DNA of 64,000 nucleotides from Verrucomicrobiota bacterium (lineage in GTDB: Bacteria > Verrucomicrobiota > Verrucomicrobiia > Verrucomicrobiales > Verrucomicrobiaceae). The DNA lies in assembly GCA_025360015.1 (NCBI GenBank), contig JANYCZ010000042.1:62001-126000 (forward strand). The letters are read 5' to 3'. This document shows, one piece after another, positions 1-64,000 of this stretch. The notes beneath the pieces were generated by a model that was given only the letters and a program-made list of their open reading frames with translations, had not been told where the DNA came from and did not search any database. Made by a program: the position numbers and the translations under genes. Numbering within the stretch: the first letter of the stretch is position 1; every line of letters begins with the position of its first letter.

Positions 1-2372
1 ACCGCGTCACCGACAACACCGACCCACTCGGCAACAGCACGCACGTCACCTTTGATGATGCAGGCCGTCTCAAGACCACCGCCACGCCTCGCGGCTTCAC
101 GCAGTCAAACGACTACGATGGGCGTGGCCGCCTGGTGAAGTGGACCGATGCCACGGGCTTCGTCTGGCTCTACAACTACGACGGCGTGGGCAACATCCTC
201 GACATCGAGGACGCTCTGCACGGCCACTACCTCATGACCTACGGTCCGCGCAATGAGCGCCTCACCGAGAAGAACCAGGACAGCAAAACCTGGAGCTACA
301 CTTACGATGCCCTGCTGCGCCTGCAGTCGCAGACAGATCCCAATGGCGTTACACGAACTCTCAGCTACGACCACGGCGGCCGGGTCAGCGGCGTCTCATT
401 CACCACCGGGCGCAGTCACAGCTTTGCCTACGATGACAACAGCAATCCGCTCTCGATCACTCGCACCGTTGGCGGAGTCGGCACCACCACCACGGTGACG
501 TATGATGCGCTGGACCGCGTCTCCACCAGCACGGATGCCTTCGGTCAGGTCGTCGGCTACACCTATGACAATCCCGGCCGCGTGAAGACTCTCACCTATC
601 CCGGCGGCAAGGTGCTTACCCGTGGCTACGATCCCCTGGGCCGCCTTACTTCGCTCACCGATTGGTCCGGTCGTATCACCACCTTTGGCTACGACAATGC
701 CAGCCGCCTCACCAGCCGCACTTATCCCAACGGACTCGCCCAGACCCTCAGCTATGACACCCCAGGCCGCGTGGCCACCAGTCAGCTTGCTCAGGGCGGC
801 AGCAGCCTCATCGCTTTGAAATATGCGTACGATGCGAATAGCAATCCCACCGCCACCACCAGCAAAGGCATCCTGCCGCCCACTCCTCCGACACCGTATG
901 ACCAGACCTCCCGCTTCACCCCCGCAGGCCGCCTCATCGACAAAGTGGACGCCGCCGATCCCACCCACAGCGGCGACTTCACCTACCAGTTCGACCCCAG
1001 CGGCAACATGACCCAGGCCACCAGCCCCGCCCGCAGCTACGGCTTCAGCTATGATGAGGACAATCGCGTCCTCACCGTGAACTCCACCGCCAGCGGCCAG
1101 AGCACCAGTATTCAAAATCGCTACGACGCCCTCGGTCGTCGCATCTCCCGCACCCTGGACAGCACCGAGACACGCTACGTACTTGACCTCACCGGCGGCA
1201 TGGAGCGGATTCTCTGCGACACCGACGCCAGCGGCACCATCACCGCCCGCTACATCCACGGCCCTGATCTCTGTTACAAGGAGGACGCCAGCACTAATAC
1301 CATCACCTGCTACCACGCTGATGCCCAGGGAAACATCGTTCGCACCACGGATGGCGCTGGAGCCAATGTGAACCAGTACGCCTACTTTGCTTATGGTCGC
1401 CTCGCAGGGAGCAGCGGCACGGCTGCCAATCCGTATCGGTTTGTGGGTTCCCAGGGCGTCATGGAGGAGCTGCCGAATCTGTATTTCATGCGAGCCAGGT
1501 ATTACTCGGCGGAGGCGGGAGTGTTTTTGAGTACGGATCCTGTGAAGAAGATTGGGCCAGGGTGGAGACCCGACGCTTATGGGTACACCGGTGGAAATCC
1601 AATGTGTTTTATTGATGCAACTGGCAAGCGAATGAGTATGGCGCAAATAGCTAAAATTCAGCAAGCGCAACAGCAGGCTTACTCGTATCAAATGGACGCC
1701 ATTTACTGGAATACCACCGCAAATATTTTGCAAGGCTTTGCTGACGCTCTTGACACCACGCAAAGTTTATTCGAAGGAAATTTTGTGGGGGTTGCGTCTG
1801 GCTTTGCCAAACAGACCGCTGGCCTGGCTGAGGCATTTGACTATCAGAATGCCGGTGCCGTCATCAGGATCGGTGCGGCTACCGCTTCTGCCTTTGATAC
1901 TATAGGAGACATATATAAGGTTGCCAATAATATTGGTCAAGTCACACGACGGATTGGTGAAATCACAGAGAAATCAAATCCAGTGTCGTTTGTCAATAAA
2001 CTAGCAGGGCGAGATACGATTTATGGATCAGCTATAGTAGCTCCTTTGAAGGCAGCAGCATCCAGTATAGCCAGCTCTACGGGAGGGGTTATTTATTCGC
2101 AATCATCATCAGGAGGAAGTTCGATTTCCAATCAAACCGTTTCGAATGCCTCGTCGGTACTCAGTCTCAATAGCTATCAAAGCACAAGTAGAGCCGCTCC
2201 AACCATCACCAGCGTCGTTTCCACCAAAACTGCAAACTCAACCCCCGCTACAATTTCAGGGGGTGGTTCAAGCGGATCGTCATTCACCTCAACAATTTCA
2301 AAGACCATTCAGAACATCACCAACGCAGTCAGCAGCGCTGTTAAAAGCGTCCTCGGTTTTTTTGGCTGGTAA
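1..2372 (+). CDS. RHS/YD-repeat protein, C-terminal part (5' end outside window)
   Basis: The reading frame is open to the left edge (frame from base 3), so the N terminus is missing; about 789 residues are visible. YD repeats of the Y-D-x2-G-R-L type run to about base 1430, followed by an RHS-associated core with a YRFVGSQG / ARYYS / STDP signature (bases about 1430-1560) and a closing IDATG near base 1615. After that comes a tip of about 250 residues rich in Ser, Thr, Ala and Ile, ending in a hydrophobic GFFGW. In RHS proteins the repeats form a shell around a variable C-terminal, often toxic, domain (family knowledge). I see no nuclease, deaminase or protease motif in this tip. Its DNA is visibly more AT-rich than the repeat part, as expected for an exchanged tip. 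No recognisable immunity gene follows: there are 169 bases and then another giant gene. Surface or secreted location is likely, but no signal peptide can be checked. Confidence 0.9.
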   Translation, partial: RVTDNTDPLGNSTHVTFDDAGRLKTTATPRGFTQSNDYDGRGRLVKWTDATGFVWLYNYDGVGNILDIEDALHGHYLMTYGPRNERLTEKNQDSKTWSYTYDALLRLQSQTDPNGVTRTLSYDHGGRVSGVSFTTGRSHSFAYDDNSNPLSITRTVGGVGTTTTVTYDALDRVSTSTDAFGQVVGYTYDNPGRVKTLTYPGGKVLTRGYDPLGRLTSLTDWSGRITTFGYDNASRLTSRTYPNGLAQTLSYDTPGRVATSQLAQGGSSLIALKYAYDANSNPTATTSKGILPPTPPTPYDQTSRFTPAGRLIDKVDAADPTHSGDFTYQFDPSGNMTQATSPARSYGFSYDEDNRVLTVNSTASGQSTSIQNRYDALGRRISRTLDSTETRYVLDLTGGMERILCDTDASGTITARYIHGPDLCYKEDASTNTITCYHADAQGNIVRTTDGAGANVNQYAYFAYGRLAGSSGTAANPYRFVGSQGVMEELPNLYFMRARYYSAEAGVFLSTDPVKKIGPGWRPDAYGYTGGNPMCFIDATGKRMSMAQIAKIQQAQQQAYSYQMDAIYWNTTANILQGFADALDTTQSLFEGNFVGVASGFAKQTAGLAEAFDYQNAGAVIRIGAATASAFDTIGDIYKVANNIGQVTRRIGEITEKSNPVSFVNKLAGRDTIYGSAIVAPLKAAASSIASSTGGVIYSQSSSGGSSISNQTVSNASSVLSLNSYQSTSRAAPTITSVVSTKTANSTPATISGGGSSGSSFTSTISKTIQNITNAVSSAVKSVLGFFGW

Positions 2373-2541
2373 GAATATAAGGACATAACGGGCTCCACAC
2401 ACATTTATAACTTCATTCCATATGCTGCCCGGATCTTTTATTGACTCAAGTAAACGTCGCGGGTGTGTCCGGCAATGGTTCAACAGGGCACCAATAAACT
2501 TGTTAGCCGCCTCATGCCGACTCTCTGGGAAATGGTATTTT

Positions 2542-5500
2542 ATGAAGACGGCAAATAAACCATCCTCACTCGCCGCCTATTGTTGTTCATGGCTATTCCT
2601 AGCCGCATCGCTACCAGCCGCCGACACCACCTCCAATCTCACAGCATACTGGACTTTCAATCAAGGCTCAGTCGCGGACACAACCGGGAACGGCTACAAC
2701 GGCACACCAACGAACGTGTCCGCCGCTCCGGACCGCAGCGGTTCGAGCACCGGTGCCTTGTTGTTTGACGGGTCTTCATCGTCTGTAGAAATCACCAAAA
2801 CGCTGGCGTTGCAAACCCAGCAGACCTTTGCCGCATGGATCAAGCCCGCTTCAGTCAGCGTAATTCAGCCCATCTTTGAAAAAGCTGTTTCTGGCTACGG
2901 CGGTGAATTGGAGTACGAACTCTACATCAACAGTACGGGAAAACTGGTGCTGGAAGTGAACACTGACAATGGTGCCGCAGGCTCCATTTCGTCTCCCATT
3001 TCAAGCACGCCGTTGACTGCCGGACAATGGATCCATGTGGCAGGGGTCATCGACCAGGCCAACAACCAAGTCCTTCTCTACCTCAACGGCACTCTCGTCG
3101 CGACGAGTTCCATGGGCGGGCGCAATGTTCGCAATCAAAACTATCCCCTGCGAATCGGCAGACGGATCGGAAATCAGGCCATCGCTTCTTTCAATGGCGT
3201 CATCGACGATGTCCGGGTGTACGGACGGGCGCTGTCCACGGTGGACATGGCTGCTTTGGCTGACCCTTTGGTCATCGGGAATTTACGTTCATCCTGGCCG
3301 TTCAGCGGTGGATCGGTTGCCGACAGCAGCGGGAACGGCTACAACGGCACCGCCCAAAACGTGACGGCCACAGCGGATCGCAATCTGGCCGCCAGCAGCG
3401 CTTTGCAATTTAATGGTGCCACGTCAGCCGTCGAAGTGACCAGTACTTTTGCCATGCAGGGACAGCAGACGTACATCGCATGGGTCAAACCTTCATCCAC
3501 CGCCACAGAGCAGCCCGTCGTGGAGAAAGCATCAGCCGGCTACAGCTCGGAAATGGATCTGGAAATGATGGTGCGGGATGATGGGAAAGCCTCCTTCGCA
3601 GTCTGTCTGGACGATGGTGGTGCCGGAGTTTTGGTGCAGGCAGTCAGCACCACCGCCCTGCCTGCCGGGCAGTGGTCTATGCTGGCGGGGGTGGTTAATC
3701 AGGCAAGTCATCAAATTCAGATCTACGTCAATGGTGCCCTCTCCGGGACCGCTGCCATGGGCGGACGAAGCATCCGCAACGGGAACCGGCCGTTTCGGAT
3801 TGGCAGGCGCATCGGCAATCAATTGAGCGGTTATTTCAACGGGTGCATTGATGACGTATCCATCTATGACATCAGCCTGACTTCGGCGGACTTTAAGACC
3901 TTGGTAGGTTCTCTAACCAGCTCCGCCACCACTCTCCACGGCGATGGGCGGCATGGAGCCTACACGCTGACCGGTTACATGACCGTCGAGCAGTTGTATC
4001 AGGCGGTCCGCTCGCCCTCCGACCCGGCGAATTATGATCCTGCTGATCCCAATGCCGTGCCCCAGTTCCGTAGCTTGACCCTGTCAAACAATGCCACCCT
4101 GACGGCTACTGCATGGAATGGCACCCAAGGAGGCAATGTCACTCTGAAGGTGCAGGGACTGCTTTCCGTGGCGGCCGGCTCTTCCATCGCAGTGGACGGG
4201 CTTGGAAATCAAGCGGGGCCAGGAGCCGGCGGAACAGGCCCCAAAATCTATAACAACGGAACTGGGACTTACGATACCCGAGGCGGCGGCGGCGGGGGCT
4301 TTGGGACCAACGGAACGAGCGGCGGCAATTTCACCAATTCAGGGGGAGGGGGCGGTGGGATCTACGGTGATGCCCAGCTCTCGACAGTTCTCATGGGCAG
4401 CGGTGGCGGCAACAGCGGTAATTCAGATCCCGGTGGGCGCGGTGGCGGCAATATCACTCTCAATGCAGGCAGGCTGCGCGTGACGGGCACTCTTTCCGCC
4501 AATGGTGCTGGCGGATCATTGGGTGTGGCCGGCGGCGGCGGTGGCAGTGGTGGCGCGATTAAAACACACGCAGTGTTTGCAGAAATCGGAAGCAATTTGA
4601 TTCAGGGAAGCGGTGGCGCGGGTGGCGGATCGCAGTACCAGGGGAATTCATGGATCGGCGGAAATGGAGGTTTGGGACGGATCAGGGTGGAGCTGTCCCA
4701 AAGCGCAGCGGTCACGACCAATCCTGCAGCATCCTTGCTGGTGAACGCCGCCACGGATCAAGATAGTGATAACATCACCGACATCATCGAGTGGGGCGCA
4801 AATACCGATGTGCCCAAGGACTCAGACAACGACGGCCTGCCGGACTACCTCGATTCGGACAGCAACAACAACGGGATACCTGACGCTGTGGAGCTCGATT
4901 CAAACGGCCTGACACGCACCACGGATTCCGGAAACGACGGCATCCCAGATTACTGGGAGTCCTTTTACGGCTTGAGTCCCAGCAGCGCGAATGCTCACCC
5001 GCCAGGAGACGGGCTTTCTTATCTTCAGAAATATCAGATGGGTCTGAACCCTCTGCTCACGGACTCCGACGGTGATGGCATCAGTGACTATGACTCCGTC
5101 TTCACTTACGGCACGAATGCGCTGAAAAACGACTCGGACGGCGATGGCATGCCTGATGGATGGGAAATCGCCCACGGACTCAATGCTCGTGTGAATGATG
5201 CCGGCGATGACGCGGACCTCGATGGCTTGTCCAATTTGGAGGAATACATTGCTGGTACCGATCCCCAGTCGGGATTTTCCAATGGGGCAACTCTGGACGA
5301 CACCAGTCGCATCAAGGGCGAAACGCGCCAGTATATGGCATTTGACGGCAATGACCGCCTCGTTGGAGTGGTCTATTCGACAGGGATTGCTCTGTCCTAC
5401 CTCTACGACGGCAATGGCAATCTGATCCGGCAGAAGACTGTCACTGCGGATGCAGATCATGACGGACTGCCGGACATGTGGGAACTGGCATTTGGATTGA

Positions 5501-8500
5501 ATCCCAATAACGCCACAGGGGATGACGGTGCATTGGGAGATCCTGACAAGGATAGCTGGACCAACTATCAGGAATGGAAATCCAGCACTCACCCCCACGA
5601 CGCCAGCAGCCACCCGAACACGCAATCCACACCTGCATCCCAACTGCGCGAAACACCTGCGCTGGCGCAGCTATTCCCTTCTTCGAGCACACTCTCGGGA
5701 CTGCCGGTGCTCAACACTAGGTTGTGGGATGGCGAGGGTAATGCGGCCAAGGTCTATGCGCAGTACTACGATACGGCGACGCAGCAGTGGAAGAACGCCA
5801 CGCTGAACAATCTCGATGGATCCGCCTACACTGGCACGAGCACTGCCTCAGCCCTGCCGGGCGGCTCCGCCCACACGCTGGTGTGGAATGCGTATCAGGA
5901 CCTCGGTTCCTCATTCAATGGCAGCACGCTCCTGCGTGTGCGTGCGGATGATGCCTTCAGCACCGGGGCGTGGTCGCAGCCCACGTCCTACAATGTGAAT
6001 GTGAACGGCACGAACAATGCACTGCTCGCATCCCTCAGCCTCTCGGGGGTGACATTGAGTCCTGCATTCTCTCCAGGCACAACGAGCTACAGCGGCACGG
6101 TGCCATTCGCGACCACTGGCACCACGGTGGCGGCTGTTGCGCTCGGTTCCGGGGCAGTGGTTGCTGGCACGGGCAGCCAGACACTCGCCATGGGTGACAA
6201 TACCGTGAATGTGACGGTGACGGCGGCGGATGGTGTGAATCAGCAGACTTACACGGTGGAAGTGCACGTCCGCTCCAATGATGCGAGTCTGGCTGCACTG
6301 AGCCTGTCCGGCGTGACACTGAGTCCATCCTTCAACAGTGGCACGACGAACTACCTGGCCACGGTGCATACCACGACATCAAGTACCACGGTGAGTGCCA
6401 CCACTACGAATGCGGCGGCGGTGGTCACGGGCACAGGGGTGAAGGCGCTGGCACCAGGCGGCAACGCCATCGCCCTGACTGTGACGGCAGAGGATGGGAA
6501 CTCTCAGACTTATACGGTGAATGTGACTCAGGCTGCCGCGATGAATGGGGATCTGGACCAGATCTTCGCCCCCACTGCCGATGGCAATGTGAACGCAATC
6601 GCCCTGCAACCGGATGGCAAACTGATCGCGGGAGGAGCCTTCAACACCTTCGGTGGGCAGCCGCGCAGCCTCCTCGCAAGCTTGAACGCAGATGGTTCCC
6701 TGGACACCACCTTTAATCCGAGCCTTGATGGGACGGTGGTCCACGCCATCGCCATGCAGGCCGATGGCAAAATTCTGGTGGGTGGCGACTTCACTGCGTG
6801 CACTGGTCAAACCCGCAACCGACTGGCCCGACTGAATGCCGATGGCACTCTGGATGCCACTTTCAATCCCAACGCGGATGGAGAAGTCTTTGCGGTGATG
6901 CAGCAAGGCGATGGCAAAATCCTGGTGGGCGGTGCCTTCACAAATATTGGCGGCCTGGCACGGAGCAGGATCGCCCGGCTCAATGCGGATGGCACGGCAG
7001 ATGCCGCCTTCAATCCCGGTGCCGACGATGTGACGTGGGCCTTGGCAGTGCAGCCAGACGGAAAGATTCTCGTGGGTGGCAAGTTCAGTCATGTGAGCGG
7101 CAACGCACGCAGCCACCTCGCCCGGCTCAATGCGGACGGCACCTTGGATGCCGCGTTCAATCCAGGTGCTGGCAACGATGTGAATGCCATCACAGTGCAA
7201 CCGGATGGGAAGCTGCTGGTGGGCGGTGCCTTCACCACGTTGGCTGGCACCAGTTGCAGTTCAGTGGGCCGGCTCAATACCGATGGTACGCTGGATGCTG
7301 GCTTCAATCCCGCCGCCAGTGCAGAGGTGGATGCCTTCGCTCTGACGGCTGACGGGAAGATCCTGCTGGCAGGAGACTTCACCGCGCTTGGTTCCATCAG
7401 CCGCGTGCGCCTGGCCCGGCTCAATGCCGACGGCACGGTGGACGGATCGTTCAACCAGGATGCCGATGCGCGCGTGTCTGCGCTCGCTTTACAGACAGAC
7501 GGCGCGGTATGGATCGGTGGCGGTTTCAGCAATGTCAGCGGCACGGCCCGCACCAAAATCGCACGCCTTGCCAATGCCCCTGCCACGCAAAGCGTGACCG
7601 CCAGCGCCACCGGCCGCACCCTCCTCTGGTCACGCAGCGGCAGCAGCGCGGACGTGGGACGTGCGACATTCGAGAAGTCCATGGATGCAAGCACCTGGAC
7701 GCTGCTCGGCAGTGGTTCACGCGTGGGCAGCAGCAGTGCCTGGAGCCTCACTGGACTGGCGCTGCCGGTCAGCCAGCCATTCTTCATCCGCGCACGCGGT
7801 CAGCCGCCGCAGGCCGGCGGCTCCAGTGGAGGTGGTCAGTCACTTTATGAGGGCTCGGCCAGTATCACGTTGACGCCTGTGCCAGAAATCACCGTCGAAC
7901 AACCTGCGGGCACCAGTCTGGTGGATGGTGCGGCGAGCGTGGATTTCGGGGCTAATCCAGCCGCGACTCAAGTCGAGCGCAGTTTCATTCTGCGTAACAC
8001 CGGCACTGCGGACCTCACCGGCATCGTGGCCAGCATCACCAGCGGAGGCGGAGACTTCAGCCTCAGCACCGCGCCTGCCAGCACGCTGGCCGCAGGTGGC
8101 AGCACCACGCTGAAGGTGACCCTGACGACCAGCGCCTCAGCCGCAGGCACCAGATCCGGCCATCTGAGCATTGCGAGCAACGACACCGAACGGACTCCTT
8201 TCGATGTGGCTCTCACCGCTCTGACGCAGGCACCGCAGATGGTGGTGGAACAACCCGCAGGCACCAGCCTCGTCGATGGATCGTCGAGTGTGGTCTTTGG
8301 CAGCGCACTAATGGGATCAAGTGTCAGCAAGACGTTCACCATCAAAAACACCGGCAACGCGAATCTCACCGGGCTTGGCATCACCATTGACGGAACGAAC
8401 GCGTCCGACTTCAGCGTGACCAGCGCTCCCACCCCACCCGTGACTGGACCGAGTGGCAGCACCGCGTTCACCCTTCGCTTTGCCCCAACCGCCTCTGGTG

Positions 8501-8946
8501 CGAAGAGCGCAGTCCTACATATCGCGAACAATGACACCAGCACCGCCAGCTCCTATGACATCGCGCTCACCGGCCGCGCCTTCGTCGCTGCAGCCGATGA
8601 TGACGGCGACGGCATCAGCAATGCCACAGAGCTCAACCTCGCCGCCTTCGGTTTCGATGCCATGAGCAACGACAGTACGAGACTCACCCAATTACGCACC
8701 AACGGCCTCTATCAAGCCAGCGACATGCAAACCCTTGCGCTAGGCAGTCCGGTGCTGACCCGGGACGCCACCACCGGCCACTTTCACATCAACGTCAACT
8801 TGCAGCGGTCGCTCAATCTCACCACATGGACTCCTTTGACCGGCTTCACGCCCACCTTGGTCGCACCCACCGGCACTCTCGACATCGACATCCCACCAGA
8901 TGGAACGAATGTGCAGTTTTTCAGGGTGATGGGGGCTAAACCGTAA
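2542..8946 (+). CDS. giant secreted multidomain protein: LamG, Gly-rich, Ca-binding, cadherin-like, delta-60, Hydin-like
   Basis: The protein has about 2134 residues. I chose the ATG at 2542 over the in-frame one at 2422 because it opens a clean signal peptide (basic MKTANK, hydrophobic CCSWLFLAA, cleavage after LPAA). Domains in order: two LamG/concanavalin-like domains (about residues 33-240 and 250-455); a Gly-rich stretch (about 553-720); Asp-rich thrombospondin-3-type calcium loops of the DSDGDG kind (about 740-1010) with a short embedded YD-like segment; two cadherin-like beta-sandwich modules starting LASLSLSGVTLSP (about 1156-1333); seven delta-60 propeller-type repeats with QPDGKILVGG (about 1343-1680); and two choice-of-anchor-D/Hydin-like modules with AGTSLVDG (about 1780-2012). 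A C-terminal segment follows another DDDGDG loop. No catalytic domain is visible. An adhesin or cell-surface structural role is inferred. It follows the RHS gene in the same direction, 169 bases away. Confidence 0.88.
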   Translation: MKTANKPSSLAAYCCSWLFLAASLPAADTTSNLTAYWTFNQGSVADTTGNGYNGTPTNVSAAPDRSGSSTGALLFDGSSSSVEITKTLALQTQQTFAAWIKPASVSVIQPIFEKAVSGYGGELEYELYINSTGKLVLEVNTDNGAAGSISSPISSTPLTAGQWIHVAGVIDQANNQVLLYLNGTLVATSSMGGRNVRNQNYPLRIGRRIGNQAIASFNGVIDDVRVYGRALSTVDMAALADPLVIGNLRSSWPFSGGSVADSSGNGYNGTAQNVTATADRNLAASSALQFNGATSAVEVTSTFAMQGQQTYIAWVKPSSTATEQPVVEKASAGYSSEMDLEMMVRDDGKASFAVCLDDGGAGVLVQAVSTTALPAGQWSMLAGVVNQASHQIQIYVNGALSGTAAMGGRSIRNGNRPFRIGRRIGNQLSGYFNGCIDDVSIYDISLTSADFKTLVGSLTSSATTLHGDGRHGAYTLTGYMTVEQLYQAVRSPSDPANYDPADPNAVPQFRSLTLSNNATLTATAWNGTQGGNVTLKVQGLLSVAAGSSIAVDGLGNQAGPGAGGTGPKIYNNGTGTYDTRGGGGGGFGTNGTSGGNFTNSGGGGGGIYGDAQLSTVLMGSGGGNSGNSDPGGRGGGNITLNAGRLRVTGTLSANGAGGSLGVAGGGGGSGGAIKTHAVFAEIGSNLIQGSGGAGGGSQYQGNSWIGGNGGLGRIRVELSQSAAVTTNPAASLLVNAATDQDSDNITDIIEWGANTDVPKDSDNDGLPDYLDSDSNNNGIPDAVELDSNGLTRTTDSGNDGIPDYWESFYGLSPSSANAHPPGDGLSYLQKYQMGLNPLLTDSDGDGISDYDSVFTYGTNALKNDSDGDGMPDGWEIAHGLNARVNDAGDDADLDGLSNLEEYIAGTDPQSGFSNGATLDDTSRIKGETRQYMAFDGNDRLVGVVYSTGIALSYLYDGNGNLIRQKTVTADADHDGLPDMWELAFGLNPNNATGDDGALGDPDKDSWTNYQEWKSSTHPHDASSHPNTQSTPASQLRETPALAQLFPSSSTLSGLPVLNTRLWDGEGNAAKVYAQYYDTATQQWKNATLNNLDGSAYTGTSTASALPGGSAHTLVWNAYQDLGSSFNGSTLLRVRADDAFSTGAWSQPTSYNVNVNGTNNALLASLSLSGVTLSPAFSPGTTSYSGTVPFATTGTTVAAVALGSGAVVAGTGSQTLAMGDNTVNVTVTAADGVNQQTYTVEVHVRSNDASLAALSLSGVTLSPSFNSGTTNYLATVHTTTSSTTVSATTTNAAAVVTGTGVKALAPGGNAIALTVTAEDGNSQTYTVNVTQAAAMNGDLDQIFAPTADGNVNAIALQPDGKLIAGGAFNTFGGQPRSLLASLNADGSLDTTFNPSLDGTVVHAIAMQADGKILVGGDFTACTGQTRNRLARLNADGTLDATFNPNADGEVFAVMQQGDGKILVGGAFTNIGGLARSRIARLNADGTADAAFNPGADDVTWALAVQPDGKILVGGKFSHVSGNARSHLARLNADGTLDAAFNPGAGNDVNAITVQPDGKLLVGGAFTTLAGTSCSSVGRLNTDGTLDAGFNPAASAEVDAFALTADGKILLAGDFTALGSISRVRLARLNADGTVDGSFNQDADARVSALALQTDGAVWIGGGFSNVSGTARTKIARLANAPATQSVTASATGRTLLWSRSGSSADVGRATFEKSMDASTWTLLGSGSRVGSSSAWSLTGLALPVSQPFFIRARGQPPQAGGSSGGGQSLYEGSASITLTPVPEITVEQPAGTSLVDGAASVDFGANPAATQVERSFILRNTGTADLTGIVASITSGGGDFSLSTAPASTLAAGGSTTLKVTLTTSASAAGTRSGHLSIASNDTERTPFDVALTALTQAPQMVVEQPAGTSLVDGSSSVVFGSALMGSSVSKTFTIKNTGNANLTGLGITIDGTNASDFSVTSAPTPPVTGPSGSTAFTLRFAPTASGAKSAVLHIANNDTSTASSYDIALTGRAFVAAADDDGDGISNATELNLAAFGFDAMSNDSTRLTQLRTNGLYQASDMQTLALGSPVLTRDATTGHFHINVNLQRSLNLTTWTPLTGFTPTLVAPTGTLDIDIPPDGTNVQFFRVMGAKP

Positions 8947-9158
8947 AACCGCAATTCCGTCCATTTTCATTCGCAATGACCTCCCCCTGTTGCAGTGCCA
9001 CCGCTCCATCAGCGTGCTTATGGCATTTTTTAGCAGGCAGCCCCCTTCCCTCTCCTGCAATGGCAGCCTGATCTGTGTCATAAACAACTGATGAACTGAT
9101 GTCTTCGCTATCACCCTGAATACGTCATTCCTGCACGACCAGTAAACCCTCGCCAACC

Positions 9159-9190
9159 AAGCCCGGTCTGATTCATTTCAGACCGGGCTT
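9159..9190 (+). terminator. strong hairpin upstream of the 9222 gene
   Basis: A perfect 13-bp stem (9159-9171 with 9178-9190) has a 6-base loop and is followed by TTCGTT; an outer CCAAC/GTTGG pairing extends it. The stem is GC-rich in the middle with AA/TT ends, so it could act as a bidirectional intrinsic terminator after the giant gene. It lies 31 bases before the next start codon and is the first of six such hairpins in this module. Confidence 0.7.
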
Positions 9191-9221
9191 TTCGTTGGTG
9201 GACTGAACCATCCTCACCACC

Positions 9222-9434
9222 ATGGCCCGCCCCACCCACTACACTCCAGCGCTCACACGTTTCACGGTGAGCCTGCTCTATCACGAAGCTCGTCGCCGAG
9301 GCGTCCCCATGACACGTCTCGCTGACGACTTGCTGCGTGAATCCCTCAAGGGTTCACCCGGCTGGGAACAAGCCACCACCCTCAGCGTGGCAGAAGAACC
9401 ACCGCCGTATGTCACGCCCAAAGCGGCGGCATAG
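9222..9434 (+). CDS. small hypothetical protein (70 aa)
   Basis: This 70-residue ORF starts at ATG 9222 shortly after a strong hairpin and ends just before a second one, so it is cleanly framed as a unit. The product begins ARPTHYTPALTR and has a likely helical middle (LLYHEARRRGVPMTRLADDLL), with Arg/His-rich and amphipathic character resembling a small DNA- or protein-binding helix pair. I do not recognise a family. Its position at the head of the nuclease-ligase-clamp module and its upstream hairpin, like those of most of its neighbours, suggest it belongs to that module. No Shine-Dalgarno sequence is obvious. It could be spurious, but the regular hairpin-gene-hairpin layout argues for a real gene. 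Confidence 0.6.
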   Translation: MARPTHYTPALTRFTVSLLYHEARRRGVPMTRLADDLLRESLKGSPGWEQATTLSVAEEPPPYVTPKAAA

Positions 9435-9467
9435 GGCGGCAAAGCAACACACCACGAAACACACAGC

Positions 9468-9496
9468 AGTCAGACCAATCACGGTCTGGCTTTTTC
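9468..9496 (+). terminator. hairpin plus T-run between the 9222 and 9534 genes
   Basis: A 9-bp stem (9468-9476 with 9483-9491, one G-T wobble) has a 6-base loop and runs directly into TTTTTCG, the classical intrinsic-terminator layout. An outer CACGAAA / TTTCGTG pairing (9453-9459 with 9493-9499) encloses it. Its stem sequence resembles the 9159 hairpin only in CAGACC/GGTCTG. Confidence 0.7.
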
Positions 9497-9533
9497 GTGT
9501 CCGCATCGCAACCCACCACCCACACACACCATT

Positions 9534-10079
9534 ATGGCCATCAAACTCAGCGCCAATTACAGCAAGAAGCTCGGTCTGCCCCAATACAGCAGCCACAGCT
9601 TTTCTGCATCTGTCGAAATCGAACTCAGCGACATCACTCAGGTCGAAGCCGAAGTGCAGAAGCTTTACGCCCTTCTGCAGCAAAGCGTCGATCAGGAAAT
9701 CCAGCATCCCGGCTACGTCCCCGATGCCAACGGCAGTGGGAAGTCCCAGAACAGTGGTCGCACCTACCAGCTCAATGGCAGTGGTCGCTCCCATACCAAT
9801 GGTTCCAACGGGCAATCACCGCCTCGTGCTGCCAGCACGGATGCATGGAACTGCACTGACGGTCAGAAGGGATTCATCCTTCGCATCGTCAATGAAAACC
9901 CCAGCATCACCAAACAGGTAGCGGAAGATCTGTCCCAGCAGCTCTTCGGCATCGGAGTCAAGCAGCTCAACAAGATGCAGGCGTCACAGCTCATCGAAGA
10001 TCTGCTTGTGAAAGCCGGTAAGCCAGCACCTCGCCAATCACGCTGGCAGCAACAACCCACTAACCGCCAAGCAGCATGA
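9534..10079 (+). CDS. hypothetical protein, putative ssDNA-interacting factor of a mobile element
   Basis: The product has 181 residues. The N-terminal 55 residues (LSANYSKKLGLPQYSS, then a helix SQVEAEVQKLY-type) look like a compact conserved domain that I associate with plasmid- and phage-type genes of PVC bacteria. A Gly/Ser/Asn-rich linker (about residues 63-100) joins it to a C-terminal helical module (TDGQKGFILRIV ... KQLNKMQASQLIEDLL). This module resembles the small C-terminal domain seen on some ssDNA-annealing and RecB-associated proteins; the resemblance is by eye only. Its stop overlaps the start of the nuclease gene (ATGA), so the two are probably translationally coupled and may act together. 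A role in presenting single-stranded DNA to the nuclease is inference. Confidence 0.65.
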   Translation: MAIKLSANYSKKLGLPQYSSHSFSASVEIELSDITQVEAEVQKLYALLQQSVDQEIQHPGYVPDANGSGKSQNSGRTYQLNGSGRSHTNGSNGQSPPRAASTDAWNCTDGQKGFILRIVNENPSITKQVAEDLSQQLFGIGVKQLNKMQASQLIEDLLVKAGKPAPRQSRWQQQPTNRQAA

Positions 10080-10897
10080 ACACCACCGCTGAAGCTCCAC
10101 CACCCGTCAAGGAGCAGAGCGCGGAGGAAATCATGAAAGCCTTGCAGAGAACGGTGTCAGCCTCCCGGTTGTCACTGTTCCTGCAATGCAGGCTAAAGTG
10201 GTTCTTTCGTTACGTTCTAAAGCTGTCCAAGCCCAAGACTCCTTCGCTCCATCTCGGCAACTCGGTTCACACCGTTTTGAAGGGATGGAATAAAGCGCGG
10301 TGGCTGCAAAAGCCGCTGACGCTCAAGCAGGCTCATGATGCATACACAGCAGCCTGGGCAGACACCTCCGAAGGCTCCGTCAAATGGGAGCCGGGAGAGG
10401 AAGACGATGAAAAAACCACGGGCTGGCGTCTGGTGGACACCTACCTGCGTGAATCCCATGTTCCCGCAGAGGTGAAGCCCGATGCTGTCGAGGTGCCGGT
10501 TGAAGCAGACCTGCATCAGCACGGTCTGCCCAAGCTCATTGGCGTCCTCGATCTGGTGCAACAACGCCAGATCATTGATTACAAAACTGCGGCCACCACG
10601 CCCAATACGGACAAAATCGCCCACAGCCACGAGATCCAAACCACCTCGTACTCCATCCTCTACCGCCACAACACCGGCGATCAAGAGGCAAGCATCCAGC
10701 TCCACCACCTGGTCAAACTCAAGAACCCCAAGGTGGTCATCACCACTTTGCCACCAATGAGCCAACAGCAGGAGACCCGGCTGTTCCGGCAAATAGAGGC
10801 CTACCTCACAGGACTCCAGCGAGAGCAGTTCGTGCCTTCACCGGGCATGCACTGCGCGAGCTGCGAATTCCAAAACGAGTGCCGTAAATGGCACTGA
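10076..10897 (+). CDS. Cas4/RecB-like PD-(D/E)XK nuclease with four-cysteine Fe-S signature
   Basis: The product has 273 residues. The order of motifs is that of the PDDEXK_1/Cas4-RecB superfamily: an N-terminal SASRLSLFLQC (Cys38), GNSVH (61-65, the GxxxH motif), Asp159 in GVLD, then IIDYKT with Asp168 and Lys170, and a C-terminal CASCEFQNEC (Cys260, 263, 269). Together with Cys38 this forms the four-cysteine iron-sulphur arrangement of Cas4/AddB-type nucleases. The expected activity is Mg-dependent DNA end processing or exonuclease. No helicase domain is fused and no cas1/cas2 or CRISPR repeat is nearby, so a CRISPR role is unlikely. The ATGA overlap with the upstream gene fixes the start at 10076 and suggests a shared job in recombination or replication of an element. 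Confidence 0.85.
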   Translation: MNTTAEAPPPVKEQSAEEIMKALQRTVSASRLSLFLQCRLKWFFRYVLKLSKPKTPSLHLGNSVHTVLKGWNKARWLQKPLTLKQAHDAYTAAWADTSEGSVKWEPGEEDDEKTTGWRLVDTYLRESHVPAEVKPDAVEVPVEADLHQHGLPKLIGVLDLVQQRQIIDYKTAATTPNTDKIAHSHEIQTTSYSILYRHNTGDQEASIQLHHLVKLKNPKVVITTLPPMSQQQETRLFRQIEAYLTGLQREQFVPSPGMHCASCEFQNECRKWH

Positions 10898-10935
10898 CCC
10901 ACCCTCAACCACAACATCCAAATCATCCTACCCTT

Positions 10936-11037
10936 ATGTTCCAGACCCTTCTTACCACCATCCTCGATCTGCTCGGCACGCTTGTTTACGTCGTCTGCGC
11001 CATCATCGCGAAGCTGAGCACCTGCCTTATGAAGTGA
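10936..11037 (+). CDS. 33-residue hydrophobic peptide
   Basis: This short ORF lies between the nuclease stop and the next hairpin: ATG at 10936, TGA at 11035-11037. The product is almost one transmembrane helix (MFQTLLTTILDLLG, then TLVYVVCAIIAKL) with a short polar end TCLMK. It has two cysteines and a C-terminal lysine. It sits in the same position relative to the following hairpin as the other genes of the module. No Shine-Dalgarno sequence is evident. It could be a small membrane-active peptide such as a holin-like or toxin-type peptide, or a chance ORF; nothing beyond hydrophobicity and placement supports a function. Confidence 0.45.
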   Translation: MFQTLLTTILDLLGTLVYVVCAIIAKLSTCLMK

Positions 11038-11070
11038 GGCCAGCAAGATCAGTTAACCACAACCTCAACT

Positions 11071-11110
11071 GGAGCCGGACGATCTCGCGATTGTCCGGCT
11101 CCTTCATTTT
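11071..11110 (+). terminator. 14-bp hairpin upstream of the ligase gene
   Basis: The stem pairs 11071-11084 with 11089-11102 (one G-T wobble) around a TCGC tetraloop and is followed by TTCATTTT. It is placed 24 bases before the ligase ATG, with the AGAAAGGA ribosome-binding site in between. The stem sequence is unrelated to the other hairpins of the module. Confidence 0.7.
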
Positions 11111-11126
11111 AGAAAGGACACCACCC

Positions 11127-12194
11127 ATGGATTCCACCACCCTCTATTTTTGTCAGGGGCCATCTGACAAAGTGTATCAGGCCAGCATCCAGCCCAAGGA
11201 TCAAGGCTTCATGGTCCACTTTGCGTATGGTCGTCGCGGCTCCACTCTCACCACCGGCAGCAAAACTTCAGCACCAGTCGAGTACCAGATCGCCAAGGGC
11301 ATCTACGACAAGCTCATCAAAGAAAAGACAGCCAAAGGCTATACGCCTGGAACCGACGCAGGCACCACCACGCCACCAGACTCCCCTGGCCAGCATAGAG
11401 GCATCCACTGCCAGCTCCTCAATCCCATCAACGAACAGCAGCTCAACCAACTCCTGTTCAACCATGACTACTGGATGCAGGAGAAGTTCGATGGCCGTCG
11501 CCTGCTCATCAGGAAAGACGGCGACCAAATCACCGGCATCAACCGTCTGGGATTCCCCACCGCAGTTCCTGAGGCAATTGTCCGTAATGTCGCCAAATAC
11601 CCGCGCAGCTTCCTGCTCGATGGCGAAGCAGTCGGAGACACCTTCCATGCCTTCGACCTGCTCACCATCGGACCTGAGGACATGCGCCACCTGGCATTCT
11701 CAGTCCGCTACCTGCGGCTGCGCGACATGCTAAACGCCTTCGACCATCCCCACATCCGGGAGGTTCGTGTGTTCTTTCCCCCTCAATCGGCTGGCTGGTT
11801 CCAGCAGTTCAAAAACGAAGGGAAAGAAGGCGTGGTGTTCAAAGACAAGGACGCACCATACACCACCGGTCGTCCCAACAGCGGCGGCAGCCAGCTCAAG
11901 TACAAGTTCTACGAAACCGCGTCGTTTGTCGTGACCAAGGTCAACGATCAAAGGAGCGTTTCATTGATCCTGTTCGAGGGCGACAAAATACGCCCTGCTG
12001 GTAACGTCACCATTCCACCCAATCACGATGTTCCTGCACCGGGAACCGTGGTGGAGTGCCGCTATCTGTATGCCTTCAAGGAATCCGGCAGCATCTACCA
12101 GCCGGTTTTCCTTGGACCGCGTGAAGACATTCGTGCGGAAGAATGCACCACCGCCCAGCTCAAATACAAAGCTGAGGTGCCGGTGTCCGCCTAG
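11127..12194 (+). CDS. ATP-dependent DNA ligase with N-terminal WGR domain
   Basis: The product has 355 residues. I chose ATG 11127 because AGAAAGGA lies 8 bases upstream and the WGR fold begins at once. Residues 1-75 form a WGR-type domain (TLYFCQG ... FAYGRRGS, with Tyr in place of the usual Trp). A Thr/Pro linker leads to an ATP-dependent ligase core: the nucleotidyl-lysine motif EKFDGRR (Lys120), a motif III-like LLDGEAVGDTFHAFDLL, motif IV EGVVFK and motif V QLKYKFYE. A C-terminal OB-fold-like part ends at LKYKAEV. The expected reaction is AMP transfer to nicked DNA and sealing. WGR domains bind broken DNA ends in PARP1-3 (family knowledge), so the fusion suggests end recognition plus nick sealing in one chain. 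No Ku or LigD partner is nearby. It lies between the nuclease and the clamp genes. Confidence 0.85.
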   Translation: MDSTTLYFCQGPSDKVYQASIQPKDQGFMVHFAYGRRGSTLTTGSKTSAPVEYQIAKGIYDKLIKEKTAKGYTPGTDAGTTTPPDSPGQHRGIHCQLLNPINEQQLNQLLFNHDYWMQEKFDGRRLLIRKDGDQITGINRLGFPTAVPEAIVRNVAKYPRSFLLDGEAVGDTFHAFDLLTIGPEDMRHLAFSVRYLRLRDMLNAFDHPHIREVRVFFPPQSAGWFQQFKNEGKEGVVFKDKDAPYTTGRPNSGGSQLKYKFYETASFVVTKVNDQRSVSLILFEGDKIRPAGNVTIPPNHDVPAPGTVVECRYLYAFKESGSIYQPVFLGPREDIRAEECTTAQLKYKAEVPVSA

Positions 12195-12207
12195 CCAACC
12201 CAATCAC

Positions 12208-12247
12208 GGCAAAGCCCATGTGCCTCCTCTGGTGCATGGGCTTTTGC
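12208..12247 (+). terminator. long hairpin upstream of the clamp gene
   Basis: AAAGCCCATG (12211-12220) pairs with CATGGGCTTT (12235-12244). The pairing continues inward through TGCC/GGTG (two wobbles) to a 6-base loop and outward through GGC/GCC with a bulged T. It overlaps an in-frame alternative start at 12218, which is why that start was rejected for the clamp. It lies 22 bases before the chosen ATG. Confidence 0.65.
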
Positions 12248-12268
12248 CTTTACCCCACCACCAACACT

Positions 12269-13744
12269 ATGAAACCCATCACACTTCCCATCGCAGAACT
12301 GAAGCCCGCTCTCACCGGCCTCGGCAAAATCATCAACACACGAGCCACCCTGACAGTTCTCGGCACCATCAAAGTTGAACGCACTGCTGACGGCTGGATT
12401 GCTTTGACCAGCACTGACCTTGACCACTGGGTCACCGTCCGCTTTGAACATCCCACCGAAGGCCCTCCCTCCACAGTGCTTTTGCCCTATGATCAGCTCA
12501 CCCAAATGGTCAAAAGTTGCGGCAAGGGAGAGTCCGTTGAAGTGGAGTCCACATCGGAAGCCAGCATCATCCGGTTCCCACTTGGTGAAACCATGGGAGA
12601 ATCAAAGGTGCCTTTCATCTCACCCACTGAGTTCCCACTCGTTCCCAAGATGAAAAACGAAGCCATTCCCCTGCCCTCGGGGCTGCGGGACTCGATCATG
12701 GAAGCGATGGACTGCGCCAGCACGGATGAAACCCGTTACGTGCTCAATGGCGCGTTCATCGACGCCAAGGACCCGAAGGCCAACTACATTGTCGGCACTG
12801 ATGGCAAACACCTCTTCAGCGCGAATTCGTTCACACTTCCTCTCAAGGAGTCCGTCATCATTCCGACGCACAAGTTCCTGGAATGGAAGGAGTTCAACAA
12901 TGACGGCGAATGGCAGATGCGTATCGGTGAACAGTATCTTCAGCTCAGCACTCGACGCTGGCGGTATATCGCTAAAACAATCGAAGGGAACTATCCCGAC
13001 TGGCGAGCGCCGGTTCCTGATCCTGCTACTACACAAACCGTCATTACTCTTGACCCGGCGAAACTGGACACTCTCATCAAGCTGATCCAGCGGATGCCTT
13101 GTCATGATGATCGTTACCACACACTCGGCTTGGACTGGCAGGACGGACAGCTCATGCTCATGGGCAAGGACAAGCCGGAGGAACCCTGGCTGCGCGTGCC
13201 AGTGCCGGACGTTAAAGGCAAAGGCCCTGAAATGACGATCTTCGTAGATCGCAACTACGTTCAGAAAGCCCTCAGCTTCGGCCTCCACACCATCAGCCTC
13301 ATTGATCCCAGTTCCCCACTGCGGTTCACCTGCGGCGGCAAGCAGCTGATTGTCATGCCTGTCCGCCTTGAGGTGTCGCCAACGACCACATCGACACCAC
13401 CCACATCCAAAGAAACAGCCCCAGCAACTCCTCCGCCACCAGCGGAACAACCCACCACAACAACACCCATGCAAACAAACACCAACGGCATTCAACACCC
13501 AACCCCAGCCAACGGCTCCAGCACCTCGGCTCCAGCCAATACGGACAAACCGGAATCCAAACCTTCTCTCGAAGCCGCCCTCGTTCAAATCGAGGCGATG
13601 AAGACGGGCTTCAGGGAGGGCATCAACAGCCTCACGAAACTGGGCGACAGCATCCGTCAGGCCCTCCGTGAGCAAAAGACCAGTGAAAAAGAAGTCCAAA
13701 GCGTTCGCCTGACACTGCGTTCACTGCAAAGCGTACGCATTTAG
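12269..13744 (+). CDS. DnaN-like DNA polymerase III sliding clamp with C-terminal extension
   Basis: The product has 491 residues. Residues 1-368 match the three-domain beta clamp in length and order: an N-terminal ITLPIAELKPALTGLGKII-type start, a middle ETRYVLNGAFIDA (the DETRYVLNGV-type signature of DnaN domain 2), GTDGKHL, a domain 3 with FVDRNYVQKAL, and a terminal LIVMPVRLE close to the canonical clamp end. The usual clamp stops there. This one adds about 120 residues: a Thr/Pro/Gln-rich linker and then a helical, probably coiled-coil end (LEAALVQIEAMK ... LREQKTSEKEV). The start at 12269 is preferred because the upstream ATG lies inside a hairpin. It is presumably a second, element-encoded clamp that tethers polymerase, ligase or nuclease to DNA; partner use by its neighbours is inference. 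Confidence 0.85.
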   Translation: MKPITLPIAELKPALTGLGKIINTRATLTVLGTIKVERTADGWIALTSTDLDHWVTVRFEHPTEGPPSTVLLPYDQLTQMVKSCGKGESVEVESTSEASIIRFPLGETMGESKVPFISPTEFPLVPKMKNEAIPLPSGLRDSIMEAMDCASTDETRYVLNGAFIDAKDPKANYIVGTDGKHLFSANSFTLPLKESVIIPTHKFLEWKEFNNDGEWQMRIGEQYLQLSTRRWRYIAKTIEGNYPDWRAPVPDPATTQTVITLDPAKLDTLIKLIQRMPCHDDRYHTLGLDWQDGQLMLMGKDKPEEPWLRVPVPDVKGKGPEMTIFVDRNYVQKALSFGLHTISLIDPSSPLRFTCGGKQLIVMPVRLEVSPTTTSTPPTSKETAPATPPPPAEQPTTTTPMQTNTNGIQHPTPANGSSTSAPANTDKPESKPSLEAALVQIEAMKTGFREGINSLTKLGDSIRQALREQKTSEKEVQSVRLTLRSLQSVRI

Positions 13745-13767
13745 TTCCCTCACAACATCCCCCACTC

Positions 13768-13815
13768 AAGGCACGGGCCGGCTGCATCTCCGCGATGCAC
13801 CGGCCCACCTTGTTT
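13768..13815 (+). terminator. hairpin upstream of the DUF932 gene
   Basis: GGGCCGG-TGCATC (13775-13788, one bulged C) pairs with GATGCA-CCGGCCC (13794-13806) around a 5-base loop. An outer AAGG/CCTT pairing leads into GTTTTGG. It is followed by the AAGGA ribosome-binding site at 13832 and the ATG at 13847. Confidence 0.7.
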
Positions 13816-13846
13816 TGGTCAACATTCAAACAAGGAAACCATCATC

Positions 13847-14629
13847 ATGATTGCCCATCTCGATCCCGAACCCGTCGTCGTCATCCCGCCTCGTCGCAGT
13901 CCCAACCTCATCCTTCACTGCGGCGCTCAAGCGGTGGACCTCAATGACGTACGCTCAGTCCACACACCACGTTCAACCGACAGCTGGTGCCCGATCCCGC
14001 ACCACCAGTTGATCAACACCGTCCAAAAGACGCTGGCTGCCACCAACCTCCGTCTTGGCACGCAGGCACACTCGCTGTCCCACGAAGGCCAGCGCTACTT
14101 CGGGCTCATGGAAGTCCACGCCCAGAAATCCAATGTGGATTACTGCTGGGTGCTGGGTCTCCGCAACAGCCATGACAAGACGTTTCCTGCTGGCATTGTC
14201 GCGGGTGCCAGTGTCTTCGTCTGTGATAATCTCTCGTTTTCAGGGGAGATCAAATTCGCCCGGAAGCACACACGGTTCATCGTTCGCGACCTCCCGCAAT
14301 TGGTCAGCAGATCCATTGGCCTTCTGGTCGCCAAATGGCATCATCAGGACAAACGCATCGCTGCCTATAAAGAGGCCGAGATCACCGACATCAATGCGCA
14401 CGATTTGGTCATCCGGGCCACGGATGTTGGGGTCTGCTCCAACCGGCTGATTCCGCCTGTGCTGACTGAATGGCGCGAGCCACGTCATGATGCGTTTGAA
14501 GGGCGGAACGTGTGGAGCTTGTTCAACGCCTTCACCGAGTCGTTGAAAGACGGCAACCTCGCGGAGCTACCAAAACGGACGGAAGCGCTGCATGGCCTGC
14601 TCGATACGTACGTCGGCCTAGCCGCGTGA
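13847..14629 (+). CDS. DUF932 (phage/plasmid-like) protein
   Basis: The product has 260 residues, with an AAGGA Shine-Dalgarno 10 bases before ATG 13847. The central part carries the DUF932 hallmarks: LRNSHDKT, AGASVFVCDNLSF and the following RKHTRF, with a later helical region. Family members are common on phages and plasmids and beside defence or replication genes; their biochemical role is unknown to me. It closes the series of hairpin-separated plus-strand genes and is itself followed by a hairpin. Its presence beside a clamp, a ligase and a Cas4-like nuclease supports a mobile-element origin for the whole module. Length is in the range of short DUF932 proteins. Confidence 0.8.
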   Translation: MIAHLDPEPVVVIPPRRSPNLILHCGAQAVDLNDVRSVHTPRSTDSWCPIPHHQLINTVQKTLAATNLRLGTQAHSLSHEGQRYFGLMEVHAQKSNVDYCWVLGLRNSHDKTFPAGIVAGASVFVCDNLSFSGEIKFARKHTRFIVRDLPQLVSRSIGLLVAKWHHQDKRIAAYKEAEITDINAHDLVIRATDVGVCSNRLIPPVLTEWREPRHDAFEGRNVWSLFNAFTESLKDGNLAELPKRTEALHGLLDTYVGLAA

Positions 14630-14645
14630 ACAGAGCTGATCTAAG

Positions 14646-14675
14646 GGCTCCGATGGGTGAAGGCCCGTCGGAGCC
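14646..14675 (+). terminator. hairpin after the DUF932 gene
   Basis: A 12-bp stem (14646-14657 with 14664-14675, one wobble) has a TGAAGG loop and is followed by TGTTGCGG. It ends the plus-strand module and also lies downstream of the convergent XRE regulator gene, so it may serve both directions. Confidence 0.65.
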
Positions 14676-14726
14676 TGTTGCGGCATTCAACCATCCCTTT
14701 CAACACTGCCTACGAGTGAAGGATGC

Positions 14727-15008
14727 TCACTTGCCCTTCTTTTTAGCTCTTGTCTCCGCCTCCTCGATTAACACGGCCAAGGGGCGACCAATTCCATCGG
14801 CCAGCATTTTACAGAGGAGCATTGAAATGTTCCTGCCGCCTCCTTCGAAGGTCACTATTCCCGTCCGGCCGACGCCAGTCTTCACGGCGAGCTTCTTCTG
14901 GGACAAACCCGCCTGGACCCTCGCTTCTGTAAAAACAGCGGCGAGAGCTTCAGCAAATCGTTCTGCATCATTTTGGCTCAAGCCCAAAACTAGGGCTTGA
15001 AATCTCAT
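14727..15008 (-). CDS. XRE-family helix-turn-helix regulator
   Basis: The product has 93 residues. A Cro/C1-type HTH occupies about residues 25-80: FTEARVQAGLSQKKLAVKTGVGRTGIVTFEGG shows the typical Q-K-L-A ... V-G-R-x-x-I-x-x-F-E pattern. The C-terminal end is Lys-rich (TRAKKKGK). It is transcribed towards the clamp/DUF932 module and converges with it, so it is not an obvious operon member. It is a likely DNA-binding regulator of accessory genes; its target is unknown. The next gene, the PrsW-like protein, starts divergently about 90 bases from its start, and regulation of that gene is possible. Confidence 0.8.
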   Translation of the reverse strand: MRFQALVLGLSQNDAERFAEALAAVFTEARVQAGLSQKKLAVKTGVGRTGIVTFEGGGRNISMLLCKMLADGIGRPLAVLIEEAETRAKKKGK

Positions 15009-15100
15009 CGTGAGATGTCCGTATTAGGACACACCTGCTGCACTTGCAGCCCTATTGCCAGATTCGCGTCTCCAGTCGCCTCCTGAATCAGTTTCCACCC

Positions 15101-16348
15101 ATGTCCTCGAAGTTGCCGATGAATACCGCTGAAAATCTAAAATCGAAGCTGCCAGCATTCGCCCCATTGGCAACCTGCATGGTTGGCTTTGGTTGGTTCA
15201 TGCTTCTGGTGCTACCAGATCGGCAGTTCACTGGTCTCGGGTATGTAGCATTTCTGCTGGTGGCAGCAGGCGGAATCGGATTTTCCACCCTTTCCGTTGC
15301 ATTTCTGTTTCACAGGTCGTCTTTTCCAAAAGAGACGACCGGGGAAATGGCGACCGGCTTCATCTTAGTATTCCTGTTTACAGCAATATTGTTTATTCCA
15401 ATCATTGATACGTTGGTCCCTTGGTTTCTTAAAACTGAAGTTCACGCAGGAGGAAAGCCTGGCATCTTGATCGCTGTATCCAGGTTTATTCTTAAAATCA
15501 TAACTTTGGGTCGAAATTCTGCCTTCAATACAGACACGACAGATGAAGGGGAAATTTTCATGGGCACATTTTTGGGAGTAGCACTCCTGGAGGAGTTGAC
15601 GAAAGTCGCTCCTGCCGCTTATCTAGCTTACAAGGCTACGAGCAAAGATCAGAGCATGCGAAGTTTAGTGCTAGCCGTCGCAATCGCATCAGGATTCGGT
15701 TTTGGCGTAGGCGAAGCATTCGTATGCTATTCTCCGTGGTCGGGCATGACGGATTTTTCGGGTAATGTATTGCGGTGGTTCCTACTGGTCCCGCTCCACG
15801 GTACGTGGAGTGCCATCAGCGCAGCCTTTGTATGGAATAACGTGCGTAGCATGCAGAGGGCCAAAACAAACTGGGGCATCTTAGGCTACATGGTTGCATC
15901 CGTTTGCCTTTCGGCGGGACTGCACTCCGCACACAACACTTTTGCTGGCAGGTCGTTTTTTTGGGGAATCACAATCACCATTGGTACGCTTTGGATGCTC
16001 AAAGTTCATGCACTCAACGGGCAAGCTTCACTGGCCTTCAACGGTCCACGCGCATTACCTCAGGAAAATTCACCGATAGAATTTAACATCGGGGCTGAAA
16101 ACCCACGCGATAGTTTTAAGCAGATTACTGCGCTTTGCTTCGCTTTGGTCGTGGTTTCTGGAATATTTACGTCAAGCACGAAATCCTTGTCTCAACGCCC
16201 TCCCTCCTACGGTCAACGTGAGTTGCATCGCGTTCCATGTAGCGAATGCTATGGGGCCGGTAGAATTCTTGGTCCCCTTCTTGGACCAGACATGAAACCG
16301 CTTATCTGCCCGGTTTGCAAAGGCAAGCGCTATGAACTTGTGCCATGA
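15101..16348 (+). CDS. PrsW-family intramembrane metalloprotease-like protein with C-terminal zinc-ribbon motif
   Basis: The product has about 415 residues from ATG 15101; an in-frame TTG at 15044 and ATG at 15119 are alternatives. Several hydrophobic segments flank the PrsW/CAAX-like motifs: LLEELTK (E-E-x-x-K), GFGFGVGEAF with its Glu, PLHGTW, and AGLHSAHN. These are the metal and catalytic positions expected of the family, which cleaves membrane substrates such as anti-sigma factors in Bacillus (family knowledge). The C-terminal 35 residues carry two Cys pairs, CSECYGAG and CPVCKGK, like the zinc-binding repeat of DnaJ, which is not usual for PrsW. The sequence is less GC-rich than the neighbouring operon. 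Substrate unknown. Confidence 0.75.
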   Translation: MSSKLPMNTAENLKSKLPAFAPLATCMVGFGWFMLLVLPDRQFTGLGYVAFLLVAAGGIGFSTLSVAFLFHRSSFPKETTGEMATGFILVFLFTAILFIPIIDTLVPWFLKTEVHAGGKPGILIAVSRFILKIITLGRNSAFNTDTTDEGEIFMGTFLGVALLEELTKVAPAAYLAYKATSKDQSMRSLVLAVAIASGFGFGVGEAFVCYSPWSGMTDFSGNVLRWFLLVPLHGTWSAISAAFVWNNVRSMQRAKTNWGILGYMVASVCLSAGLHSAHNTFAGRSFFWGITITIGTLWMLKVHALNGQASLAFNGPRALPQENSPIEFNIGAENPRDSFKQITALCFALVVVSGIFTSSTKSLSQRPPSYGQRELHRVPCSECYGAGRILGPLLGPDMKPLICPVCKGKRYELVP

Positions 16349-16784
16349 CCCATCAACGAGGTCTTTGATGCCACCATGTGAGTTGAAGTTCCCCAGGGCA
16401 TCCTTCCGAGTCGATGCCAAGACGACTCCAGCCCCAAAAACCTGATCATTTGGATTTTCACCGCTTCATTTGAAAAATGCCAGACAATTTCCCGGGATGG
16501 CTATGGCGGAAAAAACCGGCGGCTTTATGAAAACCATGCCGAATATTTTTTATCTGTTGGCGGATTGCAGTGCCGGGCCTTTTGATCTGGAGACTAGCAG
16601 GAGCATCCGCCCAAAGCGTATGCACAGAATGACGCCTTGTAGGGGTGAGCACCAGCCCCGGCTGTGAGGCCGCGCTTGTTGCTGATCAGAAGGCAGCGGA
16701 GTCACAGCCAGGACAACCGCCCTCGTTGCCATTGCCAAGCACACCCGGCAGCTTTAAGTATCGAAACAACCTGCCACACACTCA
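16349..16784. other. intergenic stretch, no gene supported
   Basis: About 436 bases separate the PrsW-like gene from the small basic protein gene. Several short ORFs of 60-80 codons exist on both strands, but none has a ribosome-binding site, a recognisable motif or coding-like composition. It holds A-rich and T-rich patches around 16505-16550. I cannot assign anything in it. Confidence 0.5.
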
Positions 16785-17030
16785 ATGCCCACCACATCCT
16801 TCCCCTCCGTCTCCCAACTGAAACGCGCTCTCAAGGTCGCAGAACAACTCGAAGCACTGGAGGCTGAACTGGCCTCACTCATGGCTGGCTCTGAAAAGGG
16901 CAGCACCAAGACACCCACAGCCAAGCCGGATGGGCGCAAGAAGAAGCGCACCATGTCACCTGAAGCCCGTGAGAAGATCGCTGCCGCTCAGAGGAAGCGT
17001 TGGGCAAAGCAGAAGAAGGCGGTGGCGTAA
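16785..17030 (+). CDS. small Lys/Arg-rich 'SPEAR'-type protein, putative nucleic-acid binding
   Basis: The product has 81 residues: a predicted helix (VSQLKRALKVAEQLEALEAELASLM), a Lys/Thr/Gly-rich linker, and a basic C-terminal module KKRTMSPEAREKIAAAQRKRW ending in AKQKK. The motif SPEAR-x-KIAAAQ-x-RWA recurs in small proteins of Verrucomicrobiota and other bacteria and looks like a DNA- or RNA-binding tail. This is pattern recognition, not a tested function. The ORF is well formed with ATG at 16785 and no strong Shine-Dalgarno. It stands alone between two intergenic stretches and could be a nucleoid-associated protein or an antitoxin-like peptide. Confidence 0.7.
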   Translation: MPTTSFPSVSQLKRALKVAEQLEALEAELASLMAGSEKGSTKTPTAKPDGRKKKRTMSPEAREKIAAAQRKRWAKQKKAVA

Positions 17031-17333
17031 GACCACTGGAAGGATGCAAATGCCAAGGCCCTGATGGTCTCCATTGGCGCGAGATCGCGTGAAGGCGGGT
17101 TTTCATGATTTACAGTATCCCCGACTCGATTTGAATTTATTTGGGTTTTTCTCCTAGTGCCAGGGGCTGACTAACGTCATCGGATTTTTAGCCACATGAG
17201 GTACCGGAAACACCATTGCGTCGATTACGGCTATAATTTGAGCGGAACAAGCGTGAGAAGATTAGCTGAGCCCTCACATCCGACCAGGTGGACGAGGAGA
17301 GCTCAGCGGTCCTTTGAAGATGGCGTAAAATTT
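17031..17333. other. intergenic stretch, no gene supported
   Basis: About 303 bases lie between the small basic protein and the end of the minus-strand Bro-N-like gene. The region around 17115-17160 is AT-rich (TTTGAATTTATTTGG). I see no gene, strong hairpin or repeat that can be supported. Confidence 0.45.
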
Positions 17334-17858
17334 CTAATTCAGCAGCCAGGTTTTCGCACTTCCACGGCGTGGCACTCCCCATTCGTCAACGTTGCTGTCT
17401 GCCACCTCGAACTGCCGCCAACCTGCATGCAGCTCGCGTAGGATCTTGCGAAAGAACTCGCGCTGGTCCGCATCGAAATCTTCATCCGGTCCGGGCATGT
17501 CAAAGATGAGCGATCCGCCCTCCATATTGAATGTCAGGCCAAAGTCATTCTCGCTGAGGCACAGCATTTTATAAAAACCGGCTTCGTTTATCAGCTGGTG
17601 TTTGCTAGCGCCTCCATCGCCATCTGGCACAAGCGCTGTTCGCCGTTGGTTGGGAAACAGTCTTTGATTCCAGTATGGTGCCTCATTCAGGGAGAGCAGC
17701 CGAAGAACATCTTCACGTAAATACCATGTCTCCTCACCTTCGAGCACGGCACGCAGATGGTGACCGAAGAATGGGACGAGCACGAAGCGTGGGCTGGGTA
17801 TGAACAGTGATGAGGGTTGTTGCGGTGGTGGTGACTTGGAAGTTGTTTTGATTTTCAT
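17334..17858 (-). CDS. Bro-N-like (phage antirepressor-type) domain protein
   Basis: The product has about 174 residues from ATG 17858 (MKIKTTSKS); an upstream in-frame ATG at 17894 would add 12. The middle reads WYLREDVLRLLSL, then HQLINEAGFYKMLCLSE. This is close to the Bro-N pattern of 'W-F-x-x-D-V-x-x-x-L' followed by 'L-I-N-E-x-G-L-Y-x-L'. The C-terminal part is acidic and Trp-containing (GPDEDFDADQREFFRKIL) and unassigned. Bro-N proteins act as phage antirepressors or DNA-binding factors (family knowledge). It lies downstream of the primase-like gene on the same strand, 158 bases away. The match is by eye and moderately weak. Confidence 0.6.
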   Translation of the reverse strand: MKIKTTSKSPPPQQPSSLFIPSPRFVLVPFFGHHLRAVLEGEETWYLREDVLRLLSLNEAPYWNQRLFPNQRRTALVPDGDGGASKHQLINEAGFYKMLCLSENDFGLTFNMEGGSLIFDMPGPDEDFDADQREFFRKILRELHAGWRQFEVADSNVDEWGVPRRGSAKTWLLN

Positions 17859-17969
17859 GATGATGTGGTGCTTGGGATTTGCTTTGGGTTTCACGGGGGT
17901 GGTTGCAGGCTGCCTGTAAGATTGAATGGCTTGGATCTCCGGCCTTTTGGCGCTGGGAGCGTTCGTTGA

Positions 17970-18035
17970 ATTCGTACTTCGTTCGCCTTAGATGCGGGAA
18001 CACTTTCTTTGACTCGTCAGATTCGTACTTCGTTC
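17970..18035. repeat. 15-base direct repeat at the end of the primase-like gene
   Basis: ATTCGTACTTCGTTC occurs at 17970-17984 and again at 18021-18035. The second copy encodes the last residues (NEVRI) of the primase-like protein; the first lies 36 bases past its stop, in the same codon phase. It may be a duplication scar or a recombination site. Confidence 0.55.
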
Positions 18036-20773
18036 TTTAAGAACCAATGCTCTTCAGTTCTTGTTTCCGTTGGCGCTCGCCCAGCCACAGCGAAATCTAA
18101 CACCACCAATTTTTGGAGGGCTTCGTCCAAGTCGAACGCGGATTTGTTGTTGCTAAAAACGTTCTTACAAATGTCGGTGCGACTTAACCCCTTAGGTCCA
18201 GCTCTTCTGAGGGCAGCCAGGATCTTGTCGGCGTCCTTGTCACCAGTTCTGTCACCAAAAATCCACCGAACGGTTTCCTCGGAATATTGCCATATTGCCA
18301 TAGCTGCGGCATGGTGTACAGGTTCGATAAGCTTGGACTGGTCGAGCACGGCATAGATGGCACTGAGGCGCATGACCTGGGCCTCTGCTCTACCTGTGAT
18401 AGCGCCAACCATGCCTGGTTTACCTTCTGACAAGAGCGGGTAAACCTGTCGCCATAGCGCTCGTGCCGGCTCTGACCGCTTCACCTCGCCGCAGAATTTT
18501 GCAGATTCGATGATGCTGAAAAGCTGCATTATGATGGCATTAAAGTTCACCTCATCAATGGCTCCGCCCTCCGGCAAAAGTTTGCTTCTCTTCGTAGCTG
18601 TCCATAGAAAACGGTTCGCGAAGCCATTCGCAGCTTCGACGGCTCGCAACTGTATTAAAAGCTCTTCCTTCGTAATATGGCCAACTATGCTGATGTGAGG
18701 AGCAGTGCTCTTGGCGGGGCTGTTTTTCACCAGGGTGTTCAGATCATTTCCATCCCAGGCCTGGCGTATGACCGGCGACAAGGTATTTCCTTCACGAGCC
18801 ATCACCTTCAGCATATTTGCAAGTTCGCCTTCAACGACGAACAGTCGTTTGTCTTCAATGCCAGGGTCTTTAATGACCTCCTCAATGTCACCAATCCTTG
18901 CCTGCGTCCCCTTAGCGGGCTTCCGTTCGACGATGGCATCGCGGACTGCCCAGATTACACCTTCCCCACTGGACAATCCCGTCGTGACTCTCTCATTTTT
19001 CCAAACCTCATCAACGCGGCTTACAAGACGAGCGATCTGATTCCATGAGGTTCCCTTCCTTCCTTTTGAGGTCTCCCCCACAATGGCAGTAAACAAGTTC
19101 AAGTGATGACGTGCGCCATCTGCAGTGATGAACACATTGCGCCCAATAATACTGCCTACGGCGACAAGCAGATGGATCAGTAGCGCTGCTGGATCGGCCT
19201 CTGTGTGCGGCTCGATCATACGCACAATTTTACCAGCAATGCCATGGAAAGCAGCCGGTGGCAGCGGATTAGGCCAGCCAGTGGTAGCGAAAGACGAATT
19301 TGACGAATTTGACGAAGAGGTAGAAGCTGTAGTTGGTGGTGGTGGTGCTTTTGGTGACGAATTTGACGATGCGGTAGAGTCTGCGTTCGGCGGGGGCGGT
19401 GGTGACGAATTTGACGATGCGGTAGAGTCTGCAGTTTGCGGGGGCGGTGGGGACGAATTTGACGAAGAGGTAGAAGCTGTAGTTGGTGGTGGTGCTTTTG
19501 GTGACGAATTCGAGGGTCCTGATTCTTGAGTTCCCCTCTCTGGAGTAAAAGAAGTTGAGGATCTACCACCGTGAGGATCCGCAACATGTGCGGTCTCCAT
19601 TGGTTTTCTGGCATGAGTGTATTCAGTATTTATCACCGGCAACATTGTGCTGGGTAGTCTGCATGGTGGGTGCTCGCTTGTGGCCCGATCCAAATATAGC
19701 AATCGCTGCTGCCTTCCGGACCCATCAGTAGCACTAAAACCTGGCATTCGCACGGGTTGCGTGGGACGAAAAGTGGCAGGGTCACATTTTAAAGCTGGCA
19801 GGATAACCTCAAGCTCCGCAAGTACATCTGCTGGTGGCATCGCAAAGTGTGCATGCAGCGATTTATTTCCAGAATCTACGATGGCCCTGAGTCGAAGGCC
19901 CACCGCATCTTTCAGCCAACGAAAAACAGCGGCGCTTTTGGTTTTGTTCCTAATGATGTCTTCAGCACTTAGCGGCTCCTTTGTCGCAAGTTTTTCTTCC
20001 ACCGTCTCGTCGATGCGATCAAATTCCACGACCAGAAACTTGCGTTCGATGACATACTCCTTCTTTCGCTCGTATGTGCCCGGTCTGAAAGTCGAAGTGC
20101 ATATGAATGGTCCTGGAGCTTTATTCGAAGAATGGCTCAATCGCTCGCCGACTGTCCTCCAACAACCCGCATGAACTTTTGAGCCTGATTCATACGTATC
20201 ACCTATCCAAACCACGTCATCCAGCTCGTAAAGAACCAGATAGTACCTCCACTCCAATCCAGTAATATCGTCCAGCTTTTCTGGAGATTCTTGCCAAATT
20301 TCTGACAATGGCCATGCGTGATTTTGAAGGATATTGGGCAATGCCTGCGCTGCTTTTCTACTTAGCTCTTCCATTTCACCTGATGAGGGCCTCACAAGCA
20401 TAGCGGGTGCTTTACTTGATGGTGGCAATCGGACCAGATTGGCATTGAATGCCGCCCTCAGGAGATAGTTCGCTTCCTTGATTTGATCTGCACAGTGTTG
20501 ATGATGGCAAAACACGGTCGGCGTCCCGTCGAGGCGGATTCGGCAGTCTTGAAAGCAGTCGGGCGTCGTGTGTTTTGCTTTCCCAGGGCAGTCCAAGAAC
20601 CCTGTGATGTCATCGAACCACTCGATCTTGCCAAGTGCCTCCTCCGCAACCTGCTGAGGGGTCTTGTAAATTGATGGCTCATGATCGCGGAACTGATGGT
20701 GCGATGCGTCTTCCGGAGGGGGGGCGACATCATCGTGTTGTACTTCTTCGGTTTTGATGTAGTGTGAGTTCAT
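18017..20773 (-). CDS. primase/helicase-like protein with C-terminal DUF3987 domain
   Basis: The product has 918 residues. The N-terminal part (about 1-110) has CFQDCRIRLDGTPTVFCHHQHC, a Cys/His cluster that could bind zinc as in phage primases. Residues about 150-390 form an unassigned domain with a FLVVEFDRID-type strand and SGNKSLHAHF, similar to plasmid/phage primase-polymerase regions. A repetitive Ser/Pro/Thr linker (about 415-500) separates this from a DUF3987-type helicase/ATPase-like domain: PAALLIHLLVAVGS, then GETSKGRKGTSW as a Walker-A-like loop, SSGEGVIWAVRD, and LANRFLW-type late motifs (here GFANRFLW). A C-terminal winged-helix-like end follows. It is likely a replication protein of the integrated element. 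The start 20773 gives MNSHYIKTEE. Confidence 0.78.
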   Translation of the reverse strand: MNSHYIKTEEVQHDDVAPPPEDASHHQFRDHEPSIYKTPQQVAEEALGKIEWFDDITGFLDCPGKAKHTTPDCFQDCRIRLDGTPTVFCHHQHCADQIKEANYLLRAAFNANLVRLPPSSKAPAMLVRPSSGEMEELSRKAAQALPNILQNHAWPLSEIWQESPEKLDDITGLEWRYYLVLYELDDVVWIGDTYESGSKVHAGCWRTVGERLSHSSNKAPGPFICTSTFRPGTYERKKEYVIERKFLVVEFDRIDETVEEKLATKEPLSAEDIIRNKTKSAAVFRWLKDAVGLRLRAIVDSGNKSLHAHFAMPPADVLAELEVILPALKCDPATFRPTQPVRMPGFSATDGSGRQQRLLYLDRATSEHPPCRLPSTMLPVINTEYTHARKPMETAHVADPHGGRSSTSFTPERGTQESGPSNSSPKAPPPTTASTSSSNSSPPPPQTADSTASSNSSPPPPPNADSTASSNSSPKAPPPPTTASTSSSNSSNSSFATTGWPNPLPPAAFHGIAGKIVRMIEPHTEADPAALLIHLLVAVGSIIGRNVFITADGARHHLNLFTAIVGETSKGRKGTSWNQIARLVSRVDEVWKNERVTTGLSSGEGVIWAVRDAIVERKPAKGTQARIGDIEEVIKDPGIEDKRLFVVEGELANMLKVMAREGNTLSPVIRQAWDGNDLNTLVKNSPAKSTAPHISIVGHITKEELLIQLRAVEAANGFANRFLWTATKRSKLLPEGGAIDEVNFNAIIMQLFSIIESAKFCGEVKRSEPARALWRQVYPLLSEGKPGMVGAITGRAEAQVMRLSAIYAVLDQSKLIEPVHHAAAMAIWQYSEETVRWIFGDRTGDKDADKILAALRRAGPKGLSRTDICKNVFSNNKSAFDLDEALQKLVVLDFAVAGRAPTETRTEEHWFLKNEVRI
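19290..19510. repeat. degenerate tandem repeat inside the primase-like gene
   Basis: Two near-identical blocks of about 55-60 bases (about 19302-19364 and 19452-19508) flank two copies of a 31-33 base unit (GACGAATTTGACGATGCGG-type). On the coding strand they specify Ser/Asn/Pro/Thr-rich linker repeats (SSNSSPPPP-type); on the other strand they give an acidic Gly-rich open frame. They probably expand and contract by slippage. Confidence 0.75.
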
Positions 20774-20846
20774 AAAGTTGATGGCAGCAGGTGTGCTTTA
20801 GCTTGAATGCATGCGCCTCACCGGCGTTGGAGCTAACAGTCGGGAT

Positions 20847-21140
20847 TCAGCAATTGGGTTGCTTTGGGTTTTTCCCACTCGGAGTCACGGTCACATCTCG
20901 ATCTGAATTGTCTGATCGCGTGGACTCAGCCGCGACAAGGGCGGTCAGCTGCTCAACAGGAATTAGGAGGTGTCGTAATTGCCGCAGCGGCCTGAGGAAG
21001 CCGCGAGAAATGAGACGACGGACGGTGGAGGTCGAAACGCCTAGAAGGCTTGCGGCTTCACCAATTTTCAGAGTCAGTCGCGAGGCCACCTGCTTTTCGG
21101 CGGGATTTTTCTTTCTTGTCATACATTTACAGTCTGTCAT
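20847..21140 (-). CDS. excisionase-like helix-turn-helix protein
   Basis: The product has 97 residues from ATG 21140, or 91 from ATG 21122; both start codons lie inside copies of a repeated GTCATACA sequence. LTLKIGEAASLLGVSTSTVRRLISRGFLRPLRQLRHLLIP is a MerR/excisionase-type (HTH_17) domain at about residues 22-65. The C-terminal part is polar and rich in Ser/Asp/Asn. Excisionases of this kind control integrase directionality (family knowledge). The tyrosine recombinase gene lies 700 bases away on the same strand, beyond the divergently oriented 21251 gene, consistent with an excisionase or repressor role. It is probably autoregulated by the repeats over its start. Confidence 0.75.
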   Translation of the reverse strand: MTDCKCMTRKKNPAEKQVASRLTLKIGEAASLLGVSTSTVRRLISRGFLRPLRQLRHLLIPVEQLTALVAAESTRSDNSDRDVTVTPSGKNPKQPNC

Positions 21141-21257
21141 ACATTACTTGAAGTGTATGACCATTCCAGTGCGCTGCAATTGGTTTTTTGCGTGATTTAC
21201 TTTTTGTCATACGAACTTGACATCTATCATACAAGTGAAATGTTGTTCGTATGACAA
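21116..21257. promoter_or_regulatory. array of TGTCATAC-type sites between divergent genes
   Basis: Copies of TGTCATAC or its complement GTATGAC(A) lie at 21117-21124, 21135-21142, 21155-21161, 21205-21212 and 21249-21256, with a one-mismatch copy TATCATAC at 21225-21232. The longest pair, TTGTCATACGAAC (21204-21216) and its exact complement (21245-21257), forms a 13-bp inverted repeat 28 bases apart. The sites cover both possible starts of the HTH gene and the start of the 21251 gene. They are probable operators for a divergent promoter. Confidence 0.65.
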
Positions 21258-21814
21258 GCACCACTCCTTCGGTCCGAAAGGTGAAATCCGTTAATTTCAC
21301 AGACACATCACTTTTTGAATTCGCGACCAAACGCGCTGATGCGCAATACGGGGGTAATTTCTCCAGCTACATCCTAGCCTTGGTCGAGCGCGACAGATCC
21401 CTACCGGAGGCCCAGCGGGTATCGTCCATCTTTGAAGACAGCCTCCATTCGCTCATCATCACGAGATTTGCGGGGCAAGCCACGGCGTCTGACACGGGCT
21501 ATGACTACGCATTGCCTAAGTTGGGCGTTGTGGTGCAGGCAAAGACTCGATTCCCCAAAGAAAGAAAGCTGGAATACGCAATGCTCGGCTCGCTGCAAAA
21601 TGCGGCCACCTGCAATCCTGATAAGGAGGTCATTCTCGTCTATCCTGACGACTTGGCACCGCAGGAGAAGGAACGATTCAGTGAGATCACTGCACTGGGC
21701 CTTCCCGCTCTAAAGGTGCTTGGGACTTCCGAATTCAAGGCTTTTCTTGAAATGAAAGCCTCCAGTGCAGACGAAGTCCAATCGCAGAACAGTCCTGCAC
21801 CGGCAATAGCCTAA
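21251..21814 (+). CDS. hypothetical protein with ribbon-helix-helix-like N terminus
   Basis: The product has 187 residues. The N-terminal 45 residues (VKSVNFTDTSLFEFATKRADAQYGGNFSSYILALVERDR) resemble a ribbon-helix-helix DNA-binding unit: a strand, a helix, then a second helix with S-x-Y-I. The remainder (about 60-165) has alternating strands and helices, including LGVVVQAKTRFPKERKL and KEVILVYPDDLAPQEKERF. The VVVQAK segment recalls a PD-(D/E)XK-like core, but I cannot identify an unambiguous acidic triad. It is transcribed divergently from the excisionase-like gene, and its ATG overlaps a GTATGACA operator copy. It converges on the integrase gene 26 bases away. Function not recognised. Confidence 0.65.
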   Translation: MTSTTPSVRKVKSVNFTDTSLFEFATKRADAQYGGNFSSYILALVERDRSLPEAQRVSSIFEDSLHSLIITRFAGQATASDTGYDYALPKLGVVVQAKTRFPKERKLEYAMLGSLQNAATCNPDKEVILVYPDDLAPQEKERFSEITALGLPALKVLGTSEFKAFLEMKASSADEVQSQNSPAPAIA

Positions 21815-21840
21815 AAGGTGCGCCGTACACGTCACGTCAC

Positions 21841-22935
21841 CTACTTGCCAGCCTCTGCTGTCATCTTCTCCGCCATCTTGTTGGAATGCGCTGCAAACAG
21901 GTGGCTGTAGGTGTCGAAGATCAACTTGCCACCATCCTGGTGTCCTTGCCATTCTGCGATGGTCTTAGCATCCACCCCTCTTTGAATCGCCCGCGTTACA
22001 AACATCCTGCGTAAAGCCCGCTGGCTGTAGGCCGGCAGTCCGAGCCGTGTGCATGCTGCCGCCAGAGCCTTCTTGGCATCTTTGATCCCAAAAACCGCCT
22101 GATCCTGCTTCCCTTCACACTCTGACTTCAGCCGTTCAAGCAACGGGCGCAGCTGCGGGTAAAGAGGAAAGAAAAACCGGGATCTGGTCTTGTGACGGAA
22201 AGAAGTCACACCCTCCCCCTTCCAATCAATATCCCGCCAGAGCAGCGCACCTGCTTCGGCCTGTCCTTGCCCTGCCAGCCCAAGGTACTGCACAAAGTCG
22301 GCACTCTTCTTGGCTTCTGCGTTGAACTGCTGGTTTCGAATGTCCACCACGATTCGTTCAAACTCCTCAAAGGTCGGAGTGAGCCTGATAGGCCGCTCCT
22401 TCTTCTTGCGCTTGATGGTGTCCGCACGCGCCGGGTTCTCGATGATCACCTTGTCCGCCACCGCGAGGTCAAAAATGGCCCGCAGGCATTCCAGATACAA
22501 ATGCTGAGAGGCCCAACCAAAGGTGTAGCTCGACAGCCATGCGGCCACCTCGGAGGGTTTCACTTTGGCAGCAGCCACCTCAGCCCCACCCGGCCAGTCA
22601 TCTTTGATTTTCTGCACGATGTCCTGTTTTCTACGGACGGTCTTGGCCGCCTGATTGCTGCAGGTAGTCAGATAGCGATCACAGAGGGATGACAATGTCA
22701 CCCGCCCAGCACCAGGTGCGGTGCGACCCACATCGCGCTTGAACTCAGCCAGCTTGCGCTTGGCATGGACTTTGTCGGAGGTTTCCAGGCTGCGACGAAT
22801 CAGCTTGCCGGAATGCCGCATCACAGCATAATAAATGCCGTTCGATGAATACCGATAAAGGCACTCACCTACTTTCTCAAACGACCCCTTCTGTGCGTGG
22901 GCGGCTCCCATATGCCCGCACGTTGCAGTATACAA
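21841..22935 (-). CDS. tyrosine recombinase/integrase with atypical catalytic residues
   Basis: The product has 364 residues: an N-terminal SAM-like core-binding domain (about 80-165) and a C-terminal catalytic domain (about 190-360). Recognisable parts are ALLWRDIDW (box I end), FRHKTRSRF, QRALRRMFVTRAIQRGVD (box II), EWQGHQDGG (His332) and DTYSHL with the nucleophile Tyr343. By my alignment the first Arg of the R-H-R-Y set is missing in GLAGQGQAEAG, and the box II His is Arg306; Arg309 and Tyr343 are kept. I associate this variant with a group of integrases in Verrucomicrobiota, so it may be active. The gene starts 68 bases from the 5' end of tRNA-Ala, pointing away from it, which suggests that the region to its left is an integrated element. 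Confidence 0.82.
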   Translation of the reverse strand: MYTATCGHMGAAHAQKGSFEKVGECLYRYSSNGIYYAVMRHSGKLIRRSLETSDKVHAKRKLAEFKRDVGRTAPGAGRVTLSSLCDRYLTTCSNQAAKTVRRKQDIVQKIKDDWPGGAEVAAAKVKPSEVAAWLSSYTFGWASQHLYLECLRAIFDLAVADKVIIENPARADTIKRKKKERPIRLTPTFEEFERIVVDIRNQQFNAEAKKSADFVQYLGLAGQGQAEAGALLWRDIDWKGEGVTSFRHKTRSRFFFPLYPQLRPLLERLKSECEGKQDQAVFGIKDAKKALAAACTRLGLPAYSQRALRRMFVTRAIQRGVDAKTIAEWQGHQDGGKLIFDTYSHLFAAHSNKMAEKMTAEAGK

Positions 22936-23002
22936 GGGCGGTATCCAAGGGAAATTTGGCGAGTTCTAAAAATCGCCATAATTCACTGATCCATAACACG
23001 TT

Positions 23003-23078
23003 GGGGCTATAGCTCAGTTGGTAGAGCGTCTCGTTCGCAATGAGAAGGTCAGGGGTTCGAATCCCCTTAGCTCCACCA
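23003..23078 (+). tRNA. tRNA-Ala (anticodon CGC)
   Basis: A complete cloverleaf is present. The acceptor stem pairs 23003-23009 with 23068-23074 and contains the G3-U70 pair diagnostic for alanine. The D arm is AGCTCAGTTGGTAGAGC, the anticodon loop TTCGCAA gives anticodon CGC, and the T arm is AGGGGTTCGAATCCCCT. CCA is encoded (23076-23078). It lies beside the integrase gene, making it the likely chromosomal landmark of the element. Confidence 0.95.
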
Positions 23079-23084
23079 CCCACC

Positions 23085-23261
23085 TCACTTCTTCTTCGCA
23101 GGCTTGGCCTTCGGGCTGCTCTCGTTGAACTGATCCTGCTCCACCTGTCTGGCGACGGCACGTTCGACGTAGTTGGCAAAGCTGCGGCCATCCAGCGCCG
23201 CGTACTTCTTCGCGAGCTTGGCAATCTTCGGGTCAATCGTGATGCTGGTATTGATTTTCAT
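23085..23261 (-). CDS. ribbon-helix-helix (CopG/ParD-like) small protein
   Basis: The product has 58 residues from ATG 23261: MKINTSITIDPKIAKLAKKY, then ALDGRSFANYVERAVARQV, then a Lys-rich tail ending KPAKKK. Strand-helix-helix with hydrophobic spacing (S-F-A-N-Y-V-E-R-A-V) is typical of RHH DNA-binding proteins, including antitoxins. No toxin gene accompanies it: one side is tRNA-Ala (stop codon 6 bases from the CCA end), the other is tRNA-Ser. The longer in-frame start at 23321 adds residues without RHH character and was not used. It may be an orphan antitoxin or a small regulator. Confidence 0.65.
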   Translation of the reverse strand: MKINTSITIDPKIAKLAKKYAALDGRSFANYVERAVARQVEQDQFNESSPKAKPAKKK

Positions 23262-23462
23262 ATGGTGGCAGAGTGTGGTATCTTGACGCACGATGCAACA
23301 GGCAATTGCGCCGCTGTTCATATGTGCAGCACCCCGTCATTTGATTTGGACCGCCTCAAAGGAACCCTCTTCGAACAACCGAAGCCGGGGAGTAAACGGC
23401 CAATCGCCCTCCACTCTTCAAACCACAAAGAGCACCCTTCATCTCCCACGGTCGGGGAAGAA

Positions 23463-23553
23463 TGGCGGTGAGGGAGGGATTCGAACCCTCGGTAGCTGTT
23501 AAGGCTACGCATCTTTAGCAAAGATGTGCTTTCGACCACTCAGCCACCTCACC
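23463..23553 (-). tRNA. tRNA-Ser (anticodon GCT)
   Basis: Reading the minus strand, the acceptor GGTGAGG pairs with CCTCACC and is followed by discriminator G and an encoded CCA. The D arm is GGCTGAGTGGTCGAAAGC, the anticodon loop TTGCTAA gives GCT, a long variable arm follows (GTAGCCTTAACAGCTAC), and the T arm is GAGGGTTCGAATCCCTC. The long variable arm and G discriminator are typical of serine tRNAs. Confidence 0.95.
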
Positions 23554-23650
23554 ATCATTGAATTTGTTCCGCAGGTGGTCAGCCAGCGGAGTGCTTATTT
23601 AGCGTGCGGCCCGGCGGATCGTCAAACGAAATGTCACGCCTCTGTTCATC

Positions 23651-24322
23651 TCAGGCGATTAAATCCGGGCGATTCGCCCGCGTACGCTCCAACGCCTGCT
23701 GCTCCCGCCAGGCGGCGATCTTCGCGTGATTCCCGCTCAGCAGCATGTCCGGCACCTTCAGTCCGCGATATTCCGCCGGCTTGGTGTACTGCGGGGCCTC
23801 CAGCAGGCCGCTGGCACCAAAGCTCTCTTCCACGGCGCTCATTTCATCTCCCAGCACCCCGGGCAGCAGGCGCACGATGGCATCCATCACCACCACGGCG
23901 GCGATGGCTCCATTGGTCAGCACGTAGTCGCCCAGACTGATTTCCTCATCCACCCAGTGCTCAATGATGCGGTGGTCGATGCCTTCGTAATGACCCGAGA
24001 GGAAGATCAAATGCGGCTCAGCAGACAGCCGCCGCGCCGTGGCCTGATCGAACCGTTTCCCCGCAGGTGACATGTAAATGATGCGCGCCTCCGGCGTGTC
24101 CAGGCGGTCCAGTGTTTCAAACACCGGCTCCGGACGGATCACCATCCCCTGCCCGCCGCCATAGGGTGTGTCATCCACATGGCGGTGCTTGCCCATCCCC
24201 TGCTCACGCAGATCATGCACCCGCAGATCCAAAATCTTCTTCTCCTGCGCACGTCCCATCATGCTCAGGCCCATCGGCACCGAGACCAGTTCGGGAAACA
24301 GCGTCACTACATCAATTCGCAT
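23651..24322 (-). CDS. trmD: tRNA (guanine37-N1)-methyltransferase
   Basis: The product has 223 residues, the usual TrmD length. It transfers a methyl group from S-adenosylmethionine to G37 of tRNAs, preventing frameshifting. The SPOUT knot region is clear: [11 protein letters not shown] start, [35 protein letters not shown], then [13 protein letters not shown] and [13 protein letters not shown]. The usual 'LTGGE' is LTNGA here, a modest deviation near the methyl-donor loop. It lies alone on the minus strand between tRNA-Ser and the divergent sucC; rimM, rpsP and rplS, often its partners, are not in view. Confidence 0.95.
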
Positions 24323-24391
24323 CTGAGCGTTATGCCGCAGCCTTTCCAGCGGGGCAAGCGCGGCATTCTCACCTTCCGCCGGGAATGCGCC

Positions 24392-24419
24392 TTGACGCTT
24401 GGGGCCTCACTTCTACTAT
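24392..24419 (+). promoter_or_regulatory. sigma-70-like promoter for sucC
   Basis: TTGACG (24392-24397) and TACTAT (24414-24419) are separated by 16 bases and stand 24 bases before the sucC ATG, in the 120-base gap between divergent trmD and sucC. No other good pair is seen there. Predicted by eye only. Confidence 0.5.
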
Positions 24420-24442
24420 CGGGCTCCCCCCATTTCTCTTCC

Positions 24443-25627
<1,185 letters not shown>

Positions 25628-25650
25628 TCCCGCCGCCACCTACCGGTTTC

Positions 25651-25716
25651 AGGGGATCAGCCGATCCCCTAAACAAGTTTGAAAACCCGATTTACGGCAC
25701 CGTAAATCGGGTTTTC
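25651..25716. terminator. two hairpins after sucC
   Basis: First stem 25651-25658 / 25663-25670 (8 bp, AGCC loop). Second stem 25681-25696 / 25701-25716, a perfect 16-bp palindrome with GCAC loop, A-rich on one side and T-rich on the other, suited to termination in either direction. Together they separate sucC from the pentapeptide gene. Confidence 0.75.
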
Positions 25717-25727
25717 ATTTGCCCACC

Positions 25728-26204
25728 ATGGCCAGCATCACCACCGAAGAACTCCTTGCGCACACTCAATGGCTTGAAAGCGGAGGCAAGAGCGGTCGCA
25801 AGATCGATGAAACCGGCATGAATCTCGCCAGCGCCGTGCTGAACGATCTCAACATGTCCAAAGGACAGTTCGTCGGCACCACCTTCACCAAAGCCAACCT
25901 GGCAGGCACCAATCTTTCGGGCGGTGACTTCAGCGGCGCGAATCTGGACAACGCCAATCTCAGCGGCACCGACCTCAGTGGCGCGGATCTCGCAGGCGTT
26001 TCCCTGCGCCATGCCAATCTGAGCAACGCGAACGTCCGTGGTGCCGATCTTTCCGGTGCAAATCTGGAAGGTGCCAATCTGACCAACGCTGACTTTACCA
26101 ATGCGGATCTCATCGCCGCAAATCTGAACGGCACCGTGCAAACGGGCATGATCTACACCGGTGCCATCCTGGCGGATACGCAAGGCCTGCAAAAACTGAG
26201 CTGA
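25728..26204 (+). CDS. pentapeptide-repeat protein
   Basis: The product has 158 residues from ATG 25728 (MASITTEELL); an ATG at 25719 would add three. The first 45 residues are non-repetitive (LLAHTQWLESGG), followed by about 18 consecutive A(D/N)LxG-type pentapeptides (residues about 46-135: ANLAGTNLSGG, ANLDNANLSGT, ADLSGANLEGA). These predict a right-handed quadrilateral beta helix. Such proteins range from gyrase-mimicking resistance factors (Qnr/MfpA) to scaffolds; nothing here singles out a gyrase inhibitor, and the helix is short. It probably has its own promoter after the sucC terminators. Cytoplasmic, with no signal peptide. Confidence 0.88.
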   Translation: MASITTEELLAHTQWLESGGKSGRKIDETGMNLASAVLNDLNMSKGQFVGTTFTKANLAGTNLSGGDFSGANLDNANLSGTDLSGADLAGVSLRHANLSNANVRGADLSGANLEGANLTNADFTNADLIAANLNGTVQTGMIYTGAILADTQGLQKLS

Positions 26205-26261
26205 TTGGCGCTGCTGCCAGCGCAGTGAGCAACATCGTCTTCCCTGCGGCGTAATGGTTTC

Positions 26262-27191
26262 ATGCCATCACGCCGCACTTTTCTGTCTGCAGGACTCGTC
26301 ACCATCGCCTCGCGTACCCTGGCTCAAACGCCATCCGCCGCTGAGCCGGTCATCGACATCCATCAGCACATGAACTACCACCTGCGGGCGGATGAGCATC
26401 TGCTGGCGCATCAGAAGGCGATGGGGGTCACCACCACGATCATTCTCCCCGCCGGCACTTACATGGACCGCCCGTCTACCCACCACGGCAAGTCCAACGG
26501 CCTCGCCGCCCAATGCGCCACCACGGAAGCTGCACGGGATTTCGCCAAGGCGCACCCCTCTGCCTACCTCTGGGCCGCGAATGAAGTCACCGACCTCGAC
26601 ACCGCTCCCGCCGAGATCGAAAAATGGCTCAAGCAAGGCGCCTGCATGATCGGCGAGCAGAAATTCATGGTGGAGTGCGATTCCCCCGAGAGCCAGAAGC
26701 TCTACGCCCTGGCCTCCGCCTACAATGTGCCCATCCTCCTGCACTTCCAGCATCTGACGTACAACCTCGGCTATGAGCGCTTTCACACCATGCTGGAGAA
26801 GTTCCCCAAGACGAATTTCATCGGCCACGCCCAGGCCTTCTGGGGCAACATCGACAAACAGCACGATCAAACCGTGAACTACCCCAAGGGCAAGATCACC
26901 CCCGGCGGCATCACCGACCGCTACCTCGCCGACTACCCCAACATGTTTGCCGACATGTCCGCCGGCAGCGGCCTGCTGGCACTCACGCGCGACGAAGAGC
27001 ACACCACGCAGTTCTTCGAACGCCATCAGGACAAGATCCTCTACGGCAGCGACTGCGCCGACCACCTCGGCCGCGGCCCCGGCTGCCAGGGCGCGCAAAC
27101 CCTCGCCGCCATCCGCAAACTCGCTCCCAGCAAAACCGTCGAGCGCAAGATCCTCTTCGAGAACTCCCGCAAGCTCTTCCGGCTGGCGTGA
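26262..27191 (+). CDS. amidohydrolase-family (TIM-barrel metal hydrolase) protein, Tat-exported
   Basis: The product has 309 residues. The N terminus SRRTFLSAG matches the twin-arginine (S-R-R-x-F-L) export signal, with a probable cleavage after TLAQ. The mature part starts with IDIHQHM, the H-x-H metal motif of Amidohydro_2 enzymes. Further metal or active-site candidates are HFQHLTYN, FIGHAQAFWG and a late YGSDCADHLG (the conserved Asp). The substrate cannot be read from sequence; decarboxylase or lactonase-like members exist. It is followed at 65 bases by a nitrilase-family gene on the same strand and could be co-transcribed. Location is probably periplasmic. Confidence 0.85.
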   Translation: MPSRRTFLSAGLVTIASRTLAQTPSAAEPVIDIHQHMNYHLRADEHLLAHQKAMGVTTTIILPAGTYMDRPSTHHGKSNGLAAQCATTEAARDFAKAHPSAYLWAANEVTDLDTAPAEIEKWLKQGACMIGEQKFMVECDSPESQKLYALASAYNVPILLHFQHLTYNLGYERFHTMLEKFPKTNFIGHAQAFWGNIDKQHDQTVNYPKGKITPGGITDRYLADYPNMFADMSAGSGLLALTRDEEHTTQFFERHQDKILYGSDCADHLGRGPGCQGAQTLAAIRKLAPSKTVERKILFENSRKLFRLA

Positions 27192-27256
27192 GAAAATCAG
27201 CACCGCGATGGGACCGCTTGCAAATTTCAAGCTGCTGGCCCCATTAAAGCACCCCT

Positions 27257-28210
27257 ATGCCAGACACCGCCCCAAGCAAAAACTCAGCCCCCCGGCCCAA
27301 TGTCAAAGTCGAAGCCTGGACGTTCGACGTCGGCGACGCCGGAAAAACCGTCGATGCCTTCGCCGAGGAAGTCATGCACCGCGTCGAGACCGCCTGGGCC
27401 GGCGGCGTGGATATCGTCCTGCTGCCCGAGTTTCTCTGGGCCGCGCTGGAGCCGCTGATGCCCAACAAAGACGCCGACATGGAAGACATCGCCAAGGTCG
27501 TCTGGGTGGATCTCATGCCCCGGCTCAAGCAGCGTCTCTGCCGCAAGGGCAAGCACGCCATCGTCGGCACCGCCCCATGGAGGGATCCGGCCAACGGACA
27601 CCTGCACAATCGCGCCATCATCTTCAGCGATGGCCGTGTGCTGCATCAGGACAAAATGTTCCTGACCCCTTGGGAGCACGAGTTCAGAGCGGGAAAAGAA
27701 CTCTACGTCTTTGAGATGTCCGGCCTGCGTGTGGCTGTGATCATCTGCCTGGACATCGAAGTGCCGGAGCTCAGTTCTCGTCTCCGCGGCCTCAACATCG
27801 ACCTCCTCCTCGTCCCCAGTGCCACGGAGACCATCTACGGCAGCGAGCGCGTCACCCGCTGTGCCTCTGGCCGCGCCATCGAGCTCGGCTGCGCCGTCGT
27901 CGTCTGCCCCCTCGTGGGCAAATGCGACTCCAGCATGGTCAATCTGAACCTCGGCAAGATCGCCATGTACCTCCCCGCGCTCAAAGCCTTCGACGCCTAT
28001 GACCGCACCGAAGACACCCGCCTCGCCCATCAAGGCTGGCACTCCCTGCGCGTAGAAATCCCGGAGGCCGTCATCCAAGACGCCCACCGCAAGCGGAAAG
28101 AAACCAACCCTTCCCAACTGAGCGTGAACATGACCCCTGACGAAGTGCAGATCGACGAAAGCGCCCGCACGCAACCGCCGAAGAAAATCGTCAGACGGCA
28201 ACGCATGTAA
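27257..28210 (+). CDS. carbon-nitrogen hydrolase (nitrilase superfamily)
   Basis: The product has 317 residues. The Glu-Lys-Cys triad of the superfamily is visible: LLPEFLW (Glu58), HQDKMFLTP (Lys133) and VIICLDIE (Cys164). The spacing and core length match amidase/carbamoylase-type members. It would hydrolyse a non-peptide C-N bond of an amide or carbamoyl compound; the substrate is unknown. The C-terminal 40 residues are charged and extend beyond the core. It follows the amidohydrolase gene and converges on a small membrane-protein gene 2 bases away. Cytoplasmic, with no signal peptide. Confidence 0.88.
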   Translation: MPDTAPSKNSAPRPNVKVEAWTFDVGDAGKTVDAFAEEVMHRVETAWAGGVDIVLLPEFLWAALEPLMPNKDADMEDIAKVVWVDLMPRLKQRLCRKGKHAIVGTAPWRDPANGHLHNRAIIFSDGRVLHQDKMFLTPWEHEFRAGKELYVFEMSGLRVAVIICLDIEVPELSSRLRGLNIDLLLVPSATETIYGSERVTRCASGRAIELGCAVVVCPLVGKCDSSMVNLNLGKIAMYLPALKAFDAYDRTEDTRLAHQGWHSLRVEIPEAVIQDAHRKRKETNPSQLSVNMTPDEVQIDESARTQPPKKIVRRQRM

Positions 28211-28212
28211 GA

Positions 28213-28488
28213 CTAACCGATGCCGAGCCACATCGTCGTGATGAGCCATCCGACAACGAGGATTCCCGTCAACCAGCCGAACCTCGTGCGCCGGAGATCA
28301 CGCACGCCCACGGCGATGCAAACGCACCACAGCAGACCGAGAATTCCCGCCAGGAGGTAACGTTGTCTGGCCACAAAGTCCGCGATGAGCCAAATCGGCC
28401 CTCCAACAAGCATCACTGCTGCAAGGCCGCCGCAGACAACCAGTTCGATGCCATCCAATGCATCGAACAGTTGCCACAGTCGTTTCAT
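28213..28488 (-). CDS. small membrane protein, unknown function
   Basis: The product has 91 residues and probably three transmembrane helices: GIELVVCGGLAAVMLVGG, LLAGILGLLWCVCIAVGV and GWLTGILVVGWLITTMW. They are joined by basic loops (VRDLRRTRFG), which suggests the loop after the second helix is cytoplasmic. No family is recognised. It is the last gene of a minus-strand set (Lrp regulator, aminotransferase, this gene), 20 bases after the aminotransferase stop, so co-transcription is likely. The convergent nitrilase gene ends 2 bases away. Confidence 0.7.
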   Translation of the reverse strand: MKRLWQLFDALDGIELVVCGGLAAVMLVGGPIWLIADFVARQRYLLAGILGLLWCVCIAVGVRDLRRTRFGWLTGILVVGWLITTMWLGIG

Positions 28489-28508
28489 GACGCCGTTTCG
28501 CTACGCTC

Positions 28509-29687
28509 TTACTTCTTCCCGCGCACCTCGTTCACAAACTCCTCCATCAAATCCATCGCCTTTGCGATGAGTTCGGGAGCAGTCGCATAGCAGCAGCGTA
28601 CAAATCCTTCACCCGCACTGCTGAAGGCGCTGCCAGGAACGACCGCGACGCTCTTCTTCTCCAGCAGCTGAATGGCAAATTCCTTGCTCGTCAGCCCCGT
28701 GCTGCGGATCTCAGGGAAGACGTAGAACGCACCGCCCGGATTAAAGCAGTGCAGGCCCATCCCATTGAGCCGGCTGACGATGAGGTTGCGGCGCTGCTCA
28801 TAGCTTTGACGCATGTCCTCGTAGGCTAATGAGCCCATCTTCAGGGCTTCGATGCCGGCCATCTGGCTCATGATCGGAGCGCAAAGCATGCAGTATTGAT
28901 GAATCTTCATCATCGCCTCGCGCAGCGGTGCCGGAGCGCAGGCATAGCCAAGACGCCAGCCGGTCATCGCAAAGGCCTTGCTGAAGCCGTGCAGCAATAT
29001 CGTGCGCTCACGCATGCCGGGAAACTCGACGATGCTCTTGTGCTGACGCCCATCATACAGCAGCTCGCTGTAGATCTCGTCGGTGAATACCAGCAGGTCA
29101 TGCTTCACCGCCAGTGCAGCGATCTTCGCTAGCTCTTCATGCGGCATGACACCACCGGTCGGATTCGTGGGAAAGTTCAGCGCGATGACCTTCGTCCTCG
29201 GCGTGATGGCCTTCTCCACATCCTCCGCCATCAGCGCAAATTCATTCTCTTCACGCGTCTGCACCACCACCGGCACTCCATAGGCCATCTTGATGCTCGG
29301 TGAGTAGCTCACATAGCACGGCTCATGATAAATGACTTCGTCTCCTGGATTCAACACCGCACGAAAAGCGATGTCGAGCCCCTCGGACACGCCGACGGTC
29401 ACCAGGATCTCCGTCTTCGGATCGTAGGTAGTGCGGAAGTGCTTGGTCACATACTCGCTGATTCCAACGCGCAGCGATTCGAGACCAAGATTCGAAGTAT
29501 AACTCGTTTGACCTTTCTCCAGCGAGCGGATCACCGCCTCGCGGATCGGCCACGGCGTTGGTTTGTCGGGCTCGCCGACGCCGAGTGAAATGACATCGGT
29601 GCGACCGATGACGAGTTCGAAGAAATCGCGAATGCCGGAGCGCGGCAGATCGCGAATGATGTTTGAAATTTTGTTGTCGTATTCCAT
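28509..29687 (-). CDS. class I/II pyridoxal-phosphate aminotransferase
   Basis: The product has 392 residues, typical for fold-type I aspartate/alanine aminotransferases. Visible motifs are ISLGVGEPD near the N terminus, NFPTNPTGG, FTDEIYSEL with the cofactor-binding Asp and Tyr, the Schiff-base lysine in HGFSKAFAMTGWRLGY, and a late FVRCCYAT with the carboxylate-binding Arg. It moves an amino group between an amino acid and a 2-oxo acid; sequence alone does not fix the donor. The Lrp/AsnC regulator gene lies 20 bases upstream on the same strand, so the pair probably responds to an amino acid. Confidence 0.92.
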   Translation of the reverse strand: MEYDNKISNIIRDLPRSGIRDFFELVIGRTDVISLGVGEPDKPTPWPIREAVIRSLEKGQTSYTSNLGLESLRVGISEYVTKHFRTTYDPKTEILVTVGVSEGLDIAFRAVLNPGDEVIYHEPCYVSYSPSIKMAYGVPVVVQTREENEFALMAEDVEKAITPRTKVIALNFPTNPTGGVMPHEELAKIAALAVKHDLLVFTDEIYSELLYDGRQHKSIVEFPGMRERTILLHGFSKAFAMTGWRLGYACAPAPLREAMMKIHQYCMLCAPIMSQMAGIEALKMGSLAYEDMRQSYEQRRNLIVSRLNGMGLHCFNPGGAFYVFPEIRSTGLTSKEFAIQLLEKKSVAVVPGSAFSSAGEGFVRCCYATAPELIAKAMDLMEEFVNEVRGKK

Positions 29688-29707
29688 GACCTCAGGTTCC
29701 TCTCAGC

Positions 29708-30187
29708 TCATGGACTCACCGGCAGGCGTTCTTCATCGCCGCCGGAATTCGCGAGAAACCCGCCCTCTTTGTACGCCTTCAACTGAAAGCGCGTCGCCGT
29801 GGACAGCACACCGCCGAGGGTGCTGAGTTTTTCGGCCACAAAAGTTGCCACATCGAGCAGGTCCTTGCCCTCCACGATCACGGCCAGGTCATACCCGCCG
29901 CTCATCAGGAAGCACTCACGCACCTGGTCAAATTTCGAAATACGGCGTGCCAGCCGGTCAAAGCCGCCATCGCGCTCGGGTGCGATACGCACCTCGATCA
30001 ACGCTGTCACACCACGCTGCCCCGCCTTGAGACGGTCCACCACGGCGCTGTAACCCAAAATCGTACCATCGGCCTCTGCGGCGGCGATCCGTGAAACAAC
30101 TTCGGATTCCGTGACGCCCAAAGCTGCGGCCATCTCTTGATGGGAGCGCTTGGAGTTGTTGTGCAGCAGTTCGATTAGAGGGTCCAT
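29708..30187 (-). CDS. Lrp/AsnC-family transcriptional regulator
   Basis: The product has 159 residues. An N-terminal winged helix (LIELLHNNSKRSHQEMAAALGVTESEVVSRIAAAEADG) with the Lrp-type 'I-L-G-Y-S-A-V-V-D' linker is followed by a RAM/AsnC ligand-binding domain (VTALIEVRI, ECFLMSGGYDLAVIVEG). Such proteins form octamers and sense amino acids. It is first in a minus-strand operon with a class I aminotransferase, the probable regulatory target. The extra C-terminal tail (ANSGGDEERLPVSP) is not typical. The ATG at 30187 matches the family start. Confidence 0.92.
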   Translation of the reverse strand: MDPLIELLHNNSKRSHQEMAAALGVTESEVVSRIAAAEADGTILGYSAVVDRLKAGQRGVTALIEVRIAPERDGGFDRLARRISKFDQVRECFLMSGGYDLAVIVEGKDLLDVATFVAEKLSTLGGVLSTATRFQLKAYKEGGFLANSGGDEERLPVSP

Positions 30188-30411
30188 AATAGGGGCGGCG
30201 ATTCTAATGCGAGTTGCCCGTTTGAACAGCGGAAACTGGATTGCCTAAACTCGCGCCAGCGTCCCCGGAGTGGGGCGCTTCAGCGCCGCTTTCGCCACAC
30301 CCACCGCAAACAAATTCCCAAAGCGCAACGCCACGTTCCCCATCGCTCACCAAACAACATCAAACTCCGTTCAGGTTGAACTCTCCTTCCCCCACGCCGA
30401 ACCTCCCCCCA

Positions 30412-31749
30412 ATGCGCAGCACCGCCATCAAAGTCATCCAAAAACTCACGCACGCCGGCCACACCGCCCTCCTCGCCGGCGGCTGCGTCCGCGACATGCT
30501 CCTCGGCCGCGAGGCCAAAGATTTCGATGTCGCTACCAGCGCCACGCCCGAGCAGGTCGTGAAACTCTTCCCTGGCGCACAAACCGTGGGCGCACACTTC
30601 GGCGTCGTCATCGTCCGCATGGACCACCACCACATCGAAGTCGCCACCTTTCGCAGCGACGGCAGCTACAGTGATGGCCGCCGCCCGGACAGCGTCACCT
30701 ACTCCACACCCGAACTCGATGCCCAGCGCCGCGACTTCACCATCAATGGCCTGTTCTTCGATCCGCTTACCGAGCAGGTGATCGACTACGTGGACGGCCA
30801 GGTGGATCTGCGCATGGGCCTCCTACGCGCCATCGGCGTGGCCAAAGACCGCTTTGAAGAAGACCACCTGCGCATGCTCCGCGCCGTGCGCTTCGCCACC
30901 GTGCTCGGCTTCGACATCGAGCACGCCACTTGGGAATCCATCTGCGGCCTCGCCCACAAAATCAAGAGCGTCAGCATCGAGCGCATCCGCGAGGAATTCG
31001 TCAAAACCATGCTGCACCCAAACCGCGTGCGCGGCTTCGACCTCCTCGTCAACAGCGGCCTCATGGAACAGTTCCTCCCTGAAATCCTCGTCCTGCAAGG
31101 TTGCGAACAGCCCCCTCAGTTCCACCCCGAAGGCGATGTCTTCATCCACACCCGCCTCATGCTCAGCCTGCTGCCCGCCGAAGTCTCCCTGCCGCTGGTG
31201 ATGAGCGTGCTCCTCCACGACATCTCCAAACCCGCCACGCAAACGCGCGACGCCGACACCGGCCGCATCCGCTTCAACGGCCACGACAAACTCGGCGCCG
31301 AAAAAACCGGCGAGATCATGCGCCGCATGAAGTTCTCCAACGAGATGATCGAGCCCACCGTCGTTGCTGTGGAAAATCACATGGTCTTCAAGGACGTGAA
31401 AAAGATGCGCACCGCCAAGCTGCGCCGCTTCATGGCCCGTCCCTCCTTCGATGACGAACTCGCCCTGCATCGCGTCGATTGCCTTGGCTCCAACGGCTGG
31501 CTGGACAACTACGAGTTTCTCCTCGCCAAGCGCGAAGAACTCGCCAGCGAGCCCATGCTGCCCCCACGCATCATCACCGGAGCCGATTTGATCGCCCAAG
31601 GCTGGCACGCCGGCAAAGCCCTCGGCAAACTCCTCACCACCCTCCAAACCCTCCAGCTCGAAGGCGCACTCAAGACCAAGGAAGAAGCGCTGACCTGGGT
31701 CGCCCAGCATGCGCCCGTGCCAGATGTGTTTGACGCGGTCGAAGAGTAG
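30412..31749 (+). CDS. CCA-adding-type tRNA nucleotidyltransferase / poly(A) polymerase family
   Basis: The product has 445 residues from ATG 30412 (MRSTAIKVIQKL); an upstream in-frame ATG at 30241 adds a low-complexity leader and was rejected. The class II nucleotidyltransferase head has LLAGGCVRDMLLG followed by KDFDVATSA (metal-binding D-x-D), then RRDFTINGLFFD and EDHLRMLRAVRFA, the poly(A)/CCA-polymerase signature. An HD-type domain follows (VLLHDISKP, then FNGHDKLGAE), as in CCA enzymes with phosphohydrolase activity. It would mature or repair tRNA 3' ends. Both tRNAs in this window encode CCA, so repair is the likelier role for CCA addition. Confidence 0.9.
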   Translation: MRSTAIKVIQKLTHAGHTALLAGGCVRDMLLGREAKDFDVATSATPEQVVKLFPGAQTVGAHFGVVIVRMDHHHIEVATFRSDGSYSDGRRPDSVTYSTPELDAQRRDFTINGLFFDPLTEQVIDYVDGQVDLRMGLLRAIGVAKDRFEEDHLRMLRAVRFATVLGFDIEHATWESICGLAHKIKSVSIERIREEFVKTMLHPNRVRGFDLLVNSGLMEQFLPEILVLQGCEQPPQFHPEGDVFIHTRLMLSLLPAEVSLPLVMSVLLHDISKPATQTRDADTGRIRFNGHDKLGAEKTGEIMRRMKFSNEMIEPTVVAVENHMVFKDVKKMRTAKLRRFMARPSFDDELALHRVDCLGSNGWLDNYEFLLAKREELASEPMLPPRIITGADLIAQGWHAGKALGKLLTTLQTLQLEGALKTKEEALTWVAQHAPVPDVFDAVEE

Positions 31750-31768
31750 GCTGTTCGCGAAGCAAAGT

Positions 31769-31825
31769 ACTCCAGTTGCGCCGCAACTGGAGTCTTCTCC
31801 CCGACCCGTTGCGGCGCAACGGGTC
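31769..31825. repeat. paired palindromic hairpins between convergent genes (REP-like)
   Basis: Stem one: 31769-31778 with 31784-31793 (10 bp). Stem two: 31803-31812 with 31816-31825 (10 bp, GGC loop). Both contain a GTTGCG/CGCAAC-like core around the loop. They lie between the convergent nucleotidyltransferase and DUF1552 genes, so they can terminate both. Their shared core suggests a repeated intergenic element. Confidence 0.65.
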
Positions 31826-31830
31826 AACTT

Positions 31831-33111
31831 TCACACCACCAGTCCGGGCAAACCCGTCGCCGAGCTCGAACCAAACTCATCCGCCTCAATCCCCATGCGC
31901 TGCAGCATCTGCACAAAGAGATTGCACATCGGCTGATTGTTCTTCGCATCAAACGCCAGGTGTTGCCCATGCTTGAATCCACCACCCGCAAAGACGAGCG
32001 GCAGGTTGTGCCAGTCATGGTTGTTGGCGTTGCCGAGGTTGCTGCCGAACAACAACATCGTGTTATCCAGCAAGCTGCCATTGGCCTCCTTCTTCGTCTT
32101 CAGCGAAGTCAGCAGCCCATTCAACGCCTCAAACTCAGCACGCTCGATCCGCTGAAGCTGTTCGATCTTCATCGGATCCTGGCCGTGATGCGACAGATTG
32201 TGATGCGCCATCGTCACTCCATTGATCAATGGCACATCTCCCCTGCCCTGCACCAGCACGGTGATTGCCCGCGTGCTGTCCGTTTGCAGCGCCAGTGGAA
32301 TCAGATCAAACAGCAGCTTCATGCGCGCAATCAGATCGGCTTCATTCTCCACATCCGTCGGTGGCTTCGCATCCACCTTCGGCTTGGGCTTCTGCACCCA
32401 CGCCTCAGACTTGAGCATGCGCTCCTCCATCTCGCGCACGGAGGTGTAGTATTCCTCCAGCTTCTCCTTGTCCGCCGCCCCCACGCGCCGCTCAAACCGC
32501 TTCGCCTCAGCCTGCACCGTGTCCATGATGCTGCGCCCTTCCTTGAGCTTGCGCATCTGGTTATGGATCTCGCCGGGAGTACCGTCGAGGAAGAGTTTGG
32601 CGAAGACTTGCGAGGGCTTTGACTGCGCCTGCACCATCACACCGCTGCGCGTATAACTCTGGCTGCTCTGCCCCGCCGAACTCAGCACCAGCGAAGGATA
32701 CCGCGTCTCATAGCCGATCTTCTCCGCCACGAACTGATCAATCGACACCGTGTTGCGAAACCCACCCAGCCCCGGCCCACGCGCCGAAGTAAGCCATGTC
32801 ATCTCGGAAGTATGCCCATCCGCCCCAGCCTGATCCGGATGACTCACGCCCGAGAGCACGGTAAAGTCATCCCGATGATCTTTGAGCGCCTCCAGATACG
32901 GCGTCAGCGCATAGCCACGCCCCGTTTCCTTGGGAAACAATGAAGGCCCGTAAATACCCAAAGAAGCACAGGCAAACACCATCCGCTTCGGCGGCGTGGC
33001 AGCCGCCGCACTGGACAGCCGTGGCATCATAGCCTCCAAAAACGGCAGGGCCAGCGAGACACCGGAACCGTGCAGAAAGGCGCGGCGGGAAATGGCAGGG
33101 CGAGTGATCAT
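31831..33111 (-). CDS. DUF1552 protein, Tat-exported
   Basis: The product has 426 residues. The N terminus ISRRAFLHGSGVSLALPFLEAM is a twin-arginine signal followed by the conserved 'LALPFLEAMMP' of DUF1552 proteins. Later family features are VFACASLGIYGPSLFP, SVDQFVAE-type SIDQFVAEKIG, REMEERM, MAHHNLSHHG and NNHDWHNLPLVFAGGGFKHGQH. The family is abundant in Planctomycetes and Verrucomicrobia and is usually encoded next to a DUF1592 cytochrome protein; its biochemical role is unknown. Here the DUF1592 gene is on the same strand but 700 bases upstream, separated by an oppositely oriented vapBC locus. Confidence 0.92.
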   Translation of the reverse strand: MITRPAISRRAFLHGSGVSLALPFLEAMMPRLSSAAAATPPKRMVFACASLGIYGPSLFPKETGRGYALTPYLEALKDHRDDFTVLSGVSHPDQAGADGHTSEMTWLTSARGPGLGGFRNTVSIDQFVAEKIGYETRYPSLVLSSAGQSSQSYTRSGVMVQAQSKPSQVFAKLFLDGTPGEIHNQMRKLKEGRSIMDTVQAEAKRFERRVGAADKEKLEEYYTSVREMEERMLKSEAWVQKPKPKVDAKPPTDVENEADLIARMKLLFDLIPLALQTDSTRAITVLVQGRGDVPLINGVTMAHHNLSHHGQDPMKIEQLQRIERAEFEALNGLLTSLKTKKEANGSLLDNTMLLFGSNLGNANNHDWHNLPLVFAGGGFKHGQHLAFDAKNNQPMCNLFVQMLQRMGIEADEFGSSSATGLPGLVV

Positions 33112-33166
33112 GGGATGATGGATGTGAGCTGAAAAGGCCGGAACTGGTGAGATAAATTAAGAAACC

Positions 33167-33478
33167 ATGAGCGCAACGATTAAACAGCGGCTTGAAACCG
33201 TAGAGCAAGAACTGGCAGCCTTGAAGGCCCGGCTCCTTGAGCCGCAGCCCAGGCTGTTATCACCCGTGAAGAAGGATTGGCAGGCAACCGTTGGCTGGGC
33301 CAATAATTCCAAGCTGCATGAGGCGGCAACCAAAGCAGGCGAAGAGTATCGCCGCAGCCAAACCTACGAAAGGGAGATCGAGGCCCGTGGTGGTGCTGGA
33401 TACTTACCACCTGTCTGCATTGAGTCGCGATGGACCCTCTGCCGAACGACTGACCAGGCGCCTGAATGCCGCCCGTGA
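33167..33478 (+). CDS. vapB: VapB-like antitoxin, possibly with altered 3' end
   Basis: The ORF has 103 codons. The first 70 residues have the layout of antitoxins paired with PIN toxins: MSATIKQRLETVEQELAALKARL, KKDWQATVGWANNSKLHEAATKAG, EEYRRSQTYER. The remaining 30 residues (RGGAGYLPPVCIES onward) are read out of frame through the start of the toxin gene and look non-native. The overlap with vapC is about 92 bases, unusually long, so the original stop may have been lost by a frameshift or mutation. Expected role: bind and neutralise the VapC toxin and repress the operon. The toxin is broken, so it may now be free of function. Confidence 0.6.
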   Translation: MSATIKQRLETVEQELAALKARLLEPQPRLLSPVKKDWQATVGWANNSKLHEAATKAGEEYRRSQTYEREIEARGGAGYLPPVCIESRWTLCRTTDQAPECRP

Positions 33479-33812
33479 GGAAGTCACCACCACCGTTGTG
33501 AATGTTCAAGAGCGCGTCGAAGGCTGGTTGAAGGAAATCCATGCCACACCCGACCCGTTGCGGTAAATCGACGCCTACACGGAATTTTATCACCTCATCG
33601 AAGCCTACGCAGGGTGGACGGTTTTGCCTTTGGATGAGGATGCAGCGGCTCTTTTCCATTCCTTTTGCAAGCAAGGCATCCGCATCGGCACCATGGACCT
33701 CAAGATTGCCTGCATCGCCATCACCCACCACGCCCTTCTTCTCACACAAAACTCCGTGGACTTTGCCAAGGTTCCCGGACTGCGATTTGAAGACTGGTTG
33801 CTTGAGTAGCAT
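33387..33812 (+). pseudogene. vapC: VapC-like PIN-domain toxin interrupted by an in-frame stop
   Basis: From GTG 33387 the frame reads VVVLDTYHLSALS (first PIN Asp), TTTVVNVQERVEGWL (conserved Glu), HATPDPLR, then TAA at 33567-33569. It continues in the same frame as IDAYTEFYHLIEAY, LPLDEDAAALF, RIGTMDLKIACIAI (third acidic site), LLTQNSVDFAKVPGL and EDWLLE with a stop at 33812. The whole spans about 141 residues, the usual VapC length, so a single nonsense change splits an otherwise intact gene. In my recollection of the family this position is DP-x-R-Q, so CAA to TAA is the likely event. VapC toxins cleave tRNA or rRNA; this copy should be inactive unless the stop is suppressed. A sequencing error cannot be excluded. 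Confidence 0.82.
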
Positions 33813-33817
33813 GACGA

Positions 33818-36250
33818 TTATTTGCTCAAAAACAGCGGAGACTGCACTACCGCATGCACCAACGTACGCAGACCCGAACCATCGGCCTCGGCCTGTTTGC
33901 TGATGGCATCAATCGCATCGCGATCCGCAAACTGCACACCCGCACCCGTGCCATAGATGACCAGATTGCCAGCGAGCGCGCGCATGACTTGGTCCTGCTG
34001 AGTGAGCAGCAGCGTTTTGAATTCACGGATGCCCTGGAACTTGCGGCCATCAGCCAGTTCGCCGCTGGCATCCACCGGCAGGCCTTCCTTGTACTGCCAG
34101 ACGTTCTGCCCATGGAGCTTACGCTTGGTGTTCGCGCCTTTCTCGTTTGAGCGATAGCTTTCACGAAAACCGCCAATGACATCAAAGCTCTCCAGCGCAA
34201 AACCTGGCGGATCAATCTGACGATGGCAGGTGGCGCAGGTCTCACTGTCGCGGTGCTTTGCAAGTTGCTCGCGGATGGTGGTGGTGCCACGCGTGTCGGG
34301 CTCGATGGCTTCCACGCTGGCAGGCGGTGGTGCGGGCGGCTGGCCCAGCACATGCTTCATCACCCAGGCACCACGAATCACAGGCGAGGTCACCGTACCA
34401 TTCGCCGTGACCTTGAGTACACTGGCCTGCGTGAGCACCCCGCCACGCGGGCTGTCCTTTGGCAATGACACCCGGCGGAACTCCTCACCCACAATGCCCG
34501 GCAATTCGTAGTGCTCAGCCAGGCGGTTGTTCACCATGGCAAAGTCACTGTGGATGAGATTGGCCACCGGCAAATTTTTGCTCAGCAGTTCGGTGAAAAA
34601 GGCTTCCGTTTCCGTAACCATGCCCAGCTTTAAAAGCATGTCGTATTCAGGGTAAAGCTTTGAGTCTGGCGTGGTCGCGTCGATGTTCCTTAGCTCCAGC
34701 CACTGGCCCACGAAGTTAGTCACGAAGGCCGCTGCCTTCGGCCCCTTGAGCAGGCGCTCGGTCTGCGCTTTCAGCACCGCCGGTTTGCTCAGTTGCCCCG
34801 CGCCGGCCGCCTTCATCAGCTCTTCATCCGGCATCGAACTCGTGAGAAAATACGCCAGCCGCGAAGCCAGGGCGAGATCGCTGAGCTTTCCAGGATGCTC
34901 CTCCAGCAGCAGAAAAGCCGGTGAAGTCAGCACGGCACGCAATCCCACCCGCATCGCCTCTTCAAAGCTGCGCCCCTCATCAAGCGCCTGCGTCGCAAGG
35001 GCAATGTAAGGAGCCGCTTCGTCCTGCTCCAACGGCCGCCGAAACGCACGCGTGGCGAAGCCATTCAGACCGCCCGCAATCGACTCCTTCACATCCGCAG
35101 GCGCGAGTTCATAGCCGATTTGCTTGCGCTTCTTGTCGTCCACCTCTTTCAGCGGCACATCACCCAGCGCCTTTTTCAAACTCGCAGGCGGCCATTCAGC
35201 AGCCAGCGGTCCCTCCACCTCGATCCACTGCATGGCGAGACCCGTGCCCTTAAACTCAGCGGCGCCGACGTTGTAAATGTTCTCCCCTTTTTTGTCACGT
35301 CCCACACGTTCGCAGTTGATCACGAGGTGCTCGCTGCCATCCAATCGCGTGAAAAACTCATACTCACGCGGTTTGTCCGCTGGCAGCTCGCAGTAGCTCA
35401 GCAGCCGCTTCTGCTTGTAGTTGCTGCTGTAAACCATGAGCGTCAGCGGCTCGCCTTCGCTTTGGAAAGCATTGCCGGAGAGCTTGATGCGGTAGTTGCC
35501 CGGCCCCGGCAGGCGGCACTGCTTCAGCCCCACCAGGTAGTCGCCCGTGGTGAACATGATGACCTCCTTGTCGTTCTCGCGAAACATCACGCGATGCCCG
35601 CTCTTCGGATTCGTCTTGTCGGACAAGGTGCCCGGTGGTGTGTCGAGATTTTTGCGAATCCCCTGTTCGTTTTTGTAGCTGTAGCGCTGGTTGATCCCCA
35701 CCGGCCGCTTGCTCAGCACAATCGCCGCGTCCAGCGCGGCGTCCGCAGCCTCCAGATACTTCTCGATTTGAAGCTGTGAAAAGCGCAGCCCCTCCGCCAC
35801 GGTGTCAAACCCATGCAGCGGCGTGTCTTCCGGCAGGATGTGCTTCAGCGGCAGCGAGATGCCCAGCAGATCATGCACCGTGTTTTCATACTCCGTGCGG
35901 TTCAGCCGGCGCAGCACCGTACGTCCGTTCATCGCCTGCTGCGCCACTTCATAGGCACGCAGCGGTGCCTTGAGCGCCGCCTGGAAAGTCTTCAATGCCG
36001 AAGCCTCGGGCTGGGGCTTCTTCGCAGGTGGCATCTCTCCTTTGGCCACCCGATCATAGACCTTCACCCAGCGGTCAAAGTTCTGCCGGTCCTCCGGCTT
36101 GAAAGCCAGCGCAGTGAGATCCAGCCCGCCTTTTTTCACGTCGCCATCATGGCACTCCATGCAGTGCTGTTCCAAAAAAGGAGTCACCGGCGGCAGCGGC
36201 GCGGCACAGACCGTACCGGCGAGAACGAAAAAGGCAAAGGAGCGTGTCAT
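33818..36250 (-). CDS. DUF1592/planctomycete-type cytochrome c domain protein, secreted
   Basis: The product has 810 residues from ATG 36250 (MTRSFAFFVLAGTVCAAPLPP, a signal peptide); the in-frame ATG at 36289 lacks that character. CMECHDGD (Cys30, Cys33, His34) is a haem-c attachment motif of the planctomycete cytochrome domain, followed by the expected W-V-K-V-Y-D ... GEMPP. Then come DUF1587 (NRTEYENTVHDLLG), DUF1595-like, DUF1592 (RLAYFLTSSMPDEELM), DUF1588 (GGVLTQASVLKVTANGT and CATCHRQIDPPGFALE) and DUF1585 at the end. It is the usual partner of the DUF1552 protein encoded next on this strand. A periplasmic or envelope redox role is presumed. The 568-bp gap to its partner's stop-side neighbour holds the vapBC locus. 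Confidence 0.92.
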   Translation of the reverse strand: MTRSFAFFVLAGTVCAAPLPPVTPFLEQHCMECHDGDVKKGGLDLTALAFKPEDRQNFDRWVKVYDRVAKGEMPPAKKPQPEASALKTFQAALKAPLRAYEVAQQAMNGRTVLRRLNRTEYENTVHDLLGISLPLKHILPEDTPLHGFDTVAEGLRFSQLQIEKYLEAADAALDAAIVLSKRPVGINQRYSYKNEQGIRKNLDTPPGTLSDKTNPKSGHRVMFRENDKEVIMFTTGDYLVGLKQCRLPGPGNYRIKLSGNAFQSEGEPLTLMVYSSNYKQKRLLSYCELPADKPREYEFFTRLDGSEHLVINCERVGRDKKGENIYNVGAAEFKGTGLAMQWIEVEGPLAAEWPPASLKKALGDVPLKEVDDKKRKQIGYELAPADVKESIAGGLNGFATRAFRRPLEQDEAAPYIALATQALDEGRSFEEAMRVGLRAVLTSPAFLLLEEHPGKLSDLALASRLAYFLTSSMPDEELMKAAGAGQLSKPAVLKAQTERLLKGPKAAAFVTNFVGQWLELRNIDATTPDSKLYPEYDMLLKLGMVTETEAFFTELLSKNLPVANLIHSDFAMVNNRLAEHYELPGIVGEEFRRVSLPKDSPRGGVLTQASVLKVTANGTVTSPVIRGAWVMKHVLGQPPAPPPASVEAIEPDTRGTTTIREQLAKHRDSETCATCHRQIDPPGFALESFDVIGGFRESYRSNEKGANTKRKLHGQNVWQYKEGLPVDASGELADGRKFQGIREFKTLLLTQQDQVMRALAGNLVIYGTGAGVQFADRDAIDAISKQAEADGSGLRTLVHAVVQSPLFLSK

Positions 36251-36331
36251 GGTTGGGACGACAGAAAGCACCCGATAATGCGGCTGCATCTACGGATACG
36301 CAAGCATTCCACGCCACCTTGCGGCAGCCGC

Positions 36332-37201
36332 TCACTGCGCCTTCTTCTGCTTCTCCCACTCCGCCAGGAAAGCAGCCTCACGGTCCGCCACGTAATGCTG
36401 ATAACCTTCAGGATCGACGAAAGGATTCACCTCGCTAGTGCCCAGCCGCGCATGCTTCGCCTCCATGCCATAGTAAACACCATGCGCTCCGAGAAACAGA
36501 TCCACTGGCAGCGCCTTCAGCACACGGAAAGTCTTCTCGTAGTCCGTCGCGATGGACGGGTAGTTCTTGTTGCCCACCAGCACGTAGCCAGGATTCACAT
36601 TCGGACTGCCAATGATCACCGCATTCAGCGGCTTGCCGTTGTCTTCCACCTGCATCGTCCACGTCGTGCAGCCCGGCGTATGTCCGGGCGTCAGATGTGC
36701 CACCAGCACGGCCCCACCGAGTTTGACCTCCTCGCCATCCTTCAGGCGTCGATCCACCTTGGCAGCCGGAAACTGCGTGTAGTCTCCCTTGCCGACTCGC
36801 GGCTTTTTCGCGCCACCGCTTTCCACCGCGTCAGCATCCTGCTCCATCACATAATACTTTGCCCCTGTAAGCTTCACGATCTCTGCACTGCCCGCACAGT
36901 GGTCCGAGTGCGCGTGGCTGATGAGCAGGATGCGGATGTCCGTAAATTTGAATCCCAGTTTCCCCACGCTGGCGCGGATCAGCGGCACCGATTCCTCCAG
37001 GCTGCTGTTGATGAGCACATGCCCCTCCGGCGTCGTAATCAAGTAGGAGGCCAGATCACACGATCCCACATAATACAAATTCCCCGCGATCCGATGCGGC
37101 GGAAAGGGCTCCGTCCACTTCGAGGTGTCCTGGGCCACCGTCAGGCTGCAAAACCCGAGCAACAAAAATAACAAAGCGTGCAGCTTGCGGTGGTCAGTCA
37201 T
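36332..37201 (-). CDS. subclass B3-like metallo-beta-lactamase
   Basis: The product has 289 residues with a signal peptide (LLFLLLGFCSLTVAQ). The full set of B3 zinc ligands can be placed: HAHSDH (His96, His98, Asp100, His101), TPGHTPGC (His174) and LGAHGVYYG (His240). The B3-type N-terminal W-x-x-PFPPHRIAGNLYYVG and SYLITTPEG and the C-terminal NPFVDPEGY fit as well. Such enzymes hydrolyse beta-lactams including carbapenems in the periplasm; environmental B3 homologues are common and activity varies. It overlaps the start-side neighbour by 8 bases (its ATG lies within the end of the PF10023 gene), which implies translational coupling. Confidence 0.85.
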   Translation of the reverse strand: MTDHRKLHALLFLLLGFCSLTVAQDTSKWTEPFPPHRIAGNLYYVGSCDLASYLITTPEGHVLINSSLEESVPLIRASVGKLGFKFTDIRILLISHAHSDHCAGSAEIVKLTGAKYYVMEQDADAVESGGAKKPRVGKGDYTQFPAAKVDRRLKDGEEVKLGGAVLVAHLTPGHTPGCTTWTMQVEDNGKPLNAVIIGSPNVNPGYVLVGNKNYPSIATDYEKTFRVLKALPVDLFLGAHGVYYGMEAKHARLGTSEVNPFVDPEGYQHYVADREAAFLAEWEKQKKAQ

Positions 37202-38237
37202 GGTTGGGTGGGGTGCCGAGAATTTTCATCCGCTGCTCATTGGTCAGCTTTCGCATCGAAGCAACTTCGTGATGAAACGCTTCCAGATCGCCCCCTTTTT
37301 CTTTCAGCAGCCGTTCAAATCCGGGCACCATCGTGTAATACGTGGCCACCGTGTTAAGCCGCGCGTTGTTCCAAGATTGCGGCAGATGATGAATGTGCGT
37401 CGGCGCACGCGGGCTGATGACCCGCGCCTGCTTCAGCATGCCGTCAAACACCCGCTGCTTGTCGAGCCGCTCCGTCTCCACGCTGGGATGGGTCCCCGCA
37501 TAGACACCTCGCAGCTTCTCACGCGTGTCCAGCATCAGCTGGATGACTTGGCGGTTCTTCTTCAAATGCGCTTCATACTCGCTCAGGACGCTCAGATTAC
37601 CCCTTGCGCGCAGCCAGCGTCGCACCCCGTCCTGGGCGTTCGCGGTGGCAAAGGCCTCGTTGAAATCCGTGTCGCCGGGAATGAACACCTTGGCATGCGT
37701 CAGTTCATGAAAGATGAGTTCGGCCAGTTCGGGATCCGCGCGGTGCAGGAAGGTGTTCAGCACCGGGTCCGCCAGATAGCCCAGGGTCGAGTAGGCCTCC
37801 ACCCCGCCTATAAACACATCGAATCCTTTCTTCTTGAGTCGTGCCGCTTCCACTGTCGCATCCTTCTCATTAAAGAAGCCGCGATACTTCAGACTGCCGA
37901 CCAGCGGGTACCACCACTTCTTGCTTTCCGTGGAAAATTCAGGCGCTGCATACACCACCCACACCACATAGGGCCGCTTGAGGTCGCAGTACTTGCCAAA
38001 ACTCTTCGTCGGCAGGTGCAGATCGCTGGCGGCAAAGGCGCGCAGCTCTTCAATCAAGCGCAGCCGCTGTTTCACCTTTTCCGCCACGCTGGGATCTCCT
38101 AGTGCCGCGGCATTGGGCCGGGATTTGCGCCAGATTTCCGACTGCCCGCTGACGGCCTGCGTGTAAAACTGCACCGTACTGCAGGCGCACAAAGAGAGCA
38201 GCGGCAGCAGTGCGAACCAGTTGCGTGTTTTCATCAT
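37194..38237 (-). CDS. PF10023-type putative aminopeptidase lipoprotein
   Basis: The product has 347 residues. The N terminus LLPLLSLCACS is a lipoprotein signal with a lipobox Cys at about position 17-19. The zinc-peptidase motif HELTH (177-181) with a downstream Glu in FNEAFAT (194) matches the predicted aminopeptidase family PF10023, as do YYTQ-like FYTQAVSGQ near the N terminus and AYSTLGYLADPVL just before the motif. It is probably anchored in the outer membrane facing the periplasm. The last 8 bases overlap the metallo-beta-lactamase start, so the two form an operon. The substrate is not known. Confidence 0.85.
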   Translation of the reverse strand: MMKTRNWFALLPLLSLCACSTVQFYTQAVSGQSEIWRKSRPNAAALGDPSVAEKVKQRLRLIEELRAFAASDLHLPTKSFGKYCDLKRPYVVWVVYAAPEFSTESKKWWYPLVGSLKYRGFFNEKDATVEAARLKKKGFDVFIGGVEAYSTLGYLADPVLNTFLHRADPELAELIFHELTHAKVFIPGDTDFNEAFATANAQDGVRRWLRARGNLSVLSEYEAHLKKNRQVIQLMLDTREKLRGVYAGTHPSVETERLDKQRVFDGMLKQARVISPRAPTHIHHLPQSWNNARLNTVATYYTMVPGFERLLKEKGGDLEAFHHEVASMRKLTNEQRMKILGTPPNHD

Positions 38238-38278
38238 CCTGCCAGTTTAGGCAGGTCACCACCAACCGACAAACAGCA

Positions 38279-39685
38279 ATGTCCTTCATCCACGACGATT
38301 TTCTGCTCTCCACCAAGGCCGCCAGCCGCCTCTACCACACCTTTGCCAAGGACGAGCCGATCCTAGACTACCACAATCACCTGCCGCCCAAGGACATCGC
38401 GCAGGACCGCCAGTTCAAAAACATCTTCGAGATCTGGCTCGAAGGCGACCACTACAAATGGCGCGCCATGCGCTGCAACGGCGTGCCCGAAGAGTTCATC
38501 ACCGGCAAGGCCAGCCCCCGCGACAAATTCCTCGCCTGGGCCAAGACCGTGCCCCACACCCTGCGCAATCCACTCTACCACTGGACCCACCTGGAACTGA
38601 AGCGCTACTTCGGCATCGACACCCTGCTGGATGAAAAGACCGCCCCCGCCATCTGGGAGCAGACCGAGGCCGCTCTCGCCCAACCCGAGATGAGCGCCCG
38701 TGGCATCCTGCGCACTCAGAAGGTGAAAGCCCTCTGCACCACCGACGATCCCATCGACGACCTCGCCCATCATCAAAAATGCGCTGCCGACGGCTTTGAA
38801 GTCGGCGTCTATCCCACCTTCCGCCCGGACAAGGCCCTCACCGTCCACCTCCCCGAAGCCTGGAACGCCTGGTGCGACAAACTCAGCGCCGCCAGTGGCA
38901 TCGAAGTCAAAAGCTACGGCTCCCTTCTCGATGCCCTCAAACAGCGCCACGACTTCTTCCACAGCATCGGCGGTCGCTTGAGCGACCACGGCCTCAACTA
39001 CTGCCACGCCAGCTTTGTGAGCGATGCCGAAGCCGAGCGCATCTTCCAAAAAGCCCGCAGTGGCACCGCCGCCAGCGCGCAAGAGCAGGACCAGTTCGCC
39101 AGCAACATCATGGTGCACGTCGGCCGCCTCAATGCCGCACGCGGCTGGACCATGCAGCTCCACCTCGGCCCCGTGCGCAACAACAACAGCCGCCTTGCCC
39201 GTGAGATCGGCGCAGACGTCGGCTGCGACAGCATCGGCGACTGGCCGCAGGCAGAGACACTCTCCCGCTTCCTCGACCGCCTCGACACCGAGAACGCCTT
39301 GCCCAAGACCGTCCTCTACAACGTCAACCCCAACGCCAACTACGTCTTCGGCACCATGGCCGGTAATTTCGCCGACGGCACCACCCCCGGTAAAGTACAG
39401 TTCGGCTCCGCCTGGTGGTTCGTCGACCAAAAGGAAGGCATGGAGTGGCAGATCAATGCCCTCAGCAATCTCGGCCTCCTCAGCCGCTTCATCGGCATGC
39501 TCACCGACAGCCGCAGCTTCATGAGCTTCCCCCGCCACGAATACTTCCGCCGCACCCTCTGCAACCTTCTGGGCGCAGACATCGAAGCCGGACTCCTCCC
39601 CAATGACGACACACTCGTCGGCAGCATGGTCAAAAACATCTGCTACCCCAACGCCAAAGCCTATCTCGGATTGAAGCTTTCGTAA
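38279..39685 (+). CDS. uxaC: uronate isomerase
   Basis: The product has 468 residues, standard for UxaC; the start is ATG 38279 (MSFIHDDFLL). It isomerises D-glucuronate to D-fructuronate and galacturonate to tagaturonate in hexuronate catabolism. Visible are DYHNHLPP (metal His pair), FEIWLEGDHYKWRAMR, LCTTDDPID, MQLHLGPVRNNN, a late GSAWWFVDQKEGM and MLTDSRSFMSFPRHEYFRR, all characteristic. No other hexuronate catabolic genes are in view; the UDP-glucuronate genes 4 kb away belong to biosynthesis. It is divergent from the PF10023 gene with a 41-base gap between starts. Confidence 0.96.
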   Translation: MSFIHDDFLLSTKAASRLYHTFAKDEPILDYHNHLPPKDIAQDRQFKNIFEIWLEGDHYKWRAMRCNGVPEEFITGKASPRDKFLAWAKTVPHTLRNPLYHWTHLELKRYFGIDTLLDEKTAPAIWEQTEAALAQPEMSARGILRTQKVKALCTTDDPIDDLAHHQKCAADGFEVGVYPTFRPDKALTVHLPEAWNAWCDKLSAASGIEVKSYGSLLDALKQRHDFFHSIGGRLSDHGLNYCHASFVSDAEAERIFQKARSGTAASAQEQDQFASNIMVHVGRLNAARGWTMQLHLGPVRNNNSRLAREIGADVGCDSIGDWPQAETLSRFLDRLDTENALPKTVLYNVNPNANYVFGTMAGNFADGTTPGKVQFGSAWWFVDQKEGMEWQINALSNLGLLSRFIGMLTDSRSFMSFPRHEYFRRTLCNLLGADIEAGLLPNDDTLVGSMVKNICYPNAKAYLGLKLS

Positions 39686-39688
39686 CGC

Positions 39689-39895
39689 CTACTCCTTCCA
39701 CCGCATCAGCACCAGTGTCAGCACCACCCCGCTGGTCCACAGCAGCCAGCTCTCCGTGATAAGATAAGAGCAGGCAAGGATGGCGGCCCCCAGCCCCATT
39801 TTGACCACCGACCCCACCGATTTCCCATAGAGCAAAGCTCCCATGCCGATGGCTCCGAAAATCAGTGAGCCGAAGAAGTCAGAGGCGGAAGGCAT
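39689..39895 (-). CDS. small membrane protein, unknown function
   Basis: The product has 68 residues with two or three hydrophobic segments: LIFGAIGMGALLYG, MGLGAAILACSYLI and LLWTSGVVLTLVLM, ending in RWKE. It resembles short inner-membrane proteins often encoded singly in Gram-negative bacteria, but no family is recognised. It converges on uxaC with only 3 bases between the stops. It has no operon partner: the sugar-transferase gene ends 58 bases upstream on the same strand, so read-through from that operon is possible. Confidence 0.65.
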   Translation of the reverse strand: MPSASDFFGSLIFGAIGMGALLYGKSVGSVVKMGLGAAILACSYLITESWLLWTSGVVLTLVLMRWKE

Positions 39896-39953
39896 GTGAA
39901 GAAATCGAACGCGGATTCATTCACCGCCTTCCGCCACTTTCCAACTCCAATTC

Positions 39954-41387
39954 TTAGCAAGACTTGGCGTGGAAAGAAAACACATGCAGGAAGGTCCGCG
40001 CGATGATCTCCAGATCCAGGTAAAACGACCAGTTCTGGCAGTACTCGATGTCGGAAGTCACGCGATGCTTGATCTCGCTCGCATCATCCACCGGTCCACG
40101 ATGACCGCGGACCTGGGCAAGGCCGGTCACACCTGGCTTCACGGTGTGGCGCAGCGCATACTGGCTGCATTCCATGGCAAACAACACATCATGTTCCGCC
40201 ATGTGCGGCCGTGGCCCGACCACGGACATATCACCAAACAGCACATTCAGGAACTGCGGCATCTCATCAATGCTGAGCTTCCGCATCAGCCCGCCGCCCG
40301 TGAAGATACGCGAGTCATTGGCACGCGCCTGCACGCTCTCCTTGCCGTGATTCACCGTCATGGTGCGGAATTTGTAAATCTTGAACATCTGGCCGTCGGC
40401 CCCGGAGCGCGATTGCTTGAAGAAGAGCGGGCCGCGTGAGAAGAAGCGATGCACAAACCACACACCGGCGCACAGGAACGGCAGCACCAGCACCACCACC
40501 GGCAGGCTGATGGAAATATCCAGCAGACGCTTCAGGAAGCGGTGCGAAGGGCTGACCAGCGGATGCTTGTGCAGACTGACGAGCTTCATCTGCGAGTACT
40601 CCGTGAGCTGCACCGAGCCCATGTCTCCCACGATCGGCTGCAGATCCACCGCCAGATGCGTGCCATACGATTCCGCAAGAACCCGGATTCTTTCCGTGCG
40701 TGCAGCATCTGTGGGCAGGCGCCAGATCAGCAGATTCGGCCGGCCACGCTTGAGCGACTCTTCAAGCTGATGCTCCAGGAAAGTCTCCTGGCTGGCGTCC
40801 GTCTCAATGGCGAGCACCTCGTAAAGGTTGATGCCGAGCATCGTCTTGTTGGAAAACCACTCCCGGGTGGAGGCCTCACCCGCCTCATCACACACCGCCA
40901 GAATGCGCAGACGCGGCTGAATCCGTGCGCCGAGCACCTGCAGCACCTTCATAAACAGGATTTTCCCGATCATCAGACACGGCCCGAGCGTGATCACAAA
41001 CATCACCAACTGCTTGCGTGACACATCGTAGTTCCGCCACAGCCCCAGATAGACGAACACCGTCAGCGCCAGAAACAGCACCTGCGCCGCGCAGATGCGC
41101 AGCTTGCGCCCGTTCAGCAGTTGAAACATGTAGTGCCCTTCACGCGACCAGATGAGCGTGTGCAGCAGCAGCCCGATGATGCCCAGCGCCAGCAGCACCC
41201 CGTCCTTCGCGGGCGGAGCCCAGACCAGGTTGTGCGCATCGGGCGGCATCAATTGGGAAAGGATGAAAGCTGCGAAGTAGGCACTGGCGACGGATAGGGC
41301 ATCCACCAGCACGAAAAACGGTGTCCATCCACGAACTCTTTGGCTAAGGGCGTCTTGCATGACCGAACCTTCCTTTGCAACAACCAT
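39954..41387 (-). CDS. polyprenyl-phosphate sugar-1-phosphate transferase (EPS initiation)
   Basis: The product has 477 residues. Four or five N-terminal membrane segments and a central Rossmann-like cytoplasmic part precede the C-terminal bacterial sugar-transferase domain (about residues 290-477): FLKRLLDISISL, GPLFFKQSRSGADG, KIYKFRTM, KLSIDEMPQFLNVLFGDMSVVGPRP and KPGVTGLAQVRG. This is the WbaP/WcaJ type that loads hexose-1-phosphate onto undecaprenyl phosphate, the first step of exopolysaccharide synthesis. The start 41387 is used; ATG 41360 is an alternative. It follows the O-antigen-ligase-like gene on the minus strand by 91 bases, so co-transcription is likely. Confidence 0.92.
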   Translation of the reverse strand: MVVAKEGSVMQDALSQRVRGWTPFFVLVDALSVASAYFAAFILSQLMPPDAHNLVWAPPAKDGVLLALGIIGLLLHTLIWSREGHYMFQLLNGRKLRICAAQVLFLALTVFVYLGLWRNYDVSRKQLVMFVITLGPCLMIGKILFMKVLQVLGARIQPRLRILAVCDEAGEASTREWFSNKTMLGINLYEVLAIETDASQETFLEHQLEESLKRGRPNLLIWRLPTDAARTERIRVLAESYGTHLAVDLQPIVGDMGSVQLTEYSQMKLVSLHKHPLVSPSHRFLKRLLDISISLPVVVLVLPFLCAGVWFVHRFFSRGPLFFKQSRSGADGQMFKIYKFRTMTVNHGKESVQARANDSRIFTGGGLMRKLSIDEMPQFLNVLFGDMSVVGPRPHMAEHDVLFAMECSQYALRHTVKPGVTGLAQVRGHRGPVDDASEIKHRVTSDIEYCQNWSFYLDLEIIARTFLHVFSFHAKSC

Positions 41388-41478
41388 AAATTCCAGAATA
41401 GCTGGCCTTACATTCCAATCAGCATTGCTTTAGTGCGCCCTCAGACAAATGGAAAGTGCTCCCTCCACTTCCGCCCAT

Positions 41479-42900
41479 TTAGGCTGGCTTCACATCCCGC
41501 TTCGAGGCACTCCGCGCAGATGAACTGCTCATCGCAAGCACCATTCCCAGCATGGCAGCGAAAAGATACCGGCTCGCATCGATCTGCAGCGGGAAATCCA
41601 CCGCTGCATGGAGCAGCACTGAAACAATCGCCACGGAGAAGCAGATCAGCCCCGTCCTGCGGTGGAAAGACATTCCTAGACGAGAATCATTGGCAAAAGC
41701 CTGTCGCACAGCTCCCACCATGCGCCGTCCCGGCAGCACCAACAGCAGCGTGAAGATGAGCGCCCCCGGCCAGCCCCACTCAGCGAAAAATTCAGCATAA
41801 TCATTGTGCGCATGCCGCCACCGCCCCTCATGCAGCACGGGGTCGAGTGCAGAATAATGCGGCGACACCCACTCAAACGTTCCTGGCCCCGTGCCAGTCC
41901 AGCCGTGTTCCCAGCCAATCTGCAGTGCCATCAGCGCCGCATGCCGCCTCGCAGGATCATCAAAATGACGCGTCGCAAAAATGTTCCACCGCCCCACACC
42001 AGCCCCCGCACCACTCAGCCAGGCACCCAGTACCAGCAGACCGATCCCAATAAATAAAAACAACACCAGCCGCTTTTTGCTAAACGGCAGCGTTGCCAGA
42101 CGCGGCTTCCACATCACCACGGCTGCGCCTGTTAATAAGAGCATCTCCAAAATCAACAGCAGATGCCCCATCTTCGACACATTTGCGAAGACAGCCACGA
42201 TCTGCAGCATCACCGCCACCACCAGGAAGGCCAGCGCCATCTGCTGCAGGAAAGTACGCCGTCCCTGGTGCAGCAGCAGCAGGCACAGCCACACGCCCAT
42301 CGGCCAGGCCAGATTTAAGAAAGCAGCCGTGTTGCCATGGTACCAAAACAATCCAAACACGGAGTCCGGCACATTTTTCACCTGCCAGAGCTCCTTGAGA
42401 TCCGCCGGAGTTTGCATCCACAGTCCCGCAATTGCGGTGACAAAACCTGCCACCGTCACCGCCAGCGCCAGCAGGCACCGGCTCGTGCGTTCAGACGCAA
42501 AATCCAGCGTCACCACCAGCAGTGCCAGCGCGGATGAAATGGAAATCATCGCCTGCGTCGAGATGCCTTGATCTATCGTCCCAAAGGCAAGCCAAGGGTT
42601 TTTATCCAGTTCGAGGATCGCTCCGCTGCCGCCTTCCACCATCGCACTCGGGAAGCAGGTCATCAGCCATCCGTACGCACAGATCAAAGCACTCATCCAC
42701 CACACCGCCACTTCATGCGGACGCATGGCTTTCCTTTCCACGATCCGCGCAGCCAGCCAGCAGACGAAAGCCCCACCTGCCAGCCATGGCAGTAGCGGGT
42801 GCGTGGACCATGGCAGCTTCGCATTGGCCCCCGGCAGCACGCAGATGCAAACCATCACACAAAGAAGGGCAATGCTGCGAAGAAGGTTGGTAAGCATCAT
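41479..42900 (-). CDS. O-antigen ligase/polymerase-like membrane protein (Wzy_C type)
   Basis: The product has 473 residues with about ten to twelve transmembrane segments. The signature region lies in a long loop near the C terminus: GWEHGWTGTGPGTFEWV ... RWRHAHNDYAEFFAEWGWPG, the Wzy_C/O-antigen ligase 'G-x-G-x-G-x-F' and 'H-x-x-Y' pattern. It joins or polymerises lipid-linked glycans on the periplasmic side. It sits at the divergent boundary of the polysaccharide locus, facing away from the UDP-sugar genes. A second protein of this class is encoded at 59148, so one may polymerise and the other ligate. Confidence 0.87.
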   Translation of the reverse strand: MMLTNLLRSIALLCVMVCICVLPGANAKLPWSTHPLLPWLAGGAFVCWLAARIVERKAMRPHEVAVWWMSALICAYGWLMTCFPSAMVEGGSGAILELDKNPWLAFGTIDQGISTQAMISISSALALLVVTLDFASERTSRCLLALAVTVAGFVTAIAGLWMQTPADLKELWQVKNVPDSVFGLFWYHGNTAAFLNLAWPMGVWLCLLLLHQGRRTFLQQMALAFLVVAVMLQIVAVFANVSKMGHLLLILEMLLLTGAAVVMWKPRLATLPFSKKRLVLFLFIGIGLLVLGAWLSGAGAGVGRWNIFATRHFDDPARRHAALMALQIGWEHGWTGTGPGTFEWVSPHYSALDPVLHEGRWRHAHNDYAEFFAEWGWPGALIFTLLLVLPGRRMVGAVRQAFANDSRLGMSFHRRTGLICFSVAIVSVLLHAAVDFPLQIDASRYLFAAMLGMVLAMSSSSARSASKRDVKPA

Positions 42901-43248
42901 GAGGCTACAGTGTGTCGCTGGGCAGGTCTGGCGGTCAAGGTTCGGAGAGCTTAACTAAACTAAGACAAACCTTACCGACATCTGAACCGTGAGTGAGTGG
43001 AGTTCTTCTAACAGTATCGGATGCTTATGGAAGTTCAGAAACACGCCACGGAGCGCTCTGACTCAACCAAGGGCGGCAGCTTGTCTAAATTGGCTCGGAG
43101 TTCGTTACAGCTCACCCGCCTTGATTATGAAGTTGTCTTTTGTCTCTGGTATCTCAAGCCCCGACCATCCACATTCCGCCATTCCTGCCGCCGAACGCCT
43201 TTCCTCTTCAATTTCCCTTCCTAAACACCTAAATACTCGAACTAATCC
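42901..43248. promoter_or_regulatory. 348-base divergent intergenic region of the polysaccharide locus
   Basis: This gap separates the minus-strand polymerase/transferase genes from the long plus-strand operon and should carry promoters for both. It is AT-richer than its surroundings (for example near 42950-42970 and 43220-43245). I find no convincing -35/-10 pair and no strong hairpin; short ORFs inside it are unsupported. Confidence 0.45.
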
Positions 43249-44244
<996 letters not shown>

Positions 44245-44265
44245 TTGCCCCCCTCTAAATCCCTT

Positions 44266-45645
44266 ATGAGAATTTGTTGCATCGGTGCCGGCTATGTCGG
44301 CGGCCCTACAATGGCGATGATCGCCGCCAAATGTCCCCACATCCGCGTTGAAGTGGTGGATCTCAACGCCGAGCGCATCGCCGCTTGGAACTCCAGCGAA
44401 CTCCCCGTCTATGAGCCTGGGCTTGATGAATTGGTGCAAGGCTCACGTGGGAAGAACCTCTTCTTCTCCACCGAGGTCAAAGCCAGCATCCACGCCGCAG
44501 ACATCATCTTTGTGAGCGTGAACACGCCCACCAAGACCTTCGGCGTCGGCGCACACAAGGCGGCGGATCTTCGCTTCGTCGAAGCCGTGGCCCGCACCAT
44601 CGCAGAAGTGGCCGACACACCGAAGATCATCGTCGAAAAGAGCACCATCCCGGTGCGCACCGCCCAGGCCATTCAGACCATCCTCGCCTCCAGCGAAAAA
44701 GGCCTGAAGCACCAGGTGCTCTCCAATCCGGAATTCCTCGCCGAAGGCACCGCCGTCGTTGACCTCACCAGCCCTGACCGCATCCTCATCGGCGGCGAGC
44801 AGACGGAAGGCGGCCTGGCAGCCATTGAGACGCTGGTCAGCGTCTATGCCAACTGGGTTCCGCGCGAGCGCATCCTCAAGACCAATCTGTGGTCCTCGGA
44901 GCTGTCCAAGCTCGTCGCCAACGCCTTCCTCGCTCAACGCATCTCCTCCATCAACAGCATCTCCGCTCTTTGCGAAAAGACCGGTGCAGATGTGGATGAA
45001 GTGGCGCGCGCCATCGGCACCGACTCCCGCATCGGACCCAAGTTCCTCAAGTCCTCCGTCGGCTTCGGTGGCTCCTGCTTCCAGAAAGACGTGCTCAATC
45101 TCGTCTATCTCTGCGGCCACTTCGGCCTGCCGGAAGTCGCCGCCTACTGGGATCAGGTCATCATCATGAACGACTGGCAGAAGCATCGCTTCGCCGAGCG
45201 TGTGCTGCGCACTCTGTTCAATACTGTCACTGGCAAGCGCATCGGCGTGCTCGGTTTCGCCTTCAAAAAGGACACCAACGACACCCGCGAATCCGCCGCC
45301 ATCTACGTCTGCAAGGATCTCATCGAGGAGCGCGCCAAGCTCTCCATCTTCGATCCCAAGGTCGGCTCCGCCCAGATGTGCAAAGACCTCGAGATCGAAA
45401 GCACTCATCCGAATGTCGAGTTCGCCACCAGCGCAGCACAAGCTGCTGAGGGTGCGCACGCGCTGCTCGTGCTCACCGAGTGGGATGAATTCCGCCAGCT
45501 CGATTTCGAAGCCATCTATCAGTCCATGGTGAAACCCGCCTGGATCTTCGACGGCCGCAGCCTCCTCGACCACGCCAAGCTCCGTCAAATCGGTTTCAAG
45601 GTTTACAGCATCGGCAAGCCGCTTCCCCAAGAAGCGGTTGCATAG
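44266..45645 (+). CDS. ugd: UDP-glucose 6-dehydrogenase of eukaryote-like type
   Basis: The product has 459 residues from ATG 44266; the in-frame ATG at 44245 only adds seven. It oxidises UDP-glucose twice to UDP-glucuronate using [14 protein letters not shown] (Rossmann motif), [59 protein letters not shown] and [11 protein letters not shown] (catalytic Cys271) are visible. Several stretches, such as [21 protein letters not shown] and [11 protein letters not shown], match the animal enzyme as I remember it and differ from the short bacterial Ugd/TuaD type. The length is also close to the animal form. It feeds UXS, encoded just upstream. Confidence 0.94.
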
Positions 45646-45948
45646 CCCGCAGGGTGCCAGCCAGTGGTATGGTCGCACCCGCATCCTGCCGCCTCTCAGC
45701 CCCAACGGGGCTGCGGATTACAGCCCAGGGTCAGCCGAGCCTAAGCGAGGCGACCCTGGGTTACTCCCAAACCTCCGGGAGGCAAACCCAGCGCGCCTTC
45801 CACACACCGCGCCAGCCAGCAGCGCCTGTTACGTCCTCCCGCCGCAGTCATTGGCGGGCGTCGATCTCTGCGGTTTTCCAATCTCTCGCGGTGGAATAGA
45901 TTCCGAGCTTCCCCTGAGAAGTTCGGTCACCCCAGAGCCCTTGATTCC
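45646..45948. repeat. 303-base intergenic stretch with REP-like palindromes
   Basis: CAGCCCC-AAC-GGGGCTG (45697-45713) is followed by CCCAGGGT (45724-45731), which pairs with ACCCTGGG (45753-45760) and has an inner GCC/GGC pair. Both look like units of the intergenic palindromes that recur in PVC genomes. No gene is supported here; the break may end transcription of the UDP-sugar genes or attenuate it before the next operon part. Confidence 0.55.
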
Positions 45949-46791
45949 ATGAACCAAGTCCTCTCCAAAATTGGCCAGGTAAAGGCCAACATCGACATCT
46001 CCGGAGCGTCCACCGCACGCTCCGCCAGTCTGCTCGGTGAACTGGTCGAACTGCAGCTCATGCAGAACGCCAAGTACCAGCAGCCGCAGTCCCTGCAGCC
46101 CTCCCGTCAAAAGTTCTTTTCTCATGACGGCCAGGATGGCATCCTCGCAGAAATCTTCCGCCGCATCGGCGAAGGCTTCAAACGCTTCGTCGAGATCGGC
46201 ACCTCACCGGCGCAGAACAACAGCAACCTGCTGCTGCTGAAAGGCTGGCGCGGCCTCTGGCTCGATGCCGGACTCGTCAAAGACGAAAGCCTCTCCGCGA
46301 ACCTGCAAATCCTGCTGCGCGAAGGCAAACTCAAAATCTCCCGCAAGCTGGTGAACCGTGACAACGCCCGCACCCTTCTTGCAAGTCGTGGCTTCGCCGA
46401 AGAGCTGGATCTCATCAGCATCGGCCTCGACTACAACACGCACCACATCTTCACCGAACTGCTCGCGTTCCGTCCGCGTGTGTTCTGCGTCTCCTACAAC
46501 GGCATGCTGCCCGCCGACCTCGACTGGGCTGCACCTTATGATGCCAAGGCCGTATGGGATGGCTCCACCTTGTTTGGAGCCACACTCGGCACCCTCAGCA
46601 CCGCCGCCGAGACAGGCGGTTATTCACTGGTCGGCTGCGAACTCTCCGGCACCGATGCTTTCTTTGTGCGCCACGATCTTTTGCGGGACCGCTTTCTGCG
46701 TCCTGGAGACGCCATGTTCCACTGGGAGCCTCTGCGCATGCACCTCGGCCAGATGCAGCGGCACCGCAGCGCGATGCCCCTGCCCGCGTGA
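45949..46791 (+). CDS. FkbM-like methyltransferase-fold protein
   Basis: The product has 280 residues. After a helical leader (about 1-55), FSHDGQDGILAEIF, then FVEIGTSPAQNNSNLLLL-like KGWRGLWLDAG, resembles the motif I region of FkbM-type methyltransferases (E-I-G ... N-N-S ... G-W-x-G). LDLISIGLDYNTHHIF and the end region FGATLGTL and GTDAFFVRHDLL match a family of such proteins I know from polysaccharide clusters. The usual D-x-E-G is LDYN here, and motif I lacks the full glycine set, so catalysis is uncertain. It begins a run of closely spaced glycan genes, with the next start 17 bases on. Methylation of a sugar is possible but unproven. Confidence 0.65.
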   Translation: MNQVLSKIGQVKANIDISGASTARSASLLGELVELQLMQNAKYQQPQSLQPSRQKFFSHDGQDGILAEIFRRIGEGFKRFVEIGTSPAQNNSNLLLLKGWRGLWLDAGLVKDESLSANLQILLREGKLKISRKLVNRDNARTLLASRGFAEELDLISIGLDYNTHHIFTELLAFRPRVFCVSYNGMLPADLDWAAPYDAKAVWDGSTLFGATLGTLSTAAETGGYSLVGCELSGTDAFFVRHDLLRDRFLRPGDAMFHWEPLRMHLGQMQRHRSAMPLPA

Positions 46792-46808
46792 TTAAAATTC
46801 GGCACGAC

Positions 46809-47918
46809 ATGAAAGTCGCCATCGCATCCTGCATTCATCCCGCCGCCATCGGTGGTCTCGCCGCCTATCAGCGCGAGCTCGCCGCCGGTTTGCAAAGTTT
46901 CTGCCGCATCAATGGCCAGCCCATCAGCGTGCAGCACCTGCAGATGAATCAACCTGACAGCCGCAGCGGACTCCAACAAGACCGCCCGGCCGGCCACCGC
47001 ACCCCGAGCGGCCCGCTCATGCGTTTCGCGGGCAGTCTCAGCCGTGCCATGCATCCCCAGCAATCCTGGAGATCGGCCATCAACTCCGTGGACAGGCTGC
47101 ACTTCGTCGGCACGGGCAGGGACATCACCCGCCATCCGCTCTGGCATGAGTCACGCGAGATGGAGGTGCCCTTCACCGTCTGGCCCGCAAACAGTGATGA
47201 TGAATCCTTTGACGTGCGGCTTTATCAAGAAGCACAGGGCGTTTTCTGCCAGTCCGACCATGAACGCGAACATCTCATCTCGCGCGGCGTCGCAGCAGAC
47301 AAGTTGATCCGTTGCAGCCTGCCACCCATGTGCCCCGCGAACGGCAATGGCACACGCCTGCGTTCCAAACTCGAAATCGGCATGCGCCCGTCAGTGCTGT
47401 TTGTCGGACGCCGTGATGCCGGCAAAGGCTACCCCGCCCTGCTTGAAGCCTGGCCGTTCGTGATGCGGCAATGCCCGGACGCCGTGCTGCTGCTCGCCGG
47501 ACCCGGCGACGCGGATGCAGACAGGCTCATCAAAATTTCTTCCGAGAGCGTTCGCGATCTCGGCTGCCCATCGGAACAGGAAAAGGCGGACGCTTACGCA
47601 GCGTGCGACGTCTTCTGCCTGCCTTCAGCGAACGAATCCTTCGGGATCGTGTACGTGGAGGCCTGGTCCTACGGCAAACCAGTCATTTGTGGCACCGCTC
47701 CAGCAAGCCGAGAACTTGTGGAGCAGGGTGTCACAGGTGTGTGGGCTGATCAACAGCCGCAGCAGTTGGCTCACGCTCTGCTGCGGCTGTTGATGTTCCC
47801 GGACCAGCGCCACCGCCTCGGCCTCGCGGGCCTCCGGCATCAACTGCTGAATTTCACCACCTCACACATGGTCGGCTGTCACCTCAAGGCATGGCAGATC
47901 GCCGTGCCGCAATTCTAA
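46809..47918 (+). CDS. GT4-family glycosyltransferase
   Basis: The product has 369 residues from ATG 46809; a longer in-frame ORF from 46554 overlaps the previous gene and was rejected. The N-terminal half has GGLAAYQRELAAGL (the Gly-rich nucleotide-sugar transferase start), and the C-terminal half has SVLFVGRRDAGKGY, LLLAGPGD and NESFGIVYVEAWS, the E-x7-E motif of retaining GT-B enzymes. It adds a sugar to the lipid-linked repeat unit in the cytoplasm; donor and acceptor are unknown. The flippase gene starts 2 bases after its stop. Confidence 0.88.
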   Translation: MKVAIASCIHPAAIGGLAAYQRELAAGLQSFCRINGQPISVQHLQMNQPDSRSGLQQDRPAGHRTPSGPLMRFAGSLSRAMHPQQSWRSAINSVDRLHFVGTGRDITRHPLWHESREMEVPFTVWPANSDDESFDVRLYQEAQGVFCQSDHEREHLISRGVAADKLIRCSLPPMCPANGNGTRLRSKLEIGMRPSVLFVGRRDAGKGYPALLEAWPFVMRQCPDAVLLLAGPGDADADRLIKISSESVRDLGCPSEQEKADAYAACDVFCLPSANESFGIVYVEAWSYGKPVICGTAPASRELVEQGVTGVWADQQPQQLAHALLRLLMFPDQRHRLGLAGLRHQLLNFTTSHMVGCHLKAWQIAVPQF

Positions 47919-47920
47919 TC

Positions 47921-49240
47921 ATGGAAGCCTCTCCTGAAATCACCCATGCCTCACGCCTGCCTTTGCTGAGAGGCGTGTGCATGCAGAAGGTCCGTCGCAT
48001 GGTGGGCACCATCGCCTCCTACGCCTCGCTGAGCATCCTCGGTCGTGTGGTGCAGATGGTCACCGCGTTTCTGGTGGTGCGCTCCCTTGCCAAAACGGAG
48101 TACGCCTGGTACTCGCTGGCCAACAATCTCGTCGGTGCCTTGGTCATCTTTACCGTCACCGGCATTGGCACCGGCCTCATGCCTCTGGCGGGTGAAGTGG
48201 CGCGTGATCCTCTCAAGCTGGGAGCTGTGCTGGCCTCGGCCCGCCGCTTCCGTGCCGCACTGCTGTTCTTCGGCTCGCTTGTGGGCCTGCCGGTGTTCAT
48301 TCACCTGCTGCTGCGCAGTGGCTGCCCGCCGCTGAGCATCGCCCTGCTGGTCGGCTCCGCCATCGTCTCGCTCATGGTGAGCATCAGCACGCAGATGATC
48401 TCCACGCCGCTGAGCCTGGCACGCCGCTACAACATTCCTCAGTGGGAGAACATCCTCAGCTCGGTCCTGCGGCTGCTCTGCATCGTCATTCTTATTTTCG
48501 CGGGTTTTGCGGACGCCGTCACGGTGATGATCATCACCGTGCTCGCTCCGCTGCCCACAGTGTGTGGCTGGATGCTGCCCAAGGCGCGTGAGCACGCGGC
48601 CTTCGGGCAGCAGGCCGACCCTGCTGCCACCCAGCGTCTGAAAAAACATTTCATCGTCGGCCTGCCTGCCAACATCACACATCTCTTCGAAGCGCAGGTC
48701 GCCTTGTTCATCGTGGGCTGGATGGGCGGCATCGACAAAGTCGCGGATCTCGGAGCCATCTGCCGCGTGGCATTGATCCTGCAAATTCCATTGGCCATCG
48801 CCTCCGGCATCATGCTCCCCCGCATGTCCACGGAGCAGGACATGAAGCGTCTGAAGCGCATGTGGGCGGGCAGCAGTCTGCTTTCGGTGGTCATGGGCAT
48901 CGGCATTGTCGTCTGTGGCTGGCTGCTGCGGCAGCAGCTTCTTTTCCTCCTGGGCCCCGGCTATGCGGCTCTGGAATACGAACTGGTGCTCTATCTCGGC
49001 TTCCAGGCGTTCTCGTTCTTCGCCACGGTGACCACCATCCCAATTCAGGCAAAGGGCTGGGTGCGCCACTCATGGCTGCGCCCTTTCGCCGTCTTTGGCT
49101 CCCAGGCCTTGGCCGCCTGCGTCCTGGATCTCTCCACCGTCAGCGGTGCCATCGGACTCATGTGGGCCGGTTCCATGGGCAACATGCTTCTGGATTCGTT
49201 CCTCCTTTTCAATGGCTGGCGCGGACGCGCCAACATCTGA
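47921..49240 (+). CDS. Wzx-like polysaccharide flippase
   Basis: The product has 439 residues from ATG 47921, with another possible start at 47981 (MQKVRRMVG). Twelve or more hydrophobic segments are seen, from IASYASLSILGRVVQMVTAFLVVRSLAK through SIALLVGSAIVSLMVSI to the C-terminal IGLMWAGSMGNMLLDSFLL. This fits the MOP-superfamily exporters (PST/Wzx). It would flip undecaprenyl-linked repeat units to the periplasm for the Wzy-type polymerase. It lies among the glycosyltransferase genes, 2 bases after one and 39 bases before the next. No ABC transporter genes are in view, which supports a Wzx/Wzy route. Confidence 0.85.
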   Translation: MEASPEITHASRLPLLRGVCMQKVRRMVGTIASYASLSILGRVVQMVTAFLVVRSLAKTEYAWYSLANNLVGALVIFTVTGIGTGLMPLAGEVARDPLKLGAVLASARRFRAALLFFGSLVGLPVFIHLLLRSGCPPLSIALLVGSAIVSLMVSISTQMISTPLSLARRYNIPQWENILSSVLRLLCIVILIFAGFADAVTVMIITVLAPLPTVCGWMLPKAREHAAFGQQADPAATQRLKKHFIVGLPANITHLFEAQVALFIVGWMGGIDKVADLGAICRVALILQIPLAIASGIMLPRMSTEQDMKRLKRMWAGSSLLSVVMGIGIVVCGWLLRQQLLFLLGPGYAALEYELVLYLGFQAFSFFATVTTIPIQAKGWVRHSWLRPFAVFGSQALAACVLDLSTVSGAIGLMWAGSMGNMLLDSFLLFNGWRGRANI

Positions 49241-49279
49241 CCCACTCGGTCGGAAATATTCACTCCCCCCGGTTTCATC

Positions 49280-50398
49280 ATGCGCATTGGCTTCAACGCT
49301 TCTCTCTTCGGCTCACCCGAAATCCGTGGCTGGACCCGCTACGGTCTCAATCTCATCAACGCGCTCGATCGCGAAGGCCACGAGATCACTCTCTTCACGC
49401 CCTACGCCATCAACCCGCAGCTCACCTCAAAGCTGGCCACTGGCGTCCGAATCATCCACACCGAGACCCCGCGCTACTGGCGCTGGCTTTCCATGGATCT
49501 GCCCAAGCTGCTGAAGCGTGAGAAGATCGACCTGTTCCACACGCCGCATCACTTCGGCCTCCCTCTCAATTCCCCCTGCCCCACCGTCGTGACCATTCAC
49601 GATGCCATCGAGATGCACGAACGCAAAATGCGCTTCTCAGATCTGCGCCAGATCCGAGCACTGCCAAACAAGATGGACCACTGGCTGACGGAAAAAGTGG
49701 CGCATCAGGTCATCACCGTGAGCCAGTACAGCCACGACCGCATCGTGGAGCAGCGCCCGCATCTGCGCGGCCGCGTGCAAGTCATTCCCAATGCCGCTGA
49801 TCCACTCTTCAGCCCCTCGTTCACTCCGCTGCCATCAGAAATTCAAGAGCAGTTGAACGCCGCGCCCTACTTCTTCTACGTCGGCGGATTTGAGCCGCGC
49901 AAAAACGTTCCCTTCATGCTGAAGGCCTTCGCCGAAGCCAATCTGGACAGCACCCGGCTGGTGATGGCGGGCGGCGCCGCCTCACACGGCACTGCTTTGC
50001 GCGCACAGATCAAGGAGATGAATCTGGAATCCCGCTGCCTGCTGCTGGGCCGCGTGGACGACGCCTGGCTGCCAGGCCTGTATGCCGGCGCTTTGGCATT
50101 CGTCTATCCCAGTCTTTACGAAGGCTTCGGTCTTCAAATCTGTGAAGCATTCGCGATGGGCTGCCCGGTGATCGCAGCAGACGCCACCAGCCTTCCCGAA
50201 GTTCTCGGCCCCGGCGGCGAGACCTTCACTCTGGACAGCACGCAGCAGTTGTCCGGACTGCTCAAGCGCATCGCCTGTGACGAGTCCTACCGCGATGAGC
50301 TGAAGCAACGCGCCGTGCTGCGCTCCGCGACTTTTAGCTGGGACGAAACCGCGCGCCTCACCGCGCGCGTCTATTCAAAAATCCTCTCCCAAAACTGA
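49280..50398 (+). CDS. GT4-family glycosyltransferase
   Basis: The product has 372 residues. MRIGFNASLFGSPEIRGWTRYGLNLINAL is typical for the start of mannosyl/rhamnosyl-type GT4 enzymes. FHTPHHFGLPL, TIHDAIEMHE, VITVSQYSHDRI, VIPNAADPLF, FFYVGGFEPRKN and PSLYEGFGLQICEAF (E-x7-E) follow in the canonical GT-B order. The donor is probably a GDP- or UDP-sugar and cannot be fixed. The next gene begins 3 bases after its stop, so they are co-translated from one transcript. Confidence 0.9.
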   Translation: MRIGFNASLFGSPEIRGWTRYGLNLINALDREGHEITLFTPYAINPQLTSKLATGVRIIHTETPRYWRWLSMDLPKLLKREKIDLFHTPHHFGLPLNSPCPTVVTIHDAIEMHERKMRFSDLRQIRALPNKMDHWLTEKVAHQVITVSQYSHDRIVEQRPHLRGRVQVIPNAADPLFSPSFTPLPSEIQEQLNAAPYFFYVGGFEPRKNVPFMLKAFAEANLDSTRLVMAGGAASHGTALRAQIKEMNLESRCLLLGRVDDAWLPGLYAGALAFVYPSLYEGFGLQICEAFAMGCPVIAADATSLPEVLGPGGETFTLDSTQQLSGLLKRIACDESYRDELKQRAVLRSATFSWDETARLTARVYSKILSQN

Positions 50399-50401
50399 TT
50401 C

Positions 50402-51622
50402 ATGAAGTTGAAATACGTCTTCCCCGAACCGCCGCTGCCTTTTCTAGGGGCCGCCGCACGTCTCTCCCACCTCCTCCTTTCGGAGGCCGTCCAACGTGGC
50501 GTCGATGTCGAGGCCTTCATCGAGTACTTTGATGAGGACGACGCCACCGCGCTGCGCGAGATGTTCAACGCTCCGAACTGCAAGCTGCGCCTGTTCTGCG
50601 CCAAGACGGTGCCCAAGAACTTCCTGCGCACCACACGCAGCCTGTTCTGGCAGGGCGCGTTTCTCTATGATGCCGCGTTCATGTCCGCGCTTGATGAAGC
50701 CATGCGGGATCCGGATGCCGTGCTGCATCTCGAAACACATTCAGCCTGCTGGCCCGGCCTCAAATACCTGGACCGCACCATTCTCAATCTTCACTACCTG
50801 CTCAACACTGACATGAAGTCGGAGAAGTCCCACGGTCTGCGGGTGAAGTGGAATCTGCATCGCGAGCGCGAGATGCTCAAGACCTTCAAATACATGGCCG
50901 CTGTGACTCCCGCGCTCGCGGATGAAGTGTCCCTCATCAATCCCACCGCGCTCATCCGCCCCGTACAGTTCGGTCTGGACCTGGCCGGTTATCCTTACTC
51001 AGGCCCGTCCGCCATGGGGAATCGTGCGCCCCACATTGGCATGATCGGCAGCTATGGCTGGGCCCCCACCCGCGCCGCCGCGCGACACTTGTTCAAGCTA
51101 TGGCCCGAGATCAAGCAGGCCGTGAGCAATGCCAAACTCTTCATCGTCGGCCGTGGTGCCAACCGCATCCTCGGAGACGATGCCAGAGCCGTGGATGTGA
51201 ATGCGCGCGTAGTGGAAAACGTGCCCGACATCATTCCCTACTTCCGCGAACTCGACTGCATGGTGTATGCACCGGAGCATGCCTCGGGCATCAAGGTGAA
51301 GGTGCTCGAAGCCTTCGCCCTCGGTGTCCCCGTCGTCACCAACAAGCATGGCATCGACGGCATCCCCGTCCGCCACGGCGAGCATTGCATCGTCGGCAGC
51401 AGCAACGCGGAACTCACCGCTGGCGTGCGTTACCTCATGGAAAATCCCGAGGCCAAGCTCCGCATGACCCAGGCGGCCAGACAGCTTGTCGAGGCGATCT
51501 GTGCTCCATCCAACGTGTTTGATCAATGGCTCGCCGTCTATGCGCAGATGAACGCCCGCAAAGCTGCGAAGCCTCAAAGGCTGGAGCCCGCAGCCTCTCC
51601 CGTCGGCCTCGCCGTGACCTGA
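50402..51622 (+). CDS. GT4-like glycosyltransferase
   Basis: The product has 406 residues. The N-terminal half is divergent (LPFLGAAARLSHLLLSEAVQRG). The C-terminal half is a GT-B nucleotide-sugar domain: IGMIGSYGWAPTRAAARHLF, KLFIVGRGANRIL, then ASGIKVKVLEAFALG with a Lys-rich variant of the E-x7-E region, and KHGIDGIPV. The 'GIDGIPV' and 'SGIKVK' pattern is that of Glyco_trans_1_4 enzymes of polysaccharide and protein glycosylation clusters. Specificity unknown. The C-terminal 30 residues are Ala/Arg-rich and likely flexible. Confidence 0.82.
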   Translation: MKLKYVFPEPPLPFLGAAARLSHLLLSEAVQRGVDVEAFIEYFDEDDATALREMFNAPNCKLRLFCAKTVPKNFLRTTRSLFWQGAFLYDAAFMSALDEAMRDPDAVLHLETHSACWPGLKYLDRTILNLHYLLNTDMKSEKSHGLRVKWNLHREREMLKTFKYMAAVTPALADEVSLINPTALIRPVQFGLDLAGYPYSGPSAMGNRAPHIGMIGSYGWAPTRAAARHLFKLWPEIKQAVSNAKLFIVGRGANRILGDDARAVDVNARVVENVPDIIPYFRELDCMVYAPEHASGIKVKVLEAFALGVPVVTNKHGIDGIPVRHGEHCIVGSSNAELTAGVRYLMENPEAKLRMTQAARQLVEAICAPSNVFDQWLAVYAQMNARKAAKPQRLEPAASPVGLAVT

Positions 51623-51650
51623 TTCAATTTCAACCTCATCCACATCCACC

Positions 51651-52574
51651 ATGGCAAGTGAAATATCCGCTCTTATCATCTGCGGTGACCGTCTCGACGA
51701 AGTCACCCGCTGCCTCGAAAGTCTCGCTAAGCTCGGCGATCTCCTCCACGAGGTGCTTCTGCTCAAAAACGCACCGAAGCATCCCTGGCGGGACAACTGC
51801 TTCGAGTCAGTGCCTTCAGGCGTCCGCAACCGCCTGAACATCATCTCTTCCGAGAAGCAGGTCTTCCCCACCACCGGCCGCAACATGCTGGCAGCACAGG
51901 CCACGGGCTCTGTTTATCTGTTCCTCGATGACGACTCACTCGTGCTGGAGCGCAACGGCATCGAGGGCGGCCTGAATATTTTAAAAACCGACACCACCGT
52001 CGGCTCTATCGCCTACCCGCAGTCCACCGAAGATGGCAAACTGGCCCCCTACATGCAGCCTGCGCCTGTGGAGCATCCTTGCTTCACCTGCGGTTTCATG
52101 ACCTGCGCGGCACTGGTGCGGGCGGATGTGTACCACAAGCTGGGCGGCTTCCAGGAGCTGCTGCAAATGGCCCACGAGGAGAATGAATTCTGCAAACGGC
52201 AGTGGGATCTGGGGTTCTCAGTGGTCTATCTGCCAGACACCTGCATCTGCCACAACCCAAGCCCGAACGCACGCAACAGCAGCCAGCGCGCCAAGCTGAA
52301 CGCACGCAATGGCTGGTATCAGGCCGTGCTGCATGAACCGCTGCCGCTGCTGTGTTGCACCCTTCTTCCACGTCTGCTTCTCGGTGCCCGCTACCTGCGG
52401 CAGGCCAAGGGGTGGACGGAGGGGAACTGGTTCCCGTTGCTTTCCGAAGGCCTGCAAAACCTGGCCACCGACCTCCCCGCCCTGTGGCGTGCACGCAAAC
52501 CTCTTCACTGGGCCAGCCTGCGACGCTGGCAGCAGATCAAACAGGATTATCCCCGCTACCCAAACGCCGCCTAA
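51651..52574 (+). CDS. GT2-family glycosyltransferase
   Basis: The product has 307 residues. It is a GT-A fold enzyme: SALIICGDRLDEVTRCLESLAKL at the start, FLDDDSLVLERNG with the DDD metal/nucleotide motif (about residue 90), GGFQELLQMAHEENEFCKRQWDLGF with the acceptor-site E-E/D-E pattern, then IHVPDA-like VVYLPDTCICHN. The C-terminal region is basic with a possible amphipathic membrane-contacting helix (LPLLCCTLLPRLLLGARYL). It should transfer a sugar with inversion to the growing repeat unit. It is 28 bases after the previous glycosyltransferase gene. Confidence 0.88.
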   Translation: MASEISALIICGDRLDEVTRCLESLAKLGDLLHEVLLLKNAPKHPWRDNCFESVPSGVRNRLNIISSEKQVFPTTGRNMLAAQATGSVYLFLDDDSLVLERNGIEGGLNILKTDTTVGSIAYPQSTEDGKLAPYMQPAPVEHPCFTCGFMTCAALVRADVYHKLGGFQELLQMAHEENEFCKRQWDLGFSVVYLPDTCICHNPSPNARNSSQRAKLNARNGWYQAVLHEPLPLLCCTLLPRLLLGARYLRQAKGWTEGNWFPLLSEGLQNLATDLPALWRARKPLHWASLRRWQQIKQDYPRYPNAA

Positions 52575-52586
52575 GCGAACCCCCAT

Positions 52587-53399
52587 ATGAAAACCACCAC
52601 TAGAAACGTCCGCCCCGGCCTCCGCCGGTGGTGCCTCAATACCCACCCCAAGGAAATCGGCGCATGCGTCAAGTGGGTCATGCGCACCCGCAGGATTGAA
52701 ACAGAACTGAAGGACAACGGCGTGCGCCTCTGGCTGGACCCGATTAGCCCGCTGGCTGACGCGCTGGACCAGGGCAAGTACGAAGAGCAGCTTGAGAACT
52801 GGCTGCGGTCCACCCTGGACTCCACCGGGACCTTTCTCGATGTGGGGGCAAATGAGGGCTACTTTTCCATGTTTGCGGCGGTGACGCTGAAGGCGGCCAG
52901 GGTGGTCTGTGTGGAGCCCAACTCTGCGCTGTGGCCGGTGATCATGCGCAATGTTCAGTTGAATCTGGCCAGCGTCTGCTCGCTCGCTCCCTTCGCAATT
53001 GGAGATTTTGCCGGCAAGGCAGAGTTCGTGATTCAGCCGTCCACCAACAGCGGCGCGTCCTCACTGTGCCAGCGCCCGAGCCGCCTCGACCGTTTCCGCG
53101 AGCGCCGCAGCGTGCCGGTGGTGACGCTGGACTGGCTCATCCAGTCCAAGGGCATCATCGAAGTCTCTGCCATCAAGGTCGATGTGGAAGGCTTCGAGGA
53201 AAAGGTCATCGCAGGCGCCCGGGAAAGCCTGAAAAACGGCGTCATCAAATCGGTGGCCATTGAGATGCACAACACGCTGGAACGCACGCATGAACACGCC
53301 GCTGACGAGATCCGAGAAATGATGAAAGCGGTCGGCTACTCCGAACGCCCTTCCGACTGCTTCCGCTGGATCTTCTTTGACCGCCCTAACACCAAGTAA
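52587..53399 (+). CDS. FkbM-family methyltransferase
   Basis: The product has 270 residues. The SAM-binding core is clear: GTFLDVGANEGYFSMFAA (motif I, D-V-G-A-N-x-G), VVCVEPN (acidic end of strand 2), then VVTLDWLI and IKVDVEGFEEKVIAGA, the D-V-E-G-F signature of FkbM enzymes. Family members O-methylate sugars, polyketides or glycans; a sugar hydroxyl in the exopolysaccharide is the likely substrate here. It sits between a GT2 gene (12 bases) and the first DVRD-motif gene (5 bases). Its start is MKTTTRNVRPGL. Confidence 0.9.
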   Translation: MKTTTRNVRPGLRRWCLNTHPKEIGACVKWVMRTRRIETELKDNGVRLWLDPISPLADALDQGKYEEQLENWLRSTLDSTGTFLDVGANEGYFSMFAAVTLKAARVVCVEPNSALWPVIMRNVQLNLASVCSLAPFAIGDFAGKAEFVIQPSTNSGASSLCQRPSRLDRFRERRSVPVVTLDWLIQSKGIIEVSAIKVDVEGFEEKVIAGARESLKNGVIKSVAIEMHNTLERTHEHAADEIREMMKAVGYSERPSDCFRWIFFDRPNTK

Positions 53400-53404
53400 T
53401 CACC

Positions 53405-54325
53405 ATGTCTCCTCAAAACACTCCCCCTGTTGTAATCGGAGCCATCAATCATCACGAATGGCCCGTGGTCGCGCCATGGATCAAATCCCTGCGCAAAACT
53501 TCCTTCACCGGCCGCGTGATTCTCGTCACGTATGAGGACGTGGCGGAATACGTGAAGGCTCAGATGCGCCACCACGGCGTCGAAATCGTCGAAGCCAAGA
53601 TGGAGATCTCCGTCAACCGCGGACGCTTCAAAGACTTCGCCGCCATTCTTGAATCCATCCCGCCAGAAACATGCGTCGTCGCCACCGATGTGCGCGACGT
53701 GGTGTTCCAGGAAGACCCCACCACGCTGGCCGACCTTCTGGATGTCTCCAAGAAAAAAGAACTCGTCGTCAGCTCCGAAGGCTGGCGCTACCACGACTCC
53801 GAATGGAACCTCGCCACGCTGCGCAAAGTCTTCCCCACGCATGAAGCCCGCATGCTCTACGAGGAGGTCTACTGCTCCGGCGTCATCGTCGGCACCGCAG
53901 GCGCGCTGAAGCGCCTCTCTGAGCGCATCTGGGATCTCGCCAAATCAGCCCCCAGTTTCAACGGCGACCAGGTGGCCATGAACATCGCGCTGCGTGAGCC
54001 CGAGTTCATGAATCAAACCCGCTTCCTCACCGTGCAGGACGGTCGCATCTTCCACGCACGCGCCACCTGGCTGCGCCACAAGCAGGGAGCGTCCACGCTG
54101 GGTGAACCCAAGTTCTCCATGCTCAGCGGCATCGCTCTCAAGGTCGACGAAAAGCCCGTCTCCGTCCTCCATCAATACACCGAGAGCACCGCCGAACGCA
54201 TGCGCGTGCTGCTGCGCTACAACTGCCTCCTCACCGGCGTCGCCCATCGCCTGAAGCAGCGCTTCAGACCTGCCGACGACAGCAAGGTCTATTGGAAGAC
54301 CTCACCCGCGTCGCCGCCTGCGTGA
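53405..54325 (+). CDS. DVRD-motif putative glycosyltransferase (paralogue 1)
   Basis: The product has 306 residues. I do not recognise a named family. GAINHHEWPVV at the start, RGRFKDFAAI, VVATDVRDVVFQEDP (a D-x-x-D motif after a hydrophobic strand, where GT-A enzymes bind metal and nucleotide), SSEGWRYHDSEWNLATLRKVFP, CSGVIVGTAGAL and FNGDQVAMNI resemble nucleotide-diphospho-sugar transferases of the GT-A fold. The same landmarks recur in the product encoded at 55301. The two flank a TupA-like ATP-grasp gene, so they probably work on the same structure. No signal peptide; cytoplasmic. Confidence 0.65.
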   Translation: MSPQNTPPVVIGAINHHEWPVVAPWIKSLRKTSFTGRVILVTYEDVAEYVKAQMRHHGVEIVEAKMEISVNRGRFKDFAAILESIPPETCVVATDVRDVVFQEDPTTLADLLDVSKKKELVVSSEGWRYHDSEWNLATLRKVFPTHEARMLYEEVYCSGVIVGTAGALKRLSERIWDLAKSAPSFNGDQVAMNIALREPEFMNQTRFLTVQDGRIFHARATWLRHKQGASTLGEPKFSMLSGIALKVDEKPVSVLHQYTESTAERMRVLLRYNCLLTGVAHRLKQRFRPADDSKVYWKTSPASPPA

Positions 54326-54368
54326 CCCCCTCGGCTTGCCTGTCAGACCAACCACCAACCAACCAACC

Positions 54369-55280
54369 ATGATATCCAACCTGCCGTTCGTCCGTTTTTT
54401 TGCCCACGGAGGCGTGGGCAAGACACTCGCCAAGATCCTGCCCGACACTCCTTGGGCCAGCTACCTCCTCTCCTTCCGCGTCTTCATGCGCACCTATGGA
54501 TTTCGCCCCAGTCTGAAGCGTCCCCGCACGCTGAATGAATGGCTCTTCGCCCGCAAGGTCATGCTGCCCCGCAGCGTCTCCTTCGCCCCATGGGTGGACA
54601 AGCACCTCGCCAAGGAGTCCGTGGCCAATACGCTGCACAAGCAGGATGTCGAGTGCCACGTGGCTCGCACTCTGCACTACGCCACCTCGGCGGACGATGC
54701 CTTCTTCAATGCCGAGCTGCCACGCTGCGTCGTGAAAGGCACCCACGGCTCCGGCATGACCATCCTCATCGAATCCCCACGCCGCCTCACCGAAGATGAA
54801 AAAAACCAGATGCGCCAGTGGCTCACCGTGGACTACTTCTGGGGCTCGCGTGAGCCGAGCTACCGGCATCTGAAGCCCGGCATCATCGCAGAGGAGTTTC
54901 TGCCCAGCGACGGCCTCGTCCCCGAGGACTTCAAGTTCTTTTGCTTCAAGGGCAAGGTCGCCTTCATCCAGCATGACACCGGGCGCTACATCGACCACCG
55001 CCGCTGCCTCTATTCCCCCACCTGGGAGCGGCTGCCAGTCAGCCTCCAGTATCATTCCTATGAGCACACGTCCGAGGCGCCAAAGGATCTGAAAATGATG
55101 ATCGCCATCGCCAAGCGCCTGTCCGAAAAACAAAACTTCGTGCGCGTGGATCTCTACCAGACACGCGCCGGAGTCTACTTCGGCGAGATGACTTTCTTCC
55201 CCGGCAGCGGGCTCGAGGTCTTCAACCCCATCACCTTCGACACAGAAGTCTATCAGCACTGGATGACCCAGGCCTGCTGA
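54369..55280 (+). CDS. TupA-like ATP-grasp protein
   Basis: The product has 303 residues from ATG 54369; ATG 54336 is in frame but less likely. The TupA-like pattern is present: PRTLNEWLFARKVM, APWVDKHLAKESV, RCVVKGTHGSGMTILI (ATP-binding lysine and Gly-rich loop), KPGIIAEEFLP, EDFKFFCFKGKVAFIQHDTGRYIDH and FVRVDLYQTRAGVYFGEMTFFPGSGLE. ATP-grasp enzymes form amide or ester bonds through acyl phosphates; TupA itself is linked to teichuronopeptide in Bacillus (family knowledge). Here it may attach an amino acid or acyl group to a uronic acid of the polysaccharide, which is inference. It is flanked by the two DVRD paralogues. Confidence 0.85.
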   Translation: MISNLPFVRFFAHGGVGKTLAKILPDTPWASYLLSFRVFMRTYGFRPSLKRPRTLNEWLFARKVMLPRSVSFAPWVDKHLAKESVANTLHKQDVECHVARTLHYATSADDAFFNAELPRCVVKGTHGSGMTILIESPRRLTEDEKNQMRQWLTVDYFWGSREPSYRHLKPGIIAEEFLPSDGLVPEDFKFFCFKGKVAFIQHDTGRYIDHRRCLYSPTWERLPVSLQYHSYEHTSEAPKDLKMMIAIAKRLSEKQNFVRVDLYQTRAGVYFGEMTFFPGSGLEVFNPITFDTEVYQHWMTQAC

Positions 55281-55300
55281 AGTTCCGAAAAAGTTTCCTC

Positions 55301-56206
55301 ATGAAAACGAACGCCAAAAACTCGGACTTCCTCATCGGAGCCATCGACCACCACGACTGGGCTGACGTGTGCTGCTGGCACCGCTCGGCATTACAGGCCG
55401 GATTCACCGGTCAGGTCATCCTGCTCTGCTATGAGCACATGACGGAGCAGGCGCTCGGCCGGTTGCGTGCCGAGGGCATCCAGATCATCACCGCCCGCAG
55501 CGGCCGTGGTGTCAACGAAGACCGCTTCAAGGATGTCGCGGACTTCGCCGAGGAGCACCTTGATCCCGATGCACGCATCCTCATGTGCGATGTGCGTGAC
55601 GTCGCCTTCCAGCGCTCCATCCATGATGTGCTCGACGGCCTGCTCGATGAAAAGCCGCTGGCCTGCGCCTCCGAAGGCGTCACCTACGGCAGCTCGGCCT
55701 GGAACCTCGAAAACGTGCGCTCGAACTTCCCCGACCTGATGGACATCATCTGCCCCATGGAAATCTTCTGCGCCGGGGTCATCGCCGGGCGCGCGGGACG
55801 CTTCGTGGAGTTTTGCCGCGCCATCTGGAGCCAGTCCATCCGCGCCACGAGCTTCAATGGCGACCAGATCGCCATGAACATGGTCATGCGCACGTCAGAG
55901 TTCGCCGGAGAGATGAACTTCCAGCCAGCACACAATGCCATGATATGCCATTACGGCAACATGGCCTTGGACCGCCAGGTGAGCATCAGCGCGAACGGCC
56001 TGCTCGATGATGTGAACGGACTCGTGGGCGTGTTTCATCAATACACCCGCGACTCCCGCGTGCGCTTCCGCACGCTGCTGCGGCATCGCTGCCTCATCTC
56101 CTTCTACGGCGGCAAGCTCCTCTCCGCACTCCGTCGCAAACTGGGCATGCAGCCCGACTGGACCCCCTACTGGATCACCCCCGTGTCCAACACTCAACAC
56201 GCATGA
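55301..56206 (+). CDS. DVRD-motif putative glycosyltransferase (paralogue 2)
   Basis: The product has 301 residues, clearly homologous along its length to the 53405 product: GAIDHHDWADV, NEDRFKDVADF, LMCDVRDVAFQ, CASEGVTYGSSAWNLENVRSNFP, CAGVIAGRAGRF and FNGDQIAMNM. The shared 'DVRDV-x-F-Q' and 'NGDQ-x-AMN' suggest a nucleotide- or metal-binding GT-A-like fold. The C-terminal region (VGVFHQYTRDSRVRFRTLL) is also shared. The two have diverged a good deal in between, so different substrates are likely. Its stop overlaps the start of the 743-residue transferase gene (ATGA). Confidence 0.65.
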   Translation: MKTNAKNSDFLIGAIDHHDWADVCCWHRSALQAGFTGQVILLCYEHMTEQALGRLRAEGIQIITARSGRGVNEDRFKDVADFAEEHLDPDARILMCDVRDVAFQRSIHDVLDGLLDEKPLACASEGVTYGSSAWNLENVRSNFPDLMDIICPMEIFCAGVIAGRAGRFVEFCRAIWSQSIRATSFNGDQIAMNMVMRTSEFAGEMNFQPAHNAMICHYGNMALDRQVSISANGLLDDVNGLVGVFHQYTRDSRVRFRTLLRHRCLISFYGGKLLSALRRKLGMQPDWTPYWITPVSNTQHA

Positions 56207-58434
56207 AAATCGCCGTCAGCGGATATGTCTCTGCACAGGAGGGCAGCGTGGCTTCAGCCAATGCACTGCTCCTGCGCTCCCTCCTCACAGAGGGTCATGA
56301 AGTGGACTTCTTTTCGAAGCCCTCGTTCGTCGATCCCCGGCCCGGCGTCGGTGAGCATGAGCGTTTCCGTTTCATCAGCACGGACAACGTCGGCCCGGAT
56401 CGCTTTCGCGCCAAGGTTCAAAAGGTGCCCTTCCTCGGCTTCCTCGCCTGCCGTGTGGACTGCGCCACCTACGAGCGCCTGCTCTTGAAAAAGATGCGGC
56501 AGGAGCACGCCACCCGCCGCTATGATCTCTGCCTCTGGCTCGGCGATTACGCCCCAGGCCGTGTCAAAAACCTGCCCATGGTCAGCTTCGCCCAGGGTCC
56601 GCCCGGCACGGATGCCCGCTCCATCGTTTCACGCTTCACCGAGATTCGCAAACTAGCCGGCAGCAGGCGCGCGCTGCAGTGGTTCACCCTCGCAAAGCTC
56701 CGCCTCTCCCCTCTCGGCCTCCCCCCTCTGAAACATTCAGACCACATCATCGTCGGCAGCACCCAGTCAAAGCAGACGCTGCATGCAGTCTATGGCGTGC
56801 CACCGGCTCAGATCTCAGCACTGCCCTACCCCATTGATCTAAACATGTTCCGCCCGGCGGAAGAACCTGCACCCCCGAGCAACGAGCTGCGCGTGCTCTG
56901 GCTCGGCCGCATCATTCCGCGCAAGCGCCTCGATCTCTTTCTCTGCGGCATTGAGCACGCCATTCGCCAGGGCCTTCAAGTCAAAGCCACCATCGTCGGC
57001 GGCCTCGGCTTTGTGCCAGGCTATGAAAAGCTCATCGAAGCCTTCCCCTTCCCTGATCGCCTGCGCTGGATCAAAGGCATGCCACGTCAGCAAGTCCCCG
57101 CGCTGCTGCATCAGCACGATGTTCTCATCCAGCCCAGCGATGAAGAAAACTTCGGCTCCTCCGTGTCCGAGGCCCAGGCCTGCGGACTCCCCGTCATCGT
57201 CGGCCACACCAATGGCAACGCCGACTACCTCTGCTCCCGCGATGTGCATCTCACGGATGACCGCGCCGAGACCCTCGCCGCCGCGCTCAAGCACACGGCC
57301 CACACCAAATCCGGCTCACCGCTCCTCTCACGCTCACTCGCAGAGCAGCACTTTGAGCTCACTCAGGTCACCCAGCACCTCAGCACCATTCTTGCAGAGG
57401 TGCTGGCCTCCCGCTCACCAGTCACCCGCGCACGCATGCATACTCAGTCTGAAACCATCGACATCATCATCCCCACGCTGAAGCGCCCCGATCACCTGCG
57501 CCGCTGCCTTGAGGCGCTGAAGCAGCAGGACAAGCAGGCAGACCAGATCCTGGTAGGCGTGCGCGCGGACGATGAAGTGACTCACGCGGTGATCCAGGAA
57601 TACGAGGTCACGCTGCCAGTGCGCGCCGTGGAGGCACGCGGCGTGGGTGTCGTCGGCTCCATGAACTCCTGCCTCAAAGAATGCCACGCCCAGTGGATCG
57701 CCCTGCTGGATGATGATGTGGAAATCCCACCACACTGGCTCAGCAACATGCTGGCCCATGGGCAGTCACGCTCAGACGTCGTGGCCGCAGGCGCGCGCGA
57801 CATGCTCCAGGACTACCCCGAGATGCGCAAAACCGAACCTCTGGAGGAAGACGTCGGCAATGTGCATTGGTTTGGCCGCGTCACCGGCGGTCATCACCGT
57901 GGCGGCGGCACGGCTCGCGCCGTGCAGGTCCTTCGTGGTTCCAACTGCCTTTTTCAGGGCGACTTCCTGCGCTCCTGCGGCTTTGAAAGCGGCCTGCGTG
58001 GCAGAGGCGCTCAGGTCAACTGGGAGCTCGCACTCGGCCTGCAAGCCAAAGCGCAAAACCTCAAGATGATCTTCGATCCCACCGTGCACATCATTCACAA
58101 TGTGGCTCCGCGTCATGATGGTGACACCGTGCATCGCGGCATCTTCAATTTCGAAGGCACCAGCGACATCGCCTACAATGAAACCTTCGTCGCTCTCAAG
58201 CACGGCACCGGCCTCGTGCGCTGGACTATTCCTCTGTGGCAGGCGCTCATCGGCAGTCACGTCTGCCCCGGCCTCGCCCGTGCGGTGGATTTCATCCTCC
58301 GTCCACGCTCCCAGCCACGCCAGCGTTTTGCCGCCACCCTTACCGGACGCCTAGCCGCCTTTAAGGCATGCCTTAGCCGCACTCAGACAACAGGGAGCTT
58401 ATTGTCTCATCAGACAGCCGCCCCCGCCCCTTAG
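56203..58434 (+). CDS. bifunctional GT4-GT2 glycosyltransferase
   Basis: The product has 743 residues. The first about 405 residues are a GT-B enzyme: [58 protein letters not shown] and [17 protein letters not shown] (E-x7-E-like). After a linker (about 405-425) a GT-A family 2 domain starts, [24 protein letters not shown], with [13 protein letters not shown] as the D-x-D site and [16 protein letters not shown] as the acceptor region. Two different linkages could be made by one chain. The ATGA overlap with the upstream DVRD gene fixes the start at 56203 and implies coupled translation. Confidence 0.88.
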
Positions 58435-58483
58435 ACAGGTGTGCTCAGGGTGTCTGCCGAAAGTCCACTTTTTCCACATCCCC

Positions 58484-59146
58484 ATGATCGCCTATCTTTT
58501 TCAAAACCGGCTCAGAGCCCCCCTCTTCAGTCCCGCCTGGGTGAAGAACTGGCTCAAGCGCGTGTGGACGCTCCCCAGCCTCCTCGGCTACTGCTGGCAG
58601 TCCATGCGCTGGCGCATGAAGGGCGCGCGCATCGCCACTTCCACCGTGATTTCAAAGCTCACCGTGCAGGGCCAGGCCTCGCACCTCACCATCGGCGAAG
58701 GCTGCTGCATCGGCATCACCACCATGCAGTCGCATGCGCAGATCAGCATCGGCAAATGCGTCGTCATCAATGACGGCGTGCGCCTCATCACCGGTTCGCA
58801 TGACATCACCTCCCCCACCTATGAGCACATCTTCGCACCCATCGTCGTGGAAGATTACGCCTGGGTCGCTACCGACGCCATGGTGCTCAAAGGCGTCACC
58901 ATCGGTCGCGGCGCAGTGGTCGCCGCCGGTGCCGTCGTGGTGAAGGATGTGCGCCCCTTCGCCGTCGTCGGCGGGAATCCCGCCAAAGAGATCGGCACCC
59001 GCAACATCGAACGCTTTGAGTATCTGCCCTCGTCCTGGTTTGGCCCTGTGATGGCCTGGACCGGCCGCAATCCCATACAGGCCTCCACGCCCGCGAAACC
59101 AGCCGGCGAGCCTCTGTGCCCCGTCGCTGAACCTCTGCTGCAATAG
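58484..59146 (+). CDS. hexapeptide-repeat acyltransferase
   Basis: The product has 220 residues from ATG 58484; a GTG at 58439 is an alternative with no better signal. After a short leader it forms left-handed beta-helix repeats: [33 protein letters not shown] (the HDI-type catalytic His region of WcaF/NodL-like acetyltransferases), [32 protein letters not shown] and [10 protein letters not shown]. It would O-acetylate a sugar using acetyl-CoA. The next gene, a polymerase/ligase, starts 1 base after its stop. The C-terminal tail is Pro/Ala-rich. Confidence 0.88.
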
Positions 59147-59147
59147 C

Positions 59148-60512
59148 ATGGAATACTTCATTGCCTTCCTGATCGTGCTGCCTGCCTTCGTGCTGGCCGT
59201 GCAGCGCTCCACCTACCTGATGGACTATGTGTTCTTCGTGTTCTCGTTGAACCGTGGCATCCGCCGTCTGGTGGACTTCTACATCAATGGCGCGTTCAAT
59301 CCCCTCTCCACCATCAGCCTCACGCCGCTGATCGTCAGCGCCGTGTTGCTCATCCCCGCGCTGTCGCGTTTCCATCTCCTCACCCCCAACAGCCGCAATG
59401 TCGCCACCCTCATCATGGTGGCGCTCGGCCACGGGCTCATCATCGGCTTTGTCAATTCGGGTGTCGGCGCCTTCTACTCCCTCGGTGAATGGATGGCCGG
59501 CTTCGGTGCCTTCCTCTACGCCGCCACCGCGCAGATCACCCCCCGCGTCGCAGATCGCTGGATGAGATCCTGCGGCTACGCCGCCCTCATCGTCGCGGCC
59601 TACGGCTGGTATCAATACTACACCATCCCCGAGTGGGACGCCTTCTGGGTCACCGAGGTGAAGTTCGTCGGCTATCTCGGCCAGCTCCGCCCCACCGAGA
59701 TGTCCGTCTTCTCCACCATGCATGAGCGCGGCCCCTGCGCCAGCTTCCTCGCTTGGGCCGCCATCCCGATGATCCTGAACTCACGCTGGCGCATCATTGG
59801 CAGTTGGGCCACCGTCATGCTGCTCCTCTCCGTGGTGGTGCTGACTCTTACACGCACCATGTTCATCATCGTGGGTTTGGTGGCCATGCTCCAGCCCGCT
59901 CTTTCCAAAGGCAAGGGCATCGGCCGCGTCATCGTCCTCGCCGTGCTCATGGGCGTGGGTGCCAGCGTCGGCATGCAGTACATGCCCGGCTCAGAGCGCA
60001 TCACCAAGCGCTACGACACCATGAAGGACATGCAGAATGACGGCTCCTTCAAAGGCCGCATGAGCATCTTCACCACCGGCCTCCCCTGGGTGCTGCAGCA
60101 TCCGGTCGGCACCGGCCTCGGCAGCTCCGGTTTTGGCGCGGGCCGCATCGGTGGCGCGGGCGGCGCAACTCAGGAAGGCTTCTGCGACAGCGGCTACATC
60201 GAAGTCTTCAGCCAGTTCGGCTGGATCGGTGGTCTCGCCTTCTTCGGCGCCATGGCGCAGATCTGGGGAGAGCTGAGCAGCCGCATCCGCCAGGGCGGCA
60301 GGGATCCCTTTCTTCACACCGGCCGCGTCGTGCTGGTGGGCTGTCTCGTCTTCCTCGCTGTGGGCAATATCTTTGGCGGCTTCTCCCTCTTCTGGGTCTT
60401 CCTCGGCGTCTCGCTCAATCGCATGACCAAGCCAGCCATAAAATCCCAGCCGACAGCACTTCCTACCACGCACGCCATGCCCTGGGATCAGCCCCAGACA
60501 GCTCTTGGCTGA
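59148..60512 (+). CDS. second O-antigen ligase/polymerase-like membrane protein
   Basis: The product has 454 residues with about ten transmembrane segments (FIAFLIVLPAFVLAV, LTPLIVSAVLLIPAL, VMLLLSVVVLTLTRTMFIIVGLVAML). A periplasmic loop carries GTGLGSSGFGAGRIGGAGG and GFCDSGYIEVFSQFGWIGGLAF, the Wzy_C-like 'G-x-G-x-G' and 'D-S-x-Y-x-E' positions. It differs from the 41479 protein in loop sequence. It is a likely Wzy polymerase or ligase for the glycan made by this cluster. Tight spacing to both neighbours (1 and 26 bases) places it in the main operon. Confidence 0.85.
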   Translation: MEYFIAFLIVLPAFVLAVQRSTYLMDYVFFVFSLNRGIRRLVDFYINGAFNPLSTISLTPLIVSAVLLIPALSRFHLLTPNSRNVATLIMVALGHGLIIGFVNSGVGAFYSLGEWMAGFGAFLYAATAQITPRVADRWMRSCGYAALIVAAYGWYQYYTIPEWDAFWVTEVKFVGYLGQLRPTEMSVFSTMHERGPCASFLAWAAIPMILNSRWRIIGSWATVMLLLSVVVLTLTRTMFIIVGLVAMLQPALSKGKGIGRVIVLAVLMGVGASVGMQYMPGSERITKRYDTMKDMQNDGSFKGRMSIFTTGLPWVLQHPVGTGLGSSGFGAGRIGGAGGATQEGFCDSGYIEVFSQFGWIGGLAFFGAMAQIWGELSSRIRQGGRDPFLHTGRVVLVGCLVFLAVGNIFGGFSLFWVFLGVSLNRMTKPAIKSQPTALPTTHAMPWDQPQTALG

Positions 60513-60538
60513 AAATGAACACCCCAAATCAGACCCCC

Positions 60539-61693
60539 ATGAAAATCGCCTACGCCATGATCAACTGCAACCGCCGCGACGGCAGCGCGCGCGCGGTCAA
60601 CGAAGTCGCCGAACGCCTCGCGAAAAAACACGAGGTGCATCTCTACGCCCGCAAAGCGGAGGACCTCGATCTCTCCAATATCGACTGGCATCGCGTGCCC
60701 GGCGTCAACTGGGCGGAGGTCATCGACTTCGGCAGCTACTACCTCGAAGTGAACCGCCGCGTGCGTCCAGGCCAGTTTGAAATCGTCCACACCATCGGCT
60801 GCAACACCCAGCGCGGCAATGTGGTCACCATTCAAAACATCCAGCCTGCCAAGAAGCAGATTCTTGATCGCCTTGGCCGCTCGGAAAAGGTCTCCCCCGC
60901 GCGCCGCCTCACCCGCTGGCTGTATTTGAACGCCACCTGCGCTGCGGAGAAGCGCCTGTATCAGCATCGCGTCGGGCACAAGGCCCCCATGTTCCTGCCC
61001 GTGTCTCGCGGCGTCGCCGCAGAGCTGACCAAACACTACAACATCGGCCCGGCCCAGGTGCGCATCGTCCCCAATGCGGCGGACACCCTGCGTTTCAAAC
61101 CGCTCAGCGCCGAAGCACGCAACGCCTGGCGCGCGACTCACAACGTCCCGCAGGATCGCATCATGGCCATCTTTGCTGGCGGCGAGTGGGCGCGCAAAGG
61201 TCTCGACTTCGCCATCAAGGCCATGGCCCATCTCAAGGATGTCCCGCTGACCCTGTTCATCGCCGGTGATGATCCAGATCGTGCACGCTTCACCCAGATG
61301 GCGCGTGAGTCAGGCGCTGCCGATCACATCGTCTTCGGCGGCTTTCGCAAGGACATCCCTGAGGCCCTCGGCGCAGCAGACTTCTTCCTCTTCCCCAGCT
61401 GGTACGAAGCCTTCAGCCTCGCCACCATCGAGGCCGCCGCCTGCGGCCTGCCCGTGGTCGCCACCCGCATCAACGGCACGGAGGACTTCATCACCCCCGG
61501 TGAAAACGGTGACTTCATCGAGCACGACGCCGAGCAGGTCGCCACCGTCCTGCGCCGCCTTTGCGCTGACCCCCAGCACCTCAAGACCATGGGTGCCAAC
61601 GCCCGTAAAAACGTGGAGCAGAACTACACCTGGGACCGCATTGCACAGATGACGGAAGACGCCTACCTCGCCCATCTCAACAGCTCCAACTGA
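60539..61693 (+). CDS. GT4-family glycosyltransferase
   Basis: The product has 384 residues from ATG 60539; an ATG at 60515 is in frame but would add only eight polar residues. MKIAYAMINCNRRDGSARAVNEVAERLAKK is the GT-B N-terminal start, then VHTIGCNTQRGNVVTIQ, VPNAADTLRFKP, AIFAGGEWARKGLDFAIKAM, LFIAGDDPDRARF, VFGGFRKDIPEALGAADFF and SWYEAFSLATIEAAACG (E-x7-E). It closely follows the polymerase gene. Retaining transferase; sugar unknown. The Arg-rich segment around residue 120 (RRLTRWLYLN) could touch the membrane. Confidence 0.9.
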   Translation: MKIAYAMINCNRRDGSARAVNEVAERLAKKHEVHLYARKAEDLDLSNIDWHRVPGVNWAEVIDFGSYYLEVNRRVRPGQFEIVHTIGCNTQRGNVVTIQNIQPAKKQILDRLGRSEKVSPARRLTRWLYLNATCAAEKRLYQHRVGHKAPMFLPVSRGVAAELTKHYNIGPAQVRIVPNAADTLRFKPLSAEARNAWRATHNVPQDRIMAIFAGGEWARKGLDFAIKAMAHLKDVPLTLFIAGDDPDRARFTQMARESGAADHIVFGGFRKDIPEALGAADFFLFPSWYEAFSLATIEAAACGLPVVATRINGTEDFITPGENGDFIEHDAEQVATVLRRLCADPQHLKTMGANARKNVEQNYTWDRIAQMTEDAYLAHLNSSN

Positions 61694-61703
61694 TCTCACC
61701 GCC

Positions 61704-62903
61704 ATGCACATTCTCATTGTCAGTCACTCCTCCGCCACCGCTCTCAATCAAGAGGTGTATGCCCGCGTCCAGCGTGAGACGGGTTGGAAGATCACCCTCG
61801 TGGTGCCAGACCGCTGGCACGACGAGTTTGGCAACGCCCTGCGGCAGGAGCCCTGCAAGGGCCTGGAAGATTCCGTGATCCGCTGCGCCGTCTGGAAAAA
61901 CGGCAGCATCATCCTCCACGTGTACCGCATGCGCTGGCAGCGCTTTCTGCGCGAATTGAAGCCGGACGTGATCTACATGAACCACGAGCCCTATGCACTG
62001 GCCACCGCCCAGGTCTGCCACGCCAACAACCGCTCGATCAAGGTGCCCTTCGGCTTCTACTCCTGCCAGAACATCAACAAAAAATATCCCATCCCCTTCT
62101 CGTGGATGGAGTCCATGGTCTATCGCTCCTCCAGCTTCGCCCTGCCGATCACCGATCGCGTGGCAGAAGTTTTGCAGGCCAAAGGCTACCGTGGCAGGCA
62201 GACCGTCTGTGCGCTGCCGTTGGACCCGGAGCGCTACCATCCGCGCCTCAAAGCAACGCCGCCGGACCGCTTCCCTCAAACCAATGCCCCCGTCATCGGT
62301 TACGTGGGCCGTTTGATCGAACCCAAAGGCCTGCGCACTCTTGCAGCAGCTCTCGGCCAGGTGCGCGATCTCGACTGGCGCATGGTGCTCGTCGGCACCG
62401 GCGATTTCCAGGCGGAGTTCGAACAACTCCTCACAGCTCAAGGCGTGCGTGAGCGCATCTCCTTCGCCGGTTACGTCCCGCATGATGAAACGCCGCGCTG
62501 GCTCGCCTCCATGGACATGCTGGTGCTGCCTTCTGAAACGCAGGCAAATTGGGAAGAACAATTCGGCCGCGTCATCCCCGAAGCCATGGCCTGCGGCGCA
62601 GCCGTCATCGGTTCCGACTCCGGCGAGATCCCGCACCTCATCCGCCAGAGTGAAGGCGGCCTCATCTTCACCCAGCGCGATCCCGCCGCCATGGCCGTTG
62701 TGCTGCGCCAGCTCATCAGCGGGCCAAAGCTTCGTCGTCAGCTCGCGGAAAATGGCCGTCATTGGGTCGAGCGTGACATCTCGGTTCCTGCCGTGGCGCA
62801 AAAGATGATCGAGACCTTCACCGCTGCGGCCAAGAACCCGCAGGCCGGTCGTGCGGAAAAACATCAGCCGTTCCCATCAAGCCATGCGTTTGCACAGTCC
62901 TGA
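61704..62903 (+). CDS. GT4-family glycosyltransferase
   Basis: The product has 399 residues. MHILIVSHSSATALNQEVYARV and VIYMNHEPYALAT form the N-terminal half. VIGYVGRLIEPKGLRTLAAAL, WRMVLVGTGDFQAEF, ISFAGYVPHDETPRWL and EQFGRVIPEAMACG give the C-terminal nucleotide-sugar site with E-x7-E. The C-terminal 25 residues beyond the fold are polar. The next gene starts inside its last 20 bases, so translation is coupled. It is a retaining sugar transferase of unknown donor, the last complete GT4 gene of the run. Confidence 0.9.
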   Translation: MHILIVSHSSATALNQEVYARVQRETGWKITLVVPDRWHDEFGNALRQEPCKGLEDSVIRCAVWKNGSIILHVYRMRWQRFLRELKPDVIYMNHEPYALATAQVCHANNRSIKVPFGFYSCQNINKKYPIPFSWMESMVYRSSSFALPITDRVAEVLQAKGYRGRQTVCALPLDPERYHPRLKATPPDRFPQTNAPVIGYVGRLIEPKGLRTLAAALGQVRDLDWRMVLVGTGDFQAEFEQLLTAQGVRERISFAGYVPHDETPRWLASMDMLVLPSETQANWEEQFGRVIPEAMACGAAVIGSDSGEIPHLIRQSEGGLIFTQRDPAAMAVVLRQLISGPKLRRQLAENGRHWVERDISVPAVAQKMIETFTAAAKNPQAGRAEKHQPFPSSHAFAQS

Positions 62904-63342
62904 ACTGCTCTGGAAGTGGAGCCGCGATCTGCTGCATCGTGGTTGGAAACTCCCCGCGCGCATCGTGAAGACGCTCAACTTCGCCCTGCACAAGTGCCTG
63001 CTGCCAGCAGAGGCGCAGGTGGGTGAAGGCGTCATCCTGGAGCACTACGCCATGGGCATCGTCATGCACCCGCAGGTGCGCATCGGCAAACGCTGCCGCA
63101 TCTACCATCACGTCACCCTGGCTGCGGAAACCTGGATCGGCTCCCCGCACTTCATCACGCTGGAGGATGACGTCACCATCGGCGCGCACAGCATCGTCGT
63201 GGCCCGGCCCAATACGCCCCTGACCATCGGACAAAAATCGACCCTCGGCGCAGGTTCGGTGCTGACGAAAAATATTCCTCCCTTCGAAATCTGGGCCGGC
63301 AATCCGGCACGAAAAATCAGCGACGTCGCAAAACCATCATGA
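62884..63342 (+). CDS. serine-acetyltransferase-like hexapeptide acyltransferase
   Basis: The product has 152 residues from ATG 62884, which overlaps the preceding gene by 20 bases; an ATG at 62851 would overlap more. A basic helical leader (RDLLHRGWKLPARIVKTLNF) precedes hexapeptide turns: VILEHYAMGIVMHPQVRIGKRCRIYHHVTLA, ITLEDDVTIGAHSIVVA, LTIGQKSTLGAGSVLTKNI and WAGNPARKI. This is the short WbbJ/CysE-like type of cluster acyltransferases. It probably acetylates a sugar. The next glycosyltransferase starts within its stop (ATGA). Confidence 0.87.
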   Translation: MRLHSPELLWKWSRDLLHRGWKLPARIVKTLNFALHKCLLPAEAQVGEGVILEHYAMGIVMHPQVRIGKRCRIYHHVTLAAETWIGSPHFITLEDDVTIGAHSIVVARPNTPLTIGQKSTLGAGSVLTKNIPPFEIWAGNPARKISDVAKPS

Positions 63343-64000
63343 TTGCACAACTCGGCATGAATTTGAAAGCCTCCGCGGGCGGGGTGGACCGCTACTTCAG
63401 CGGCCTGAACAACGCCCTCCTACGCCAGGGCGTGCGCGTCACGGCCTATGGCTTTGGCGACTCCGAAAAAGCCGCCTGCCTCGGTCCGGCGAACAAATCG
63501 CTCATGCAGCGCTGGAAAGCCGTGCGTGAGGCCGTCGTGCCACGGCGCGGCAGACTTCTCGCCTCTCACTTCGCACTCTACGCACTGCCCGCACTGCTCG
63601 GCCGCCGCTGGGACGGCCATGTGGTGCACTTCCATGGACCCTGGGCCAGCGAATCGCAGCGCGAAGGCGGCAGAGCCCACACCGTCATGTTCAAGCGCAT
63701 GCTGGAGCGCGCCGTGTATCACCGCGCAGATCGCTTCATCGTTCTCTCCAAAGCCTTTCGCGACCAGCTCTGCCAGGGCTACGGCGCGCCGGCAGACCGA
63801 GTCCACGTCATTCCCGGCGGCGTGGAAACAGACACCTTCCATCCCATGGATGTCGCCGAAGCACGCCAGCGCCTTGTCTGGCCGCAGAAACAAAAAATCC
63901 TCGTCTGCGTTCGCAGACTCGCACGGCGCATGGGTCTGGAAGCGCTGATCGAAGCCTTCGGACAAGTGACGCTGCAGCATCCGGATGCCAAGCTCATGAT
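63339..64000 (+). CDS. GT4-family glycosyltransferase, 3' end outside window
   Basis: ATG 63339 overlaps the stop of the acyltransferase gene. About 220 residues are visible: MIAQLGMNLKASAGGVDRYFSGLNNAL (a Gly-rich donor-site start), VVHFHGPWASESQREGG, RADRFIVLSKAFRDQL, VHVIPGGVETDTFHP and QKILVCVRRLARRMGLEALIEAF. The order and the 'H-F-H-G-P-W-A' and 'V-I-P-G-G-V' motifs are those of GT4 enzymes; the E-x7-E region lies beyond the edge. It shows that the polysaccharide operon continues to the right. Confidence 0.9.
   Translation, partial: MIAQLGMNLKASAGGVDRYFSGLNNALLRQGVRVTAYGFGDSEKAACLGPANKSLMQRWKAVREAVVPRRGRLLASHFALYALPALLGRRWDGHVVHFHGPWASESQREGGRAHTVMFKRMLERAVYHRADRFIVLSKAFRDQLCQGYGAPADRVHVIPGGVETDTFHPMDVAEARQRLVWPQKQKILVCVRRLARRMGLEALIEAFGQVTLQHPDAKLM

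Follow-up and report, generated by a model that had tools for sequence, protein, structure and literature searches.

A variable block with two predicted GT-A glycosyltransferases and a TupA-like ligase gene in an exopolysaccharide cluster of a Prosthecobacter-like bacterium

Results

Gene order at the locus

The window, by which we mean the whole analysed stretch of 64,000 nucleotides, contains three consecutive plus-strand open reading frames, a TupA-like ATP-grasp gene and, on either side of it, one copy of a family that we call DVRD (Table 1). The DVRD1, TupA and DVRD2 frames are preceded by 5, 10 and 20 bases, respectively, and are part of a tightly packed gene run from 49280 to 63998, with intergenic gaps of -53 to +28 bases. 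A sequence-only reading of this DNA had reported a TupA-like gene between two diverged copies of one family, and our searches bear this out. We read the surroundings as a Wzy-type cluster of the exopolysaccharide type in a Prosthecobacter-like bacterium, very probably a Prosthecobacter and of one genus with G317. The cluster is rich in glycosyltransferase genes. Apart from the genes in Table 1, a profile search found a second Wzy_C protein of the cluster at 41479, and Poly_export and Wzz/ParA-type proteins are encoded further downstream, outside the window (L167). The likely flippase candidate, at 47891, gave no profile match. As a system, an exopolysaccharide cluster whose sugar and decoration genes vary is nothing unusual.

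The earlier suggestion that UDP-glucuronate is made nearby agrees with Ugd, for which the closest relatives of known structure are UDP-glucose 6-dehydrogenases (E 1.9e-185). The directly adjoining gene encodes a homologue of UDP-glucuronate decarboxylase (E 1.6e-127), so that part of the UDP-glucuronate is probably turned into UDP-xylose. As the entire pool may be converted in this way, glucuronate itself may be absent from the polymer.

Table 1. Genes of the locus and of the surrounding cluster, in window coordinates
Feature	Coordinates	Strand	Evidence
DVRD1, predicted glycosyltransferase of GT-A fold with an LH3-like DxxD...H motif (D95, D98, H256)	53405..54325	+	model pLDDT 93.1, alignment columns
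TupA-like ATP-grasp, predicted carboxylate-amine ligase	54336..55280	+	PF14305, homologue alignment, weak structure model
DVRD2, paralogue diverged from DVRD1, both motifs kept	55301..56206	+	sequence comparison, tree
GT2 glycosyltransferase, matched in all eight DVRD clusters, one relative with a GT2-DVRD fusion	51651..52574	+	profile, gene table
FkbM methyltransferase, with DVRD1 type only	52587..53399	+	profiles, gene table
GT4-GT2 two-domain glycosyltransferase, right border of variable block	56203..58434	+	profile, gene table
GT4 glycosyltransferase	50402..51622	+	profile
WcaF-like hexapeptide acetyltransferase, below the WcaF cut-off of NCBIfam	58439..59146	+	profiles
Wzy_C domain protein, probable polymerase	59148..60512	+	profile
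UDP-glucose 6-dehydrogenase (Ugd), makes UDP-glucuronate	44245..45645	+	profiles, solved relatives
UDP-glucuronate decarboxylase homologue, makes UDP-xylose	43249..44244	+	homology (E 1.6e-127)
Protein with a bacterial sugar transferase domain, probably initiates the chain	39954..41387	-	profiles

The DVRD family

The motifs DVRDV-x-FQ and NGDQ-x-AMN, on which the sequence-only reading had based the family, are present in both copies (DVRDVVFQ and FNGDQVAMN in DVRD1, DVRDVAFQ and FNGDQIAMN in DVRD2). In a single pairwise comparison, the two proteins are 36% identical (100/281, E 3e-56). They fall into separate clades, both of which contain further members from other strains (SH-aLRT 99 and 98 in a quick tree without bootstrap), which argues against a recent duplication within the cluster; DVRD1 and DVRD2 are separate, long-diverged members of what we predict to be a glycosyltransferase family.

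Neither protein passes any Pfam or NCBIfam cut-off. The GT_PLOD profile of Pfam (PF25342) scores DVRD1 at 15.1, under its cut-off of 27. Among the 42 members of our alignment (40 scan proteins and the two window proteins), the only Pfam matches at E 0.01 are to Nucleotid_trans (2 members) and GT_PLOD (1 member, E 0.0043), both weak, and the curated cut-offs of characterised glycosyltransferase families are passed by no DVRD match. PHROG 1579, annotated as "glycosyltransferase", matches 8 of the 42. We attribute to chance the matches of two members to an NCBIfam "hypothetical protein" model (E 0.0065 or weaker), of DVRD1 to IF-6 (E 0.055) and of DVRD2 to PSP (E 0.064). PDB sequence searches with the DVRD and TupA proteins returned no matches or chance-level ones only.

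A scan of a genome collection (84,980 species) with family patterns found 59 loci with DVRD relatives, and the corresponding viral scan found 22. The relatives belong to Verrucomicrobiota, Pseudomonadota, Desulfovibrionaceae, Bacteroidota, Planctomycetota and one cyanobacterium, and others lie on viral contigs. Narrower queries recovered less: patterns built from two DVRD sequences found no relatives in 61 viral stretches, and a single-protein search of 288 phylum genomes returned only the genome of origin. Because D95, R97, D98 and V99 were included in the patterns of both the genome and the viral scan, their invariance among the members so found proves little. Outside the search pattern, R74, G159, D188, Q189 and N193 are invariant in all 42 rows, and H256 is kept in 41, the remaining row being gapped at this position. 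Two relatives found without the pattern, from phage Rctr41k and an Aquisphaera plasmid, keep both aspartates but not the arginine between them, as would be expected if the two aspartates hold a metal.

Predicted fold and metal site of DVRD proteins

The structure model of DVRD1 is of high confidence (pLDDT 93.1, pTM 0.91). All 50 Foldseek matches listed for it in the PDB are glycosyltransferases, glycogenin or LH3, if we count entries titled solely by chimera codes such as ABBA, which we take to be ABO transferases. In VIA-align, the best row is the glycosyltransferase domain of human LH3 (Z 17.6, rmsd 3.5, 215 residues aligned, 12% identity), followed by WbbM (17.2), GlyE and alpha-1,3-galactosyltransferase (alpha3GalT; 16.9) and LgtC (16.8). 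Since these GT-A relatives are tied within one Z unit, the fold is clear, and the subfamily is not. Matches in a viral structure library include proteins described as "PLOD1-3-like GT domain". The model thus predicts that DVRD proteins are GT-A fold glycosyltransferases; a role as nuclease, phosphatase or amino-acid transferase was considered and dropped, given this fold and the lack of any such profile match. At the level of the predicted fold only, the proteins do belong to a known group with an activity unrelated to amino acid addition; in Pfam and NCBIfam they have no family.

The canonical DxD motif of GT-A enzymes is missing in DVRD proteins, which have a DxxD (D95-V-R-D98) instead. In human LH3, Mn2+ is bound by a DxxD of the non-canonical kind (Asp112, Asp115) and by His253 (PMC6082870). 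With LH3 known as a GT-A-type enzyme that has DxxD, the canonical motif is not strictly required. D95, D98 and H256 of DVRD occur in the same order as the LH3 residues, and from this match, which is one of sequence order only, we predict a metal site resembling the unusual manganese site of LH3.

The TupA-like protein

Membership of the TupA protein in Pfam family PF14305 (ATPgrasp_TupA) is firm (126.3 bits, cut-off 25, 1.9e-36; the match spans profile positions 18-235 of 241). The family bears the gene name of TupA of Bacillus halodurans. Five homologues are 64-67% identical to the window copy, and as their aligned sequences begin about 11-14 codons inside the frame, its TTG start is doubtful and the true start probably lies near 54369. 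The structure model is poor (pLDDT 56), and its structural matches therefore serve as support only: all 50 Foldseek matches listed are enzymes that we take to belong to the ATP-grasp fold (E 1.6e-6 to 3.7e-5), most of them carboxylate-amine ligases (ArgX, RimK, amino-acid ligases, D-Ala-D-Ala ligase). A viral scan of 52 stretches found no TupA relatives, and a search of open-licence papers for the names of PF14305 found none.

Co-occurrence of TupA and DVRD within one genus

Among 68 genomes of the taxonomic family, in which genomes of one genus are not independent, eight carry a close DVRD gene (E 4.6e-84 or better: G000, G306, G309, G310, G314, G317, G320 and G332). At E 0.01, ten genomes are listed; the two that we left out (G187, 1.4e-8; G341, 0.004) have distant copies outside the cluster and no TupA, and a second, distant copy in G317 also lies outside the cluster. 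TupA is present in six of the 68 genomes. In all six, the cluster that holds it also has a close DVRD gene, and in four (the window, L024, L025 and L026) TupA comes right after a DVRD gene. The Wzy-like gene of the cluster occurs in ten genomes, and G320 adds an eleventh cluster, truncated at a contig end. Fisher's test for the association of TupA with DVRD, uncorrected for kinship, gives 2.6e-7 over the 68 genomes and 0.06 among the 11 cluster-bearing ones. Contig ends limit the view in several of these genomes: G310, G320 and G332 have truncated clusters, the G314 contig starts inside Ugd, and that of G329 is only 7.4 kb long.

Two genomes, G314 and G310, have a close DVRD gene without TupA, and in G314 the variable block is complete on one contig. 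Its order there (L023) is GT2, DVRD, acyltransferase (Acyl_transf_3), GT4-GT2, and in G306 it is GT2, DVRD, TupA, GT4-GT2; judged from the gene sequences, TupA and an acyltransferase are swapped at one position. G317 has TupA plus two acyltransferases, and TupA accompanies either DVRD type.

Two further genes go with DVRD or with one type of it. The GT2 gene at 51651 has a match in all eight DVRD clusters, six of them scoring at least 495 bits, with the window gene included, and two about 150 bits (G310 and G317), which may represent another GT2; the well-covered clusters without DVRD, L128 and L130, show generic similarity only (27 and 32 bits). In G320, an uninterrupted frame of 626 residues spans GT2 and DVRD1; the case is the only one, comes from a metagenome and could reflect faulty assembly. 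The FkbM gene at 52587 is found in 4/4 clusters with the DVRD1 type and in 0/4 with only the other type, one of which (L024) is cut by a contig end.

DVRD and TupA outside the genus

Elsewhere, we considered 50 genomes with DVRD homologues, a set that drops 9 of the 59 loci (five of the cluster in the genus, one other Prosthecobacter locus and three second loci of genomes already included). Only two of the 50 have TupA, in both cases more than 1 megabase from DVRD or on another contig. In a phylum sample of 387 genomes, TupA occurs in 29, DVRD in 6 and both in 2 (p 0.07), where the two counts are taken as drawn from the same 387 genomes, with which the visible genome labels agree; 27 of the 29 TupA genomes are without DVRD. 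The two genes are side by side in the window genome only, the other genome with both (G163) having them on contigs C60 and C53. Outside the genus, we profiled 113 neighbours of DVRD, taken from 33 of the 59 loci; they include Glycos_transf_2 (7), GATase (6) and carbamoyl-phosphate synthase small chain (5), the rest being widely mixed, and show no strong or uniform context. As TupA and DVRD are adjacent in none of these genomes outside the genus, their co-occurrence is, as far as seen, confined to one cluster lineage. The recurrent pairing that the sequence-only reading had anticipated thus holds for the cluster of one genus (6 of the 8 close-DVRD genomes), and was not seen beyond it; the trio is not a general cassette.

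Discussion

The strongest precedent comes from the HS:2 capsule of Campylobacter jejuni. There, Cj1438 combines a GT2 domain with a TupA-like ATP-grasp amidoligase domain and uses UDP-glucuronate (PMC11800379, PMC12409886), and the ligase part, Cj1438C, has been shown to amidate glucuronic acid (PMC11800379). Our cluster likewise has a TupA-like ligase alongside glycosyltransferases in a Gram-negative surface polysaccharide, a likeness by family and setting and not by sequence alignment. Unlike in Cj1438, TupA is a separate gene here, the genes beside it encode predicted GT-A enzymes from a different family, and genes dedicated to making the amine (aminotransferase, phosphatase) were not seen among the profiled cluster genes. 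With Cj1438C as precedent, it is plausible by analogy that TupA amidates a uronic acid in this polymer, as had been proposed from the sequence; such amidation is already known in kind, and the decarboxylase beside Ugd leaves room for a polymer into which glucuronate does not enter. Bacillus halodurans TupA is tied to teichuronopeptide, a polymer of poly-glutamate and polyglucuronate (PMC8153356) and, unlike the product of the window cluster, a Gram-positive wall polymer.

For the DVRD proteins, the glucosyltransferase domain of LH3/PLOD is the nearest counterpart in fold and in its DxxD plus histidine; identity is low, however, the GT_PLOD score stays below its cut-off, and LH3 acts on collagen. 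Retaining GT-A enzymes of the GT6/GT8 type (alpha3GalT, LgtC, glycogenin) and WbbM are similar in fold (Z about 16-17), but DVRD proteins have no sequence match to them at curated cut-offs. These enzymes use a DxD motif.

Together, our data suggest a model in which the locus is a strain-variable glycosylation block of a Wzy-type cluster, made up of two GT-A glycosyltransferases and an optional TupA amide ligase. We consider this model probable. Gene order, gene families and the swap can be read directly from the sequences; as to the substrates, the stereochemistry and the order of steps, we infer the following. DVRD1 and DVRD2 would be two different metal-dependent enzymes that take their sugar from a nucleotide-sugar donor and hold the metal at D-x-x-D plus His, probably with retaining stereochemistry, and each would contribute a single sugar to the lipid-linked repeat unit, acting beside a GT2 enzyme. 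TupA would activate a carboxylate with ATP and join it to an amine, the carboxylate most likely being C6 of a glucuronic acid in the repeat unit. This decoration would be optional, with an acyltransferase gene in its position in another strain.

The sequence-only reading had instead proposed that the three genes form one decoration cassette, in which the DVRD proteins and TupA would jointly decorate uronic acids with amino acids or similar groups. All six TupA genomes among the 68 do have a close DVRD gene in the cluster, directly before TupA in four, and yet we regard this reading as very unlikely. The predicted DVRD fold is that of a glycosyltransferase, which speaks against a part of these proteins in amino acid addition, G314 and G310 carry a close DVRD gene without TupA, and the association within the 11 cluster-bearing genomes reaches only p 0.06, with kinship uncorrected. 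Moreover, TupA is missing in 48/50 DVRD genomes outside the genus, as is DVRD in most TupA genomes of the phylum sample. If the DVRD proteins were GT-A relatives that are inactive or have a regulatory role, as scaffold subunits of the GT2 enzyme, the constant pairing with the GT2 gene and the one fusion would be accounted for; this strikes us as highly improbable, since D188, Q189 and H256, which fit an active site and were not used in the search pattern, are conserved in distant phyla as well as in phages.

The TupA reaction might also run in the other direction. Instead of an amine to a uronic acid, TupA might couple the carboxylate of an amino acid to the nitrogen of an amino sugar, giving an aminoacylated amino sugar. 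The structural matches of the weak TupA model, mostly carboxylate-amine ligases, fit either direction, and the decarboxylase adjoining Ugd would be in line with this alternative. We nevertheless find it doubtful, because the cluster genes that we profiled showed no aminotransferase for making an amino sugar, and because the one characterised TupA-like polysaccharide enzyme that we found amidates glucuronate (PMC11800379). A bolder version of the glycosylation-block model, which we think rather improbable, has the DVRD proteins as a bacterial and phage glycosyltransferase family with LH3-like DxxD plus His, of which one Prosthecobacter member requires a uronic acid that the neighbouring TupA has amidated beforehand. 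The ligase would then gate which polymer forms, as amidation gates chain growth of C. jejuni HS:2.

What we regard as new here is a predicted glycosyltransferase family with an LH3-like metal motif, uncatalogued in Pfam and NCBIfam, together with a natural swap series; a search of open-licence papers found no description of either. The clusters of close relatives with TupA, with an acyltransferase instead, or with neither, form a natural comparison set, and polymer chemistry across these strains would reveal what the stand-alone TupA and each DVRD enzyme add. A motif family without assignment becomes a testable glycosyltransferase family of several bacterial phyla and phages. In one viral open reading frame, GT17 is joined to DVRD.

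Phage relatives and apparent fused forms of the DVRD proteins

In the tree, the DVRD lineage of Prosthecobacter clusters with phage and viral-contig copies, with moderate support. Phage Rctr41k carries a related gene (29% identity), with a methyltransferase-like gene nearby, as well as a nearby gene whose sulphotransferase match falls slightly below the Pfam cut-off. The DVRD domain also shares a reading frame with a glycosyltransferase domain in two cases. In genome G320, a single frame of 626 residues spans DVRD1 and its glycosyltransferase partner GT2, and the linker between the two looks like a read-through of the intergenic gap. In a viral contig, one ORF encodes a GT17 domain and then a DVRD domain, and a DVRD-like stretch is also present in the ORF just before it.

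Other features of the window

Coordinates of the features discussed (L019, L020 and L112 are loci outside the window)
Feature	Location	Setting
DVRD relative	L019 5938-6795	phage Rctr41k
GT2-DVRD1 frame	L020 5975-7855 (-)	genome G320
GT17-DVRD ORF	L112 4035-5840	viral contig
RHS-repeat and surface-type proteins	window 135-8946	
Lower-GC stretch	window 14700-22935	
918-residue protein	window 18017-20773	within lower-GC stretch
Phage integrase-family gene	window 21841-22935	within lower-GC stretch
UDP-glucuronate decarboxylase (UDP-xylose synthase) homologue	window 43249-44244	immediately upstream of Ugd
280-residue cluster protein	window 45949-46791	

Ten related loci were examined: 5 have a match to the decarboxylase homologue beside Ugd, the UDP-glucose 6-dehydrogenase gene, and those without one mostly end before reaching the position of the homologue. 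The 280-residue protein occurs in 7 of the 10, and searches with Pfam and NCBIfam profiles gave no match for it.

The lower-GC stretch (about 0.51-0.53 as far as 22000) is possibly an inserted element; its 918-residue protein had no match in a Pfam profile search. At the start of the window, an RHS-repeat protein is encoded together with a surface-type protein of 2174 residues, which has DUF5122, Laminin_G_3 and Ig-like domains.
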